A stretch of 64,000 nt of DNA from Diplonema papillatum (taxonomy: Eukaryota; Euglenozoa; Diplonemea; Diplonemida; Diplonemidae): positions 152,908 through 216,907 of the forward strand of contig JAPJBO010000350.1 in NCBI GenBank assembly GCA_030068145.1, given 5' to 3'. The notes under the pieces are model-generated. The model did no database searches. It was not told the DNA's origin and was given only the letters and a program-made list of their open reading frames with translations. A program made the translations under genes and the position numbers. How positions within the stretch are numbered: position 1 is the first letter of the stretch; the number at the start of each line of letters is the position of its first letter. Positions 1 to 64,000 of this stretch are shown piece by piece.

Positions 1-384
1 AGAAGGCGGTGCAATTGAGGCACAAGGGAGAAACGTTAGCAGGTTCAGAGTAAAAATAGCGAGGTTCATCAGGCCCCGCATTGTTTCTGTGGACGGAACG
101 CATTCGAAGTGCGTCATTCATCCGTACCCCTTTTCCCTTGTAGAACCACCGGTTGGTCGCATTCACCACGGGTACCGCTAGACGAGCGTTTCTTACGCAA
201 CACTCGCTACTCGTGCCTTCCTGTTCACCTTCATCTGCACGTAGCGACTAAAATATGTCCCAAATGCCGAAGATTCTAAATCTGAGAGCTTCCAGCGAGC
301 TTTCACTCTAAAACCCAGTCTAGTCTTGTCATCCGCACGCAGGTAAAAGCACCCGGGAAACGAACGGGGTGCGACTCGGGCAAA
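1..384. other. Upstream region of NCAPH2 gene
   Basis: No convincing coding sequence is visible before the first ATG at 385. The region presumably carries the promoter and 5' leader of the condensin gene, but I can identify no specific element. Short reading frames here are shadows on the opposite strand. Confidence 0.4.
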
Positions 385-3300
385 ATGGACATGACCAAGT
401 ACAACCACGTGATCCATCCTCTGAAGCAACTCGAGGAGGTATGGGGCATCGACCTGGCCAGCACGCTGCAGATGTACGCGGCGGAGGTGATGGAGATAAC
501 GGTCGAAATGGGTGGGCGGGCGCTGAATTTCGCGCAGGCCGCGCTCCTCATCATGGGCGCGTCGTCCATCTACAGCAAGAAAGTCGACTCGCTGCAGCAG
601 CTGGTCAGCGACACGTACGACCTGATCCTGAACCGGAAGAAGGACGAGACGGCAGACTCGAAGAAGAAGAGGAGGACGCGCGTCGTTCTGCGGCAAGCGG
701 TCCCCTTCACCGAAGAGAGCGCCGCGATCCGCGCCGGCAGCAAGCTCGCCCGCACCGACGTCATGGACACCATGCGGCTCCTCCTCTCCGGCAGCGACTG
801 CCTCGGCTTCAGAAACGCAGCCAGGGACCAGATACGCATCAACGAAGGCGAGCTCGTACCCTTCGAAAACGTCGTTGACGGTGGATACAACTACAGGGTA
901 TGTCGCCGGCTGTTTATCACTATGGGAGCGGGAGCGTGGCTAAACTTTACACATTAACTAAGATTTCCCCCGCATTATGTGTCCGTGGCTTAAGGGTCCG
1001 AAACACGGTGCAGATGGGGCCAGTGCGTTGTTTCCGAGGGAATCTGCTGGGCTTGACGAACATACATGCAGGTGCCAGTTATCCGGGGGGGATATTTTGT
1101 GTCGGCCATCCAAGCTGCGTGCAATCCACCCGGGATACAGGCGTTTTGGTTGTGACACACCCGATTTTCGGGTGTGGCTCGGGCGCACCCTCTCTAACTC
1201 AAGCGAGAGTCTGAGGCTGGACCTCCCAGTGCAGTCACAGCCCCGGTGATGGGCGTAGAGCTCAAAGCAAAGGGTAGCTGCTGATCAGCGACGCTCTGCG
1301 ATTGCAGTGCGAGGTGACGGAGCGGATTTGCCGTCCTGACCGAAGGACGACCGCAAAGCTGGTTCGCTCAGTGACCACACATGACCAGTCAAGTACGTGC
1401 GTATAAGTCGGACTTTGAGTGCGTGAGCCCCTCCGAAGAAAGGTGCATCGCACTAGTTCCAGGCTACTTAGCCCGGGTCTCTGGGTCGCGTCCCCCTCCT
1501 TCTCTTGGTCGCCTAGTCTTGCGTCTTGCTGGTCCGTCCGGGCTGTCGCCTCGCGCTTCCTCTTCGTCTTGCATCACCTCGTCTCCACTCCCTGCCACAC
1601 GGACTTCTTCGTCAAGTACGTGCGGGCCCGGCAACCAGAACCCGCTTCACTGGGTGTTGAGTGCTGCACAACCGGAGGGGCGTCAACTTGGTTTCTGGAC
1701 TGTTGGGCCTGGCATCTCACTTTTAGGCTCGACAAACACAGGACTCCAGAAGGAACGGCGCAAACGGGAAGCAAAAGGATGGTGTTGGAGTCCTGTGTGT
1801 CGACATTCCCCTACTGCAAGGCATCCTGTCAATGCATCCTGTCAGGGCATTCTCTTCTCTTAGTCTTGGTCTTGCTGGGGTCACCTGCTGCTGTTGCTTC
1901 TGCTGCTTCGGGGCTGGTTGACACCCGCTTTTATAACGCCAGCTTTAACTCCAGCTTCTGAGGCTGGACTTCACCGTGTGAGTGACTATAGCAAGAAACA
2001 GCCCCCCCCCCTGGGAGAAACGGAAAGGAACCCTACCCCACACGCACACAGGTTAATATTTGCGCAGTTACCGGCGAAGGCCTTCTGCTGCCGAACGTTC
2101 GTCAAGAACTCGTCGGTGCGAGCTGCCAATATCAGAATGAGCACACGACCCCTCGCCGAAATGCGGTATGCATCAGCAGTCAAACTCTGGCTCCACGGTC
2201 AGGTGAGACGACGCTATTTGGATTCTGCAAAAAGCTGAGCATGAGCACGCGTGACATGTCGTGGCTGTCGTCCGTCACCCACCCAAGTCTTTTTTGTGTT
2301 GGCAATGGCATCTCAGAATAAGGAACCTGTCTCGTTTCTCGTAAATCACCCCTAGGTCAGTGTCCTGCAGACGTGGCTGCAGTCTCGACGATCTTTGGAA
2401 CTGCAGATGGACGTCTCCGCAGACAGTTGACTGTCACACCGTCCGTTCCCAGTCCCTTTGTGTCATGCTGGATCCCAGCATTTCTCTTTTATGAAACATG
2501 GACTGTTGGAGGAAATGAGCGCTCGTCACTGCTACAAAGCTGTTCACCCCTGAGAAGACACTTGTTCCCGAAAATAATGCAACGGGGGTTTCTTGGTACC
2601 AGCAACGCTCGAAATGGCAACGCGACAACAGGTTCACTTACCGGGTACGCCTTGCTCGACGGTGACGTCCAGGCAAATCCTGACCAACTCCGCACAAAAG
2701 GAGCAGCAGATGGAAGATGAAAAGGGCTTCGGCAAAGCGTTGGCGGAGGAGATGAAGAAGGCCATCGAAGAGGACGAACGACGCGCCCGCGAAGAAGAAG
2801 ACGCGGAGACCGAACCCGAAGAGGAGCAGCGCCGCAACCAGGAAGCAGACGAGGAGGAAGAAGAACAGCCGGCAGAAGAGGACGACTACGACGTTCTCCT
2901 CAAGGGCTGCATGCAAGATCGCTTCGCAGTTACTCTGCCGGACAAGGCGTGGGAGAAGGTGTGTGTTGCTTCCCCACAGGAGGGGCAAGATTCTGCTCAA
3001 ACATTAATCGAAAATCTCCCCGCGAAGAAGACTGGATGCGAGCATCAAACCTGAGAGGCAAGATTCTCCCGCAAAGAAGACTTGATGGGAGCATCAAACA
3101 TACCTGAGAGGCAAGATTGTCCCGCGAAGAAGACTTGATGCGAGCATCAAACATACCTGAGAGGCAAGATTCTGCCCAAGCATTAAACGAAAATCTTCCC
3201 CCGTGAAGAAGACTTGATGCGAGCATCAAACATACCTGAGAGGCAAGATTCTGCCCAAACATTAAACGAAGATCTCCCCCCGCGAAGAAGACTTGATGCG

Positions 3301-4925
3301 AGCATCACATATACCTGGGAGGTAAGATCCTGCCCAAACACCGAACTACGATTTACCCCCCCAGTTCTCGTTTGTTCGAACAAAGCTGCGCAGCTCTTCG
3401 CGGAAGACTAATGTGCGAGGCAGTGTTCTGCTGTTCTTGGGAGAAATCAACTGCCTTCGCTGGTGGGCTAGCTTCGCCATGCCAAACTTGACGCACCGAC
3501 ACCACCCACCCCCACACGCAGATGGAAATCGCAGAGAAGTCCGGAGCGGGCGGTGATCCGACCAAGAATTTAATCACCGACTTGCTTTCAGAGAAGCTCA
3601 CCAGCAATCGGCTGGGAGAGGTGCGGAAGATCGACGCCTTGGGCAATGTCCTGTGGAACTGCGACGAGATGGAGCGCATGGCCCCTGCAAGATACGCGGA
3701 CGTAGAGGCTGCGTACGCCATGCAAGCAAAAGAGAGGTTGAAAAAGGTGCTGGGCACCGAGCGGAAGATCAAGCAAACGGAAATCGGGTTGCTTTCTCAA
3801 TCGCAGCAAGGTGATTCAAACAGCCTGTGCGCTTCCAGCGCGCAGGGGGACTTTTGCGACATGGAGACACCGGTTGCGCGAATGCCTGAGATGGAGAGGC
3901 TTCCAGACGTCGACGTGGAGATGGATGAAGGACACGGGGAGGATTTGGACTCGATTCAAAACGAGCCTTGCGAGCCATTGTTCCTTGAAGATGGGCTTCC
4001 TACGCAGCCCGACCATTTTGGCGATGCTGCCGCATGTGACTTCCCAGAGCACCTCGACTTCAATGCCGACATCGCGCGCATGAACGAGCTACTGCATGCT
4101 TCGCACATCCAGTCGACCGAGAAGCAGGCTAACATCTCTCGAATGGAAGCCGCTCTGCACCAACGCATTGCCGCGTGGCAAGACAAACTGGCGCCGATGC
4201 TGGCCGACCAAAACGAACGCCCTGCCTTCGACATCCACCGATACGCAGCGCGCATCCTTGAACAATTTTCTCGCAAGGGAGACTCGTACACTTTCGCGAA
4301 GCTCGCGTCCCTTTGCGTGGGGCCGTGGGAAATCTCTCGCTACTTCCTCGCCATGCTGCAGCTTACCAACACTCAAAACATTCAGTTGGATATCAAGCAC
4401 ACCTTCGACGGCACGAAGTCGGATGAGGTCAAGGTATCATCCCTACCTTTGTAGACTTTGATTTGGTTTGAACCTCCAATATTTTAAGGGGTTTGCATGA
4501 CTTTCGAAAAGGTTGTCTTAGGAACTGGCCATAAGGCTCAAACCCTCGGAACAACAAAGCTCCTCAGTGCGTTACGCCCGTCGGTCCATTCAGACTCGTA
4601 TAGACCCCGTTAGAGACGCGGGATCTGGATGTGAATTTTGAAGTTGCCGTTCGCCGAAGCTAGTCGTGGCCCGATAAATCCGTTGTGCCCTACGCATTCC
4701 TCTAGACTGGGTTAGTGGTTGCATCACGGCGCTGTCCGATCAACAGTACACTTCCTCGTTTTTAATTCGGGTTCGCGGCAAGACATCTCCGAATACGCCC
4801 ACACCACACAGCTTACTCTCCTCACACGTGAAAGTGCTTTCAACTTCGACACCTTCGACGAGACGACTCTTTCGCCAGTGCAACAGCGGGGAAAGCGCGG
4901 TAAAAAGCGCAAGCAGCAGGCGTAG
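385..4925 (+). CDS. NCAPH2: Condensin-2 complex subunit H2 (kleisin), 4 exons
   Basis: Proposed exons are 385-897, 2710-2958, 3522-4433 and 4812-4925. All junctions are phase 0, giving about 595 aa, close to the roughly 600 aa usual for NCAPH2. The N-terminus (residues about 8-80) matches the kleisin-II N-terminal domain: a HPLKQLEEVWGID segment followed by NFAQAALLIMGASSIYSKKVD. The middle is a very acidic Glu/Asp stretch. Residues about 480-550 match the C-terminal winged-helix region, with a conserved DIHRYAARIL ... SRYFLAMLQL pattern. The tail is basic (RGKRGKKRKQQA) and may be a nuclear signal. In other eukaryotes NCAPH2 closes the SMC2/SMC4 ring of condensin II and recruits the HEAT subunits in the nucleus. 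The exon 2 acceptor could also be 2701, which adds three in-frame residues. Intron 2 holds a tandem repeat. Confidence 0.85.
898..2709 (+). other. Intron 1 of NCAPH2
   Basis: The donor is GTATGT at 898. The intron carries two partial copies, near 1145-1240 and 1915-1977, of the dispersed foldback repeat whose ends read CACGGTGA...TCACCGTG. Reading frames inside it are not supported as genes. Confidence 0.6.
2985..3345 (+). repeat. Tandem repeat in NCAPH2 intron 2
   Basis: About five imperfect copies of a 65-80 bp unit lie in tandem. Each contains a GAAGAAGACTTGATG core, a GAGCATCAAACATACC segment and a GGCAAGATTCTGCCCAA segment. Related single fragments occur at about 13960-13985, 14112-14165 and 20135-20225, so the unit belongs to a dispersed family that has amplified locally inside this intron. 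Confidence 0.85.
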
Positions 4926-7170
4926 TGTGTGAAGTCGGGTAAACCTTGGGGCGCTCTTCTGTTCTCAACCCTCTCACCTGTTTTCTTTAGCAGTTCTGTA
5001 GCTTCTGTTGTACCGGATGGAGTTCCTGGCACACCCAGCTGCACTTGAGAAAGCCAAAACGAAGCTGGCCTAAAACAAGTGCTCAAAGGAAACCCCTCAT
5101 GTGGTTCTGCGTTGACATTGGACTATGACTTCCCCCAAGGAGAAGTTTGCTCCCTGTGCACGTGAAGAACAAGAATCGTCATCTTCATTTAATGTGCAGA
5201 AGTCAATGGAGCCGAAGAAGCAGCCTTTCAATCCACGTGCTGCGAAAGACAAAGTATTTACATTTCTTCGTGCGAGCCCCTCGGGTTGTGCCGTCAAACC
5301 AAAGTGCCTGAATAGCACCTTGGGTTGACGACACAACGAACAAAACATCTTTTTGTCCCATCGGACGTACAAGCATCGTGGACTTTTTTCTTTCCCTCTA
5401 AGGCAGATAGCAAGGGCGGAAGCTGTTTTTCTCAGGCGGAGCCCCTCCTTCAAGTCTGTCGAAGTAGGCTAGAGACCACTAGGATCGAATGACGACTACG
5501 CACGAGACCAAGCAGCCCTGTTTCTTTCGCGCTCTGCAGTTTTTCTCTCCCCTCTCACCTCCCCCAGTCCCTTATATTGTTAGAGCCTCTTTTCTAGCGT
5601 TATTTCTTTCGATGTTCTGAGCTTGAAGGTATGCGAATGCAAGGGTCATTCGACTTTGGTGGTCTTCGGGTAGGGTGGACACCTTTGCAAACCCGACGTT
5701 GATCGGCAGTAGCTAGTATGAAGGGTGCCACCGATTCCATAAGAGTCATTTGTAGCGTGGCCCCCCATTCCAGTCTCGGACGGAATGGAAACCGGCCCAT
5801 CCATTTCGCGATGTAATTAGATGGCAAGTAACAATGGTCTTACAACCTCAGGAATGGCATCCGAGTCTAATCCTGCGCACTTGCGCCATGTTAGATGAAA
5901 GTACCGCCAATGCAGCAAACCTTGCTTTCGACGACGCATACCGGTTTTCTCCCTTGAGGGCTTTTTCCTCTTCCGTCGCCACCCTCCTCACCCCTCATCC
6001 CCCCTTTTTTGGTAATGCACCAGCTTTGTAGGGAACACTCTCCGCACCGAGTATTTTTCAGCACACGTACACTGTGTGAAAAAGCTGAATCGCCCGAGTG
6101 GAACCCCTGATCGCAATTAATTGCCACCTGCAACCACGTCCGTTCAGGGTAGTGCGGTCAACTAGAATTCATGCAACGCTTTGCAAAAGCCCTTCTAGAT
6201 GCCCACCGTATCTTGCGAAACGAAGGCAGTGTGCTGCAGCCATAGAATAATGCTGCCTTAACTTCTTTTGCCTGTGCGCTCGGAAGTTGTGTGCATTTCT
6301 CCTTTTTCATCCACGCACGATTCCGCGTGTCTGTTATGTCGTGTTAGAGCTCCCAACCTTCCCCCAGAATTGGTAAAAGAAAAAGTAAGCCTCCTAGACA
6401 AGTAGAATCCCACGAGCATCTCACGCTTCTCCCTCTTCAGAAAGAAAGGTATCCGTTATGTAAAAAAAGGCAGCCTTCGCTCTTTTTGGTTACCGTTTCC
6501 CGGTTGTTTGTGGCGTCCTTTGCGACTAAGGGCCGAAGCATCGCATGATGTCTGCTCTTGCTCCAGCGCTCGTGTGGTACCATGCGATGCTCGGGATCCT
6601 CCGCTAGATGTGAATGTGGAGCTGGGGCATTGTTTTGCTTAAAAACGGTAAGGGCAGCGCAGACGCGCCAGCCTGCACGAAGAAAGGAGCCGAGGAGGTT
6701 CTCACTTCGCTTCGTGAAATGGATGCATCCACCGCAGCGAAACGTATTGGGCAGCATTCTGCTTCTGGTAGCTCGGACGCGAAAGCGGGGTGATGAAGTG
6801 AACTCATCCCAGAAGCTGGCTAAGAAGGACAGACGGGGAGCCACTCCCCCCCTGTGCCCTAGTAGCACGGGTGGTCCTGGCTACGAACAGCCGCGTGACA
6901 AACCAGACTCACACCGCTGTCCTGTCTGCAGACACTCAGGTTCCGAGTTGATGGTGGTCCGCCTTATGAGTCCATGGCTTAAAGGACAGACAGTACATCG
7001 TTCCAAGCACGTTCTTGCAACCCCGCGAGCAGGTTTCATCTTTTCTATTCCAAGCAACAGGCAGAAAACGGCGAAGGGGACAGCAGGCGGAAAGGAAGCG
7101 CCGGAACACGGGCCGTCGGACGGGGGGTAGTAGACCTGCTGGTGGGCGGGCCTCCGGAGTTTAGTTAACA
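4926..7170. other. Intergenic region between NCAPH2 and NSF genes
   Basis: I see no convincing gene. The segment contains a dispersed repeat at about 6060-6165 (CTGAATCGCCCGAGTGG ... GGGTAGTGCGGTCAAC), also found at 41370-41485 and in part at 56560-56780. A second dispersed repeat is at 6856-6986, with its partner at 52867-52998. Confidence 0.5.
6856..6986 (+). repeat. Dispersed repeat, about 130 bp, copy 1
   Basis: This stretch begins CCTGTGCCCTAGTAGCACGG, includes CAGACTCACACCGCTGTCCT and ends in TGGTGGTCCGCCTT. It matches 52867-52998 on the same strand with few differences. Its nature is unknown. It has no coding capacity. Confidence 0.8.
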
Positions 7171-10100
7171 ATGGCAGAGCAAGACCTCGTGGTGCAGACC
7201 ACGCCTCATGCGGCGCTGACGATCACGAACCACATGTACGTGGCCAAGGGCACGTTTCCGATGCGAGGTCGGACGGACTACGTGATCATCCCGGGCCAAG
7301 CCCGCGGCGCGCCCGACTATGTGTACACTATCGAAGAAAATGATGCCGTCGAAGCGGGCTCCATCGCCGTGAACCGCATTCAGCGGACGTGCTGCAAGCT
7401 GAGCGTCGGGATCGACCGCATCCGCGTGCGCCTCTGGAAGCCGCCGGCGAAGAATTTCCTGCTGGCCAACATGTCGCTCGAAATCGACTTTGCGAACCCG
7501 AAGCGGGCCGAAGACGCAGCGACGGTCGACATGGAGCGCCTCATCTCAAACTTCAAGCGGCAGTACGGCAAGCAGATCTTCGCCGTCGACCAGGAGTTTG
7601 GCGTCGACTTCGAGGGGGCGAAATTCAAGTTCACCGTGCGGGAAACGCAGGTCCTCAACGAGGACACGTCGTCGCTTGAAATTGCAAACGATGGACGTAT
7701 GTGACAATTTTCCTTGTTTCTTCAAAGAAAGGCAAAACCCCCGTTTTCATTTCTTCAACGAAACCTGTAACCCCGGTTTCACATTTCTCCAAGTTCAGAG
7801 AAACGTCTGTCTCAAAGCAGCCAAAACGCATACTGCGGTACAATACTCGTCTCCCTTCACACGTATAGCGCTTTCGGGAAGCTGACCCGTCAGAGGTTGC
7901 TTTCCAACAATGTACTGCGTCCAGTGTGCCAGTCTCGTGATCTGGGTTCTCAGCCAATCTCACGAGGCTCTTGAAGACTGGCTCTCATGCATGTTTAAGG
8001 CAGCGTGGGACTGAACGTTGGAACGGGGTTCGGGACTCGGGTCGTTTTCGCTCGGTCAAACATTTGGCGATAAAGTATAAACCGGCTTTTTTTTTGGAAT
8101 AATTGTTGATCCAACATTGTTCACTTTGCCTCCTCTCACGTGGCGGCTGTATTGGCAATCGATGCACACAGTGAAAGCGGTGCACTACATGGGCATGCTG
8201 ACCGAGGATACGAACGTTGCGTTCTCGAAGAAGCAAGGCCGCAAAATTCAGTTCACGAACGTCCCCGCAGGGTATGCAACTTGTTTCTTTTTCGTTTTTT
8301 CGCTTCTTTTAGGAAGAACCGAACAAAGTCTTCCACCATTGAGCACCGCGAGCAAAAAGCGTCACACCACGACATCGCACTTGTCCGCCAAAGCGTCTAG
8401 TCACTCTTCAGCTCGCGCGCAAAAAGTGTTTGTACACTCTTGAGCTTGTAGCGTCTGTACAACTTAGCCCTCGAACAAATAGCGTCGTAGCACACGCTTG
8501 AGTTTGTAAGCAAAAGCGTCTGAGTGGTCACGGGCAGAAAGCGTCGCGCCGCGCCCAAGCAACGACAAACCACCTGTTCCCTCGAATGCCATGCGGTTCG
8601 TCGAGGGTGCATCAACGGGCGCGCTGCTGCAAGCGGCGCTGTCGAGACCGAGGGAAGTCAATTTTGGCTCCCGGAACGCCCCCCAGCAAAGAACCTGCAC
8701 CACCACCGCACACAGGGCGCAGCCGTCGACCCGAAGCAACCTGCTGAAGGCCGGGTTCAACTTCGAAAGCTACGGCATCGGCGGGCTGGATGCGGAGGCC
8801 GACCAAGTGTTCCGGCGGGCGTTCGCGAGTAGGATCTTCCCCGCGTCGTTTCTCAGCCGCCTCGGGGTGAGCCACGTGAAGGGGATTTTGCTGTACGGCC
8901 CCCCGGGGTGCGGGAAGACGCTGATGGCGCGGCAGGTGGGGAAGATGCTCAACTGCGTCGCGCCGAAGATCGTCAACGGGCCCGAAATCCTGTCGAAGTT
9001 CGTCGGGGAGAGCGAGAAGAACGTCCGGGCGCTGTTCGAGCCCGCGGAGAAGGAGATGGCCGAAAAGGGCGATGAGAGCGAGCTGCACCTGATCATCTTC
9101 GACGAATTCGACGCCATCGTCAAGCAGCGAGGATCCACCAGAGACAACACCGGCGTAGCTGACTCTGTTGTCAACCAGCTCCTCTCCAAGATAGACGGTG
9201 TCGACTGCTTGAACAACGTGCTGCTCGTGGCGATGACGAACCGGAAGGATCTCATTGACGAGGCCCTTCTCCGGCCCGGCCGATTTGAGGTGCAAATCGA
9301 GGTGAAGCTGCCCGACTACGAGGGCCGGAAGCAGATCTTCAACATCCACATCAAAAAGCAGCAGGAGGCCGGCGTCCTCGGGAAGGACGTCGACATCGCG
9401 ACGCTGGCCGCCAACGCGAAGAACTACACGGGCGCGGAAATCGAAGGAGTCGTGCGGGCCGCTGCGTCGTTCGCCTTGAACCGCCTGATCGACTACAAAG
9501 ACCCCACCAAGCCGATTTCGCAGAATATCAGTATGTTTGCTCGTTCCGTGAAGCGCACACCACTTAATTCCCATTTGGCTGCTCGCCCTTCACAACCCCA
9601 AAACTACGCACTTCTTCCCACACTGTTGATTCCATTGTTCCGCACTACCGGAGCACACCGAACGGTGCATAATATCGCTCCAGATTCTCTGCATTGTAGT
9701 AAAACCGATACGTGCCGTTTTATCCCAGTTTGTCCAGTACCGTTCGATACTATTCGGCTTCCACTGTCCCCGTGACGAGCTGGAATGAGCAATCGAACTC
9801 ACGCAAAACAGACGTCACGATGGAGGACTTTTTGCTTGCGATGGAAGACGTGAAGCCAGCGTTCGGCATGTCGAAGGACCTGTCGAGCTACAAGCGGCAA
9901 GGCATCTTCGACTACGGTCAGGTGTGGCAGGAGCAGATGCGAAGGTGCATGTCGTACATCGCGCCTTTGAAGTCAGGCGGGGCCCAACAAGTGCAAAGCG
10001 TTCTCCTCGAAGGTGCAATCGGCACCGGGAAAACTGCGCTGGCAGCCCACATGGCAGAGTGCAGCACGTTCCCGTTTATCAAGGTCGTCACAGGTGACGA

Positions 10101-10617
10101 CATGACGGGGTACTTCGAAAACTCGAAGGTGAACTACATCAAGAAGGCCTTCGACGACGCCCATAAGTCACCGTACAGTGTCGTGATCTTGGACGAGCTG
10201 GAAGACTTGATCGACTACGTGAGCGAGGGTCCGCGATTCTCTTCGCTCATCCTTCAGACTCTTCGTCGCAGCATCAAAAGACTGCCGCCTGAGGGAAGCC
10301 GGATCCTCATCATCGGTACCACATCGTGCCCCAATGCCATGAAGCAGCTCGACTTCTTCAACCAGTGGGATGTCGTGCACAAGGTGCTCGAGCTCTCCCG
10401 GAGTGACGTCCCCGCCATCCTCAATCACATGGGTGTCCGCTTCACGTCGCCGAAGGACGAAAAAGAGGCCATCAACTGCCACCTCATGCCCCGTTACATC
10501 GCCATCAAGAGGCTCATGCAGGTTGCTGAGATGGCGCGCGCGCTGGCGCTGGGACCCGACGGTCTTCCAGAGCTCGCGGACAAGCGTCACAAGTATGCTT
10601 GCGCTGTCTTACCTTGA
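7171..10617 (+). CDS. NSF: N-ethylmaleimide-sensitive factor (NSF/Sec18), 4 exons
   Basis: Exons 7171-7696, 8172-8271, 8716-9530 and 9812-10617 join in phase (intron phases 1, 2, 1) and encode about 748 aa, against about 744 for animal NSF. Residues 1-208 form the N domain that binds alpha-SNAP. D1 has Walker A GPPGCGKT (about 270-277), Walker B with D338/E339, and the [12 protein letters not shown] and [11 protein letters not shown] signatures just before it. D2 starts near 481 with P-loop GAIGTGKT (about 548-555) and the [10 protein letters not shown] and ILIIGTTS motifs. NSF hydrolyses ATP to disassemble SNARE complexes during vesicle traffic. The last residues are doubtful: a GTATGC donor-like site at 10593 suggests that the final codons to 10617 are intron read-through and that a short terminal exon lies downstream. 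Confidence 0.96.
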
Positions 10618-11457
10618 ACCATACTACAACTTTCTTTTAGTACAAACAATCTTGCGGGGGTGCCCTTCAATGTATTGTGGCAGGCTAAAAAGACGTAGGC
10701 AGCGCGTTTTGGTGGTTGATCAGAACTCCTTACCTGAAAATGACACAGGGTAAATACAAGTGGAAGAACGGTCAACCGGCGCGCACAAACAAAATTAATA
10801 GTACATTTGTACTCACAGTAACACGTTTCCAGAACAACGGTTGCACATGAAAAAGAAAGAAGTAAGAACGCATATTACAGACCGATACGAGCTGCACGGC
10901 AACCCCTGCTCAACATGCCCAAGACTAAATTCAAAGCGAATTTCTTCTTGGTGTCGGTCGCAACACTTACAAACATGGCTAGCCGTTAAAGTGTATGAGC
11001 ATACCTACTACCTTCATACTACCCGCCTCACAGCCTCAATGGTCAACCGGAGACCCTAAAACACCGAACCTCTAAACCACAATAAACGCTAGAAAAACAA
11101 CAAACCCAATGAAAAAGTGCTAGCACGGGAAGCCCTCCCAGAGAGGTCTACACCCTGCAGATCAGTGCAAGCCCCAACTCCGGAAATGTTCTTTCGTGTC
11201 TCCCGTTGCATCGCGCAGCAACGTGAACGAAGCGGCGATACGGATGTGTGAAAAGACGAGACACGAACAACGGAGGCCGCCGAAAGTCCTCCGCTGTCCT
11301 CCGCTGGTGCGTCGCTTGGAGTCGTGTGCGTAGCGTTGGGAGCAAAGTGAAACTGGCCAGATTGGATTTGGGGATAAATATACCGTAAACGGAATTGCCT
11401 TGGCGAAGTACATGGGTGTTAGGACCACCCTTAGCGAGTCTAGAGGTAACCTTTTGC
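10618..11457. other. Intergenic region after NSF
   Basis: No gene is supported. Positions about 10645-10785 carry a dispersed repeat, whose inverse copy lies at 36925-37066 inside the helicase intron. A short last NSF exon could lie here, but none of the AG acceptors I tried (10819, 10833 and a later one) gave a family-like C-terminus. Confidence 0.5.
10645..10785 (+). repeat. Dispersed repeat (copy 1), partner at 36925-37066
   Basis: The stretch CAATCTTGCGGG ... CCTTCAATGTATTGTG ... AAAAGACGTAGGCAG ... GGTTGATCAGAA ... TAAATACAAGTGG is found in reverse complement at 36925-37066. More diverged fragments occur at about 21700-21760, 33360-33400, 54425-54525 and 58690-58770. Confidence 0.8.
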
Positions 11458-12130
11458 TCAGTCCGGCGTTTGCGCAAACCCGAACCTTTTTGCCCAGTCC
11501 GGCGTTTGTGCAAACCCGAACCTTTTTGTCCAGGCCGGCGTTTGTGCAAACCCGAACCTTTTTGCCCAGGCCGGCGTTTGTGGAAACCCGAACCTTTTTG
11601 TCCAGGCCGGCGTTTGTGCAAACCCGAACCTTTTTGTCCAGTCCGGCGTTTGTGCAAACCCGAACCTTTTTGCCCAGTCCGGCGTTTGTGCAAACCCGAA
11701 CCTTTTTGTCCAGTCCGGCGTTTGTGCAAACCCGAACCTTTTTGTCCAGTCCGGCGTTTGCGCAAACCCGAACCTTTTTGCCCAGTCCGGCGTTTGTGCA
11801 AACCCGAACCTTTTTGTCCAGTCCGGCGTTTGTGCAACCCGAACCTTTTTGCCCAGGCCGGCGTTTGTGCAAACCCGAACCTTTTTGTCCAGTCCGGCGT
11901 TTGTGCAAACCCGAACCTTTTTGTCCAGTCCAGCGTTTGTGCAACCCGAACCGTTTGCCCAGTCGGGCGTTGTGCAAACCCGAAGCTTCTTGCCGGTCCG
12001 GTTTGTCCAACCCGAATTGTTTTGCTCAGCCTGGCGTTGGTGCAAATCCGCACCTTTTGCCCAGGTCCGGCGTTGGTGCAAACCCGAACCTTTTTGTCCA
12101 GTTCGGCGTTTGTGAAAACCCGAACCCGTT
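11458..12130 (+). repeat. 36-bp minisatellite, about 18 copies
   Basis: The unit is GTCCGGCGTTTGTGCAAACC followed by CGAACCTTTTTGTCCA. Copies vary at a few sites (GTC/GCC, CAGTCC/CAGGCC, TGTG/TGCG), and the last four or five are degenerate. Because 36 is divisible by three, the array stays open in several frames on both strands, giving 12-residue repeat frames. I read these as artefacts. Nothing at the borders suggests an expressed gene. Confidence 0.95.
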
Positions 12131-12289
12131 GAACCCTGATGGCAAGTTCGGTTGGGATGATAGCAAGTTCGGGGCGCGTACCCCGGACCCCCCCCCGGAA
12201 AACCTTGATGATGGCAAGTTGCGGGCCCTTATCCAGGGGGGAGGGCCCCTCCGGACCGCCCCTGGTGAACCTTTGATGCTGAGTGCAGA

Positions 12290-12395
12290 CCCGGAAAAAA
12301 GTCCACCGGCGGGAACCGAACCTCCCACCCGTAGGTAAGGAACGTCGTCACCTGACGACTGTGCCACGCCGTTGTCCGCCGCGAGAAATTTTTTC
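12290..12395 (-). other. tRNA-like A/B-box sequence with T-run (possible SINE or tRNA relic)
   Basis: On the minus strand the order is GTGGCACAGTCGTCAGG (A-box-like), GGTTCGGTTCC (B-box-like), then a six-T run at 12296-12301 resembling a Pol III terminator. The T loop has a non-standard G, and I could not pair an acceptor stem, so this is not a working tRNA gene. Two similar loci lie at 53165-53250 and 53465-53535. Confidence 0.3.
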
Positions 12396-12849
12396 GACGA
12401 ATTTTGAATTCTCAAAAATACCAAAAAAACGGTAGAGAAATGTCCGGGGTGGGGGTACCCCCACGGCCTGCCCCAGAAAAGTGGGATAGCTCGCTAGAGA
12501 GCTAAATTGAGAATTTCAATTTACCAACCTCTAGACTCGGATAAATGCTTTTTGTTTGCTCACCCCCCATCGCTCTTTTTTCATTCGAAAAATATCCTAC
12601 AGGGCTGGCGAAGACGATGTGACAGAAACGCACTGGAAACCCGTGTCTTGCCAGCACTGGGAAACCGCTCTCGACAACCTGGGCGTCGCTGACCATGCAG
12701 GATAAGCTTGCTGTTGGGGGGCAATCCTATTTTCCTCTTTTCGGGGGCAGCAGTATGAGAGAATTGAGGAGACGGGATTCTCTTCGAAAGATGGTTCCTC
12801 ACACTAACTTGCCTCTCTCTCTCTCTCCCTTTTTTTTTTTTTTGTATAA

Positions 12850-13065
12850 GCACCTGCTTTGTAAAAAATACTTGAGGAGGCTGCCAGCTGCAAAAGATCA
12901 AAGGAGGTAAATGTGCTGTAGCCCACACGAAACACAGGTGAATCTGGGTTCAGTGGCGGGCATAAACGTTCAACAAAAAAGACCCACTTTGTAGTTGTAT
13001 TGTTTCTCCCCCTCTAGCCTCCTTCGAAGCACAAAGCAGCCCCTCGAGTATTTTGTGCCGTCCTC
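12850..13065 (+). repeat. Dispersed repeat family, copy 1 (about 200 bp)
   Basis: The shared text is CTGCTTTGTAA/GGAAATACT ... GGGTTCAGTGG ... GACCCACTTTGTAGTTG ... CCCTCTAGCCTCC. Other copies are at 22142-22332 and 54232-54425. One at 60292-60690 is interrupted by a small MITE, and a partial copy lies at about 57390-57475. No coding capacity or terminal repeats were seen, so the class is unknown. Confidence 0.85.
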
Positions 13066-13138
13066 TTTCCGTCTTCTGCACTCCATTCCTCCTTCGAAGA
13101 ACCCTAGCCTTGCACAAGGCACGGAGTCCCCTAAAAAA

Positions 13139-15147
<2,009 letters not shown>

Positions 15148-15771
15148 ATGGAAGGGCCTGTCGCGACGTTGGCCCAAGCGCCGACCATCGTAGAGGAAGG
15201 CGTCTACACAGTAGAGCTCCTCAGCGGCAACTATGCGAAGATTGTCCGCGGGAAGATAGAGTACGAAGACGGCAGCAAGTACGAAGGCGACATCAAGCGC
15301 GGGAAGCGCCACGGCAAAGGCCTGCTGCGGTACGCAAACCACGACGAATACGAGGGCGACTGGCAGCACGACCAGCGCAACGGCTGGGGCAAGCTGACGA
15401 TGAGCGGCGGCGCGTGGTACGACGGGGAGTGGAAGGACGACGCGATGCACGGCAAGGGCACCGAAGACTTTTCGGACGGCTGCCGGTACGAGGGCGGGTA
15501 CAAGGATGGGAAGCTCCACGGCTTCGGGCGGCTGACGTACGCCAACGGGAATTACTACGAGGGCAGCTTCCAGCAGGACATGAAGCACGGGAAGGGCAAA
15601 ATCTTCTACGACGCGACGAAGGACGTCTTCGACGGGTCCTTCGAGAACAACAAACGGCATGGGCCGTCCGTCCTCACGTACACGAGCTCCAGCAAGAGGT
15701 ACGAGTGCGAGTGGAAGAACGACGTTCCCGGCCCGTTGAAATTCGTTGCCGACGTGGTGCCCGATGGATAG
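15148..15771 (+). CDS. MORN-repeat protein
   Basis: A 207-aa protein counted from ATG 15148. That start was chosen because the frame upstream loses composition and similarity. Residues about 38-200 are seven consecutive MORN repeats of the YEGDW/YDGEW-x-HGKG type, for example YEGDIKRGKRHGKG, YDGEWKDDAMHGKG and YEGSFQQDMKHGKG. The last two are degenerate. MORN arrays form elongated beta structures and act as membrane-associated or cytoskeletal scaffolds. In trypanosomes a MORN protein marks the hook complex beside the flagellar pocket collar. Here the next gene downstream is a BILBO1-like collar protein. No kinase or other catalytic domain is attached. An additional 5' exon upstream cannot be excluded. 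Confidence 0.85.
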   Translation: MEGPVATLAQAPTIVEEGVYTVELLSGNYAKIVRGKIEYEDGSKYEGDIKRGKRHGKGLLRYANHDEYEGDWQHDQRNGWGKLTMSGGAWYDGEWKDDAMHGKGTEDFSDGCRYEGGYKDGKLHGFGRLTYANGNYYEGSFQQDMKHGKGKIFYDATKDVFDGSFENNKRHGPSVLTYTSSSKRYECEWKNDVPGPLKFVADVVPDG

Positions 15772-17497
15772 CGCGTCGACGCGTCGAGAAATGATGCGGC
15801 GAAGACGTGTCAGAGTGGACCAATGCACAGCGGCCGGCGTTGGTCATGACTGGCCAGATCCTGATCAGCCACGTTGGCCGGTCATTGACCGACATCAGAT
15901 TCTAGCCGATTTGTGGTGCATTCTCTTTGCACACGGCCACATGACCCATCATCGTTCAGGACTGACTGTCGAGCCTGCCAGGAGGGCCGGTTGTCGACTC
16001 TGTTGCATGGGCTATGGACTTCTTGAATGGATCGTCGACGTGGGTCGGGGAAACCCTTCGCGAACGGATAAATGTTTGAACACGAGTTAGTGATGGGCCT
16101 GGCTGAACCCGGAACGGCCAATACTTACACTTGCAAACAAGTGGGGCACATTGTCAAAGTCTGTGCAAACTAGCTATCTCGAGCCGTTTCCTGGCCGGTA
16201 ACATGTCGTTTGCGCGTCAACAGCTCAACCGGTTCGTGTAGCGACATGAAAAGGTCAAGGGGGGTGGGGAAGGTAGGGTGTTTCCGTTGCTGCAGCAGAG
16301 GCCACAGGCCGGTCTCCGCTCCTTCCTCCCGCTGTCGTCGGCTGCTTCCCCAAGGCACCATTTCCATGGCGCTTTGGAGGGTAAGTGAGCCGCGTGAATG
16401 CAAAACTTGTAGACTGTTCTAATGGCCACAAACCTCTATGCTTCGTCGCCGTTTTTAAAGCGGCAAACCGCCCGCAGCGCAAGTTGGAAACGCCTCCTTC
16501 CAGTTGCCTTCCCCTGACGGGGAACCCACTTGACTTGACACACACTCTCTCTGGCTGAGTTTGGTGGAGATTCCATTCGTTACGACCACGTCACCCCTAA
16601 AACTGTCAGGTGGGCCAGGCTAGATCAGGGCTATTTGGAGGGACAGGGGCGGGACCCGGCTCAGGCTAGAATCGGGGTGGCTACTTGGGAGGGACAGGGG
16701 CGGGGGTAGTCACGCCTCAGCAGTCCCAGGGCTTCTCCCCACCCACCTCTAGGTGTTCTCGTCGTCATCGCTACCGCGCAGAACACATGAAGAGGAAAGA
16801 AGAAAATAAGAAGAAGAAAAAGGCCGCTCCTGGTCCAGGGACGTGACGGTCAACCACAGCTTGCAAAGCTTTAGTCGAAGGCAGCACCGTGCCACAACCC
16901 CGTCCGCTCTGCCCTGCGGCTGACCGTCTCGACGAGCTTGTGTTCACCGCGAGCGCCAAGCCCCAAGGTGCGCCACGCCTTGATGCTTTAGTTTGGAAAA
17001 TCGGTAGCCACTTGACCCGTGGACCCGTGGCTCTGCAGTACCGCAGAACACGTGAAGCTTGGCTCCCGTGTAACAGGCCTTCCCTGGTACCTCCGAGAAC
17101 ACATGAAACAAGTCAAAAGGCGTGGCACGTCACCGCGGAAGCGGAAGCGGAGGCAACGAGGTCCCTTGCGTGAAGGTTCGCCAGCTGTTCTCCGGACGGC
17201 ACACACAGCTAGGACACAGGACAATCTTTCTGTCGTTCCGGGCACCCAGGTCCCCGCCTCATTCCGAGGACAGCTCACCAACCAAACCGAACGCCAGGTG
17301 TCTTTTTCCGCCCTCTCCAACCCCCTGACCACCCTCGTCCAGCTCCCCCGTCTCTTTACTTCCCTCTTCGTTTCGGGTACTTTCTGCTCACGATCGTGCG
17401 GTCCTGGAGTTTCGATTCCAGTTCTTCCGTAGTCAGGGAGGAAGATACCGATTAAAGAAGGTGCAGACCCGTTTTCACATTTCTGCTGCCTGGCAAT
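15772..17497. other. Intergenic region before the BILBO1-like gene
   Basis: No gene is supported. It contains a roughly 280-bp dispersed repeat at 16812-17090, with its partner at 53880-54165. The rest has no recognisable feature. Confidence 0.5.
16812..17090 (+). repeat. Dispersed repeat, about 280 bp, copy 1
   Basis: Matches 53880-54165 on the same strand nearly base for base, including CGTGACGGTCAACCACAGC, CACAACCCCGTCCGCTCTG and ACACGTGAAGCTTGGCTCCC. Both copies start in a purine-rich AAGAAAAAG tract. Short open frames run through both, but neither shows a domain. Class unknown. Confidence 0.9.
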
Positions 17498-20400
17498 ATG
17501 TCCGCTTATCCCATCTGCGTGTGCGCTGACCTTTATGGGAAGAAGGTCAACCTCGAAATTCCGTTCGCAGCACGGCCGAACATGGGTATGCTTTTTTCGC
17601 AGCAATTCGTAGGTCCTAGCACTAGGACCCTTGACAGAGAGTGCACCCTTTCGAAGTTCTGTGCATCTTTCTATCTGCACTTGTCGGCTATCGGCCTCTG
17701 GGAGATACTTAGCCTTGCCCTTCAGCTCGGCATTGCCAAACTGCAGTAGACGAAAGAACGAGTGAGAAAGAACGGAGGTGATACAAACAACCCAACCGAT
17801 ACAAATCATCCAACCGACGGAGACCACCGCAACGTACATATAAAAGGTGTCACGGGATAAGCCGGCAGCCGCTGCTTAACGGTACAGTGCATGCTAATCC
17901 ATGTGGTTCATGTACTTAAAAGAACTCAATGCTTAACGGCATTATCACGTGGGCGGCCCTGAGATTACCCCCTCAGGTGACACCACTTTATCTTTAGCCA
18001 TCTTCAACTTTCTTACCTGCCCATTTCCCAAAACCAGAACCAACGGTAGGCTCCCGTCGCAAGGCGCAGTCTTTCGAAGGGGATAGCCGGTGGCGACGAA
18101 ATGAGAGAACATCGGGAGAGAAGAGGCAGCGAGAGTCACCAGCCCTATCAAAAGTCAACCATTTAGCGATCCATCTGCAAAGAACAGGGAGACCATTCGA
18201 ATCATCCTTTCCGGGGTTCTCCGGATTCAACCACGCTTTCAGATGAAGCCAAACAGAACCGAAAGTGAAAGATGAACCTGTACGAAAGGTACAGGTGAGA
18301 GACGGCATACCTTACTGTTTGATCTTACCTACGTCCTACTTTAAGATTCCCATCGATCCGCTTTCAACGATACAGCCGAGCTGACGCGGGAGATTCGGGA
18401 TATCTTCGACTATGAGGCGCAGATGGTGCGTACGCCTCCGGCGCCTGTACGCACGTTCCAGATCAGCCGAATGCAGGTTTACAATGAAGCAACAGCAAAA
18501 TGGGACGAGCTGACCAGGACAGAGCAAATCGAACCGCATGGACAGATCTACGCCTTTCAGCCAAACATCGTCGACACTCAGGACGTATGCTCAGCTGTTC
18601 GTCAGTTAGTTCCATCACTCGCATTGCGGTTGTTGACCGCAAGGGCTCACCGAGTTCAGTGGCCGCACCAGATGACTCAGGCCAAGCTACTTGCGGGTGA
18701 GACGTGCCGCCTGCGCGAAATTTGTGCGTTGTCATCTTGGAAGATCTGTAGGAAGCCAAAAGCTTCAAATTGCTAATTTTCACATGCGTTTTGCTGTAGC
18801 TCTACACAAGCTGCCTTCACTGTTTCTTATGGTTGCGATTGCTGCTGGGCTATCTCCGAACGCTTGTTAGTCAAGCTTGACGCTGGATGCCGGATACGTC
18901 ATCAAAGCTCAAAAGCTGCGTGTCAGAAACCCAAAGGCCCAGCTATAGTGGTTACTTTGCTTCACGTTCGCTGCGAACACGTTGACCCCCCGTACACGCA
19001 CACAGGACTTGCCAAGGGCCAGGCAGCCGAGTCACCCGAGGGCGCAAGGATCGGTTCACGCGATGGCGTCGTATGGCCAGCCATCTCACGCCTCCTACCA
19101 GCAACAGCCAATGCAGTCCCACGTCTCGCACATCCGTAATGTTGGCGAGAGGCCGCACGTCGATCTCGAAGAGAAGGTGCGGATCGTGTTTGGAGAACTC
19201 GACGCCAACGGCAAACAGTTCCTCGACTACGGCGACCTCGAGCGGGGCTTCAAGCAGCGCGGACTTCACTTCGCCGTCAACACCATCGGAGAGCTGTTCC
19301 ACAAGGCGGATCTTAACAGGGATGGTCGCATCATGTTCGACGAATGGGTCACCTGGTGCAGCGTCTACCCGAACACCCTCGACGCCATGTATGTTGACTC
19401 GCCGCACTTTCACGAGAGAACTTGCGACGGAAACCCAAGAGGACTTCACAGTCCGAGCCCAGACAGGAACTAGCCCAGCACTTACCTGGCGCGCCTGACC
19501 CAGCGAGCTACGAGGGTCCCAACAAAATATCAACTTCCCAATTACTTCCAACTTTCTCCTTTACCTTGCATCAAATAGGTGTCACGGCAAGTTTTGGCAG
19601 CCGCTGCTTAACAAAATTTGACGTGGGCGGCTTTAGATCTTCATCTGAATGACACCTCAACCACAATATGTTGTCGACAACAAACAAGTAAAAGAATAAA
19701 ACAAAACTACGCATTTCTTTGTAGAGGTAAAGTTTTTAGTCGTATATAGGACATTAGTCTTCGTCCAGGGTTTGCGAAGACCTGAAGCTTTTGAGAGAGG
19801 TTTTTGTCACCGCTCCAGAATACATGCTGGGTAAATCGCGCAAGCAAAAGCGTGCTCCCCGCCCCTTTTTAAAACGAATGAAGGAATGAGAAACAAAGTG
19901 AAACCAAGTTGTGCTCAGGACTGAGAATCTCCATCCAAAGGACCCACTGACGAGCTCTGACTTTGGATTGGTCTGCGTTCAAGAGCGAAACCTGAGACGA
20001 AGAACGAGGTGCTTGCAACACCGGTGAAAAAATACAGGGGCCTAGTCCCTCAAGGTTTCATACCCCTCTTTGGAAGCCGTGCACTCCGCTTTTTACCTTT
20101 TTTTTATTTTTGCATCCCTTTCGTAGACAACATCTTCCTCGAAGAAGACTTGATGCTAGTATCAGCCATGCATGTTTAGGCAGCGCTCTGCCTAAAAATT
20201 AAACTAAGGTTTTCACCGGCTTCTTTTGATGGTGTTATCCATCGATCACCAGACTGAGCCAAACCCGCCTTCGCAGGTACTACCGAGGCAAGGACACCGG
20301 CGAGGAAGCGCAGATCCGCTTGCAAATGCGCGAGCTGCAGGAGATGAACGACGCGGACCACCTCGCCGAAGAGCTGCTGCGCGACATATTGAAGCGCTCC

Positions 20401-20787
20401 ACCTCGCCGGGCCAGATGGGCAACGCCGTGAAGAGCCTCAACCGCTACATCGCCCCCGCGGCCCAGGCGCTGCACGCGGACCCGTCGCGGGACGTGCGCC
20501 CTGACATCCAACGCGCCCTGGAAGACCTCGCGCGGGAGGCGGCGCAGCGGGAGAGGCAGCTGCCGGAGCTTGACGCACAGCTGCGGGCGGCGCAGGAGAG
20601 GCGGCACATCCTCGAGCAGCAGGAGATGAACCTGCTCGAGCAGGAAATCCGCCTCGAGCGCCAGCGCGACGCCATGCGCCAGCAGGAGGCCAAGTACGCC
20701 GAGGCCGAGCACATGTTCAACGCGAAGGCAAACGAAACCGGCTCGCCCAGAAGGGCCCGCCGTGTCATCTCTCCTTCCGTCGCATAA
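17498..20787 (+). CDS. BILBO1-like flagellar pocket collar protein, 4 exons
   Basis: Exons 17498-17585, 18376-18584, 19006-19388 and 20277-20787 join in phase (1, 0, 2) to give 396 aa. Residues 1-98 resemble the beta-grasp N-terminal domain of trypanosome BILBO1: VCADLYGKKVNLEIPF near the start, then a VYNEATAKWDEL ... IYAFQPN segment. Two EF-hands follow. Loop 165-176 (D-A-N-G-K ... D) is atypical, with Asp at position 12. Loop 201-212 (DLNRDGRIMFDE) is canonical. Residues about 230-375 are a Glu/Arg/Gln-rich coiled coil, and the tail is short and basic. Known BILBO1 is longer (about 590 aa) and polymerises into the collar around the flagellar pocket neck. The homology call rests on remembered family features, not an alignment. 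Introns 1 and 3 each contain a tiny related MITE. Confidence 0.75.
17846..17984 (+). mobile_element. Small MITE-like element in intron 1 of the BILBO1-like gene
   Basis: Starts GGTGTCACGGGA, contains GGCAGCCGCTGCTTAAC and CACGTGGGCGGC, and ends TGACACC, so the short termini GGTGTCA/TGACACC are inverted. A shorter relative (19578-19656) lies in intron 3 of the same gene. No clear target duplication. Confidence 0.6.
19578..19656 (+). mobile_element. Small MITE-like element in intron 3 of the BILBO1-like gene
   Basis: A 79-bp sequence with termini GGTGTCA/TGACACC. It shares GGCAGCCGCTGCTTAAC and GACGTGGGCGGC with 17846-17984. It is too short to encode anything. Confidence 0.6.
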
Positions 20788-22141
20788 GTGCACTCCCGGT
20801 ACCGAGCCTCCGCCATCGGCTGTTTTCTAGCCGGAATGGGTCCACGTCCGGGTCCGCGCCTTCCCCTGGCCCTGTGGCGCAGGAAGCGTCGTCTCGACCG
20901 CTTTCGAGCATCGTGCAGCTCCCGCGCGAGTGCGGGGGGTTGAAAACCTTCCCTCTCTCCCCTTGTGGCGCTCGAACCGCCTGCCCAGTCCCCTCCTTCG
21001 TTCATCGTTCATAGAAATCTCATTCAATCGTAGCATGTGGGGATCGTGCTCTGGAGGCGGCACAGCGAGCAAGACGGATGCCCGGCACGTCTTGGAGCAA
21101 CAGGAGAGGCCACGCCCCGAGCCCCGCCGTTTGCCGTCAACAAGAGGCTTAATCCGCCGCTGAGGCCACCCGAGATGCAACTGTCAGGCAGGGACTTGGT
21201 TTATCCATTCCTCTTTCCGTGTGTTAACAATGCAATTGTTGTACTAAAAAAAAGTAGTCGGCACTAGCACATACAGAAGAAAGCGTCGTAACAAAACCTT
21301 GAGCGATTGCGCAAGGTAGTGCGAATCCTGGAAGCTCTCCTTCCCCTTGTGGCTCAAGCCCGGAGTCTGCTTTTTGTTCGTTCATAAGAATAGCCTGCCC
21401 CCTTGCCCTGGCGTGCAATCGTGCATGTGAGGATCTCGCGCAAGCTGCGCAGAGAAAGACAGCTTGCCTGGGCCGGTATACCAGCTTCCAGGCTTTTAAA
21501 AACGAGGAGCATGTTGAAGCAATAGAAGGATAAACGTTCTCGAGCAGAAACCTGGTACCGTGTGTGTGTGTGTGTGGTGTGTGTCAGCGTCTACAAGAGG
21601 CCGCACACGCCGCAAAGGCCAACCTGGAGGAAGCAAGTGCCGCCTCGGCCTTTGTTTTAGTGCGAGCCAGCTTGCGGTTTGCCTAAAAGGTCTCGTGCGG
21701 ACCAACAAGGTGTACGCAGCGTGTCGTGGTGGTTGATCAGGATTCCGAGACTAAAAGGTGAAAAACACATGGAGTTGATGCTGGTTGTCCGTTATTTTGT
21801 TTATCAGTGCAAGCCCCAACTCCGGAAATGTTCTCGAGCTTTCTGTGCAGCTGTCGCGAAAACGGAAGCTATCGGGAGCCTGCCGAGGGGACGCCCCTCC
21901 CCTTGTGGCTCAATCTGCCTCTGCTTGAGCCTCTCCTTTCCACTCTTCCATAGAAATCGCCCCCACCCCGCCCCGCCCCGCAAAGCTTTCTTTTCCCATC
22001 GTTTCCTGTTGTTCTGTTTTCCTCCCCTTTTTTCTTTTTCCTTTTCCGCCCCCTGCGGGCGTTTTCCCCCTCCTATAGTTCATCTACCCCTTCGAGCCCT
22101 CCCCCCTCCCTCTCCGTTTAATCTGTTTCTTCTTTTTGAAT

Positions 22142-22332
22142 AAGCTCCTGCTTTGTAGGAAATACTCAGGAGACCACCATTGGCAACGTCTCAACGGAGG
22201 GAAATATGCAATAATCACCATCTGAGTTGAGTGCAAGCATTCAACAAAAAAACAGACCCACTGTTGTAGTGTTTCTCTCCCTCTAGCCTCCGTCAAAGTA
22301 AGCACAAGGCAGTCCCTCGAGTATTTTATTCT
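22142..22332 (+). repeat. Dispersed repeat family, copy 2
   Basis: Shares CTGCTTTGTAGGAAATACTC, AGACCCACT and CCCTCTAGCCTCCGTC with 12850-13065 and 54232-54425, in the same orientation. Confidence 0.85.
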
Positions 22333-22469
22333 GTTTTTTGTTTTTGTTTTGTCTAGAATGGATCGAAAGAATGAGCGTTTGGCCAGGCGACTGCTTACGG
22401 AAAAGAAAAGCACCCTCCCTTCCAACTGCGTGAAGAGTTGGAGACACCACCTAACCAGGGATTATCCTG

Positions 22470-22546
22470 CGTGGTTAAAAAATCATTTTTTCACCAAAAA
22501 AAAAAGTATTCTCAAAACAGGCCGGTTAAAAAAAGGTTTTTTAACC
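22470..22546. repeat. Palindromic AT-rich element
   Basis: CGTGGTTAAAAAA at the left and TTTTTTAACCACG at the right are inverted repeats enclosing about 50 bp. It may be a miniature foldback element. No target duplication was identified. Confidence 0.5.
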
Positions 22547-24151
22547 ACGGGAGTTTCTGGTGAAAACTTTGTTGTGCTTGCAAGGTCAGAGGCATGGAGG
22601 CTAGAGGACCCGCAAGACCCACAAGTGGGGTCTACAACAAGGTGGCGAAGCAGCAACACGCCCACGAAGGTCGCATGCCAGGCTTCCAGGTCATCAAAAA
22701 GACCTCGCTCAACGTGGAAAAAAAACCCACCATGATTTTCCCGTATTTCGGGGATTAGAATAACCCCTGCACCTAACAGCACAAAAACCATGGCATTGCA
22801 CACGGCAGGGAAAGCGACCCGTTTCTAGGCTTTGCGTTTTGACACCAGCAAGCGACGCCGCCGGCCCTTCGTTCTCGTTCTTCTCAGCACATAGTATCCC
22901 TCCCGCGTCCATCACTCCCTAGAGCCCTCTACTTCTTGTTGGATCTCCTCTCACTCTCATTATCCCAGTGGGAAAATGAGCTCAGGACATAAAAAAAAAT
23001 GAAAAACAAGTCTTTCGAAGTTCTGAATTCGAACGTTTAAAAAAAAAAAAAAAAAAAACCACAAAAAAAACTTAGACAACCACAAAAAGGAAACGACTTT
23101 TTTGCTTCACATCTTTTTCTTCTTTTGTTCTGGTTTTCCTTTGTGTAGTCCTCACCCTTCTCTTCTTCCTTTTGTTTCTTTTTCATTTTTGCACATTTTT
23201 CCCCCTGCCATCCTTTCTGTTTTTGATGTCCGTTCGTTGTTTTCCTTGTATCGTATGTTCGCTTTTTTCCTCTTCACCGTTTATTTTCTTTTCTTTCTTG
23301 ACAAGGGGTGCGTTGCTGGTCGAAAGGGAGCGAGGAGCAACACACACGGAATAAAAAATCGAGGGGAGACACCCCCTGTATTTTGACAGTTAGTCGTTTG
23401 TCGAGGTAGCGAATAATCTTCCGGGCTTCTTATAATCTTTGTTTCTTTTGGTAGGTTGTAAGTTTACCTGACCAATACATGCATCGGGGAATCTTCATTA
23501 GCTATCCGCATTGCACGCTGAGGGACCGAGCTCCGATTCCTACAACGAACGAGCCTTTAGCAACAGCAGCTATACCGCTAACCGGATGCTCGTGGAAACT
23601 GGCCCGATTACAGCGAGAGAGAACACAGGTATTGTCCGGCAGGTATCCAACACGCGCGCCGCAAAACGAAAAAGTGCAGGTCCACGTGGTGCTGTTTTTT
23701 TTTTTTTGCTGGCTGGACAGTCCGATTTCTCCGCCCAAAACCACACCCCCCTCGTCTTCTTTCCTCTGTGTTTTGTTGCACAACTACGCAGTTCTTCTCG
23801 TTCTTTCAATTTTCTTGTGTGTCGTCTTGCGGCGGCTTTCTATTCCGGAGGTGCTTCTGCAGTGGATCTCGAGCCCGTTGTGCAAATCTGAGATTCCAAC
23901 ATGGTCAACGACTGGCGATCTTACTCGAACGTGAACCGGAATTCTTTGGCATCCTCCGTTTAAACTGAAATCCAGCACCTCCTCGTGACCCCTGAGGCAA
24001 ACATGCACACCACAGACACAGACACATTTCTCTCCATCTCTGCTCTTCCGCTATTAGTATGTCTTAGTGCTTGCACGCAACTAGTACCTACCAGGACACA
24101 ACAAAACACAAAAAAAGGAGACAACACCAAGCGCCGCCTTTTCAGCCGCGC

Positions 24152-25132
24152 ATGAGCGGGGGCGCAGGCACACTGCCGCTCTTGGGCTTGGTCTTCCTGG
24201 CAGTATCCGCCCCCGGGGTGTATGAATGGTTCGACACAGCGTACGATGCCGCAAGGGACAAAAAGGTGGCGGAGTTCAACGCAGCGGTGGAGAGTTGGGC
24301 CGCCGACGGGAGGCGGCATTGGGAAGACGTGGGCGAGATCATGGTCCACGACTGGTACGGTAATGGGACGTGGACCCCGTCCGAGCGGTCGATCCGCCTC
24401 CTTCCATCAGAACAGGCCGACCTCCGCCGCACCGAAGAAGCGGCTGAAGTCAAGAACTACCGTGTTTTGAAGTACACAAACGTCTTAGCCGTGGGCGTGC
24501 CTCTACGGGACTCCGCGTGGGAGACCGTCGTGGCGAACCTGACGTTTACAACCGCGTCGCAGTCCGTGTTCCGTCCGTTGACCCGAGATCCTGTTGTCCT
24601 GGCCTACACCGAGGAGTTATTCACCAGCAACTGGAAGCAGTGCCAGCACTCTTTCAAGGGGACGCTGTTGTCCAATGGAACGAGGTGCGTGCGCTACAAT
24701 GTGATCCAGTCGCTTTGCGTCGTGTTCGAACTGGAGCCCGTCGAGCATCGCTGGGTCTTCTCGTCCCTTTGCCCGAAGGCCACTGTGTATCAAACCGTGC
24801 CTGTCAACAGGCGGAATCACGTGCTCACTACAGTTGAGCTGCCGGCTTCATTCCGAATCACTGTTCACGCAGCAGACGATCCGTTCTTCATCGCGCACCG
24901 GGTCACCGACGGCATGCTGCACTTCGGCAGGTCGCATCGAGAGCGGGAAGTGCTGATCCTGCTGTCCCTGCTGTTGTCCGGTTGCATCGTGGGGTTCTCC
25001 TGCTTCCTGCACTTCGGCCTCCCAACGCCGCCCGACGAAACGCAACAGAACATCTGTGTTGATTCCATCGTGTCCAAACCGATCCACAACGCGTGCACCG
25101 TAAAGCGATGGAACATGAAGAGCCCCACCTAG
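24152..25132 (+). CDS. Predicted membrane protein, function unknown
   Basis: A 326-aa protein from ATG 24152 (the frame is open further upstream, but that part is not protein-like). Residues about 6-27 are hydrophobic (TLPLLGLVFLAVSAPGVYEW) and may be a signal anchor. Residues about 267-288 (VLILLSLLLSGCIVGFSCFL) form a second transmembrane segment, followed by a tail of about 38 residues. The intervening 240 residues contain at least three N-glycosylation motifs (NGT, NLT, NGT), which fits a luminal or extracellular domain. I recognise no family. The 3' part, covering the second membrane segment and tail, is repeated twice more just downstream. Confidence 0.6.
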   Translation: MSGGAGTLPLLGLVFLAVSAPGVYEWFDTAYDAARDKKVAEFNAAVESWAADGRRHWEDVGEIMVHDWYGNGTWTPSERSIRLLPSEQADLRRTEEAAEVKNYRVLKYTNVLAVGVPLRDSAWETVVANLTFTTASQSVFRPLTRDPVVLAYTEELFTSNWKQCQHSFKGTLLSNGTRCVRYNVIQSLCVVFELEPVEHRWVFSSLCPKATVYQTVPVNRRNHVLTTVELPASFRITVHAADDPFFIAHRVTDGMLHFGRSHREREVLILLSLLLSGCIVGFSCFLHFGLPTPPDETQQNICVDSIVSKPIHNACTVKRWNMKSPT

Positions 25133-25590
25133 ACGTGAGCTGCGCGGAAAAGCCGATCGCATAGACAGCGCAAAGTGCTGATCCTCCTGTCCCTGCTGTC
25201 CGTTTCCGTTTGCATCGCGCGATTTTCCTGCTTCCTGCACTTCGACCTCCCAACGCCGCCGGACGAAACGCAACAGAACATCTGCGTTGATTCCATCGTG
25301 TCCAAACCGATCCACAACGCGTGCACCGTAAAGCGATGGAACATGAAGAGCCCCACCCAGACGTGAGCTGCGCGGAAAAGCCGATCGCATCGACAGCGCA
25401 AAGTGCTGATCCTCCTGTCCCTGCTGTGTCCGTTTCCGTTTGCATCGCGATTTTCCTGCTTCCTGCACTTCGACCTCCCAACGCCGCCGGACGAAACGCA
25501 ACAGAACATCTGCGTTAAGCGATGGAACATGAAGAGCACCCAGACGTGAGCTGCGCGGAAATGCCGATCGCATCGACAGCGCAAAGTGCT
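24950..25590 (+). repeat. Triplicated 3' end of the membrane-protein gene
   Basis: Three consecutive units start GTGCTGATCCT at 24950, 25175 and 25403 (225, 228 and about 188 bp). Unit 1 is inside the gene and ends with its stop. Units 2 and 3 repeat the transmembrane and tail coding plus 3' flank. Unit 3 lacks about 40 bp around the GATTCCATCGTGTCC segment. Units 2 and 3 have no upstream exon and look non-functional unless alternative splicing uses them. Confidence 0.9.
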
Positions 25591-27126
25591 ATGTTATACG
25601 CCCGCATTGCAGGGACCGGTGCTTCCTGCACTCCGGGCTCCCCCAAACACGTACATTGCGGGCACGATGAAAAATACCCGGGGGGCTCACGAAAACGATC
25701 TTGTACCGGCACAACTTCACAGGAAGTGAAGATCGGTTTTCTTCCCGTCCGCCTATCCACCGAGTGGTTTTTGGGCGGCTTGGCGACTGTGCTACAGCCC
25801 GCAGTTAACCGTTCAGTCGGTCATTACCAAAACGTTTTGACACAGGACTGCTCTGGGCACGGGTGCCCCCACATGAAGTGGCCTCCAGGCTTCAGGACCG
25901 AGGTAGGTTTGCAACCTTATGTTTCAATTTCAAAACGTCGGAGTCCGTGAAACGCAAGGGGTGCAACACTGCAGACCACGGGGTTATACAAGTCACGAAC
26001 CCCACGTGCACAGCATCGTACTTTGCCAGGTCAACACGTCCATTTTTTTGGCATTCCGTCTCATACTTTGCATCCCTTGGTTGCACGATGTTTGGTTCTT
26101 GCCGCGCTTGCGGCGGCTCCGCGTTCTTCTTGCTGGCACATCGCGCACGGTTGGCGAAGAGAGCTGTGTTCCGTTTCTCTCCCCCTGGAACCCCTTCGGA
26201 GCTTCTGGAGGCAGGTATACCTATCGACTTGTCCTGGCTTTTGGACCTACCGCGCGTGTCTTTTCCAAGACGCTTTCCTCAGGTTCCAAGCTGAAGAAGG
26301 TCCGCCTCGGTGTGTACAATGGATGAAAGGACTGAAGCACGAACACACGGGGTATAGTGCTCGGGCGCACAGGATTCCCAAAACTGACAGCCCCTCAGCC
26401 AGGCCCTTTGTTTCGCCTTCCTTACTCGATCCGACGTTCCTGTTTCTTTGCCTCAGCATCCAGCCCGAGCCACAGGGGAATTCATACAGCGCAAACTTGA
26501 TCCGAAAGCACCACCACCTAGGACGCAGACGAGGTACGCTAATTCTTGGGACCTAGAAGAGGCCCGCGTAAGCAGCATGCCGTCGCCGATGACGCAGAAG
26601 TCCTGGCACGAATCAAGGAACACGACAGGGGGACTACGACTCCTGGAACAAGAGGCACGACATAGAAAGAAAGGAGGGTCTGGGTACGACACGAAAGTTA
26701 GCTTCGTAACGGTTCAGGACGGGACGCCAAAATAGAGAACAGCGGCAGTCCCTTCCAGAGCTTCCCGAAGCCACCGCTGGCAACACGCCAAAGCTTTGCC
26801 CAAACACAAATTGGAAAGGTGAAGAGCCGGACTTAAGCTGCGGCGAAATGAGAAAGGAAGTGGGTTTGACCTACCTACACTGCATGTAACACGTTTCTTT
26901 GGTCAGGCCCTCATGGAACAACGGACAAGACAGCAACTGTATCATGTCGATGCCCGTACTCATCAGTGGCGAAACCCAAGAAGCAGGTCTACAAACGGGC
27001 ATAAGAAAACAACAAAACCCATACAGTAAGCGCGCCAACTTTGGCGCGATCATCAATATCAAGAATCAAGAACACAAAAATAGGTAACAGGTCGCAAAAA
27101 GACACAAAAGGAAGCACACCGACGTG
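25591..27126. other. Intergenic region
   Basis: I see no supported gene, repeat or RNA in this stretch. The reading frames are short and lack domain-like composition. Confidence 0.45.
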
Positions 27127-30100
27127 ATGCACTGCGAGGGAGCCCTCGAGGTTGCATACCCGAAGCTTCCCGCGGTAAGCGGGCTGTTCCAGCTCTCGAA
27201 CGAGACGCACCACGCGGCCCCGGTGTGGTTCGGCAGCCGGGGAAAGCGCATTTTTTCGGCGCGAAATGGCCGCTGGTACATCGGCAACGTGGACACCATG
27301 AAGAAGGACTCTGGGTGGGTCCGCTCGCAGCCGCACGGCGGGTCGGATCCAGCGGCGGTGAAGGGGGGGTGGGAGGCGTTTGAGAAGGTGGGGCGGCCGT
27401 GGGAGATGGACAGCGGCATCAACGTGCTGGCCGCGGGCAGTGCGGGGAAGGGGACCCACCCGGGGAAGAAGCAGTACGCTGACGACGAAAGCGCCGCGTC
27501 TTCCTCCCAGTGGACGGAAGGCATGCCGAAGGCAGCGCGCCAGTCGGTTGTCAAGCCGAACCCCCGGCGGCTGAACCACCCGATTTCCTTCCCGTCGGCT
27601 CCCGCCGGCCCCCGCTCCACGCTGGCCCCGGACCACCACCTCGTCTGCCCGGACTCCGATTCCAACTTCCACTCTCCCCTTCCCAGCCCGAACCCGCACC
27701 TGCACAAGCGCGACCCGAGTTATCAGTCGCACCCGCGGAATCCCGCCTCCTTCACACCGTCGCACGTGTCCAGCGCCAAGCGGGCCACCCCAACGCAGTC
27801 TCTCGGGCTGGACAGAACCGCATCGAGGTGTCACTCCGAGTCGCACGCGATGGATGACAACCCGTATTCGGCGCATGCGCGCCCGCCGCCGTCGAGCTGC
27901 CGCTCGGCGGACGACGGCGCCAGTGCGTTCGAGGCGGAGTCGCGGGAGGAAGGAGACCTGCAGGTTGGCTCCTCGTCGTTCTGGGGCGGCGAGCGGGCGT
28001 CGGACTTCAGCGAAAAGGCGTCGAAGGCGAGCCCGGCGCCGGCCGGCAGCTGGAGCGACCACCCCTTCGGCTGCCCGGCCGCCGACAGGGGCGGGTCGGG
28101 TTCGGTCGTTAGGACCGTGTACAGGCAGCAGCCGAGCCTGGCGTCGGTTTCGCCACACCCCCTACCCCCGTCTTGCCCGGTGGGGACGCCGATGCAGCGG
28201 CCTTCGCAGTGCCCGTCGACGGGATCCGCCGACCCTCGCGCGCGATCCCGCCACGACGCGCCGCCCGCATCTTCCTCGCCACAGGGAAAGCAGAGCGGCA
28301 AGCCGGCTGCTGCAAATCTGGCCGCCGCCGCCGCCGGCGGCAGCGCCGCGACGGGTGGACAACAGCAGCAGCAGCAGCAGCAGGGCCCCGTTGTCGGTGC
28401 GGAACGGGGCCGGTGGCCCTCCTCTGAACTCCTGCAACAAGCCGCGGGTGGCACGCTCGGTTCAGACCCGGGTCGGTGGCCGTCCTCCTCCGAAGCCCGG
28501 GGCGCCGCCAAATCCGAGCGGGAAGCAGGTCGCCACAGCTTCGCTGTAGACTCCCCAGCAGACAGCGGCCTGCGGCAGGGCCACGGCGACTGTCTGGGCG
28601 GGCAAGAAGCCGCGGGCGGCATCGGTTCAGACCCGGGTCGGCGGCTCTCCTCCGAACCCTCAGGAGGCGTCGAATCCGAGCGCTGCCTCCGGCAGGGGCC
28701 CGCAGGCTCGCTGCAAGAAGCCGCGGGCGGCGCGCTCGGTTCCGAACGGGGCCGGCGGCCCTCCTGCGAACCCTTGGGCGCCGCCGAATTCGAGCAGGAA
28801 GCCGCTTGCCGCAGCTCCGCTGCGGACAACTGCCTGCGGCAGGGACCCGGGAATTCGCTGCCAGGCCGACAAGAAGCCGCGGGCAGCACGTTCGGCTCAG
28901 ACCGGGGCCGGCGGCCCTCCTCCGAACCCTCCGCCGCCGCCGAATCCGACCGGGATGCCGCTCGCCGCAGCTCCGCTGCGGACGAAGCCGCCGACGAAGC
29001 GCCCGCGTCGCCTTCGGTCTCCGCACCCCCCCCGAAACCCCGGGAAGAGTCGTGGTCCCGTGCCACCGCGTCCGCGCAGCCGGCCCCCGCGTCGCAGGAG
29101 CCGTCCGACGACGGCTGGGCGGTGCCTTACCCGCGGCAGGCGGCGCCGTGGGCGGCCCGGGTGCAGGCGTCGGAGGTCGCGTGCCTGCGGGAGGAGCTCG
29201 ATGCGGAGCGGTGCAGGCGCTGCGCTTCGGAAAGGGCGCTCGAGTCCGAAAAGCGCCGGTTCGAAGACGTCTCCGAGGCTCTCCGCCTCGAGCTCCGCCA
29301 GTCGCGAGACGCGTACCGTTCGGCCTGCTGCCAAGCCATCGCCGCGAAGGAGCGGGAGGACGACACGGCGCTGGTGTGCGAGCGGTTGAAAACGGACCTG
29401 CTCTCCGCCGAAATCGAGTCGAAGCTCGCGACCGCCGCCCGCGAAGACGCCGGGCCGGCCGCGGCGCTGCAGCGCGACCTCGACGAGGCGCGGCGCGCCG
29501 CCGCCGAGTTCGAACGCGAGGTCAACTCCCTCCGGTCGGCCGTCTCCCGCCTCGAATCCGAGAAGGACGCAGCCCGCGCGGCCGCCGCCGGCGCGGGGCA
29601 CCCCCACGCATCCCTCGCCGACGTGGTGGCGAATCTCGCCCAGGCGCTTGAACACGCGAAGGTGGAGGCTGCCGACTGGCAAGTCCAGCTCGCCCGTGAA
29701 ACCGACCGCGTCGCCCAAATGCGTCTCGTCAACGCCGAGCTCGGCCGGCAGCTGGACCGAGCCAGCCACCGGCACGCGTGCCCCCCCCAGCAGCAGCCCC
29801 TTCCGGACACGGCGGGCGTCTTCGCGGGCGACGGCGGCGTGAACTGGAGCGAGCCCCGCGCCGAAGCCACGCCGTCGCCGCCCGCCGACGCCGCCGCGCA
29901 GCGCCGCGCGGCGGCGCTGGCGGACCGGCTGCGGGCCAGCGAAGGCGAGAAGCGGGCGCTGCTGCTCGAGCGGGCGGCGCTGGGCGAAAAAGTGGAGGCC
30001 CTCTCCGCCGAGGCGCTGCGGCGGGAGGCGGCGGCGCCCGACTCCTTCGAAGGCTGGGACCACCCCGCGGCCGAGGTGCGCCGCCTGCGGGACGAGCTCG

Positions 30101-30381
30101 CGGAGAGCGAAAAGCAGCGCGCCGCAGACCGGCGGCTGTTCGAAGAGCAGTTCTGCGGCCTCGGCTTGCAGTTCGAGCAGCTGCGCAAGTCGTACGAGGC
30201 GGCGCTGGACGAGCTCTCGAACCGGCAGCCTCCGCTGCTGTCCCGCCGAGCTTCCGGGCGCATTTCCGCTCCGCCAGTGCCGTCCGTCGACGAGCCGCGG
30301 TCTCCTCTGAAGGAGGCCGTCGTGCCGAGCACAGACATCCACGCACGGCTGCGCGCCTGGGCTGAAAACATTGTTGGCTGA
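27127..30381 (+). CDS. Large low-complexity/coiled-coil protein
   Basis: A single-exon, GC-rich 1084-aa frame from ATG 27127. Residues about 1-100 hold a compact segment (GLFQLSNETHHAAPVWFG ... NGRWYIGN) that looks like a small folded domain. A Ser/Pro-rich linker follows, then a Gln run at about 412-419. Residues about 438-620 are four or five imperfect tandem repeats with cores such as GSDPGRWPSS, GSERGRRPSC and GSDRGRRPSS, each followed by Ala/Glu-rich text. Residues about 680-1030 are a long, highly charged coiled coil. The architecture suggests a structural or cytoskeletal protein. No enzyme motif was found. The many long frames on the other strand and in other phases come from high GC content and are not genes. 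Confidence 0.75.
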   Translation: MHCEGALEVAYPKLPAVSGLFQLSNETHHAAPVWFGSRGKRIFSARNGRWYIGNVDTMKKDSGWVRSQPHGGSDPAAVKGGWEAFEKVGRPWEMDSGINVLAAGSAGKGTHPGKKQYADDESAASSSQWTEGMPKAARQSVVKPNPRRLNHPISFPSAPAGPRSTLAPDHHLVCPDSDSNFHSPLPSPNPHLHKRDPSYQSHPRNPASFTPSHVSSAKRATPTQSLGLDRTASRCHSESHAMDDNPYSAHARPPPSSCRSADDGASAFEAESREEGDLQVGSSSFWGGERASDFSEKASKASPAPAGSWSDHPFGCPAADRGGSGSVVRTVYRQQPSLASVSPHPLPPSCPVGTPMQRPSQCPSTGSADPRARSRHDAPPASSSPQGKQSGKPAAANLAAAAAGGSAATGGQQQQQQQQGPVVGAERGRWPSSELLQQAAGGTLGSDPGRWPSSSEARGAAKSEREAGRHSFAVDSPADSGLRQGHGDCLGGQEAAGGIGSDPGRRLSSEPSGGVESERCLRQGPAGSLQEAAGGALGSERGRRPSCEPLGAAEFEQEAACRSSAADNCLRQGPGNSLPGRQEAAGSTFGSDRGRRPSSEPSAAAESDRDAARRSSAADEAADEAPASPSVSAPPPKPREESWSRATASAQPAPASQEPSDDGWAVPYPRQAAPWAARVQASEVACLREELDAERCRRCASERALESEKRRFEDVSEALRLELRQSRDAYRSACCQAIAAKEREDDTALVCERLKTDLLSAEIESKLATAAREDAGPAAALQRDLDEARRAAAEFEREVNSLRSAVSRLESEKDAARAAAAGAGHPHASLADVVANLAQALEHAKVEAADWQVQLARETDRVAQMRLVNAELGRQLDRASHRHACPPQQQPLPDTAGVFAGDGGVNWSEPRAEATPSPPADAAAQRRAAALADRLRASEGEKRALLLERAALGEKVEALSAEALRREAAAPDSFEGWDHPAAEVRRLRDELAESEKQRAADRRLFEEQFCGLGLQFEQLRKSYEAALDELSNRQPPLLSRRASGRISAPPVPSVDEPRSPLKEAVVPSTDIHARLRAWAENIVG

Positions 30382-32536
30382 GTGCGGCCGGAGGCCAGTA
30401 CCCTTTGCTCTCAGTTCATCGACCCTCAGCGTCTTCGCCGTTTCCGCTCACGTGAGCTTTTCAGAAAAAGAAGCGGTACGAAAAACAGTCCAACAAAGAC
30501 AGTTGCTGGATGAACAGTTCGAGCAGCTGTGCAAGTCGTACGACCGTCTGAATGCTCCCCCGGCGAAGAAGAAGACGAGCTGCGTCAGACACAAAAAAGG
30601 AGCCTGCCACAAGGAGCAGAGCACCCTTGATTGGGCTAGTCTGGCACGCTGCGTCGTCGGTGGAAAGATAAACCTCTCTGTCTAGAGAAAAGGAAGGGTT
30701 CACCGAGTTTCGGACACTCAGCGGTGGTTGGTGGTTCCTCCTAGCCTAGGCCAGTGATGGGTGCGCATGCCGCGCGGCCGTGCGCCCTTTTCTTCAAAAT
30801 CGGTGCGCACGCGTGCGCACCGTTTGACTACACTGCGCCGTGCGGCCGTGCGCACTTTTCTTGAAAAAAAAATCGACGCGCACGCGCCGTGCGGCCGTGC
30901 GCACCCATCACTGGCCTAGGCTAGGTAGGGTCTCCACCGTTCGGAGTTGCATGGGTGGGCTAGTGCTGTCGGCAGGATAAGAAGGTAATCCCCTTATGGC
31001 TTGAACTCGTCTGGTCAACCGGGCGGAATGTCCCAATCAAACGGGGGTTCGTTGATAGTTCAGGCAAAAGCCGCGCTCGCGCCATGTCCACTCGAGCGGT
31101 ATAATCCCGACGCTTCTTCTCGATCGCATCGACGGACGCTTGGCCAACAGACGAAATGGCATCTCTTTCGAGTGTGTGGTTGTCCTGGTACCCCTTCCTC
31201 TGCCTACCCCCCCTCTGCCGCCACTCCCATCCCCACCCCTTCATTGAAGTAGAAACCGCTTTCTGTTACCTTTACATGTTTCTTTTTGTAGAGAGCGACG
31301 AGCGTTGAGTTCGGTCAGGAAACCAAGAGGGAAAGGCAAAGCAAAACCTTGCATCTCGGTACGGTGACGAAAGATGTTTGTCATGATTACAAAGTGTCAG
31401 GCGGAGGCATACTGCAATCGCATACACGCGCGCACCAAAAGCGAAAAGCGAAAAAGCGAGACCAGAGACCAAGCAATTCCCTCAACGGTTGAGTACCAAC
31501 CAAGAAAGGCAAATCCACATCGCACATTGAGTTTGTGCTGCCTACGATTGCGAGAGTCAGAAAACTCGTTGCCTTCGTGGATAGTCATTGCCATGCCAAT
31601 GCGTACCACACTCAGTCTCAAAGAGCTGCGACTCAAGTATTCCTGTTACCTTACCTCGTATCCTTCCCTCCCCCTAGACCCACATAGAATGCATAGAGAG
31701 CGCACACGTGGTACACTACCTTCGACTTTGTGAACGCAAGCCCGACTCCGCTTTTTTTGTTGTTGTTTCCCCCATTCTTGTTAGGCATGCAGCCAATGTG
31801 AGCACCTTGTCGTACCCGCGGGGTGGAAAGAGTGAACTTATTGTCAACCCAAGCAAAACAAGGCTAGACTTTCGTGCGACCAGCAAACAATCAACCCCAG
31901 ACCTTCTCTCCTCTGCGGGTACGACTCAAACTTTTTCGCCTCACCATTGCCCCTGCTTGCTCAGATGTACTTTCGCAAATGTCACCCCATGCTTCGCGTG
32001 GGAAAGTGTTCTTGTTTTTACGACGTGGAAAAAGGACGAAACGACTTCCTCCTCTTTTTCTCGCTTTCAGGCACACTACAAGGGCAGAGCTCACGAATTG
32101 AAGCATGCAGCGCGCGGTGTCAGGCATTTCTTCCCCCCGCGGTAGATTGCTTGCCTACTATTCAAAGTTCGAAGCGGCACAGCAAACAATCTCAAGAGGC
32201 GGTAGAACCTTCGCTCCCCAGGATATCCAAAGGGGAAGGAAGCACGAGCTCGGGGGAAGTAGTGAGGCAACCGAGTTCGGACAGATCCCTGCACTTGGCT
32301 TGTCTATCTCTCCAGGTCTCTGTCGGAACGTCGGCGCGATGGTGATGACTGCATACACAGGTGGGAGTGAAGTAGCCCCCCTGGGACTGCCGAGGCGTGA
32401 ATACCTCCACCCACCTGAATTGTTTAGATCTCTCTCTCGCACAATGTTCACACTTCTGCCTAGGGATAAAGGAAGAGGGCGAGGCGGGAGCAGCGATCAA
32501 GGGGGGTGGAATCAGACTCCTTTCGTCTTCTGGCCC
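30382..32536. other. Intergenic region with a hAT-type MITE
   Basis: Positions about 30460-30560 resemble the 3' end of the preceding gene (see findings). A MITE lies at 30752-30913. Otherwise nothing is supported. Confidence 0.5.
30752..30913. mobile_element. hAT-type MITE, 162 bp, with 8-bp target duplication
   Basis: Termini CAGTGATGGGTGCGCA and its exact inverse are 16 bp long. They are flanked by GCCTAGGC at 30744-30751 and 30914-30921, an 8-bp target-site duplication. CAGTG ends with 8-bp duplications are typical of hAT transposons. The interior is a string of GTGCGGCCGTGCGCAC-like palindromes, so the transcript or single strand would fold strongly. It encodes nothing and must have been mobilised in trans. 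Confidence 0.88.
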
Positions 32537-32827
32537 ATGCCTTTCAGCTTCTGCGAGCGGTGCGGAAGAACTTGGGTGACGAAATCGTCCGGAGACGAAA
32601 GGTGCTCGAGCTGCGACGTGGTCGAGTCGTGGCGGCGGCGGTACAACGAAGCGATGGCGCCGCCCGTGGGGTATGAGAGGCCGCGCTTCATCCGGGCGCC
32701 CCCTTCGCCCGCATCGTGCCTCCACGGACGCGGTGCCGGCCCCCGGCTGGCGCCGGCGAAGGTCGGCGGCCCGCAGCTGCGGGAGCAAGCGGCCGCGTCG
32801 GGCCAACGGCGGCAGTCGTGTCCGTGA
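32537..32827 (+). CDS. Possible small zinc-ribbon protein or exon
   Basis: A 96-aa frame from ATG 32537. It has an N-terminal C-x2-C-x13-C-x2-C motif (FCERCGRTW ... CSSCDVVESW) followed by an Arg/Pro/Ala-rich tail. The switch to GC-rich, Arg/Ala-rich coding at about 32550 resembles the real exons nearby. A TTTCAG acceptor-like site lies just after the ATG and a GTGAGC donor-like site is near the stop, so this may be one exon of a longer gene. No family assigned. Confidence 0.35.
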   Translation: MPFSFCERCGRTWVTKSSGDERCSSCDVVESWRRRYNEAMAPPVGYERPRFIRAPPSPASCLHGRGAGPRLAPAKVGGPQLREQAAASGQRRQSCP

Positions 32828-34538
32828 GCAAGAGATCGTCGTAGGACACTTTGCCAACGCAGTTGCCGACGGTCGACCTGGTTACCCCCTATCGGGAGGG
32901 CAGATTTTGCTCCCTGACCGAGCCATCTGCCCAAGCCGTGCAGTCGGGTGCTGGCAACTCTCGCGGTGGCATTTTTCCACAATGCTTTTCTGCTCGGCCG
33001 GGGTCTTGCCCTCAGGTAACGAGAAGTGATTTGCAACTGGTCGCGGGCGCCGTCCGGCTCTTTCGCTAATCGACACCGCCAAAGCGCAAAAAGGTCGCCA
33101 ACACAGACGGTCGCACCGCTATTGTGGGGGTCGTCAGGCTGACGACGACGACAGTCGTGTTCTCTTGTGACCAGGCCACGAATGTCGTTCAGTCCGCCTG
33201 TGTCCGTTTCTGGGCTTCCCCTGTGAAACGACACGCCGCTGCGTTCCCACGATTTGTACTTTGCACGACGTGCAGGTTGGTGCTTCTGCACCGGGTCAGC
33301 TGAGGATTAGACCCCAGTTGGACGTCACTCATCACGTGCTTTGTCCGGCCCACATCAAATTATTGGCTTAAACACGCTGCCTACGTCTTTTCAGTCGTCA
33401 GGATGCTTTGTAGTTGGACGACAGGGCAGTGCAGCGGTGCTGGTGCAGCTCAAAACGCTTTGCACTAACTTAGACTGCAAGCAAAGATAACACGCAGTCG
33501 ATTCAGTCAAGGAAGTCAGAAATTGATTGTTTCAAACTTTGACCGCATTGGCTGCCTTCATCAGCTTTGTAAAAAGGCATGTTTCAGGCGAATCATGCAG
33601 CAAAGCAAAACAAATGGAAGCAAATGAGAAATGAGCTGGTCCACGACCTCCAAACGCACCGTCGTTGGGGGTTGTCAGCTTCTTTGCATGGCACACCGGG
33701 GCCTCCCAGCCGTGGCATCGCTCCCAAGAACCTGTTTCTGGGACGCATCTGGGCCCCAGTTCGGTCCAAGGACATTTTGAGCTGAAGAAGTGCAAAGGGG
33801 GGGACACTGACCCACACGGTGAGATCCTGCCTCAGAAGCTGGAGTTAAAGAGGGTGTGCCCGAGTCACACCCGAACAACGGGTGTGCCACACCTAAAAAC
33901 GCATGTAAATCCACCCGCTTTTTAACCCCTGCTTCAACTCCAGCTTCTGAGGCTGGACTTCACCGTGCATATGATGTGATCCCCCGCACTTTGTTGCCCC
34001 CCCCCCCCCCCCCCCCCCCCGAAGCTCGCATGTAGATTTTGTGCTCGAGCCTTGTATACTCTTCTGCTTCTGCGTAAGTAGAATCGTTGTTCCCTTTGCC
34101 GCATCACTCCCTTTCAGAGATTCTACTCGCAGGAAGGCTGCGCGACTCCAATCCCATAACACTGCAGAGACTGTGTCTCAGGATGTGATGCCTCAATAGT
34201 CTGTGACAATCACCTAATTGACCAGTCTTGTGTGAAAAATTGCACTTCTAATTCTAAGACGTGGTTGATTGGCATGCAACCGGGTGCTTGAATGGTACCT
34301 TCACTGCTGAACGTCCGCAGCGGAATATCTACGCGTTATATCAAACGAAAGCAACAACGCGCCCAGCCTGAATGCGCGTTCCAAGACAAAGTGTGCAAGC
34401 GTATGCGCTTGCGTGTGCAAATTCGTTTGTGCTCACTGCTCCGAAACCTAATCCAGGCCATCTTCTCTCGCCCCCTCCCCCCACCTTTCCCCTGCTGGTG
34501 ACCTCCCCGAGTGAGGCGGCACGAGAGGAGCAGAAACC
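32828..34538. other. Intergenic region before the helicase gene
   Basis: Contains a complete foldback MITE (33815-33967) followed by a poly-C tract at about 33997-34020. No gene supported. Confidence 0.5.
33815..33967. mobile_element. Foldback MITE, CACGGTGA family, most complete copy
   Basis: The left arm starts CACGGTGAGATCCTGCCTCA and the right arm is its approximate inverse, ending GGCTGGACTTCACCGTG. The arms contain AAGCTGGAGTTAAAG and its inverse. Two bases (CA) are repeated on both sides. Fragments occur at about 1145-1240, 1915-1977, 43100-43203, 45784-45897 and 52705-52830. Confidence 0.85.
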
Positions 34539-37500
34539 ATGCAAAACAATGTACGCTCGAACACGAGCGTGCAGCGTGTTATGAAGGCACCGGAGCCGGT
34601 CGAAAAGACGGCCGACGACGCTGTGCTGACGGAGGTATGGGAAACGATGCGCCCGCGCCTCGCAGAGTGCTTGAAGAGCGTCCTGCGGAGCACGCTGTTC
34701 TTCACGCACGCCACCAACATCCAGAAGCTGACGATCCCCGTGTTCTGCAGGCACGGGACGTCGGTGCTGGTAGAGGCGTCGACGGGCAGCGGGAAGACGC
34801 TGGCCTTCCTCCTGCCCATCCTCCAACGGCTGCTCAAAACGAACGAAGCTTCGATCGCGGCGTCCGGGCTCCCGGTTCTGACGAAGGAGATCTCCGCGGT
34901 GATCCTGTCGCCGAACCGGACGCTGTCGCGGCAGACGTTCACGATCTGCAGGATCCTGGTCAACGGGTGCGAGCACAACATCCGCGCCATTATCTGGGGC
35001 GACGCGAAGCTATCGCCGGAGAAGGAGCTCGCCTCGTACGACAAGGTCCCCAGGGGCGGCGGCACGGTCCTGGTCACGACGCCGGAGGCGCTGAGCGGGA
35101 TGCTGCGGTGGTGCGAGAAGACGAAGTGCCGCAACGCGCCGCGGTTCGCGAAGAACCTGACGGTCATCATCGACGAGGCGGACGTCATCCTCGACCAGCA
35201 GCGCCGGACCCTCAGCAACGGCCTCGACTACGTCGCGCGAAGCCAACGCTCCGCAATTTGGAACCGCACAGAAGAGCCCACCTCGGAATCTGCCGAGAAA
35301 TCGAAAATCCTTTTCGGTCTCTTCGGCGCGACGGTGCGATCGTCTGCGGCGGTCGACGTGTTCTTACACGAGCGGGGTCTGAAAGCTGCGGCGGTGCCGG
35401 CTGCGATCAAGGAGAGCTCGATTGCAACCCTCGACGAGGGGTTGGACGAATTGGCGGAGGAAGGCGTCGTGCCGCCGAAGGACTGCGCGGCCCCTGAAGG
35501 GGACGGCCCGTCGACGGAGCACGACGGGCTGGTGTACTCGATCATCGACGAAGAAAGCACCCTCATCAACCTCCAGAACTGCCACATGTTCGTGCCGGCC
35601 CGGCAGTCGCTGTCGCTTTTGGTCCACCTGCTGAACAAGCATCCCAAAAAAAAGCACTTCGTGTTCTTCAACAACTCGGAGACCCTCGAATACGTGCAAG
35701 AGCTCCTCGAGCTCATCTCTCAAGAGGACCGGCGCGGCGTGCTCTGGAAGCTCACGCCCTACGGCCTCCACCAAGGCATCCCTGAGGCCACCCGCAGCAA
35801 ACGGTTTCAAGCCTTCCTCCAAGACGAAGCCGGGGTCCTTCTTAGTACAGACGTCTGCGCCTTTGGTATCGACGTGCGCGAAGTCGACTACGTATTGCAT
35901 TTTCAGCCGCCAGCGGACACGCGGGTGTATATTCATCGAATAGGGAGAACAGGCCGTATGGGATGCGTTGGGACGTCGGTGCTGTTGCTGCCGTTGGAGC
36001 GCCGCGAGGCGTTGAAACCGTTCTTGAACACTTTGTCGACCGCCTTCGCTTCCGAAGAGCGCCGGTGCGCGATGAACGTCTTCGACGCGACCGGCATCGT
36101 GTCCAACCTCCTCGCGAGCGAGCCCCACCTGAGGGAGTTGGCCATCCGCGCCGCCCGGTCGACCATGAAAACGTTGAAGGGCGAGGCCCTCGCCGCCTCT
36201 CTGTGCAGTCTCGGCCTCAACGAAGTATGCGATTCATTCCTACTAACCGTCAGAGTCAACCTAGGTGCTGAAAAACGATGCAAAGCTACCCGCCAGCCGA
36301 GGGGACATTGCGTGCAGAGTGCCGCAGCGTTAAGAACCCTACAAAGACGATTCGATGACACGTATCTCGCTCTCCTACAGCAGCAGATTCCCGACGCCCC
36401 TCCAAGTTTCTTTGGTGTGAAGGGTGTCAGGCCAGAGCAGGCCCTGCTAATGGCACACAGTACCTCTCCAACCTGTTCGCAGAGGCCGGAATTGCAGCTA
36501 GATAGCAACCAAGCCTGTCTAGCATGTCTCTGCTTGTGGTGACGTCGTGCCTGATCAGGCATCTTTGGCCCCAGTCCTACCTTGTAAATCGGGAGTATTG
36601 TTCTGATGGGGTTGGTCCACCAGTTTGTCAGGTTGTTGGTCTGGGATGCTGGCGTCAACAATGGTCTTGTGGGAAGTATCTTTTTTGGGACCAGTTTGCC
36701 TCTGTTTGCCTGACCCCCCTAAGGTTCTGCACACGGCCGAACAAAAACACTTCTACGACAATCGTCACCCCGACACTTTAAAACCCCGAATCTCGAAGCG
36801 TTTGTTTGTGCGCACTTCCTTCAAACCTGTGTTGTTCATCTAACGGGAGTGAGGATGATCTGTTTTGTTCTTGACAAATCGCATTTGTCAGACACAAAAA
36901 GACAGGCGCTTCGTTTTGTTTGTGCGTGGCCGGTGATTGTTTTCCCACTTGTATTTACCTTGTGGCATCTTCAGGTAAGGAATTCTGATCAACCACCAAA
37001 ACACGCCTGCCTACGTCTTTTCAGCCTGCACAATACATTGAAGGGCAACCCGCAAGATTGTTAGCACTAAAACAACTCCCAGGACTTCGCGATGCAAGCC
37101 ATGCATCTGGCCGACGAGCAAGCAGCAACCTCCGATGCGCTCGCGAAGGCGGCAGCGCAGTTAGTCCCCGCCGCAACGAAAGTTGAGGACACGCAGGCAG
37201 CAGGCGCGCCACTGGCGGCGGCAGCAGCCGCGGGAGGAAAGCGGAAGAAAAGGGCCCACGCTGCGGCTGAGGCCGGCTCGGCTGCCGATGCCACCGCAGT
37301 GCAGGACAAGAAGAACAAGTCGGGCGAAGTCGACAAAACTGCATCGGCGACGGGGGAAGCCGGCGCCGCCCCCAACGGAAAGCGGAAGAAGCAGCCCTCC
37401 TCCGCATCGTCTCCGGCTGGATCGTCCGCGACGCAGACGACATCCTCCGCAGGTCAAAACAAGGCCATCCCCGCCAAAACAGCATCCGCGGCAAGCGAAG

Positions 37501-37979
37501 CTGATGCTGCCCCGAACGGAAAGCGGAAGAAGCAACGCCCCTCCGCATCGTCTGCGGCCGCCGCTGGATCGCTCGCAACGCAGGCCACATCTCCCCAAGG
37601 TCAAAGCAAGGCCATCCCCGCAAAACCCGCGTCCACGGCGAGCGAAGCCGATGCCGCCCCCAACGGAAAGCGGAAGAAGCAACGCCCCTCCGCAGTGCTT
37701 CCGGCTGCCGCCGGATCGCTTGCAGCACAGACCCCGTCCTCCGGCAACCAAAGCACAGCCCCGGCCGCCAAACCTGCTCGTGGCCCCTCCGGCTCCGTGG
37801 CCAAAGCAACTCCTACGACGAGCGAGGCCGTGTCGCTCCCACCGAACCGCAAGCGGAAAGAAGTGGAACAAAGCGGAAAGGCTCTCCCCGCCTCCTCTCC
37901 CGCAGAAGCCGATTCAACGGCGGCGAAGGCAAAGAAAAGGCGCGTTGCCAAAAAAGCAGGAGGGAAGCAGTCCGTCTGA
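34539..37979 (+). CDS. DEAD-box ATP-dependent RNA helicase with basic repetitive tail, 2 exons
   Basis: Exons 34539-36224 and 37083-37979 join in phase 0 to give 860 aa. Motif I is ASTGSGKT (80-87), motif II DEAD (212-215), motif III GAT (263-265, instead of the usual SAT) and motif VI HRIGRTGR (about 466-473). TDVCAFGID corresponds to motif V. Exon 2 encodes about 298 residues rich in Ala, Lys, Ser and Pro. It contains three near-identical copies of NGKRKKQ followed by a Ser/Ala spacer and SEADAAP, and it ends in KKRRVAKKAGGKQSV, which suggests nuclear or nucleolar location. The core could be a DDX55/Spb4-like or related ribosome-biogenesis helicase, but subfamily assignment is uncertain. 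The intron contains an inverse copy of a dispersed repeat. Confidence 0.88.
36225..37082 (+). other. Helicase intron containing a dispersed repeat
   Basis: The donor is GTATGC and the acceptor CCCAG. Positions 36925-37066 are the reverse complement of the repeat at 10645-10785. The helicase frame reads through to 36542 without a stop, but the read-through sequence is not helicase-like. Confidence 0.8.
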
Positions 37980-39773
37980 TGGCAAAAACTGCGGCAGTGC
38001 CACCCTCGCATATCCGACAATCGCCGCGTTCGAGCTTGGAAGGCAGAAGAAGGACGCTGCTCCGAGCGAGAAACAGACATTTCAGCATATGCGAGTATCT
38101 ACACCAGCACTTTACTGTCTCCGTGTTCCTTCCCCAACGCAAGGGACCGAAAAAGACACTCCTGCATCTACGAACCCCGCCTAGCCATTCTGCACTGTCT
38201 CCGTGTGCACTCCTCAGCATGCTGTACTGGGTCGCGAAAAGCGGAAATTTGCGGAGCAAGGCGGTGAAGCTACTGCCCGAGTTCGAAGAGACGGCAGGGT
38301 TGTTGAAGCTTTGTTCTCGGTAGGTGAGGGCTGAGACCGTCTTCATAAAGACCATGATGACGCTGCTGCACCACGTCTGTCGAAGGCTGACACACTGATG
38401 GACAGACAGCGGGTGTGTGCGTCTATAGGGATAGGGATTGCACGGCGCTTTCGTGTCCAAGCTTTCCAAATATGCAGCCGGCAACTCTTTCTTAATGGTG
38501 CCTAGTGTGATGTTGCGGAGCTCGGCTGCGCGACTATCGCTCCGTATTGGACGCATCCAGTGCTCCCGCTAACGAAAAAGTGCGAGAAATTGCTCAAAAA
38601 AAAAAAGAGGCTGGAAAAAGGAGGGTGAGGAATTCCTCATGAGGAATTCCTCACCTTTTTCCCGTTGATACCGTTCGAGCCCCCTCGGGAGCCCCCCTGC
38701 ATCAAAAGCTAGTAGCCTGGACCAAACGCGAAAGCCTAGCGGGGGGAAAAAAAAAAAAGCCGAACCCAGGTTTTTGGATTTCCTCACTAAAAGTGAGGTT
38801 AGCGGGAGCACTGGACGCATCTTTAAAACGACGAAAATGCCCGCACCCAACGCGTTAAAGTAAAACCCACAACGGCCTTTCTCCGTGGCAAAGACGCCCT
38901 TCCCCCCACGGCCAGCAGGGAGGGGCATCCCGATCTTTCATCCCGCTCGCCTATTATCGCTTGCCTCCTCCCGCTCCGTATCATCAAGCATCACACTTGC
39001 CGTCACAGCAAGCGCTTCTCCCATGGGCCGTTTCTTCTGTTCTGCTGTGCCAAGGCTGCTGCGAGTTGGAAACCGAGGGGTTTCATGCTCGCATGATCAA
39101 GACAGTTTGACCAGACCTGCCCCATCTTGAAGTATCTCGAAAGGTTCGAGAAACGGCAGGGTGCGCAAGATTACCCGATAGCAACACGAAAGGAAAGAAG
39201 TGCCTCGATACCGCCCACTGCGTCGAACGTCGAAGCAGTGGACGATTCTGCCGTCAACGCCCACCCGGATGTCGAAGGATCCAGCAAGCGCTGAGTGAGG
39301 AAGCGCAGCTACCTTGATAAGGACGCGTCGCATGTGAGGTTCGCGACAACGGCCATATTCGTGTCGGGTTTCTTCGGTTCCATCAAATGCTCAGTTCATC
39401 ATGTCCCGGGCGTGCATGTCACTGCCAGTCGGTTAAAGCCTTCCACAAATCGACCCTTTTTACGTTTCGTTTCCACGGCTGATGGTTCATTTTCGGCGCC
39501 GGCAGTCGCCCCTCGAACTTCATGAGCCGACAGCCCACTTCATGCTCTAGTCGAACCGTTTCTCGGGCGACATTGGGAGAGCCGGTGAAGCTTCATGCAA
39601 CCACAACACCACAGGTCTGAGCGGTCGAAAGGCCGACACGCGACAAACACACTCCCACATACACACGCACGTGGACGCACTTTCGGAAAGAGGGGCGCCG
39701 CGAGAAAACGGTCCCTAACGCATACCTACACGCGCTCACACCGCGCACACCATATACAACTACCCGGCACTCG
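37980..39773. other. Intergenic region between helicase and calpain genes
   Basis: Holds the hAT-type MITE at 38558-38813. A CA-rich stretch at about 39640-39680 precedes the calpain start. No gene supported. Confidence 0.5.
38558..38813. mobile_element. hAT-type MITE, 256 bp, with perfect 8-bp target duplication
   Basis: Perfect 16-bp inverted termini CAGTGCTCCCGCTAAC are flanked by GACGCATC on both sides (38550-38557 and 38814-38821). Inside is a perfect palindrome at about 38627-38656 built from two AGGAATTCCT units. There is no coding capacity. Ends and duplication length fit hAT, although this family differs from the one at 30752. Confidence 0.93.
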
Positions 39774-41241
39774 ATGTCAGTGTGGGAATGCCCGTCTTGC
39801 ACGGTACACAACGAATTGGAGCATCAGACCTGCCACCTGTGCCTCGAAAAGAAGCCGTCCTCTGCGGCTCAAGAATGGCTCGAATTCTTCGACCCCAAGC
39901 ACAACCTGCCGTACTACTACAACGAGGCGACGAAGAAGACCGTGTGGACCCTCCCCGCCGGCGCCGTCGTCCTGAACCCGGGCAAAGTGCGGCGCCCCGC
40001 CGACCAGCCGCCGCGTGGCGGCGCGTCCAACCGCGTCGGGTCCCCGCCGGGGTCCCGGTCGCCCGGCGGCCGCCGCGAGGCCAACGGGAGCTCGGGCAAC
40101 GGCAGCAACGGCTGGCTGCGGGGCGGTTTGCTGGCCAGGGGGTACCCGGGGGGCCGCCTGCAGGGGGCGCAGCGGGCGGAGCCGGCGACGGTTGATGCGG
40201 CGGCGCCGGCGGCCGACGGCGGCGCGCCGTGGAACTGCCCGGCGTGCACGTTCTTCAACGTGGCGACCGACTCGTGCTGCGCGATCTGCAAGACGCAGAA
40301 GAAGGCGTCCATCCGCGCGGCGCAGGTGCGCAGCGGGCACAGCGGCGAGCCGGGTGTCGAGCCGTTCTCGCCGGTGGGCGAGGGCAGCCTCGGGTTCTGC
40401 TTCGACGAGCAGAAGCGGGACTGGGTCAAAAAAGTAGAGCAGCTCGAGCGCGAGCTGGCCGGCAAGCGCGCGACGTTCGTGGACGAGACGTTCCCGCCGA
40501 CGATCACGAGCGTGTACGGCACGGACATGGAGACCCTCGGCTCGGCGGACGACGGCATCGGCATCCTCGAATGGAAGCGATGCTCCGATCTGCGCGGCGG
40601 CCGTTTCCACGGCGTGAGCTCCAAGCCGTGGCGGCTGGCCGACCGGAAGGCGGACGGCTCGCACGAGCCCGTCTTCTCGTCCGGCGCCATCGCCCAGGGA
40701 CAGCTTGGCGACTGCTGGTTCCTCTCAGCGTTGGCGGTCGTGAGTACCCGGCCCGAGCTCATACGCCGCATCTTCATCTCCCAATCGTTTTCGCCCCAAG
40801 GCATCTACTGCCTCCGGTTCTGGCACAACGGCGTGTGGACGCCTGTCCTCGTCGACGACTACTTTCCTCAAAACTTTCGGTGTGTTGTTTCTTCGATTCC
40901 TATTGATTACCACCCCCCCACTCCTCCACATATGTCGCGCGCTTTTGAAGCTTGTTGTCTGTTTCTACACTGCTTCAAGCGCTCATCGCCGGCGAACTCA
41001 CCTGGCGCCATTGCATTGGAAGCACTGCCGAACACGTGCGACTCTGCTCCGTGTCTTTCCGTTCCTTGTAACGATCAGTCATGCTGAATGGCCTTGGGGT
41101 CATCTGGGGTTCAGCTCGCAGAAAAATAAAGGGGTATTTCCGAAGTCGAAACCCAACACAGGGGCGGCTTCGCGTTTGCAACGGGGAAGGACAACCAGCT
41201 GTGGCCCTCGCTCGTCGAGAAAGCGTACGCGAAACTGCATG
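39774..41241 (+). CDS. Calpain-type cysteine protease, exons 1-2 (zinc fingers, WW, catalytic Cys)
   Basis: Exons 39774-40879 and 41162-41241 (junction phase 2) encode residues 1-396 of an 830-aa protein completed by exon 3 at 54837. Residues 5-23 and 154-172 are RanBP2-type zinc fingers (C-x2-C-x10-C-x2-C: CPSC...CHLC and CPAC...CAIC). Residues about 35-61 are a WW domain (EWLEFFDPKHNLPYYYNEAT ... VWTLP). A Gly/Ser/Pro-rich linker separates the modules. The calpain core starts near 235, with catalytic Cys314 in AQGQLGDCWFLSALAVV. Exon 2 carries NQLWPSLVEKAYAKLHG, a hallmark calpain segment. Zinc fingers of this type often bind ubiquitin or RNA and WW domains bind Pro-rich partners, so this protease probably has targeting modules. 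No penta-EF domain is present. Confidence 0.94.
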
Positions 41242-41729
41242 GTATGCATCTCTGCTGCACGTTTTGTTGTTGTATACCACTCATTCCACGAAAAGTGTCA
41301 CAGATTTTCCGTCTGAAAAGCAGCCCGTTTTGGATCAAAATTTTGGAATTTTTGGGAAATTATTTTTAGCCACATGCAATGTGTGAGGAAACTGAACCGC
41401 CCAAGTAGGACCTTCTGATCATGATCATTTGCCAAATTTGCCACCTGAAACCACGTCCAGGATTTGGGCTCAGGGTAGTGCGGTCAACGAAATCGAACAA
41501 GTGCAGAAGTCGTACAGCTGTTGGAAGGGAAGCAGAGACGGTGCGAGGTCAGAGCAATACCAAAACTAGACTGGCACGGGCGAGCCTCACGTGACCAGTG
41601 TTCGGAACACGTCTGACACTCAGAGCGAGGAAGGGCGAATGCGTGCTTTTCTTCTTTCTCTCGGCGCGTTTTCTGCAAGGGCGTTTCTGATTGGGAATTC
41701 GTGGGGGGAACTCATGGGGGGGGGGGGCC

Positions 41730-42717
41730 GCATACATCCGATCCGACTCGTATGCGAGAATGATTCTCGCATTCTCGCATGAAATTCTCGCATATTCTCG
41801 CATGCGAGAATGATACGAGTGAAATGCGAGAATGTGTAAACCACTCAAGAACCATGTATTTGACCCGTATTCGAGGCACCGACAGGAATACCAAGTGAAG
41901 ATAGCAAAATAACGAAATAAGGCTACGCCAACTGCAACGTTGCAGCTGGCATTGTGCCTTGCTTTCAGGACGCAATACGCCGCCGACAACAACTCTGGTT
42001 GCTCCATGGTATTGCTTCAATGCTTGAATAGTGGTCGAAAACACGCTTCACAACAAGTGCTCCGCAAGCCACTGTGTCTGCAGCTTCTCCTGCTGCGGGT
42101 TCTTGTGTTTACTTCTACGATTTCCTCTGCCACAGCTCGTTTCGTGAAGCTGTCGGCTAACGTTCAGTTGCTGCTGCCAGCTTTTTGAATAATTGACCTC
42201 GGGGCCACCTTTGCAGGTGCATTATTAGGTTGCAGGTTCTCTGGATGGCAATCGTTCACAGGTACCTTGGAATCCAGCGAGCCCAGCGACAGCGAGTCAA
42301 GGAAACCTATTCCACAAATAACGCTAAAAGCACAAGCAAACGGTTCCCGAGTTCACAAACAGCTTTGAAAGCCTGCATCCACGAACAGACGAAACGAACT
42401 GTGGCAGTGAAGGCAGAGGAGGAAAGGAAAGTTTACTACACAGAGGAAGCAGCAGCTGGTGAAGTTGGGAGGCCCAGTGGCGGCAAAATGCGCCGCGGAA
42501 GCCTCGGAGACGACCTAAAACGTTGACTCCTGCCGGGTTCTCATGTGTTCAAGCATCCCGTACTGTGAGTTATCTCATTCTCGCATATTCTCGCACGTGC
42601 GAGAATATGCGAGAATCATGCGAGAATTGCGAGAATATGCGAGAATTTTGCGAGAATCGGGGCCGCGACCCCCCAATACGAGAATATGCGAGAATACGAG
42701 TCGGATCGGATGTATGC
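41730..42717. mobile_element. Non-autonomous TIR transposon C (988 bp)
   Basis: Ends GCATACATCCGATCCGACTC and its inverse at 42694-42717 are followed inward by arrays of ATGCGAGAAT/ATTCTCGCAT motifs (41750-41835 and 42575-42690). The middle has no transposase-like frame. The left end abuts a G tract and the right end directly abuts element A1, so no target duplication can be read. Confidence 0.85.
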
Positions 42718-43301
42718 CTAGGGCTATGATGGCAAGTAAACGGAAACGTTTCCCGTTTCCGTTTCCGTTTCCGTTTCCATACTTTCAAGGAAACGGCGTT
42801 TCCTTATTTGGGAAACGGCTGCTGCAGATTGCAGTGTGTAAGGTGACCACACCTCGGATGGGCGGGGGAAAAAAAATTTAGGGGTATTTCTCGACGAGCC
42901 AGCAAAATAAATGTATCTGTGCAAACGGTGCTGTCTCCGACGTAGTCCCGAACTGCGCGGTCAACATCCTGGTGGCAACCAAGCACTCAGAGAATTGGGC
43001 ATGGTGACCACCCCGTTTATTTTCTCGACGAGGTTCGTATGCACGACATTATTTTCGGTTTTGGCTGCAAGTTAACACACCCTGTGCGGGATGTGAGCAG
43101 CCTCAGAAGCTGAAGTTAAAGCTGGAGTTAAAAAAGCGGCGCTTTTCGGGTGTGACTCGGGCGCCCTCTTCAACTCCGACTTCTGGGGCTGGACTTCACC
43201 GTGTAGTATCCCCTGGTGGTGTTAGCGTGGTTTGTGCGTTTCCGTTTCCATGTTTTGGAAGAAACGGATGGAAACGCGTTTACTTGCCAACATAGCCCTA
43301 G
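42718..43301 (-). mobile_element. Non-autonomous TIR transposon A, copy A1 (584 bp)
   Basis: Ends CTAGGGCTATGATGGCAAGT and ACTTGCCAACATAGCCCTAG are inverted repeats (about 25 bp, one mismatch). Subterminal arrays of the hexamer GTTTCC lie just inside. The interior shares GCTGCTGCAGATTGCAGTGTG, GGTGACCACACCTCGG and other blocks with A2 in inverse orientation. A fragment of the CACGGTGA MITE sits at about 43100-43203, at the same internal place as in A2, so it predates the spread of A. Confidence 0.9.
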
Positions 43302-43458
43302 GGGGGGGGGGGGGGGCGGGGTGGAAACTAAGTCTGAGCCCAAAAACGAAGTTGCAAACCTGGGGGGGGGGTGGGTACCCCCCAATTTTTTTTTTCTTGG
43401 TCGCTGCTGAGGAAACCACCTTGGAGCGGTCACCACCCTGCTGCACACAGGCCCTGCA

Positions 43459-43492
<34 letters not shown>

Positions 43493-44000
43493 CTAGGGGG
43501 GGGGATACTAAGCCTGAGACCCAAAACGAAGTTGCTAACCCTGGGTGGGGGTGGGTACCCCCCCCCTACCCCCCCCCCCCCTCCTGGTGCAACCCACTGT
43601 GGACCTACTGTGGGACCCACCTTAGCTAAATTCTCTAAGGTGAAATGGTGGAAAAAGTGGGTCAAAAACTTTTTTTTTCGAGTGCTTTTTTGGGAGGATT
43701 TGGGCCAAAAAAAAATTTTTTTTTTCTTGGTCGCTGCTGAGGAAACCACCTTAGAGCGGTCACCACCCTGCTGCACACAGGCCCTGCAGGAGGGGGGGGG
43801 GGGGTTTAGGGGGGGGGGGGGTACCCACCCACCCCTCGTTGCCGTCCGGCTGACAACGATGCCGAGTTTAGGGGCCTTAGCATCAGCACTGGGGGGGGAC
43901 CCACCACCCTCGTTGCCGTCCGGCTGACAACGATGCCGAGTTTAGGGGCCTTAGCATCAGCACTGGGGGGGGGGTAGGGGGTAGGAACCCTTAACAAAAT
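43302..44000 (+). repeat. G-rich low-complexity region with duplicated blocks
   Basis: Runs of up to about 30 G alternate with repeated blocks. One block of about 80 bp (TTTTTTTTCTTGGTCGCTGC through GGCCCTGCAGGAGG) occurs at about 43385 and 43715. A 60-bp block (GCCGTCCGGCTGACAACGAT ... AGCATCAGCACTGG) occurs twice at about 43840-43970. G-runs of this size may fold into quadruplexes and are prone to assembly error. Confidence 0.85.
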
Positions 44001-45630
44001 ATCGTGATTTCAGGTTTTTGGACTTTTTTCAACAAGGGAACACGCACCCGCCCTGTGCACCCCCAAGGATGGGCCCTCCACAGTGTTTCTCGCCCGGAAA
44101 AATGTTCAAAACGCTCTGCTGGCTGTTATTTTCGCGCCGAAATGCATTTTTGAGCATTTTTGGTCTGTGGACATTCTGTGGACAAAATCCGCCGACTTTC
44201 CTCTGGAACCGGAATTTTTTTTTGGGACTGAATTTGCCCATCTAAAAAGTCACTATTGGGCTGATTGTGGGTCAGAGTGCACCCATGAGCGATGGAACGT
44301 GGTAAAAATACACTTTACACGAGGCGAGCGTCGCAGAGTGGAGGGGTCGCATAATATTTTCCGGCGCCACCGGCTTGAAAAACGGAGTTCGCACGAGAGT
44401 TTGAGAGAGTTTTGGTGCCGAACATGAACGATTTTCACACCCTCGGAGCTTCTTCGTGACCGAACCGACCGGGAAAATGACTTGGGTTGCACCAGGTTGT
44501 GACCTGCGGGCCAAAAACGCTGTTTAGACGCCGGTATTGATGGTGCAACGGTACAGTGACGGTAGAGTGACGGTAGAGTGACGGTAGCGTGACGGTAGCG
44601 TTACGGTAGCTCTGTGGAAGCGTGAAAATAGCATAGTGTGTGCAACAGCAAGCAAAAAAAATGTCAATCCACCAGCATTGCTCAGAATGCCATGCGAAAT
44701 TGACTTCTCTCACGTACAACGATGCCGAGTCCCAATTTTTGCTGGCCAAAACGCAATTACAAGAGGTGAAAGAGGGAGGAGGATGCACCAGGTCACGGTC
44801 GAACCGTGCAGAAGGCAAGAGCAGATACAATGAAGGACTTCAGGGCTCAACACAACGATTCCGAAAGGCCGGTGGGCGAAGAAAGTTTGTGAAAGCCTCC
44901 GCCATAGGACCAGGAAGACGCTCTGGTGAGGTGGAGTACAAACGAGCTGGAAAACCTTCTTCAGAAGTCTGTGCAGATGAGCAAGTTAAGTCGACCCCGT
45001 GGGTTGCTTGCACTGCAGTGCTGGTGTGGTCATGCCTGTGGGTAGCCGGGACGTGGCTTTGGACCAGCACGTTTGAACCCGGCTGTTTGGCTGCTGCCCT
45101 GGTCCCGACGTTGCGCACGCCAACACAGCAGCATCCCTGGAGGCCCCCACTCGTTTGCTGTTTCTGCGGCGGGGCTGGTGTTGTCGTGTTGGTTGGCGAG
45201 CATACTTCAGTGGCACCACCGGACGATCACTGCGGGTCCGTTGGCACTTGCTCTGCATCTGGAGCACTTCTTTTCCGACGGCGCAGTCGCAAATGCTGAT
45301 CATATTGCTTGTGAATGAAGCAATTGGCTCATTTTCCTGGTAGTTTGGGCCTGTTTGAGTCCTGGGGCCGCTACTTATCTGAAATAGAAGCTGATCTGGC
45401 ATGCTTGTCGATTTGTAGAAATGGGCCATGCCTGCAACACCCCATTTGAGGTCATTTTTGACCCGAAAAGTGCCACTTTATCTCATTTCCTCCTGCTTTG
45501 TGGCCAGCCAGCGCCCGAACGGGGCACTATTTTCGGTTTCCTGACCGTTTTGGGCCCACACCACTTCATTTTCACGACCTTCTTCACCAAATGACCAAAA
45601 ACACGAATTTTTCACCCGGGTTCCTACCCC
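44001..45630. other. Intron segment between the G-rich block and element A2
   Basis: Includes a short tandem repeat of about 11 bp (GACGGTAGAGT and variants, 44545-44615). No gene or mobile-element end was recognised. A frame at 44640-45299 shows no domain. Confidence 0.4.
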
Positions 45631-46655
45631 CTAGGGCTATGTTGGCAAGTAAACGCGTTTCCATCCGTTTTTTCCAAAACATGGAAACGGAAACGGAAAC
45701 GGAAACGGAAACGGAAACGGAAACGGCTCCTTGGTTTTGCAGGCTACCCACAAACCACGCTAACACCACCAGGGAATACTACACGGTGAGGTCCAGCCCC
45801 AGAAGTTGGAGCTAAAGAGGGTGCCCGAGTCACACCCGAAAAGCGGGTGTGTCACCCGCTTTTTTAACTCCAGCTTTAACTCCAGCTTCTGAGGCTGCTC
45901 ACATCCCCGACAGGGTGTGTCAACTTGCAGCCAAAACCGAAAAGACTGCCGCGCGTACGAACCTTGTCGAGAAACTGTACGGGGAGGTCTCCAGGCCCAA
46001 TTCTCTGAGTGCTTGGTTGCCACCACTACGAAGGACCGCGCAGCTCGGGACTACTTCGGAGACAGCACCGTTGGCACATATAAATTTGTTTTGCTGGCTC
46101 GTTGGGAAATACCCCTAAAAATTTTTCCCCCCGCCCATCCGAGGTGTGGTCACCTTACACACTGCAATCTGCAGCAGCCGTTTCCCAAATAAGGAAACGC
46201 CGTTTCCTTGAAAGTATGGAAACGGAAACGGAAACGGAAACGGGAATTGTTTCCGTTTACTTGCCACACGGTGGACTTACAGGGGTCCCTGTATGCTGTG
46301 GCTGTATGCTAAACTACCTGTATGCTACAGCATACAGCCTGTATGCTACAGCATACAGCCTGTATGCTGTAGCATACAGCTGTATGCTGTGGCATAGCAG
46401 ATTCCTGTGTTTAGCGGTGGTGTGGCGGCTTGCGCGCGCCAGAGATGGCACTAGGGCAGCGCTGGGCCGTGTATTGGCGTGTAAGTGGCATCCCCCTGCT
46501 TAGTTTACGAAAACCTGTCGTTTACTGGCCATCTACGTACGCTACTATTTACATTCACTTGCGTGCTTACCAATCTGCCATCCATCACTGCTTCAGCTCA
46601 TTGTGATAAACTCTAAAATAGTAAGAGTCAAAAAGAAAAAGAAAAAAGACAAGCA

Positions 46656-47594
46656 ATGTCAGCGAAGCAGCAGACACCAGAAGCTAAAGCGGGGAAGCGC
46701 AAAAGAGAAGAGCAGTCTTCCTCGCCCAAAGTGCCGAGGAACGACGCCATCAACGCCTTTGTGGCACTGTTCCTGAGAGAAGACCCGGAAGGTGAAATCC
46801 GGATGCCGGCTCTCAGGAGCACCATCGAGAAGATGGTTGCTGGAGCCAACAGCAGCAACAAGGACGGTGCCCTGCAGAAAGCGGTCACCGGCAAGTGGAA
46901 ACCCGTCGAGATGAAGGCAACCGAGGTGAAGGAGATGCGGGAAGGGGGGGATGACCTTCCCTCGATTTACAAAGTGAGGGGGGCGAACGAAACCGTGTAC
47001 CACGGTATCTGCGTGCGTACAAGGGTTGACAAGCGAGCAGCCGGCTACAAAGCACATGCCGCTGTCCTCGAAAAGACCCTTCTGCCGGGCTATACCCTCG
47101 AAACCAACGTCGCTGATATCTACCGCGGGGCGGTACAGCAAATTGCCCCCGGCGCGGAAGCAAAGAAGAAGTACCCCCTGCAAGTTCGACGAGGGAAGGT
47201 CGGCACCGACTACGTCACCATCTTGGAGACGGGGTTGGGCTCCGTAAGCGATGAGGCCCCAAGCAGGACAGGGCACAAGGTGTCCCTGAGCATTGTAAGA
47301 GATGTGGGCGGGGACGCCGACATCGGATCTGGGACGTTTCCAGTCACCGTGAACGTCCCCCTGAAGTTCCGAGTGAGCCCGAACGCACCGCCAAAGGTCG
47401 TCGACAAGAACGGTGTCGTGTTGGTGTACGTGCCGCTTACGGAAGAAGTGGAAAAGGTTGTGACAGCGACCGTCGAGAGGGACGCGAAAACATGGGAGCT
47501 TCCCGTGCCGGAGTCAAAGACTGATTCGGACGGTGAAGGCCCGGAAGGTCCACCTAGAGGCGCCCTCTTCGACGATGACGACTCTAGTTCGTGA
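46656..47594 (+). CDS. Transposon B accessory protein, function unknown
   Basis: A 312-aa intact frame inside element B, starting MSAKQQTPEAKAGKRKREE. The N-terminus is basic and the C-terminus very acidic (DSDGEGPEGP ... DDDDSSS). The middle is a mixed alpha/beta-like composition with no recognised domain. It lies upstream of the transposase candidate on the same strand, which resembles the two-gene layout of some CACTA elements (an accessory DNA-binding protein plus transposase). That analogy is inference only. Confidence 0.6.
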   Translation: MSAKQQTPEAKAGKRKREEQSSSPKVPRNDAINAFVALFLREDPEGEIRMPALRSTIEKMVAGANSSNKDGALQKAVTGKWKPVEMKATEVKEMREGGDDLPSIYKVRGANETVYHGICVRTRVDKRAAGYKAHAAVLEKTLLPGYTLETNVADIYRGAVQQIAPGAEAKKKYPLQVRRGKVGTDYVTILETGLGSVSDEAPSRTGHKVSLSIVRDVGGDADIGSGTFPVTVNVPLKFRVSPNAPPKVVDKNGVVLVYVPLTEEVEKVVTATVERDAKTWELPVPESKTDSDGEGPEGPPRGALFDDDDSSS

Positions 47595-47884
47595 GATTTG
47601 CCCCCTCCCTGGCGGTACTATCTTCTTCTGACCATCACTCTTGCTGCTTTTCAATTGCTCGCAACCACCCGGTTCTCATCGTGACCTTTTCTATCGGGTT
47701 CGCTTTCGCATTGCGCAGTCTTTTCTGTGCTCCGTAAAAGCTTGCGCCAGGACTTCCTGCAGGGTCCTGTTCAGAACTTTTTTTTCCCCCCCTGCGGGTT
47801 TCCGCGGTCGCCATACTTTTTGGGATTTTCGATGGCGAAGAGGAGTTCAGCTTGTTGGTTTACAGTTTCTCGTCCCTTCCAGTT

Positions 47885-48151
47885 CAGTTAAACAACACCA
47901 CGGTGCGCGAGAAGTGTTGGTCACATGCATACGTGGCCCATGTTGAGGACACACGGTACCAGTGCAATCACTGCAAGGCCGTGTTTTCCGCAGCATCGAT
48001 GAAACGGGTCAAGGATCACCTAGTCACTTGCTCGCGGTATCCGGAGACCGTAAGCACTTGGGCGCAGCACGAGCTGGACAAGGCAGCTGCAGATCTGAAG
48101 AATAAGGAAGACGAAACGACAGCACAGGGTGCGAAAATGAAGCAGACATAG
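47885..48151 (+). CDS. BED-like zinc-finger frame within transposon B
   Basis: An open frame of about 88 aa that may be an exon or a remnant. It contains YQCNHCKAVF ... VKDHLVTC, a C-x2-C ... H-x3-C pattern like the BED finger of transposases, followed by a charged helix. No good ATG lies close by, and a possible acceptor (TTCAG) is just upstream near 47885. It could be the N-terminal DNA-binding exon of the downstream 615-aa protein, but I could not build an in-frame join with confidence. Confidence 0.4.
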   Translation, partial: QLNNTTVREKCWSHAYVAHVEDTRYQCNHCKAVFSAASMKRVKDHLVTCSRYPETVSTWAQHELDKAAADLKNKEDETTAQGAKMKQT

Positions 48152-48441
48152 ACGAATGTAAAGGTAGCGTATTTGAAGGTCATCCACAAGTGCGACGATG
48201 GGAAGAACTCCAGATCCATTCAGCACCATGGGGTGGCTCAGCGACGGGCGGCGGGTGAACAGGCAGTAGATATCGACAGAGAGGAGTCTGATGCGAAGGA
48301 AAAGCCGAAGTGAGTCCAGTTGAGACCCCCCTGTTTTATTCTAATTCCTCCGCAAACCCCAGGCCATACCCCCAAATTCTGAAAACGCAAATCCTGGAGA
48401 AGCGCTGAAAAAAAAAATCAGAAAAAATCGTGTGAGAAGAA

Positions 48442-50289
48442 ATGAGCGCGCCAAAACGTCAAAGAACAGAACATGTGTCTGCTTCAGCTGTGGGTGATGG
48501 CATCGCTGCGGCCCGATTCAGCAGAAGGATGTCGATTCGCGATTGTGCTGAACTAGGCACTGCGATCAGACGAGAAAGCACCAGTCGGGGAGAAGGATCT
48601 CCAGCGCTGGGCGTAAGCCGGGATGCGATGCGCAAGCGCGAAACCGAGCTGACACAAACGGCGGACAGCCTGATTGGCAACTTCGTGAGGGTGTTTTGGA
48701 CAGCCTACGACACGATGGCAGACAAGTCCGACCTGCCAGTTCAACTCGCTCTTGTTGGTGACGGCTACACACCGGGAAATGCTTTTCGGTGCTGTTCTAG
48801 GTACCGCCTGGCCTTGGGAATCACGAACAAGAATAGTTCGAGTTTGCTGTTCACTGCAGTTGACAAGCAGAAGCGGGATTACTCGAGCTGGGCAGCCTTT
48901 TCGCTACCCGACGAGATCAAGGCACTGCGAGCGGACACCAACGCACCCCTGCGGATACACGGCGACCACCTTGACAAGTGGTCTTACTTTAAAGGAATGG
49001 GGGGCAGAAGCCATCGTTCCGTGTACTGTACTACCTCTGCACCGAATTGGCTGAAGGAACTGTACATGTGCAAACGACTCTCTGTCGAAGAACTGCACGA
49101 GCATGGGTTCCACTGTCACCTTATTAGCGCTCTAAAAGGTGATTGTTATTTAGTAAGTCCACCTCTGCACGACATCAAGGGGATCATCTCTGCAGTGTTT
49201 CGGCTGTCCCCAAACGGGCAGAAGGCGCAGCGGGGCGTGGCAAAAAGCGAGAAAAACGCAACGGGTAGTCAGGCCAGGGACATGGTGCGCTGGGTGCTCC
49301 ACAACTCGACAGTTTCATCCGAGCTGCTCATCTCCCAAGCTTTGGAGTGCCTGGTCTATTTCAGATACAACGACGTGCCATTGTACTACCATTGGCGCCA
49401 ATCCAAAAGTAAGTACTTCGTACTTGGTTTGCTCTCGTTCCACGCAGTCATTGTCATTCTGGAATGGGCGCTTCCGGGAAGTACGTGGCACAAAGCAGGA
49501 ACTTACTTCCACAGTGCATCGCACTGGTTTGATCCAGAGGATGTAGCACCGCTTTGCCTGTCAGATGAAGCGTTCGAGAGGGAGAATGGGGAGAGAAAAG
49601 CTGTTGTAGCGAAGTGCAACCAACACCACATCGAGCGCGACCTCATGAAGTTTGAACTCGGCAGGAAGCGCAATGCACAAGCCAGCCTACCGAAAAGTAA
49701 CGCGAAGCCTGACATTGCAAGCTGCGGTGCTGTATTTTTTCACAAGTGCCTCACATGCGGAAGAAGAAATGTTGACCAAGAAGATAGACGTCGCGAACTT
49801 CGGACACTGACTTCAAACCTCCAAACGCGACTCACAAAACTTGGTGTGAGGCACGTGAGAAACTCCTCGGGAATGAAAGTCTTCCTCCCTAAAGGTGAAG
49901 ACAGTGATGCTGTGCACACGTTTTGTGTCTGCGACGAAGAACCCTGGGAAATCCCCGACGCAACTGTCGCTGATGTAGTCGGCAAAACAGAGGATGATCC
50001 AATCCCTGGCGACCAATGTCTCATCTGCAGATGCTCTTTTCCGGATCTGAAATCCCTCTACGCGCACTACGACCAGAAACACCGTGAGAATAGCAACAAG
50101 CCTTGTCCTCTCTGCAAAGGAAAGTGCAAAATCTGCTGTAGCTCAATCGCAGTGCGCGGCTTATCACAGCATTACTTCTCCAACCACAAGGGAGAGCTCA
50201 CCCCGAACTGCTGCCCGTTGTGTTTTGAAAGGTTACCATCGCAAACAGCCCGCGACAAGCACGTCCGTGAAGTGCACAACGCGCAGTGA
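48442..50289 (+). CDS. Putative transposase of element B with C-terminal zinc fingers
   Basis: An uninterrupted 615-aa frame. Candidate catalytic-core segments are LALVGDGYTPGN (Asp at about 107), LRIHGDHLDKWSYF (Asp at about 175), SPPLHDIKGIISAVF (about 240-254) and a Glu around residue 302. The PLHDIKG block resembles conserved blocks of large DDE transposases. The C-terminal 180 residues are Cys-rich: CLTCGRRN near 437, then C2H2-type fingers CLICRCSFPDL ... HYDQKH, CPLCKGKCKICC and CCPLCFERLP ... HVREVH, presumably for DNA binding. The frame is intact, so the element could be recently active. The exact superfamily and the acidic triad are inferred, not demonstrated. Confidence 0.65.
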   Translation: MSAPKRQRTEHVSASAVGDGIAAARFSRRMSIRDCAELGTAIRRESTSRGEGSPALGVSRDAMRKRETELTQTADSLIGNFVRVFWTAYDTMADKSDLPVQLALVGDGYTPGNAFRCCSRYRLALGITNKNSSSLLFTAVDKQKRDYSSWAAFSLPDEIKALRADTNAPLRIHGDHLDKWSYFKGMGGRSHRSVYCTTSAPNWLKELYMCKRLSVEELHEHGFHCHLISALKGDCYLVSPPLHDIKGIISAVFRLSPNGQKAQRGVAKSEKNATGSQARDMVRWVLHNSTVSSELLISQALECLVYFRYNDVPLYYHWRQSKSKYFVLGLLSFHAVIVILEWALPGSTWHKAGTYFHSASHWFDPEDVAPLCLSDEAFERENGERKAVVAKCNQHHIERDLMKFELGRKRNAQASLPKSNAKPDIASCGAVFFHKCLTCGRRNVDQEDRRRELRTLTSNLQTRLTKLGVRHVRNSSGMKVFLPKGEDSDAVHTFCVCDEEPWEIPDATVADVVGKTEDDPIPGDQCLICRCSFPDLKSLYAHYDQKHRENSNKPCPLCKGKCKICCSSIAVRGLSQHYFSNHKGELTPNCCPLCFERLPSQTARDKHVREVHNAQ

Positions 50290-50594
50290 AAGACCTGAAC
50301 AGGGTCTTGCTTTCGAATGTTTTGCTCACAAATGTCGTATCGGTGCGCTTTCCCCTTTTCTTTTTTCCAAGTTTCCGGTCGCTACTCACTGGAATCTACT
50401 AGAACTTGAACGTTACAGCTTACAGCTGTATGCTGTAGCATACAGGCTGTATGCTGTAGCATACAGGCTGTATGCTGTAGCATACAGGCTGTATGCTAGG
50501 AGCATACAGGATTCCTGTATGCTGTACAGCATACAGGAACCCCTGTAAGTCCACCGTGCATCATAGCCCTAGGGGGGGGGGGGGGGGGGGTGTG

Positions 50595-52668
50595 GGGCTA
50601 ATTTATTCCGGGGTGGCTTTTTTCCCGACTTTTTTTCCGACTTTTTTATTCCGGGAGGTGAAAATTTGTTCCGGGAGGTGAAAATTTGTTCCGGGAAGTG
50701 AAAATTTGTTCCGGGAAGTGAAAATTTGTTCCGGGGAGGGCTTTTTTTCTGACTAATTTGTTCCGGGAACTGAAAATTTGTTCCGGGGTGGGCTTTTTTT
50801 CTGACTAATTTGTTCCTGGGTGAGTTTTTTTTCATTTCTGGGCTAAAAATGGCTGACACGATCAGTGAGCCTCCCAGAAAAAAAACTCACCCCGGAACAA
50901 ATTTTCACTCCCCGGAACAAATTTTCGCTTCCCGGAACAAATTTTCAGTTCCGGAACAAATTTTCACTTCCCGGAACAAATTTTCAGTTTCGGAACAAAT
51001 TTCTCCTCATTTCACGGGACCCGGACCGAACCTAGAACTGGGGAGGACTGGGCTGACAACCCAAGGTGGCAACAAACGGAATCTGCACTCCACATTACAT
51101 CACGCAAGAATGGCTGATTCCTTCCTGAAGTCACCGACTGTCTTTGTGCCCACAGGAAGCGCGAACTGAACGCAAGGACCTTCCAGATGTGGAACACTGT
51201 ACGGAGAGAAGACCACGCAACGGAGCAGGCGCCCACAAGTAGTTTCTAACAGGACTAATCCCTCACACCGAAGTGATCATGAGTTGCCTTAACGAAACGA
51301 ACCTTGTGGAGCTGAACTCAGGCTGATAGGTGGGCCTTCTACAAAGTTAGCACCGGTCAGCAAGTAAACGTATCCGACCCCTGGCACAGAAGGCACGCGG
51401 TGGCTATCGGTAAACTGCATCGCGCACTCAGACAGACTTCTTGGAACCCCTTCCCACGGTCAGTAACTTGGACGACAATTACACTGGACGAACGCAGGAA
51501 ATGACGAATATCCTCGAGGCTGTCGTAAACTCTCTTCTCAAAAAATAATAAAATACATAGGGTCAAAAGGGCACCCCCCGAAAAAAAAAAAAGACTCCAG
51601 ATACGCAAACTCTTTCGAACGCTGCACACGGGTATCCTTCAAGTGACCTCTAACTATCTGTTGCATACGCGTATCCGGATCTGAAAGCCGAAGACTTTGT
51701 AACACTTTACCGCAACCGAAGTCGCGAACCGGGTTCGGCTTGCACTGCAAAAGCAGCATAATTGTGTCTTGCGCCCGAGCGCGGAATTCCGCCACCCGCC
51801 ATTCGGCTAGAGTGCAAGAACACAATTGCGAAGCGTACTACAAACGGATAGTGTTACATAGGCGAACGAATCATGCGAGAACCTATGGAGGGGCCCCTCG
51901 ACAGCTTTCAGAACACGGCATAGTAAGTCAAGAGTCGGATAAGCGAGTGTGCACATTCTACTCCCGTTTGATCTGCATTTTCCACCTTTCCCCCCTTTCT
52001 TTGATCTGCTGTGTGTATTTGAAAAACGTTATCGCATGCGGGAAGCGGGGTTTGCGGGTTAGGGTTTGCGGGGTTTGCGGGTTAGGGTATGCGGGGTTTG
52101 CGGGGTTAGGGTACGCGGGGTTGCGGGGTTCGGGTATGCGGGTTTGCGAGGTTAGGGTATGCGGGTTTGCGGGTTAGGGTATGCGGGTTTGGGTATGCGG
52201 GTTTGCGGGGTTTGCGGGTTTGCGGGTTAGGGTTTGCGGGGTTAGGGTACGCGGGTTTGCGGGTTCGGGTATGCGGGTTTGCGAGGTTAGGGTATGCGGG
52301 TTTGCGGGTTAGGGTATGCGGGTTTGGGTATGCGGGTTTGCGGGGTTTGCGGGTTAGGGTTTGCGGGGTTAGGGTACGCGGGTTGCGGGTTCGGGTTTGC
52401 GGGTTTGGGTATGCGGGTTCGGGTATGCGGGGGGGGTTCGGGTATGCGTACCTTACACAAAAATTGTAAAAATCACACACAAATGGTGAAAATCTGGAAA
52501 ATTTGGCAAACCCCAAATTTTCAGTTTCCGGAACAAATTTTCACTTCCCGGAATAAATTTTCACTTCCCGGAACAAATTTTCACTTCCCGGAATAAATTT
52601 TCACTTCCCGGAACAAATTAGTCGGAAAAAAAGCCTGAAAAAAAGCTCACCCAGGAATAAATTAGCTC
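50595..52668. mobile_element. Non-autonomous foldback element D (about 2.1 kb)
   Basis: The left end GGCTAATTTATTCCGGGGTG and the right end CACCCAGGAATAAATTAGCT are inverted. Subterminal arrays of a roughly 22-bp unit (TTCCGGGAAGTGAAAATTTG) run forward at 50640-50800 and inverted at 50890-51005 and 52515-52620. The interior holds a telomere-like array (52040-52445) and no coding frame. The extra inverted block at 50890-51005 suggests a rearranged or nested structure. Confidence 0.75.
52040..52445 (+). repeat. Telomere-like TTAGGG-containing tandem array
   Basis: About 400 bp of degenerate GCGGGTTAGGGTAT / GCGGGTTTGCGGGG units, with around ten GTTAGGG motifs. A higher-order repeat of about 135 bp is visible: the text starting TTCGGGTATGCGGGTTTGCG near 52128 recurs at about 52264. 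The ORFs it produces in all frames are artefacts. Confidence 0.9.
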
Positions 52669-52866
52669 GACCCGGGGGGGGGCAGCCCGCCGTGCGCACG
52701 TTGTGGGCCCGAGTCACACCCAGAACGCGTGTGCTACAACCAAAAACGCGTGTGAATCCACACCCGAAAAGCGGGTGCGACGTCCGCTTTTTGAACACCA
52801 GCTTTAGCTCCAGCTTCTGAGGCTGGACTCCGTCTCGCTCGCTTCCCGCTGCCCTCGTATTCGCCT

Positions 52867-52998
52867 GTGCCCTAGTAGCACGGGTGGTCCTGGACGAGCT
52901 CCGAACAGCCGCCTGACAACCCAGACTCACACCGCTGTCCTGTCTGCAGACACTCAGGTTCCGCGCAGATGGTGGTCCGCCTTCTGTGTCCGTGGCGT
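52867..52998 (+). repeat. Dispersed repeat, about 130 bp, copy 2
   Basis: Partner of 6856-6986, in the same orientation. Confidence 0.8.
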
Positions 52999-53164
52999 GC
53001 GGTCAACGAAAACTCTAGTTTCCCTTTTCTACTTTCTCCTACTCTCGCGGTGTACGGTTTTTGGGATGGAAAGAGCTATCCCTGGCGATTATGGGCAAGC
53101 AATCAGCTCGCGTGGCGACGTGCAGATGGACAAAAGGTCGGTTTTGGGGCTGTTTCAAAAAACC

Positions 53165-53250
53165 AAAAAAACGATTTCCGTCGGGAATCGAACCACCGAC
53201 CCTCAAACCCCTGTGGTGTGGTAACCTCGGGACCATGGGCTAAAAAACTG
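53165..53250 (-). other. tRNA-like sequence with Pol III-type boxes and T-run
   Basis: On the minus strand: TTAGCCCATGGT (A-box-like), GGTTACCACACC, GGTTCGATTCC (perfect B-box) and a seven-T run beyond it (53164-53170 region). It cannot be folded into a full cloverleaf, so I read it as a tRNA-derived SINE head or a decayed tRNA. Confidence 0.35.
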
Positions 53251-53464
53251 GCGGGGAAAATTTTTGTTCACTACGGAGTGGGAATTTTGGACTCATTTTG
53301 AGTTCTTCGCAAACGGGCGAAAGAAGCTCCCAGAGGGCAGAAATACCGTCCTGGGACACTGAAAACGAGTAGATGACGATCTCGCACTTTCCGATAAGAA
53401 TCCCAACACTGATCAGGCGCTAAAAGCAAATTTCGGCCCGAGGTTTGGCAACATAGCCTAACGG

Positions 53465-53535
53465 TTACCGCACCCTCCTGAGCCCCTGTATGCTGCGGTT
53501 CGATTCCTTTGGCCCGAACATTTTTTTTTTTTTTT
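53465..53535 (+). other. tRNA-like sequence with Pol III-type boxes and T-run
   Basis: CATAGCCTAACGG (A-box-like), GGTTACCGCACC and GGTTCGATTCC (perfect B-box) are followed by a run of about 15 T starting near 53520. It shares the GGTTACC-CACC and B-box order with the minus-strand locus at 53165-53250. The acceptor stem does not pair. Confidence 0.35.
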
Positions 53536-53879
53536 GCGATTTTTCGGTGTGAAAAGCAGCCGTCTGGAAATTATTTTCGAGGTCTTTTTGGGAAATCTTT
53601 TGGTTTTCGAGTAGTTCTGGGATGCGCGATTATGGGCAAGCTGCCAGCTAGCTCAGTGATCAGTATCTGACCCCCTCCTGGATACAGAGAGAAAAAAAAA
53701 ACCGATCTCCGACCCCATTTTTCGGGTGCCGACCTCCATTTCCGGGGGGTCGGTCAAAAAATTTATCCGACCAAATATTCGGAAAGCCCTGTTCTCAATG
53801 GATTCAATCGTGTCCTCAAAATCTCGAAACCGGCCATTTTCGGACCTGCAGATGGAAATCTTCGGCAGAAGTCCGAAGA

Positions 53880-54165
53880 AGAAAAAGAAAAAGGCCGCTC
53901 CGGGTCCAGGAACGTGACGGTCAACCACAGCTTGCAAAGCTTGAGTCGGAGGCAGCACAGTGCCACAACCCCGTCCGCTCTGCCCTGTGGCTGACCGTCT
54001 CGACGAGCTTGTGTTCAGCGCAAGCGCCAAGCCCCAAGGTGCGCCACGCCTTGATGCTTTAGTTTGGGAAATCGGTAGCCACTTGACCCGTAGGCCCGTG
54101 GCTCTGCAGTACCGCCGAACACGTGAAGCTTGGCTCCCGTGTAGCAGGCTTTCCCTGGTACCCGG
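53880..54165 (+). repeat. Dispersed repeat, about 280 bp, copy 2
   Basis: Near-identical to 16812-17090, in the same orientation. Confidence 0.9.
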
Positions 54166-54231
54166 CAGAAGTCCGAAAAAAGCCGAAGTCTGTGACACTT
54201 TTTCGTGGAATGAGTGATACACTGCCTTAGT

Positions 54232-54525
54232 ACCTGCTTTGTAGGAAATACTTGAGGTGACTGCCAGTTGCGAAACTTGCTGCAGCCCACACGAAACACA
54301 TGTAAATTTGGGTTCAGTGGCGCGTAGTTCAACAAAAGAGACCCACTTTGTAGTTGCGTTGTTTTCTCTCCCTCTAGCCTCCGTCGAAATGAGCACAAGG
54401 CAGTCCCTCGAGTACTTTGTCCATCTTGATCAACCGGAACAGGGTAACAACGAGTGGGAAAACGATCAACCGGCACGCGCAAGCAAACCAACGCGCCTGT
54501 CTTTTTCGTAGTAACAATGCATTGT
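54232..54525 (+). repeat. Dispersed repeats adjoining calpain exon 3
   Basis: 54232-54425 is a copy of the family at 12850 and 22142. 54425-54525 is a diverged copy of the family at 10645 and 36925. The two families sit head to tail here. Confidence 0.75.
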
Positions 54526-54836
54526 AAACACGAAAGAGCGTGTTTCGGATAAGATTAGCCTAACGAGCATATTCACTCACTTTCATCCACTAGCAGGCTA
54601 ATCCTCCCCCGGCACGTACAAACAAAAATGGCACCTACTCGGACTGATATCCTCGGATGAAGTCAACTAGGGCACAGTGCCCGTTTGCAAGCTACCGCGC
54701 TGCGCGAAGTTTTACGACGGGAAGTTTGACTGCGTGTTTGCCTCGTGCATCATCGCACACCGGTCAGAGCACCGGCACGTTCAAACAAGCACACGCCTAT
54801 CCTTTTTTTAGGTTTTGAAAGACCAACTCCACACAG

Positions 54837-56143
54837 GCTCGTACAAGGCGATCTGCGGCGGGACGGCACGAGACGCGCTGACAGACTTGACGGGGGCGCC
54901 TTGCCATAAGCTGAACCTAGAAAAGGACCCCAACGCTGACGACCTGTGGATAAACCTGATATCCGCGTACACCAGCGGCTGCCTGATGTCCGCCAGCTGC
55001 GGGAAGAAGGGTGCCGAGCGCGAGGCGTACCGGATGCTCGGGTTGGTCAGCAATCACTGCTATACAGTCTTGGCGGTGGAGGACATGGGCAACGGGCTCC
55101 AGTTGGTGAAGCTGCGAAACCCTTGGGGGAAGGAAGAGTGGAAAGGCGACTGGGGGGACAACTCTCCGCTGTGGACGCCCGACCTGCGGAGGCGGGTCAG
55201 GTTCGAGAACAAGAACGACGACGGGCAGTTCTTCATGGCGTTCGCCGACGTTTTGCAGTACTTCTCGTGCATCGACGTGTGCAGAACGCACGAGGACTGG
55301 CACTCCTTCAGCACCTCCGACTGGTTTTCCAAGAAGGCAGCCGGCACCCTCAGCGCGCAGTTCAGCACCGCCTACGCTCTTCGCATCACGACCCCGACCT
55401 GGATCTTCGCCAGCATCGTCCAAAGGGACGAACGCGGCGCCGAGGTGGAGTACCAGTACAAGGACGCCGGAATTGTGATCATCCGCGTCCTGAAAGAAAC
55501 CAGAAACATCCTGAACCCCCTCCACTTCGAATACACGGCGGGCGAGCTTCCCGCCGTTCAACGCATGTCCACCTGCGACGCGATTCTGCACCACGCGGGA
55601 TTATACCTCCTCTTCCCTCTGTCGCTGCTGAACAAGGCCAGTGATCTACCGTACACCCTAGCCCTCTGGTCGAGCAAGAAGGTGTCGGTGGAGAAGGAAC
55701 CCCTGCTCAAAGCGGGGCTCCACCCGATTGTGTCGGCTCTGCACAAAATGATATGCTCCGGCCGGGCGGACCCGAAAAAGGTGGTCCCGTTCCCGGGAAC
55801 TTGCTTGCGGCAGATCCAGAACGCGTACGGCGTGTGGATCCACGCCGAGAACAGAACGAACAAGGTGTTCACCGTGACCCTCGACAGTACCGGGTCGCAC
55901 GGACTCGTCTCTTCGAGGGGGACGTACGTTACTGTCGACACCATCACCCCCGGCGGGTCCATGCTTCTGCAGTGTTTCTCGGCGATCCTGCCCAATGGCG
56001 GGTGGAGCTGGAAGGGGAACCAGAAGTTCGAACTCTCGTCCGCGAGGAAAATTACGCACAACCCCGGCCTCCCTAGCTCAGACCACATACACGCCGAACT
56101 CCTCGATGCTGCAGCCCTCGCGGCTGCCATGGCGTCCACGTAG
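54837..56143 (+). CDS. Calpain, exon 3 (catalytic His and Asn, C-terminal domains)
   Basis: Completes the protein begun at 39774 with residues 396-830. It starts SYKAICGGTARDAL, the normal continuation of the calpain core. Catalytic His469 is in GLVSNHCYTVLAV and Asn490 in VKLRNPWGKEEW, so together with Cys314 the triad is complete and the protease is predicted active. After the core come calpain-type beta-sandwich-like regions: about residues 540-640 (GTLSAQFSTAYALRITTPTW) and a second around 690-810. The tail ends in an Ala-rich helix. No EF-hand calcium domain is present. The long frames on the other strand are GC shadows. Confidence 0.95.
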
Positions 56144-56882
56144 AGCCCCTTACGGTACCTTTTTGGCCCGTACATAGATTGCGACTACACTGTGTCGTGT
56201 TCCTTTGGCTGCGAGCTTATCGGTGCTCGAATTGCGACACCGTTCGAAGTTGGCGATCTTCCGGTTAAAGTTTGCTCCACTTGACATTGGCACTAGCTTC
56301 AGCTTGAAGCTGGAGCTCATCCACACTCCACCGAATCTCGCCAACGACTTCGCACTGTGCCGTGCATCCACAGCATTCCCACAACGTGCCAGATCACAAC
56401 AATTACCCATAAGGTCACAGTGTGGCTATGGCGACCACCCCTCAGACTATTTTCTTTTAGCTGAGATAGCAAGAACCGAGCGTAGCGAGCTTTTTGTGAG
56501 ATGGTTTTATTGTCCAAACAACCACGGCCTGCTCTCTCATTTTCATTTTCTCGCACAAGAAACTGAACCGCCCGAGCCTCAAATCATGTTCCATTGCCAC
56601 CTGAACCAGCCAGGGTTTTAGTTCAGCGAAAAAACTCTAGTTTTCCGACGTTCTTTCACCTGCTCTCTCACCGTGCACGGTTTCGGCCACATGCAATGTG
56701 TGACGAAACTGAACCTCCGGAGTAGTACCTCTGATCGCAATTATCTCCCAAAACCACGGTCTGGATCTCGGTTTCGGTAAACGAAACGTACGCAGAACAG
56801 AGTACAGGCTCTAACCTCCTCGGGACCAACGACTGATTATCTAAATGGGTAGGCACTCGCATTCAAATAGGGGGCTTCCAAA

Positions 56883-57152
56883 ATGCGGAATTCCCAGCCC
56901 CAGCAGGGAACAAATATTTGTTTTTATGTGGAAGAGGCGGCTCATCAAGCTTGCTCCGACCAGTGCACCCTTTGCCGACACTCGCTACCCGTCGACGCTC
57001 ATGACGGCAGCCCCATCCTGAAGTGCAAATACTGTCGACGCGTCACTTCTGCTGTGTGCGCTCGGATTGGTGCCGCTCAAGCGGCCACCTTATGTCACTC
57101 GTTTGTTTGTAAATATTGCTCCGTTCTTCTCCCCGACTTGTTCCCGGATTAG
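56883..57152 (+). CDS. Possible small Cys-rich (PHD-like) protein
   Basis: An 89-aa frame from ATG 56883 with Cys pairs CTLC, CKYC, two single Cys and CKYC, spaced like a degenerate PHD or RING finger. It lacks the usual central His. The start context is unremarkable and there is no neighbouring exon. It may be a fragment of a gene or of a transposon. Confidence 0.3.
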   Translation: MRNSQPQQGTNICFYVEEAAHQACSDQCTLCRHSLPVDAHDGSPILKCKYCRRVTSAVCARIGAAQAATLCHSFVCKYCSVLLPDLFPD

Positions 57153-60100
57153 GATGGCACATGCTAATACTGGAAGAGACGGTGCCCCTACCTGTGGTAC
57201 CCTCGGAAGGCCGGCGGGACCTGCCAATGACAGTTTTGGCTTTTACTGTGTCGCAATGCTTCGCAAAGTGTGTGCTTGCGCAATGCGCGATCAAAGACCA
57301 CTGCAAATCATTTTCACCCGTTCAGTTTGGTGTCGACCAAGTCTGTGCTCCATATGGAGATGCTTACCACGGAAACCAAGCAGTGCTTTGGGAGAAATGC
57401 TCGAGGACACCAGTTGCAAATCACAAAACCACTTTCGTTGTATTGTTTCTACCCCTCTAGCTTCTGTCGAAATACCTGGCCTCCGCGCATCCTTTTCTTT
57501 TAGGGCCAACCAGTCTTCTGGCAACACACACTGGTGTTCGAAGCTACCCTGCTTATATATTGCAGGGAATATTTTACAGACCTCTTAAGTGGGTGCTGCT
57601 CACGATTGCGGGAGTCGAAGCGGGACCAACCCTGTCGTGAGAATAGAAGAAAGCAAAGCGCTCTCTTGTTTTCATCTGCTCTGTCAAGATCTGCGACTCT
57701 GCTTCAACTATTGTTGTGTGGTCTAGTGAAAGTCATTGATCCGCTGAGCCGAACCCTGTTTTCAGCCAAAATGTGGTTTGGGTATTCGGGCACCTTGCAG
57801 CCCATTCCGATGGGTTGTTGATCGTGTATTCGAGAGGCCTACTCTTAGTCTCACGTATGCATAGCATGGTCCTCTAGAAGCCTACGTGTACCAAAGCTAT
57901 CCCCACGACCACTACTGCACTAGATGTTGCAGTAGCAACCTTTCCAGCCTGACGCGCCGATCCGCCCCTATCCCCTGGACCTGCATCGAAGTGCTTGGTG
58001 CTGTCTATAGCGGTGTGCCACGGAAGCACGACACGGTAGTCTCAGCAGTAGTGACGAATGCAGGCCATCGCTAAGTGTTCTGCATTCTAACTTCAAACTT
58101 TAGCATGTGCCACGGTACACCACGGTTTATCAGGAGGGGTTGGACCGGCTTACTGGCAGTCGTGAAAGCAAGGTCGGCGCAAGGTCTGCACTCGATCCGA
58201 GCTTCATTGATCATCAATTTCTGAGGCGCTCCGTTTCCTGTCGAAGCATGCTTGTTAAAAAGGGAAAGGGCTGTGTAGAAGGACAGGCGGTCTCATGCAG
58301 AAAGCCCTTCATTTTTGAATGTGCATCGACCTGTTCCCTCAGTCAATCCCTGCTCACAGCAGTGGTTTTGCATGCTTCTTCTCCCCACCCCTTCCAATCC
58401 GGATCCACGAAGCAGTCGCCAATTTGTTGTTTGCTGGGCGACCGTACCTCTTAGAACGCGAAACAGCCAGGACCTGCGGAAAGATGAGGCTTCAAGGCCG
58501 AAACACTCACGCGAGAAATTTCATGGGTCTGCATGTTGTAACAACGCCTGTGATTTGTCACAAACGGTCGTGACAGCGAAGCGCGCTCATACATGGACTT
58601 CGTAGGATTCCCGTGTTTGCCTGTCAGATCTAGCCTCAGCTCCCCTCCGAGAGATTCACCGCACTTTGCAAAAGGATAAAGGAACGGAACGAACAAGTTG
58701 ATCGTTTTTCCACTTTTGTTACCCTGTTCCATCTTCAAGTTCGGAATTCTGATCAATCAAAAGACGCTGTTGAATCTTAATGTCACCCGCGCCACGGTAT
58801 TTTGTCCCACGACCAGCATGTGTTTTGGTGGTCATATTTCGGTCAGTTTTGACCAATTGAAAATGCATTTAAACGCGCCGAGCTCGGGCAGTCGTTTAGC
58901 ATGTTCACGGGAAAAATGTTAGGTACCGCATTCGAGAATCATGAAAAGAGGTCGCTGTTCCCGGCTACTGACCGAGAACGAGATATCGCTCTAAACCTCA
59001 TTTTGACAGCTGCAATGATCACAAAATAGGCCAAAAACATAGATACGGCAGTTTTTTCTGATGGGTACCCTGCCCACAGAAGCCATCAGAACCGTTTTCT
59101 TGAATACGACAGAACTTGGGTAGGAATGAGCAAGCGGAGCCAGAGAATGTCAAGCGAGCAAGCATAAACCTTGCGACACGCTTTTTGACGTCGGATATCC
59201 GCCCCAACATGTGCCGGAAATTGCGAACGGCAGGCCGGGAACGTTATCTGCCACGACTGCCTACGGGATCTTCACACGGCCAAAACTGGAAAACGCGTCT
59301 ATTGCCGCCACTTTCCCGATCGGGGAAACAAGTCATGAAAGCACGTAGTTCTTGCGGGGGTTAGTTTTTTTTGTGCACCAGGTTCCCTTCAAGCACAAAA
59401 CACAGAAGCAGGAAAACTGTCGACTTGACACGGTGGTGGAGTTTTTACAGCCCTTTCTCGGACCAAGGAACGAATGCTGGAATTTGCAACTCCATCGCAG
59501 GACGCTTCAGCTGTGAACGGGACAATCTTCTCCATAAATGGTGGCAAGGGCTGCTTTATGCTTGTTTTTCACGCCTTCTGTTCGATATGTTATTATGGGC
59601 CGCACAACTGCTGGGTGTTCTGCACTGTCAATGAAACTGAAGCCTGCATCAACAGGACTTTTTGACCGTCGTTTGAAGCTGTGAATTCAGATTACTTGCG
59701 CGAGTTGTTTTCAGGCTTTGGATGGAAAAATAGATGATCCCCACGGCACCAGAATGCGAAATTCTGTTTTTCGGAAAACCGGCTTTTTAACCGATTGGAT
59801 GCGCACGCCGTCTCCTTTCCAGTCTTTAAGCCCCGGAGTGAGTCCAGACGTTTCGAAAGCGTTACAAAACGTGAGGGTGTTTTCTGACCCCCCCACGGAC
59901 CCGGAACCCCCCAAACCCATAATGGGACAAAAAACCGTGGCGCAATGCCACCTGCAAGATCTTTGTTACGAAGCTGCAACAGAAAGCAAAAAAAAAAGCA
60001 AAATTACAAGTAGTAGTATTGGCAACAAAAGAAAACGGAGACGCCAAAGTAGCGTCGCGCTCCCTGCACGTAACAGTGTGGTGAGTTTGCAGCATCATCA

Positions 60101-60374
60101 TCCAACGACTCTCCAGCAAAGCGTGACGACGTGTCTGTTACAATAGATGTGTGAGCTCAACTGAAGCAAGGGGGTGATTGTTTTGCCTCCGAAAATTCTG
60201 TCTCGGCCGTGCAGGCCCTGCACTGAAAGAATGAACACGGGTAACCGCAGCACCAACTGCGAAGCAGGGCTTTCCTTTGAAAAAGCACCCGCGTCGTAAG
60301 AAATACTCCAGGAGGCCGCCGGTTGCAAAACCTCAAAAAGGAAATGTGCTGCGCGACACAGGTAACGTGGTAAC

Positions 60375-60570
60375 GTGTCAGTTAGACTTTGGCGGACAAT
60401 GTCCGGCATGGGGAGGGGGAAGGACCCGGGGGGGGGGATAAAAAAGGGGGGGGAGGGGCGTCGGCCACAGTGGCCTATAGACAAGGCCATGGTTTGCCAT
60501 GCCGTCATCTGTCCGTCAAAAAGGGGTTCTCCGCTATGCCGGAAAGTGTCTGCCAACGTCTAACTGACAC
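60375..60570. mobile_element. MITE with GTGTCAGTTAGAC ends, inserted in a dispersed repeat
   Basis: Left GTGTCAGTTAGACTTTGGCG and right GCCAACGTCTAACTGACAC are inverted repeats of about 36 bp with a few mismatches. The interior contains a G-run. It splits a copy of the 12850-type repeat (60292-60372 and 60572-60690). No clear target duplication. Confidence 0.8.
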
Positions 60571-61680
60571 GTTCCACAGGTACTTTGTCTTTCAACTACA
60601 AACCCCGTTTGTAGTTGCATTGTTGTCCCTCTAGCCACCGTCGCATAGATGAGCACCCGGCGGCCCTTATGAGTATTTCTGATGACTACTCTTTTCATCC
60701 AAGGTAGGTGGCTAGCCCACTTAGAATGAACCTCTCGTCAGCTTTGCCCAATGACTAAGTCGCTCGGGTCGGGCTGCAGCGCGAAAACTGTTTAAATTTT
60801 TCGAATCTCGTTTGCCCTTCGGCTAGCCTCCACTCTTCCTCTTTGCCACTGGCATAGGTTCTTCATACTTTACCCTGCTCTTCCTATTTCTGTTGGCTTG
60901 TATACGGCAACCCAGGGTGTAAATTCCCATTAGCCGCTCATGGCGAAACCATCTGTAGAAGATTTCAGCCTTCGCGAAAAGGAAGGACGACTGCCTCCAC
61001 CTAGCGACCACTAGGACGAACAATCCACTTCCCAACCACACCAGAAGGGTTGATGTAGCCCCTGCAACGCCGGCGAGACTGGTAGCATGTAGTACCGGAA
61101 TCTTTGGACACGGCGCCACCTACCTCTCAGATCCATGCACCGAAACACAGAAAGCACCAACAAGCATCGAATCCTTAAGACTCGCAATATCCTAGGGATT
61201 GAGCCAGCGCAAATTTTTTGTGCGAGATCAAAAAATGAGAGAGCAGGCCTGGTTGTCTGGACAATAAAACCATCTCACAAAAAGTCCCGGATATGGCTAG
61301 CCATAACCCATAACGAAAGCATGCACTAAATATGAGTCGATGCCAAAAGGGGGGGGGGGGGGTTTGGGCGGAAAAATCCCCGCATAGTTCACCAGGGTCT
61401 GACGGGTACTGAGGCCCCATAGCCTTCCTAAAACATGATTCTGCGTTCAAATACGCCCTCAGAAGCCTCCGGAGAGCCTTCTATGATGTCCAAAATGCGT
61501 TTTTGTGGGTTTTGGGGGGGTCCCCTGTCTGCTGGCCGTACACCGCTATAGTAGACACATATGCGACCTGATGCTATGTTGCTCCTCAGAGCAAGATCCC
61601 AGCCTGAACACATGTTTTCGGCGTTCTCTAGCACTCTCCAGGTGCATTAGACCCTCGGGCTTCGTGTTTTCTTCCGCTTA

Positions 61681-63980
61681 CAGGTGCTCCGGGGCGCCCC
61701 CTGCATTGGGGTCAGACCGTACTACGTGATGGTACTACGTCACCAACGAGCTACGTGCTATGCGCACCTATGACGATACAGCAGCAGCACGTGGTGGTAG
61801 CAGCATGATATGCATCTGGCTAACGAGAAGGACGAGTGTTGACACGAAGAGTGACTGAAGAAGTGAGTTACACGGTGACCGAAGGCTGTGTCAACAGCCG
61901 ATCTCAGTGGTCAGTAGAAGACGGTTAGCTCCGAGTTCGCTTCCTGCCCGTGCATTGTTTTGCAGCCGGTTTTGCTGGTTTTGGGGCAGGCTTTCGCACC
62001 TTTCCTTGTGATTTCCTCCCCCTTTTGGCATCTTTCTCGTCCTTGGCAGCAAGTGCCTCAAAGACGTGTTGCTTCTTGAGCCGTTTCTTCTCCAGCTTTG
62101 ACGCGAAGTCTTCACTACTAGCACTGGAGTCGCCATCCCGATCACTGCTGGAAACGTCAGCACAGTCACTATCTGATTCGCAAAGTGGCAACTTGCTTGA
62201 TACCTTGGGTACAAACGCGAATCTTGTGGCATGGCTCTTTCCCCGAAGTTTGCAACCGGGTTCACCACTGAAGTCATGAACTGTGATGACTCCGTCACCA
62301 TCTCGTTGGTAGGACCCAATAGCCATGATATTGGCGATGTTTCGGACCGGAAAAGTGGCCCGTTGAGCACGGATTCTGACTTGTATGGCGATTGTGTTGG
62401 TCACCTTGTTTAGCACGGCTTTTACATCATTGAGATGCTTCAGCTCGGTCTTTTTCGAAGCCGTGTCGAGAGCACGTCCAATCGTGCCAAAGTGCTGGTC
62501 CCGGTCGTTCTTGCCGTGGCCCCCTTCAAAGAAGTTGATCGAAATCGTGGAATCTTCTTGTAGGAGGCGGCTGATAAAAAGCAGCGAACGAAAGTGTCTC
62601 CCCGAGTCGGACCAGTAAATCACTTTTAGGTCCGGGGGGAAATGCTCCTTGGCAGCTTCAAAGGCACGGACAGCAGCAAACGAGCACTGGTTGTGCGTTC
62701 GCAGGAGCACATCAATGTTACGACGGCAGACGTTTCCATCTACCAGCCAATGCATGCCAAAGCCAAGTAATGAGAAGGCACCTTGATTATAAAAGAGCTG
62801 GCCGGGCTCCTCTGGTTTCATTGGGAGCTTCCCTTTTTGTTTGAAGTCAAGGGTTACCACGACGCAGCCTGGTGGAGGAGCTTTCATGGCAATGTTATAC
62901 GCATCTCTTTGTCGTGTGGCTGCCGCCTGATGCAGTTGTACCTCCATGAGCTGATGCAGCATGATGCTAACAGCACTCTTCACGTTTGCGGGAATGCGAG
63001 GCTCGTCCAGGACGCTGAGGAGATAGAACGGGTTGCTGTTTGCATGCCAGTACTGCGAGGTCAGCGACTCCCTGTTCTTGGAGATATACTCCCTCAGGCG
63101 ATTTTGGATGGTGGCCCCTTCCGCACACGTGTCGCATACATCTGTCCGTCGTGAGATGTGCTGAAACTGGGCACCACGCAGCCGGCGATATGTCGTGTAC
63201 GACACATCGTCCTTCATCTCACTCTGTTCGTAAACAAGCTTGAACGGTACAAGCATGTTTTGTGCCACGACCGCAGTACTTTCAGTTGAAAGCCGCTTCA
63301 CCACGCGAGATGTGGGCGATGCCAATTGTTCGTGGTCCTCATTAACCTGCTGCCTGGCTTCTGGTGTGGCAATCAACGGCCTCCCGCCACGGGAAATGTC
63401 GCCATCTTGGTGTCTGTTGGACCACAGTTTCTCCCCTACAGTCATTCCAACCTTTTCATATCGTGCCCGAGCCCAACCCAGACTACGTACGATATTGCGA
63501 CGTGTCGGCTCATGAGAGATGCTGTTGAACGCATCCGGGAATGTGCCAGATAGTTTCTGCCAGATACGGACGTGGTCGTCTTCTCCCCACATAGACAGCA
63601 AGAAACCAATGTGGTCTTCGCCTGCAATCTTGTTCAAGAACGCTTTTGTTACGTTGAACCGGCGCTTCATGTTCTGAGACGTTCTACTCCAGTTGGTGTA
63701 GGTGTCCTGGGCTTTCATCTCTTCCACAGAGGTTTCGAGGGCGAGCATACCCGTGTCACGAGGCATATTTACTTGATGTTCTTTAGTTCCTGTATGCCAA
63801 CAATGAGGGTTTAGGTTTAATGGACCCCAAAGCAGCACAAACGAAGCCCGAAACGGTGGATGTGGCGCCAAAGCCGGTGCAATTTGACCCCAAAGCCTGT
63901 ATAGACAGGCAGGGCGTAGTTCGGTCTGTCCCCAATGCAGGGGGCCATTCTCCTTATCTTTGCACGTCCCGGAACACCTG
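61681..63980 (-). mobile_element. DDE transposon with CAGGTG ends (2.3 kb)
   Basis: The left end CAGGTGCTCCGGGG then CCCCCTGCATTGGGG and CAGACCGTACTACG is mirrored at the right end (CGTAGTTCGGTCTG, CCCCAATGCAGGGGG, CGGAACACCTG). The inverted terminus is about 45 bp with one indel of about 20 bp. The single intact gene inside is on the minus strand. Neither a TTAA nor an 8-bp duplication is visible at the borders. Confidence 0.88.
61925..63766 (-). CDS. Putative DDE-type transposase
   Basis: A 613-aa intact frame, counted from MPRDTGMLALETS at 63766. The frame is open for 77 more codons upstream, but those lie over the terminal repeat. An N-terminal helical region is followed by a Cys motif (DVCDTC, near 220). 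The catalytic-like core has CVVVTLDFKQKGKLP (Asp at about 308), VIYWSDSGRHFRSLLFI (Asp at about 387) and INFFEGGHGKNDRDQHFGTI (about 410-430), the order expected for an RNase-H-fold transposase with a GHGK-x-D segment. The C-terminus is a Ser/Asp-rich acidic stretch and then a Lys/Arg/Pro-rich tail, likely a nuclear signal. The superfamily is not assigned. The intact frame and matching termini suggest recent activity. Confidence 0.75.
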   Translation of the reverse strand: MPRDTGMLALETSVEEMKAQDTYTNWSRTSQNMKRRFNVTKAFLNKIAGEDHIGFLLSMWGEDDHVRIWQKLSGTFPDAFNSISHEPTRRNIVRSLGWARARYEKVGMTVGEKLWSNRHQDGDISRGGRPLIATPEARQQVNEDHEQLASPTSRVVKRLSTESTAVVAQNMLVPFKLVYEQSEMKDDVSYTTYRRLRGAQFQHISRRTDVCDTCAEGATIQNRLREYISKNRESLTSQYWHANSNPFYLLSVLDEPRIPANVKSAVSIMLHQLMEVQLHQAAATRQRDAYNIAMKAPPPGCVVVTLDFKQKGKLPMKPEEPGQLFYNQGAFSLLGFGMHWLVDGNVCRRNIDVLLRTHNQCSFAAVRAFEAAKEHFPPDLKVIYWSDSGRHFRSLLFISRLLQEDSTISINFFEGGHGKNDRDQHFGTIGRALDTASKKTELKHLNDVKAVLNKVTNTIAIQVRIRAQRATFPVRNIANIMAIGSYQRDGDGVITVHDFSGEPGCKLRGKSHATRFAFVPKVSSKLPLCESDSDCADVSSSDRDGDSSASSEDFASKLEKKRLKKQHVFEALAAKDEKDAKRGRKSQGKVRKPAPKPAKPAAKQCTGRKRTRS

Positions 63981-64000
63981 TGAGTGAAAGAAACCACGAA

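Follow-up and report, generated by a model that had tools for sequence, protein, structure and literature searches.

The window, by which we mean the whole analyzed stretch of 64,000 nucleotides, constitutes the final 64 kb of contig C350 of the Diplonema papillatum assembly; the genome searched comprised 271 Mb in 2,910 contigs. Genes with Pfam matches in the window (an AAA ATPase, a DEAD helicase and a calpain) all lie on the forward strand, and searches with ARAGORN and with Rfam at gathering scores returned no match there. The calpain gene is laid out as follows.

39774..40879, + strand: exon 1, which encodes the WW domain and the RanBP zinc fingers and in which Peptidase_C2 begins, C314 included
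41162..41241, + strand: exon 2
41242..54836, + strand: intron 2, 13,595 bp, GT-AG
54837..56143, + strand: exon 3, encoding H469 and N490, stop codon included

When spliced, the calpain forms a single open frame of 830 residues across the three exons, in which Pfam recognizes WW, RanBP zinc-finger and C2-protease domains; positions 1-113 of PF00648 are encoded in exon 1 and positions 143-297 in exon 3. Residues 305-566 align with the m-calpain chain of 1kfu (E 3.4e-48), and the joint between exons 2 and 3 (LVEKAYAKLHG/SYKAICGG) is gapless in this alignment. The preliminary description had proposed that these two exons join in phase over 13,595 bp and that the protein is uninterrupted and keeps its catalytic triad. 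Both proposals were borne out: the GT...AG borders of intron 2 unite the exons in frame, no gap against 1kfu appears at 41241/54837, and the intact triad C314, H469 and N490 was located at these positions of the spliced frame. Intron 1, the sole other intron of the window that was re-measured, is 282 bp long (40880-41161).

Intron 2 consists largely of elements placed inside one another, listed here from the outside inward and then back to the exon.

41277..54217, unstranded: element O with its inserts; an insert-free copy lies at L061:2533-3498
41277-41367, 53058-53877 and 54163-54217: O's own pieces, 966 bp in all
41368..53057, unstranded: insert P, located in a T-run of O and holding the inner nest; absent from L061
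approximately 41368-41729 and 52683-53057: P's own flanks, probably parts of one element
41730..42717, unstranded: element C, inverted ends GCATACATCCGATCCGAC
42721..43298, + strand: mini-element A1, TA on each side
43299..43974, unstranded: G-rich stretch W, unclassified
43975..45633, unstranded: element X, ends TAGGGGGTAGGAACCC
45634..50569, - strand: mini-element A2, inverted relative to A1 and split by B
45634-46266 and 50561-50569: A2's own pieces
46267..50558, + strand: element B, flanked on both sides by CA and having the inverted ends CACGGTGGACTTACAGGGG
46656..47594, + strand: ORF1 of B, 312 aa from the first ATG within a 325-aa open frame
47861..48151, + strand: stretch of B with a BED zinc finger (22.8 bits, cut-off 20.6)
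48442..50289, + strand: ORF2 of B, a 617-aa ORF with C-terminal zinc fingers, candidate transposase
50572..52682, unstranded: element D, bordered by G/C runs, its ends lying at about 50594 and 52669
53878..54162, unstranded: insert R in O, absent from L061; a second copy lies at 16808-17091
54218..54836, + strand: remainder of the intron as it was before insertion, containing a dispersed repeat

The reading of this intron as a nest of DNA elements is supported; the preliminary interpretation as a whole was retained in part. Elements C, A1, A2, B and D, which had been described before, do exist and two contigs agree on them, while the outermost element O had been missed and the earlier list of contents was incomplete, with O, P, R, X and W found in addition. 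Because O, C, A, X, B and D all recur elsewhere in the genome (at 84-100% for the first five families), the elements of the intron are not chance features. Insert P and stretch W are less certain than the other elements.

Element O is a mini-element that brackets 95% of the intron. It has matching inverted ends at 41277 and 54217, and TA flanks it at 41275-41276 and 54218-54219; TA likewise flanks the L061 copy. The L061 copy reads in the order window 41273-41367, then 53058-53877, then 54163-54219, with no inserts, and it is 89.8% identical to O over 991 columns. Since this copy is insert-free, 41368-53057 and 53878-54162 are insertions into O. Subtraction of O and its inserts leaves approximately 650 bp of intron 2. 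The middle piece of O matches at least 38 other places at 89-92% (40 of 5,043 candidates scored). A 26-base form of the O end gave 146 matches (75 + 71) with up to three mismatches and a reversed control gave 0; most of the 30 O-end loci that were read belong to another repeat with the same terminal sequence, and the 146 matches are therefore not a copy count of O. Tc1/mariner-type mini-elements are short, have inverted ends and target TA. O, and perhaps A, resembles them in its shortness, its inverted ends and the TA on both sides. A classification of O as a CACTA element was dropped because of the TA on each side. The left end of P recurs at 56686-56752 (82%). The second copy of R at 16808-17091 is 94.7% identical, and R-like sequence was seen near O-type ends in many fetched loci. 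The repeat in the intron remainder (54229-54420) occurs also at 12849-13056 and 22245-22327, at 77-83%.

A genome search with exon 3 found it twice, once in the window and once on contig C1876, each time at 100%. Contig C1876 (26,760 bp) corresponds to window positions 38230-64000 at 99.76% over 25,792 columns, nest included, and the full alignment contains 33 differing places, 23 of which fall in W (43301-43965). Because D. papillatum is reported to be haploid, one locus may have been assembled redundantly to give C1876 as well, and its support for the structure of the intron is therefore not fully independent. It is very improbable that the locus is an assembly chimaera in which near-identical repeats led to wrong joins between the two parts of the calpain or among certain elements. 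The differences between the contigs and their concentration in W would fit such an error, and the genome paper (PMC10161547) cautions about artificially duplicated or collapsed repeats. However, both places with exon 3 have the same neighborhood, none of the 33 differences falls in the calpain exons, the exons join in frame with homology gapless at the joint, and the insert-free copy matches the interrupted ends of O.

Elements C, A, X, D and B, which lie within P, have copies elsewhere in the genome. Element C occurs, whole or in part, at no fewer than 38 other places with 85-98% identity (40 of 906 candidates scored), and its ends gave 144 exact 18-base matches. For A and X, for which 40 of 3,245 candidates were scored, at least 16 other places at 84-93% and at least 27 whole or partial places at 90-99%, respectively, were found. 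Dropping B together with one CA rebuilds the end of A within A2, and A1 and A2 then agree at 544 of the 585 positions that align without gaps. We also considered A1, X and A2 as a single foldback element; this was dropped, as A and X match separately elsewhere. Copies of D are present at L056 and L059, and the copy at L056:2103-4252 is 96.9% and 90.4% identical over two parts. At L056, D sits within a G-run of another O copy, and the runs flanking it are longer than the run in the D-free O copy of L061. A G-rich tandem array within D (52048-52431), with units like GGGTTTGCGGGTTAGGGTATGC, is somewhat telomere-like, and its copy number differs between the window and C1876.

Element B (4,292 bp) is complete or nearly so at eight places, at 98-100%. 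These eight include both the window and C1876, and the copies on C2035 and C998 have a common flank, so the number of separate loci is lower than eight. The remaining places are fragments or internal deletions; several retain the ends plus small internal pieces (for example, query positions 1-180 and then 2719-2885), a pattern that non-autonomous deletion copies would be expected to show. ORF1 has 14 open full-length copies. Among the 71 of 543 candidates scored for ORF2, at least 10 full-length copies were found, all open, and relatives at 36-41% include sets of equal-scoring places; because these places score identically, recent bursts of the relatives are suggested. Broken copies of ORF2 occur too, for example on C599 and C998. 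All eight ORF2 copies re-read by script are stop-free. They differ from the window ORF2 by 14 codons (a sum over copies, some differences being common to several), each of which changes the residue; as none of the 14 is silent, the comparison gives no indication that selection maintains the function of these copies.

The intron had been said to hold transposase genes, a designation that homology does not establish. Pfam returned no match for ORF1 and, for ORF2, only zinc fingers plus chance-level families, with no catalytic family; Pfam found neither a hAT transposase domain nor a hAT dimerisation domain in ORF1, ORF2, the BED stretch or four ORF2 relatives. Comparison with PHROGs gave nothing for the window ORF2, a best E of 0.046 for ORF1 and a best E of 0.12 for the ORF2 relative at L063. 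A search for viral relatives of ORF2 yielded two pattern-matching stretches, neither of which was confirmed, and phage records gave no match. Against solved structures, a single-sequence search returned four zinc-finger chains, and a profile search returned 28 chains that were weak or of finger type. An alignment of ORF2 with five rows, four of which are two near-identical pairs so that in effect three lineages are represented, contains several invariant D and E residues, and these acidic residues could make a DDE site. The AlphaFold model built from this alignment (mean pLDDT 34.8) is too poor for use. DDE-type DNA transposons in general have inverted ends, a target duplication of constant length and an RNase H-like fold bearing three acidic residues. 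B does have inverted ends. A flanking 2-bp duplication is seen in only four of the seven two-ended copies (L006, L008, L011 and L012), with no clear one at L009, L010 and L024. From its dispersed near-identical copies with inverted ends we infer that B is moved by its own proteins. Judged by the 98-100% identity of its near-complete copies, B appears to be the youngest element of the intron and of an unrecognised type, with no known transposase family matched.

Two families of DNA transposons were compared with B in particular. The hAT elements are DNA transposons with a BED finger and an 8-bp target duplication, and Merlin elements have a target duplication of 8-9 bp. Merlin transposons reportedly occur in kinetoplastids (PMC8101967). 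B resembles hAT in its inverted ends, its dispersed near-identical copies and its BED finger. It departs from hAT in a duplication of about 2 bp rather than 8 bp, in the absence of a Pfam hAT domain, in its separate ORFs and in the G/C runs beside its sites. The likeness to kinetoplastid Merlin lies in the occurrence of DNA transposons in Euglenozoa, whereas the duplication (about 2 bp versus 8-9 bp) and the lack of any Pfam match of B to a Merlin-type domain set B apart.

Runs of G or C are a recurrent feature of the sites occupied by B. All seven distinct two-ended copies, one of them a 1.7-kb deletion copy, have a G/C run of 13-36 nt located 4-13 bp from at least one end. When flanks are counted individually, a run of at least 8 within 60 bp is present at 12 of the 24 distinct ones (11 of 23 without the double of the window locus). 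The corresponding background is 0.9% and 1.9% for two segments of the window and 2.5% (445 of 17,585) for positions in the other loci that were fetched. Element D has a run at 5/5 flanks in three copies. O-type ends served as a control and had a run at none of 15 distinct flanks, which were taken from fetched loci and belong in some cases to the other repeat that shares these ends. For C, 16 of 144 ends have at least 10 G/C within 15 nt, one locus being counted twice; the window alone supplied the few flanks counted for A, with a run at 1 of 3, and for X, with a run at 1 of 2. B and D thus show the pattern clearly and C shows it slightly, whereas O lacks it.

We suggest that G/C runs serve as landing sites. 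Such runs are found at the borders of other elements in this nest too, and elements would pile up as a result. The runs beside B may instead be hitch-hikers, B entering elements that have run-bearing ends without choosing the runs themselves. An A-like end and the G-run that follows it do adjoin B at L006 and L011, at the least, among the seven sites, and C, W, X and D likewise touch runs in the nest; yet the A-like end is absent from the other five B flanks and a run lies within 4-13 bp in 7/7, and we regard hitch-hiking as a doubtful, if tenable, account. As a tentative proposal to which we give less than even odds, B and its relatives at 36-41% could represent an undescribed diplonemid superfamily of DNA transposons that integrates no farther than approximately 13 bp from poly(G)/poly(C) tracts and builds nests in introns. 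Its parts would be a candidate transposase with zinc fingers, a BED finger and a further ORF of unassigned kind, and each landing would mark the next site because tracts also border other elements. Searches of an open-licence library listed no paper that we recognized as describing B or DNA transposons that target poly(G).

Taken as a whole, the arrangement suggests that a spliceosomal intron of approximately 650 bp grew to 13.6 kb through successive nested insertions of DNA elements, while its host calpain gene still seems to be functional; we assign this reading a probability of roughly 85%. The sequence comparisons show that O occupies both margins of the block and is flanked by TA, that P, contents included, and R lie within O, and that B lies within A2. 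Divergence is consistent with the proposed age order without proving it: O is 90% identical to its insert-free copy, A1 and A2 are 93% identical, D is at 90-97% relative to L056, and B copies are at 98-100%. Normal cis-splicing between 41241 and 54837 would presumably remove the block. The same orientation as the host gene had been attributed to the transposon genes in general, but is shown for the ORFs of B only. Since genes are reported to be co-transcribed and trans-spliced, it is conceivable that these sense ORFs gain spliced-leader mRNAs from the host transcript.

The same circumstances bear on whether the calpain is expressed as one mRNA. Poly(A) or spliced-leader addition, or transcription in the transposons, might end or split the transcript, given that this organism adds spliced leaders to mRNAs from co-transcribed arrays and that the ORFs of B are on the same strand as the calpain. 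We consider this unlikely, however, as the 830-codon frame and the triad are intact, the calpain exons are identical in both contigs, and a published intron of 72 kb, the longest validated in D. papillatum, is expert-validated according to PMC10161547.

The published D. papillatum assembly is 280 Mb, and genes in this species are trans-spliced and arranged in unidirectional arrays. The genome paper (PMC10161547) reports that transposable elements reside in introns, that a small percentage of introns are considerably longer and often contain such elements, and that over 60 ORFs resemble those of DNA transposons. Because long transposon-bearing introns have thus already been published, the calpain intron, which does not differ from them in kind, is a good but ordinary example; unlike for the published introns, its layers are resolved element by element and an insert-free copy of the outer element is at hand. 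This one intron houses six families of repeats that have inverted ends, namely O, A, C, X, B and D, and the nest offers a partly ordered series of insertions. B represents a young family whose apparent preference for landing sites can be tested; gene replacement is reported for this organism. A 2025 survey (PMC12278014) cites the diversity of transposable elements in D. papillatum as low and, in 57 genomes of the related trypanosomatids, detected no DNA transposons; the calpain intron suggests that diplonemids differ in this respect. A 2025 proposal derives non-canonical introns of other diplonemids from mini-transposons (PMC12621601).

Several further features of the genome and the window were recorded. 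A 30-mer was used as a query. This sequence, which we take to be the Diplonema spliced leader, gave 643 matches (340 forward, 303 reverse) with up to three mismatches, and a reversed control gave 0. By comparison, spliced-leader RNA genes number about 110 according to PMC10161547, and most of the leader-like matches listed are single and far apart. Such dispersed copies could mark reverse-transcribed mRNAs or elements that target the leader. Upstream in the window, positions 11448-12126 hold 19 copies of a 36-bp tandem repeat that is open in several frames on both strands, and a perfect (AC)218 microsatellite occupies 13140-13575.
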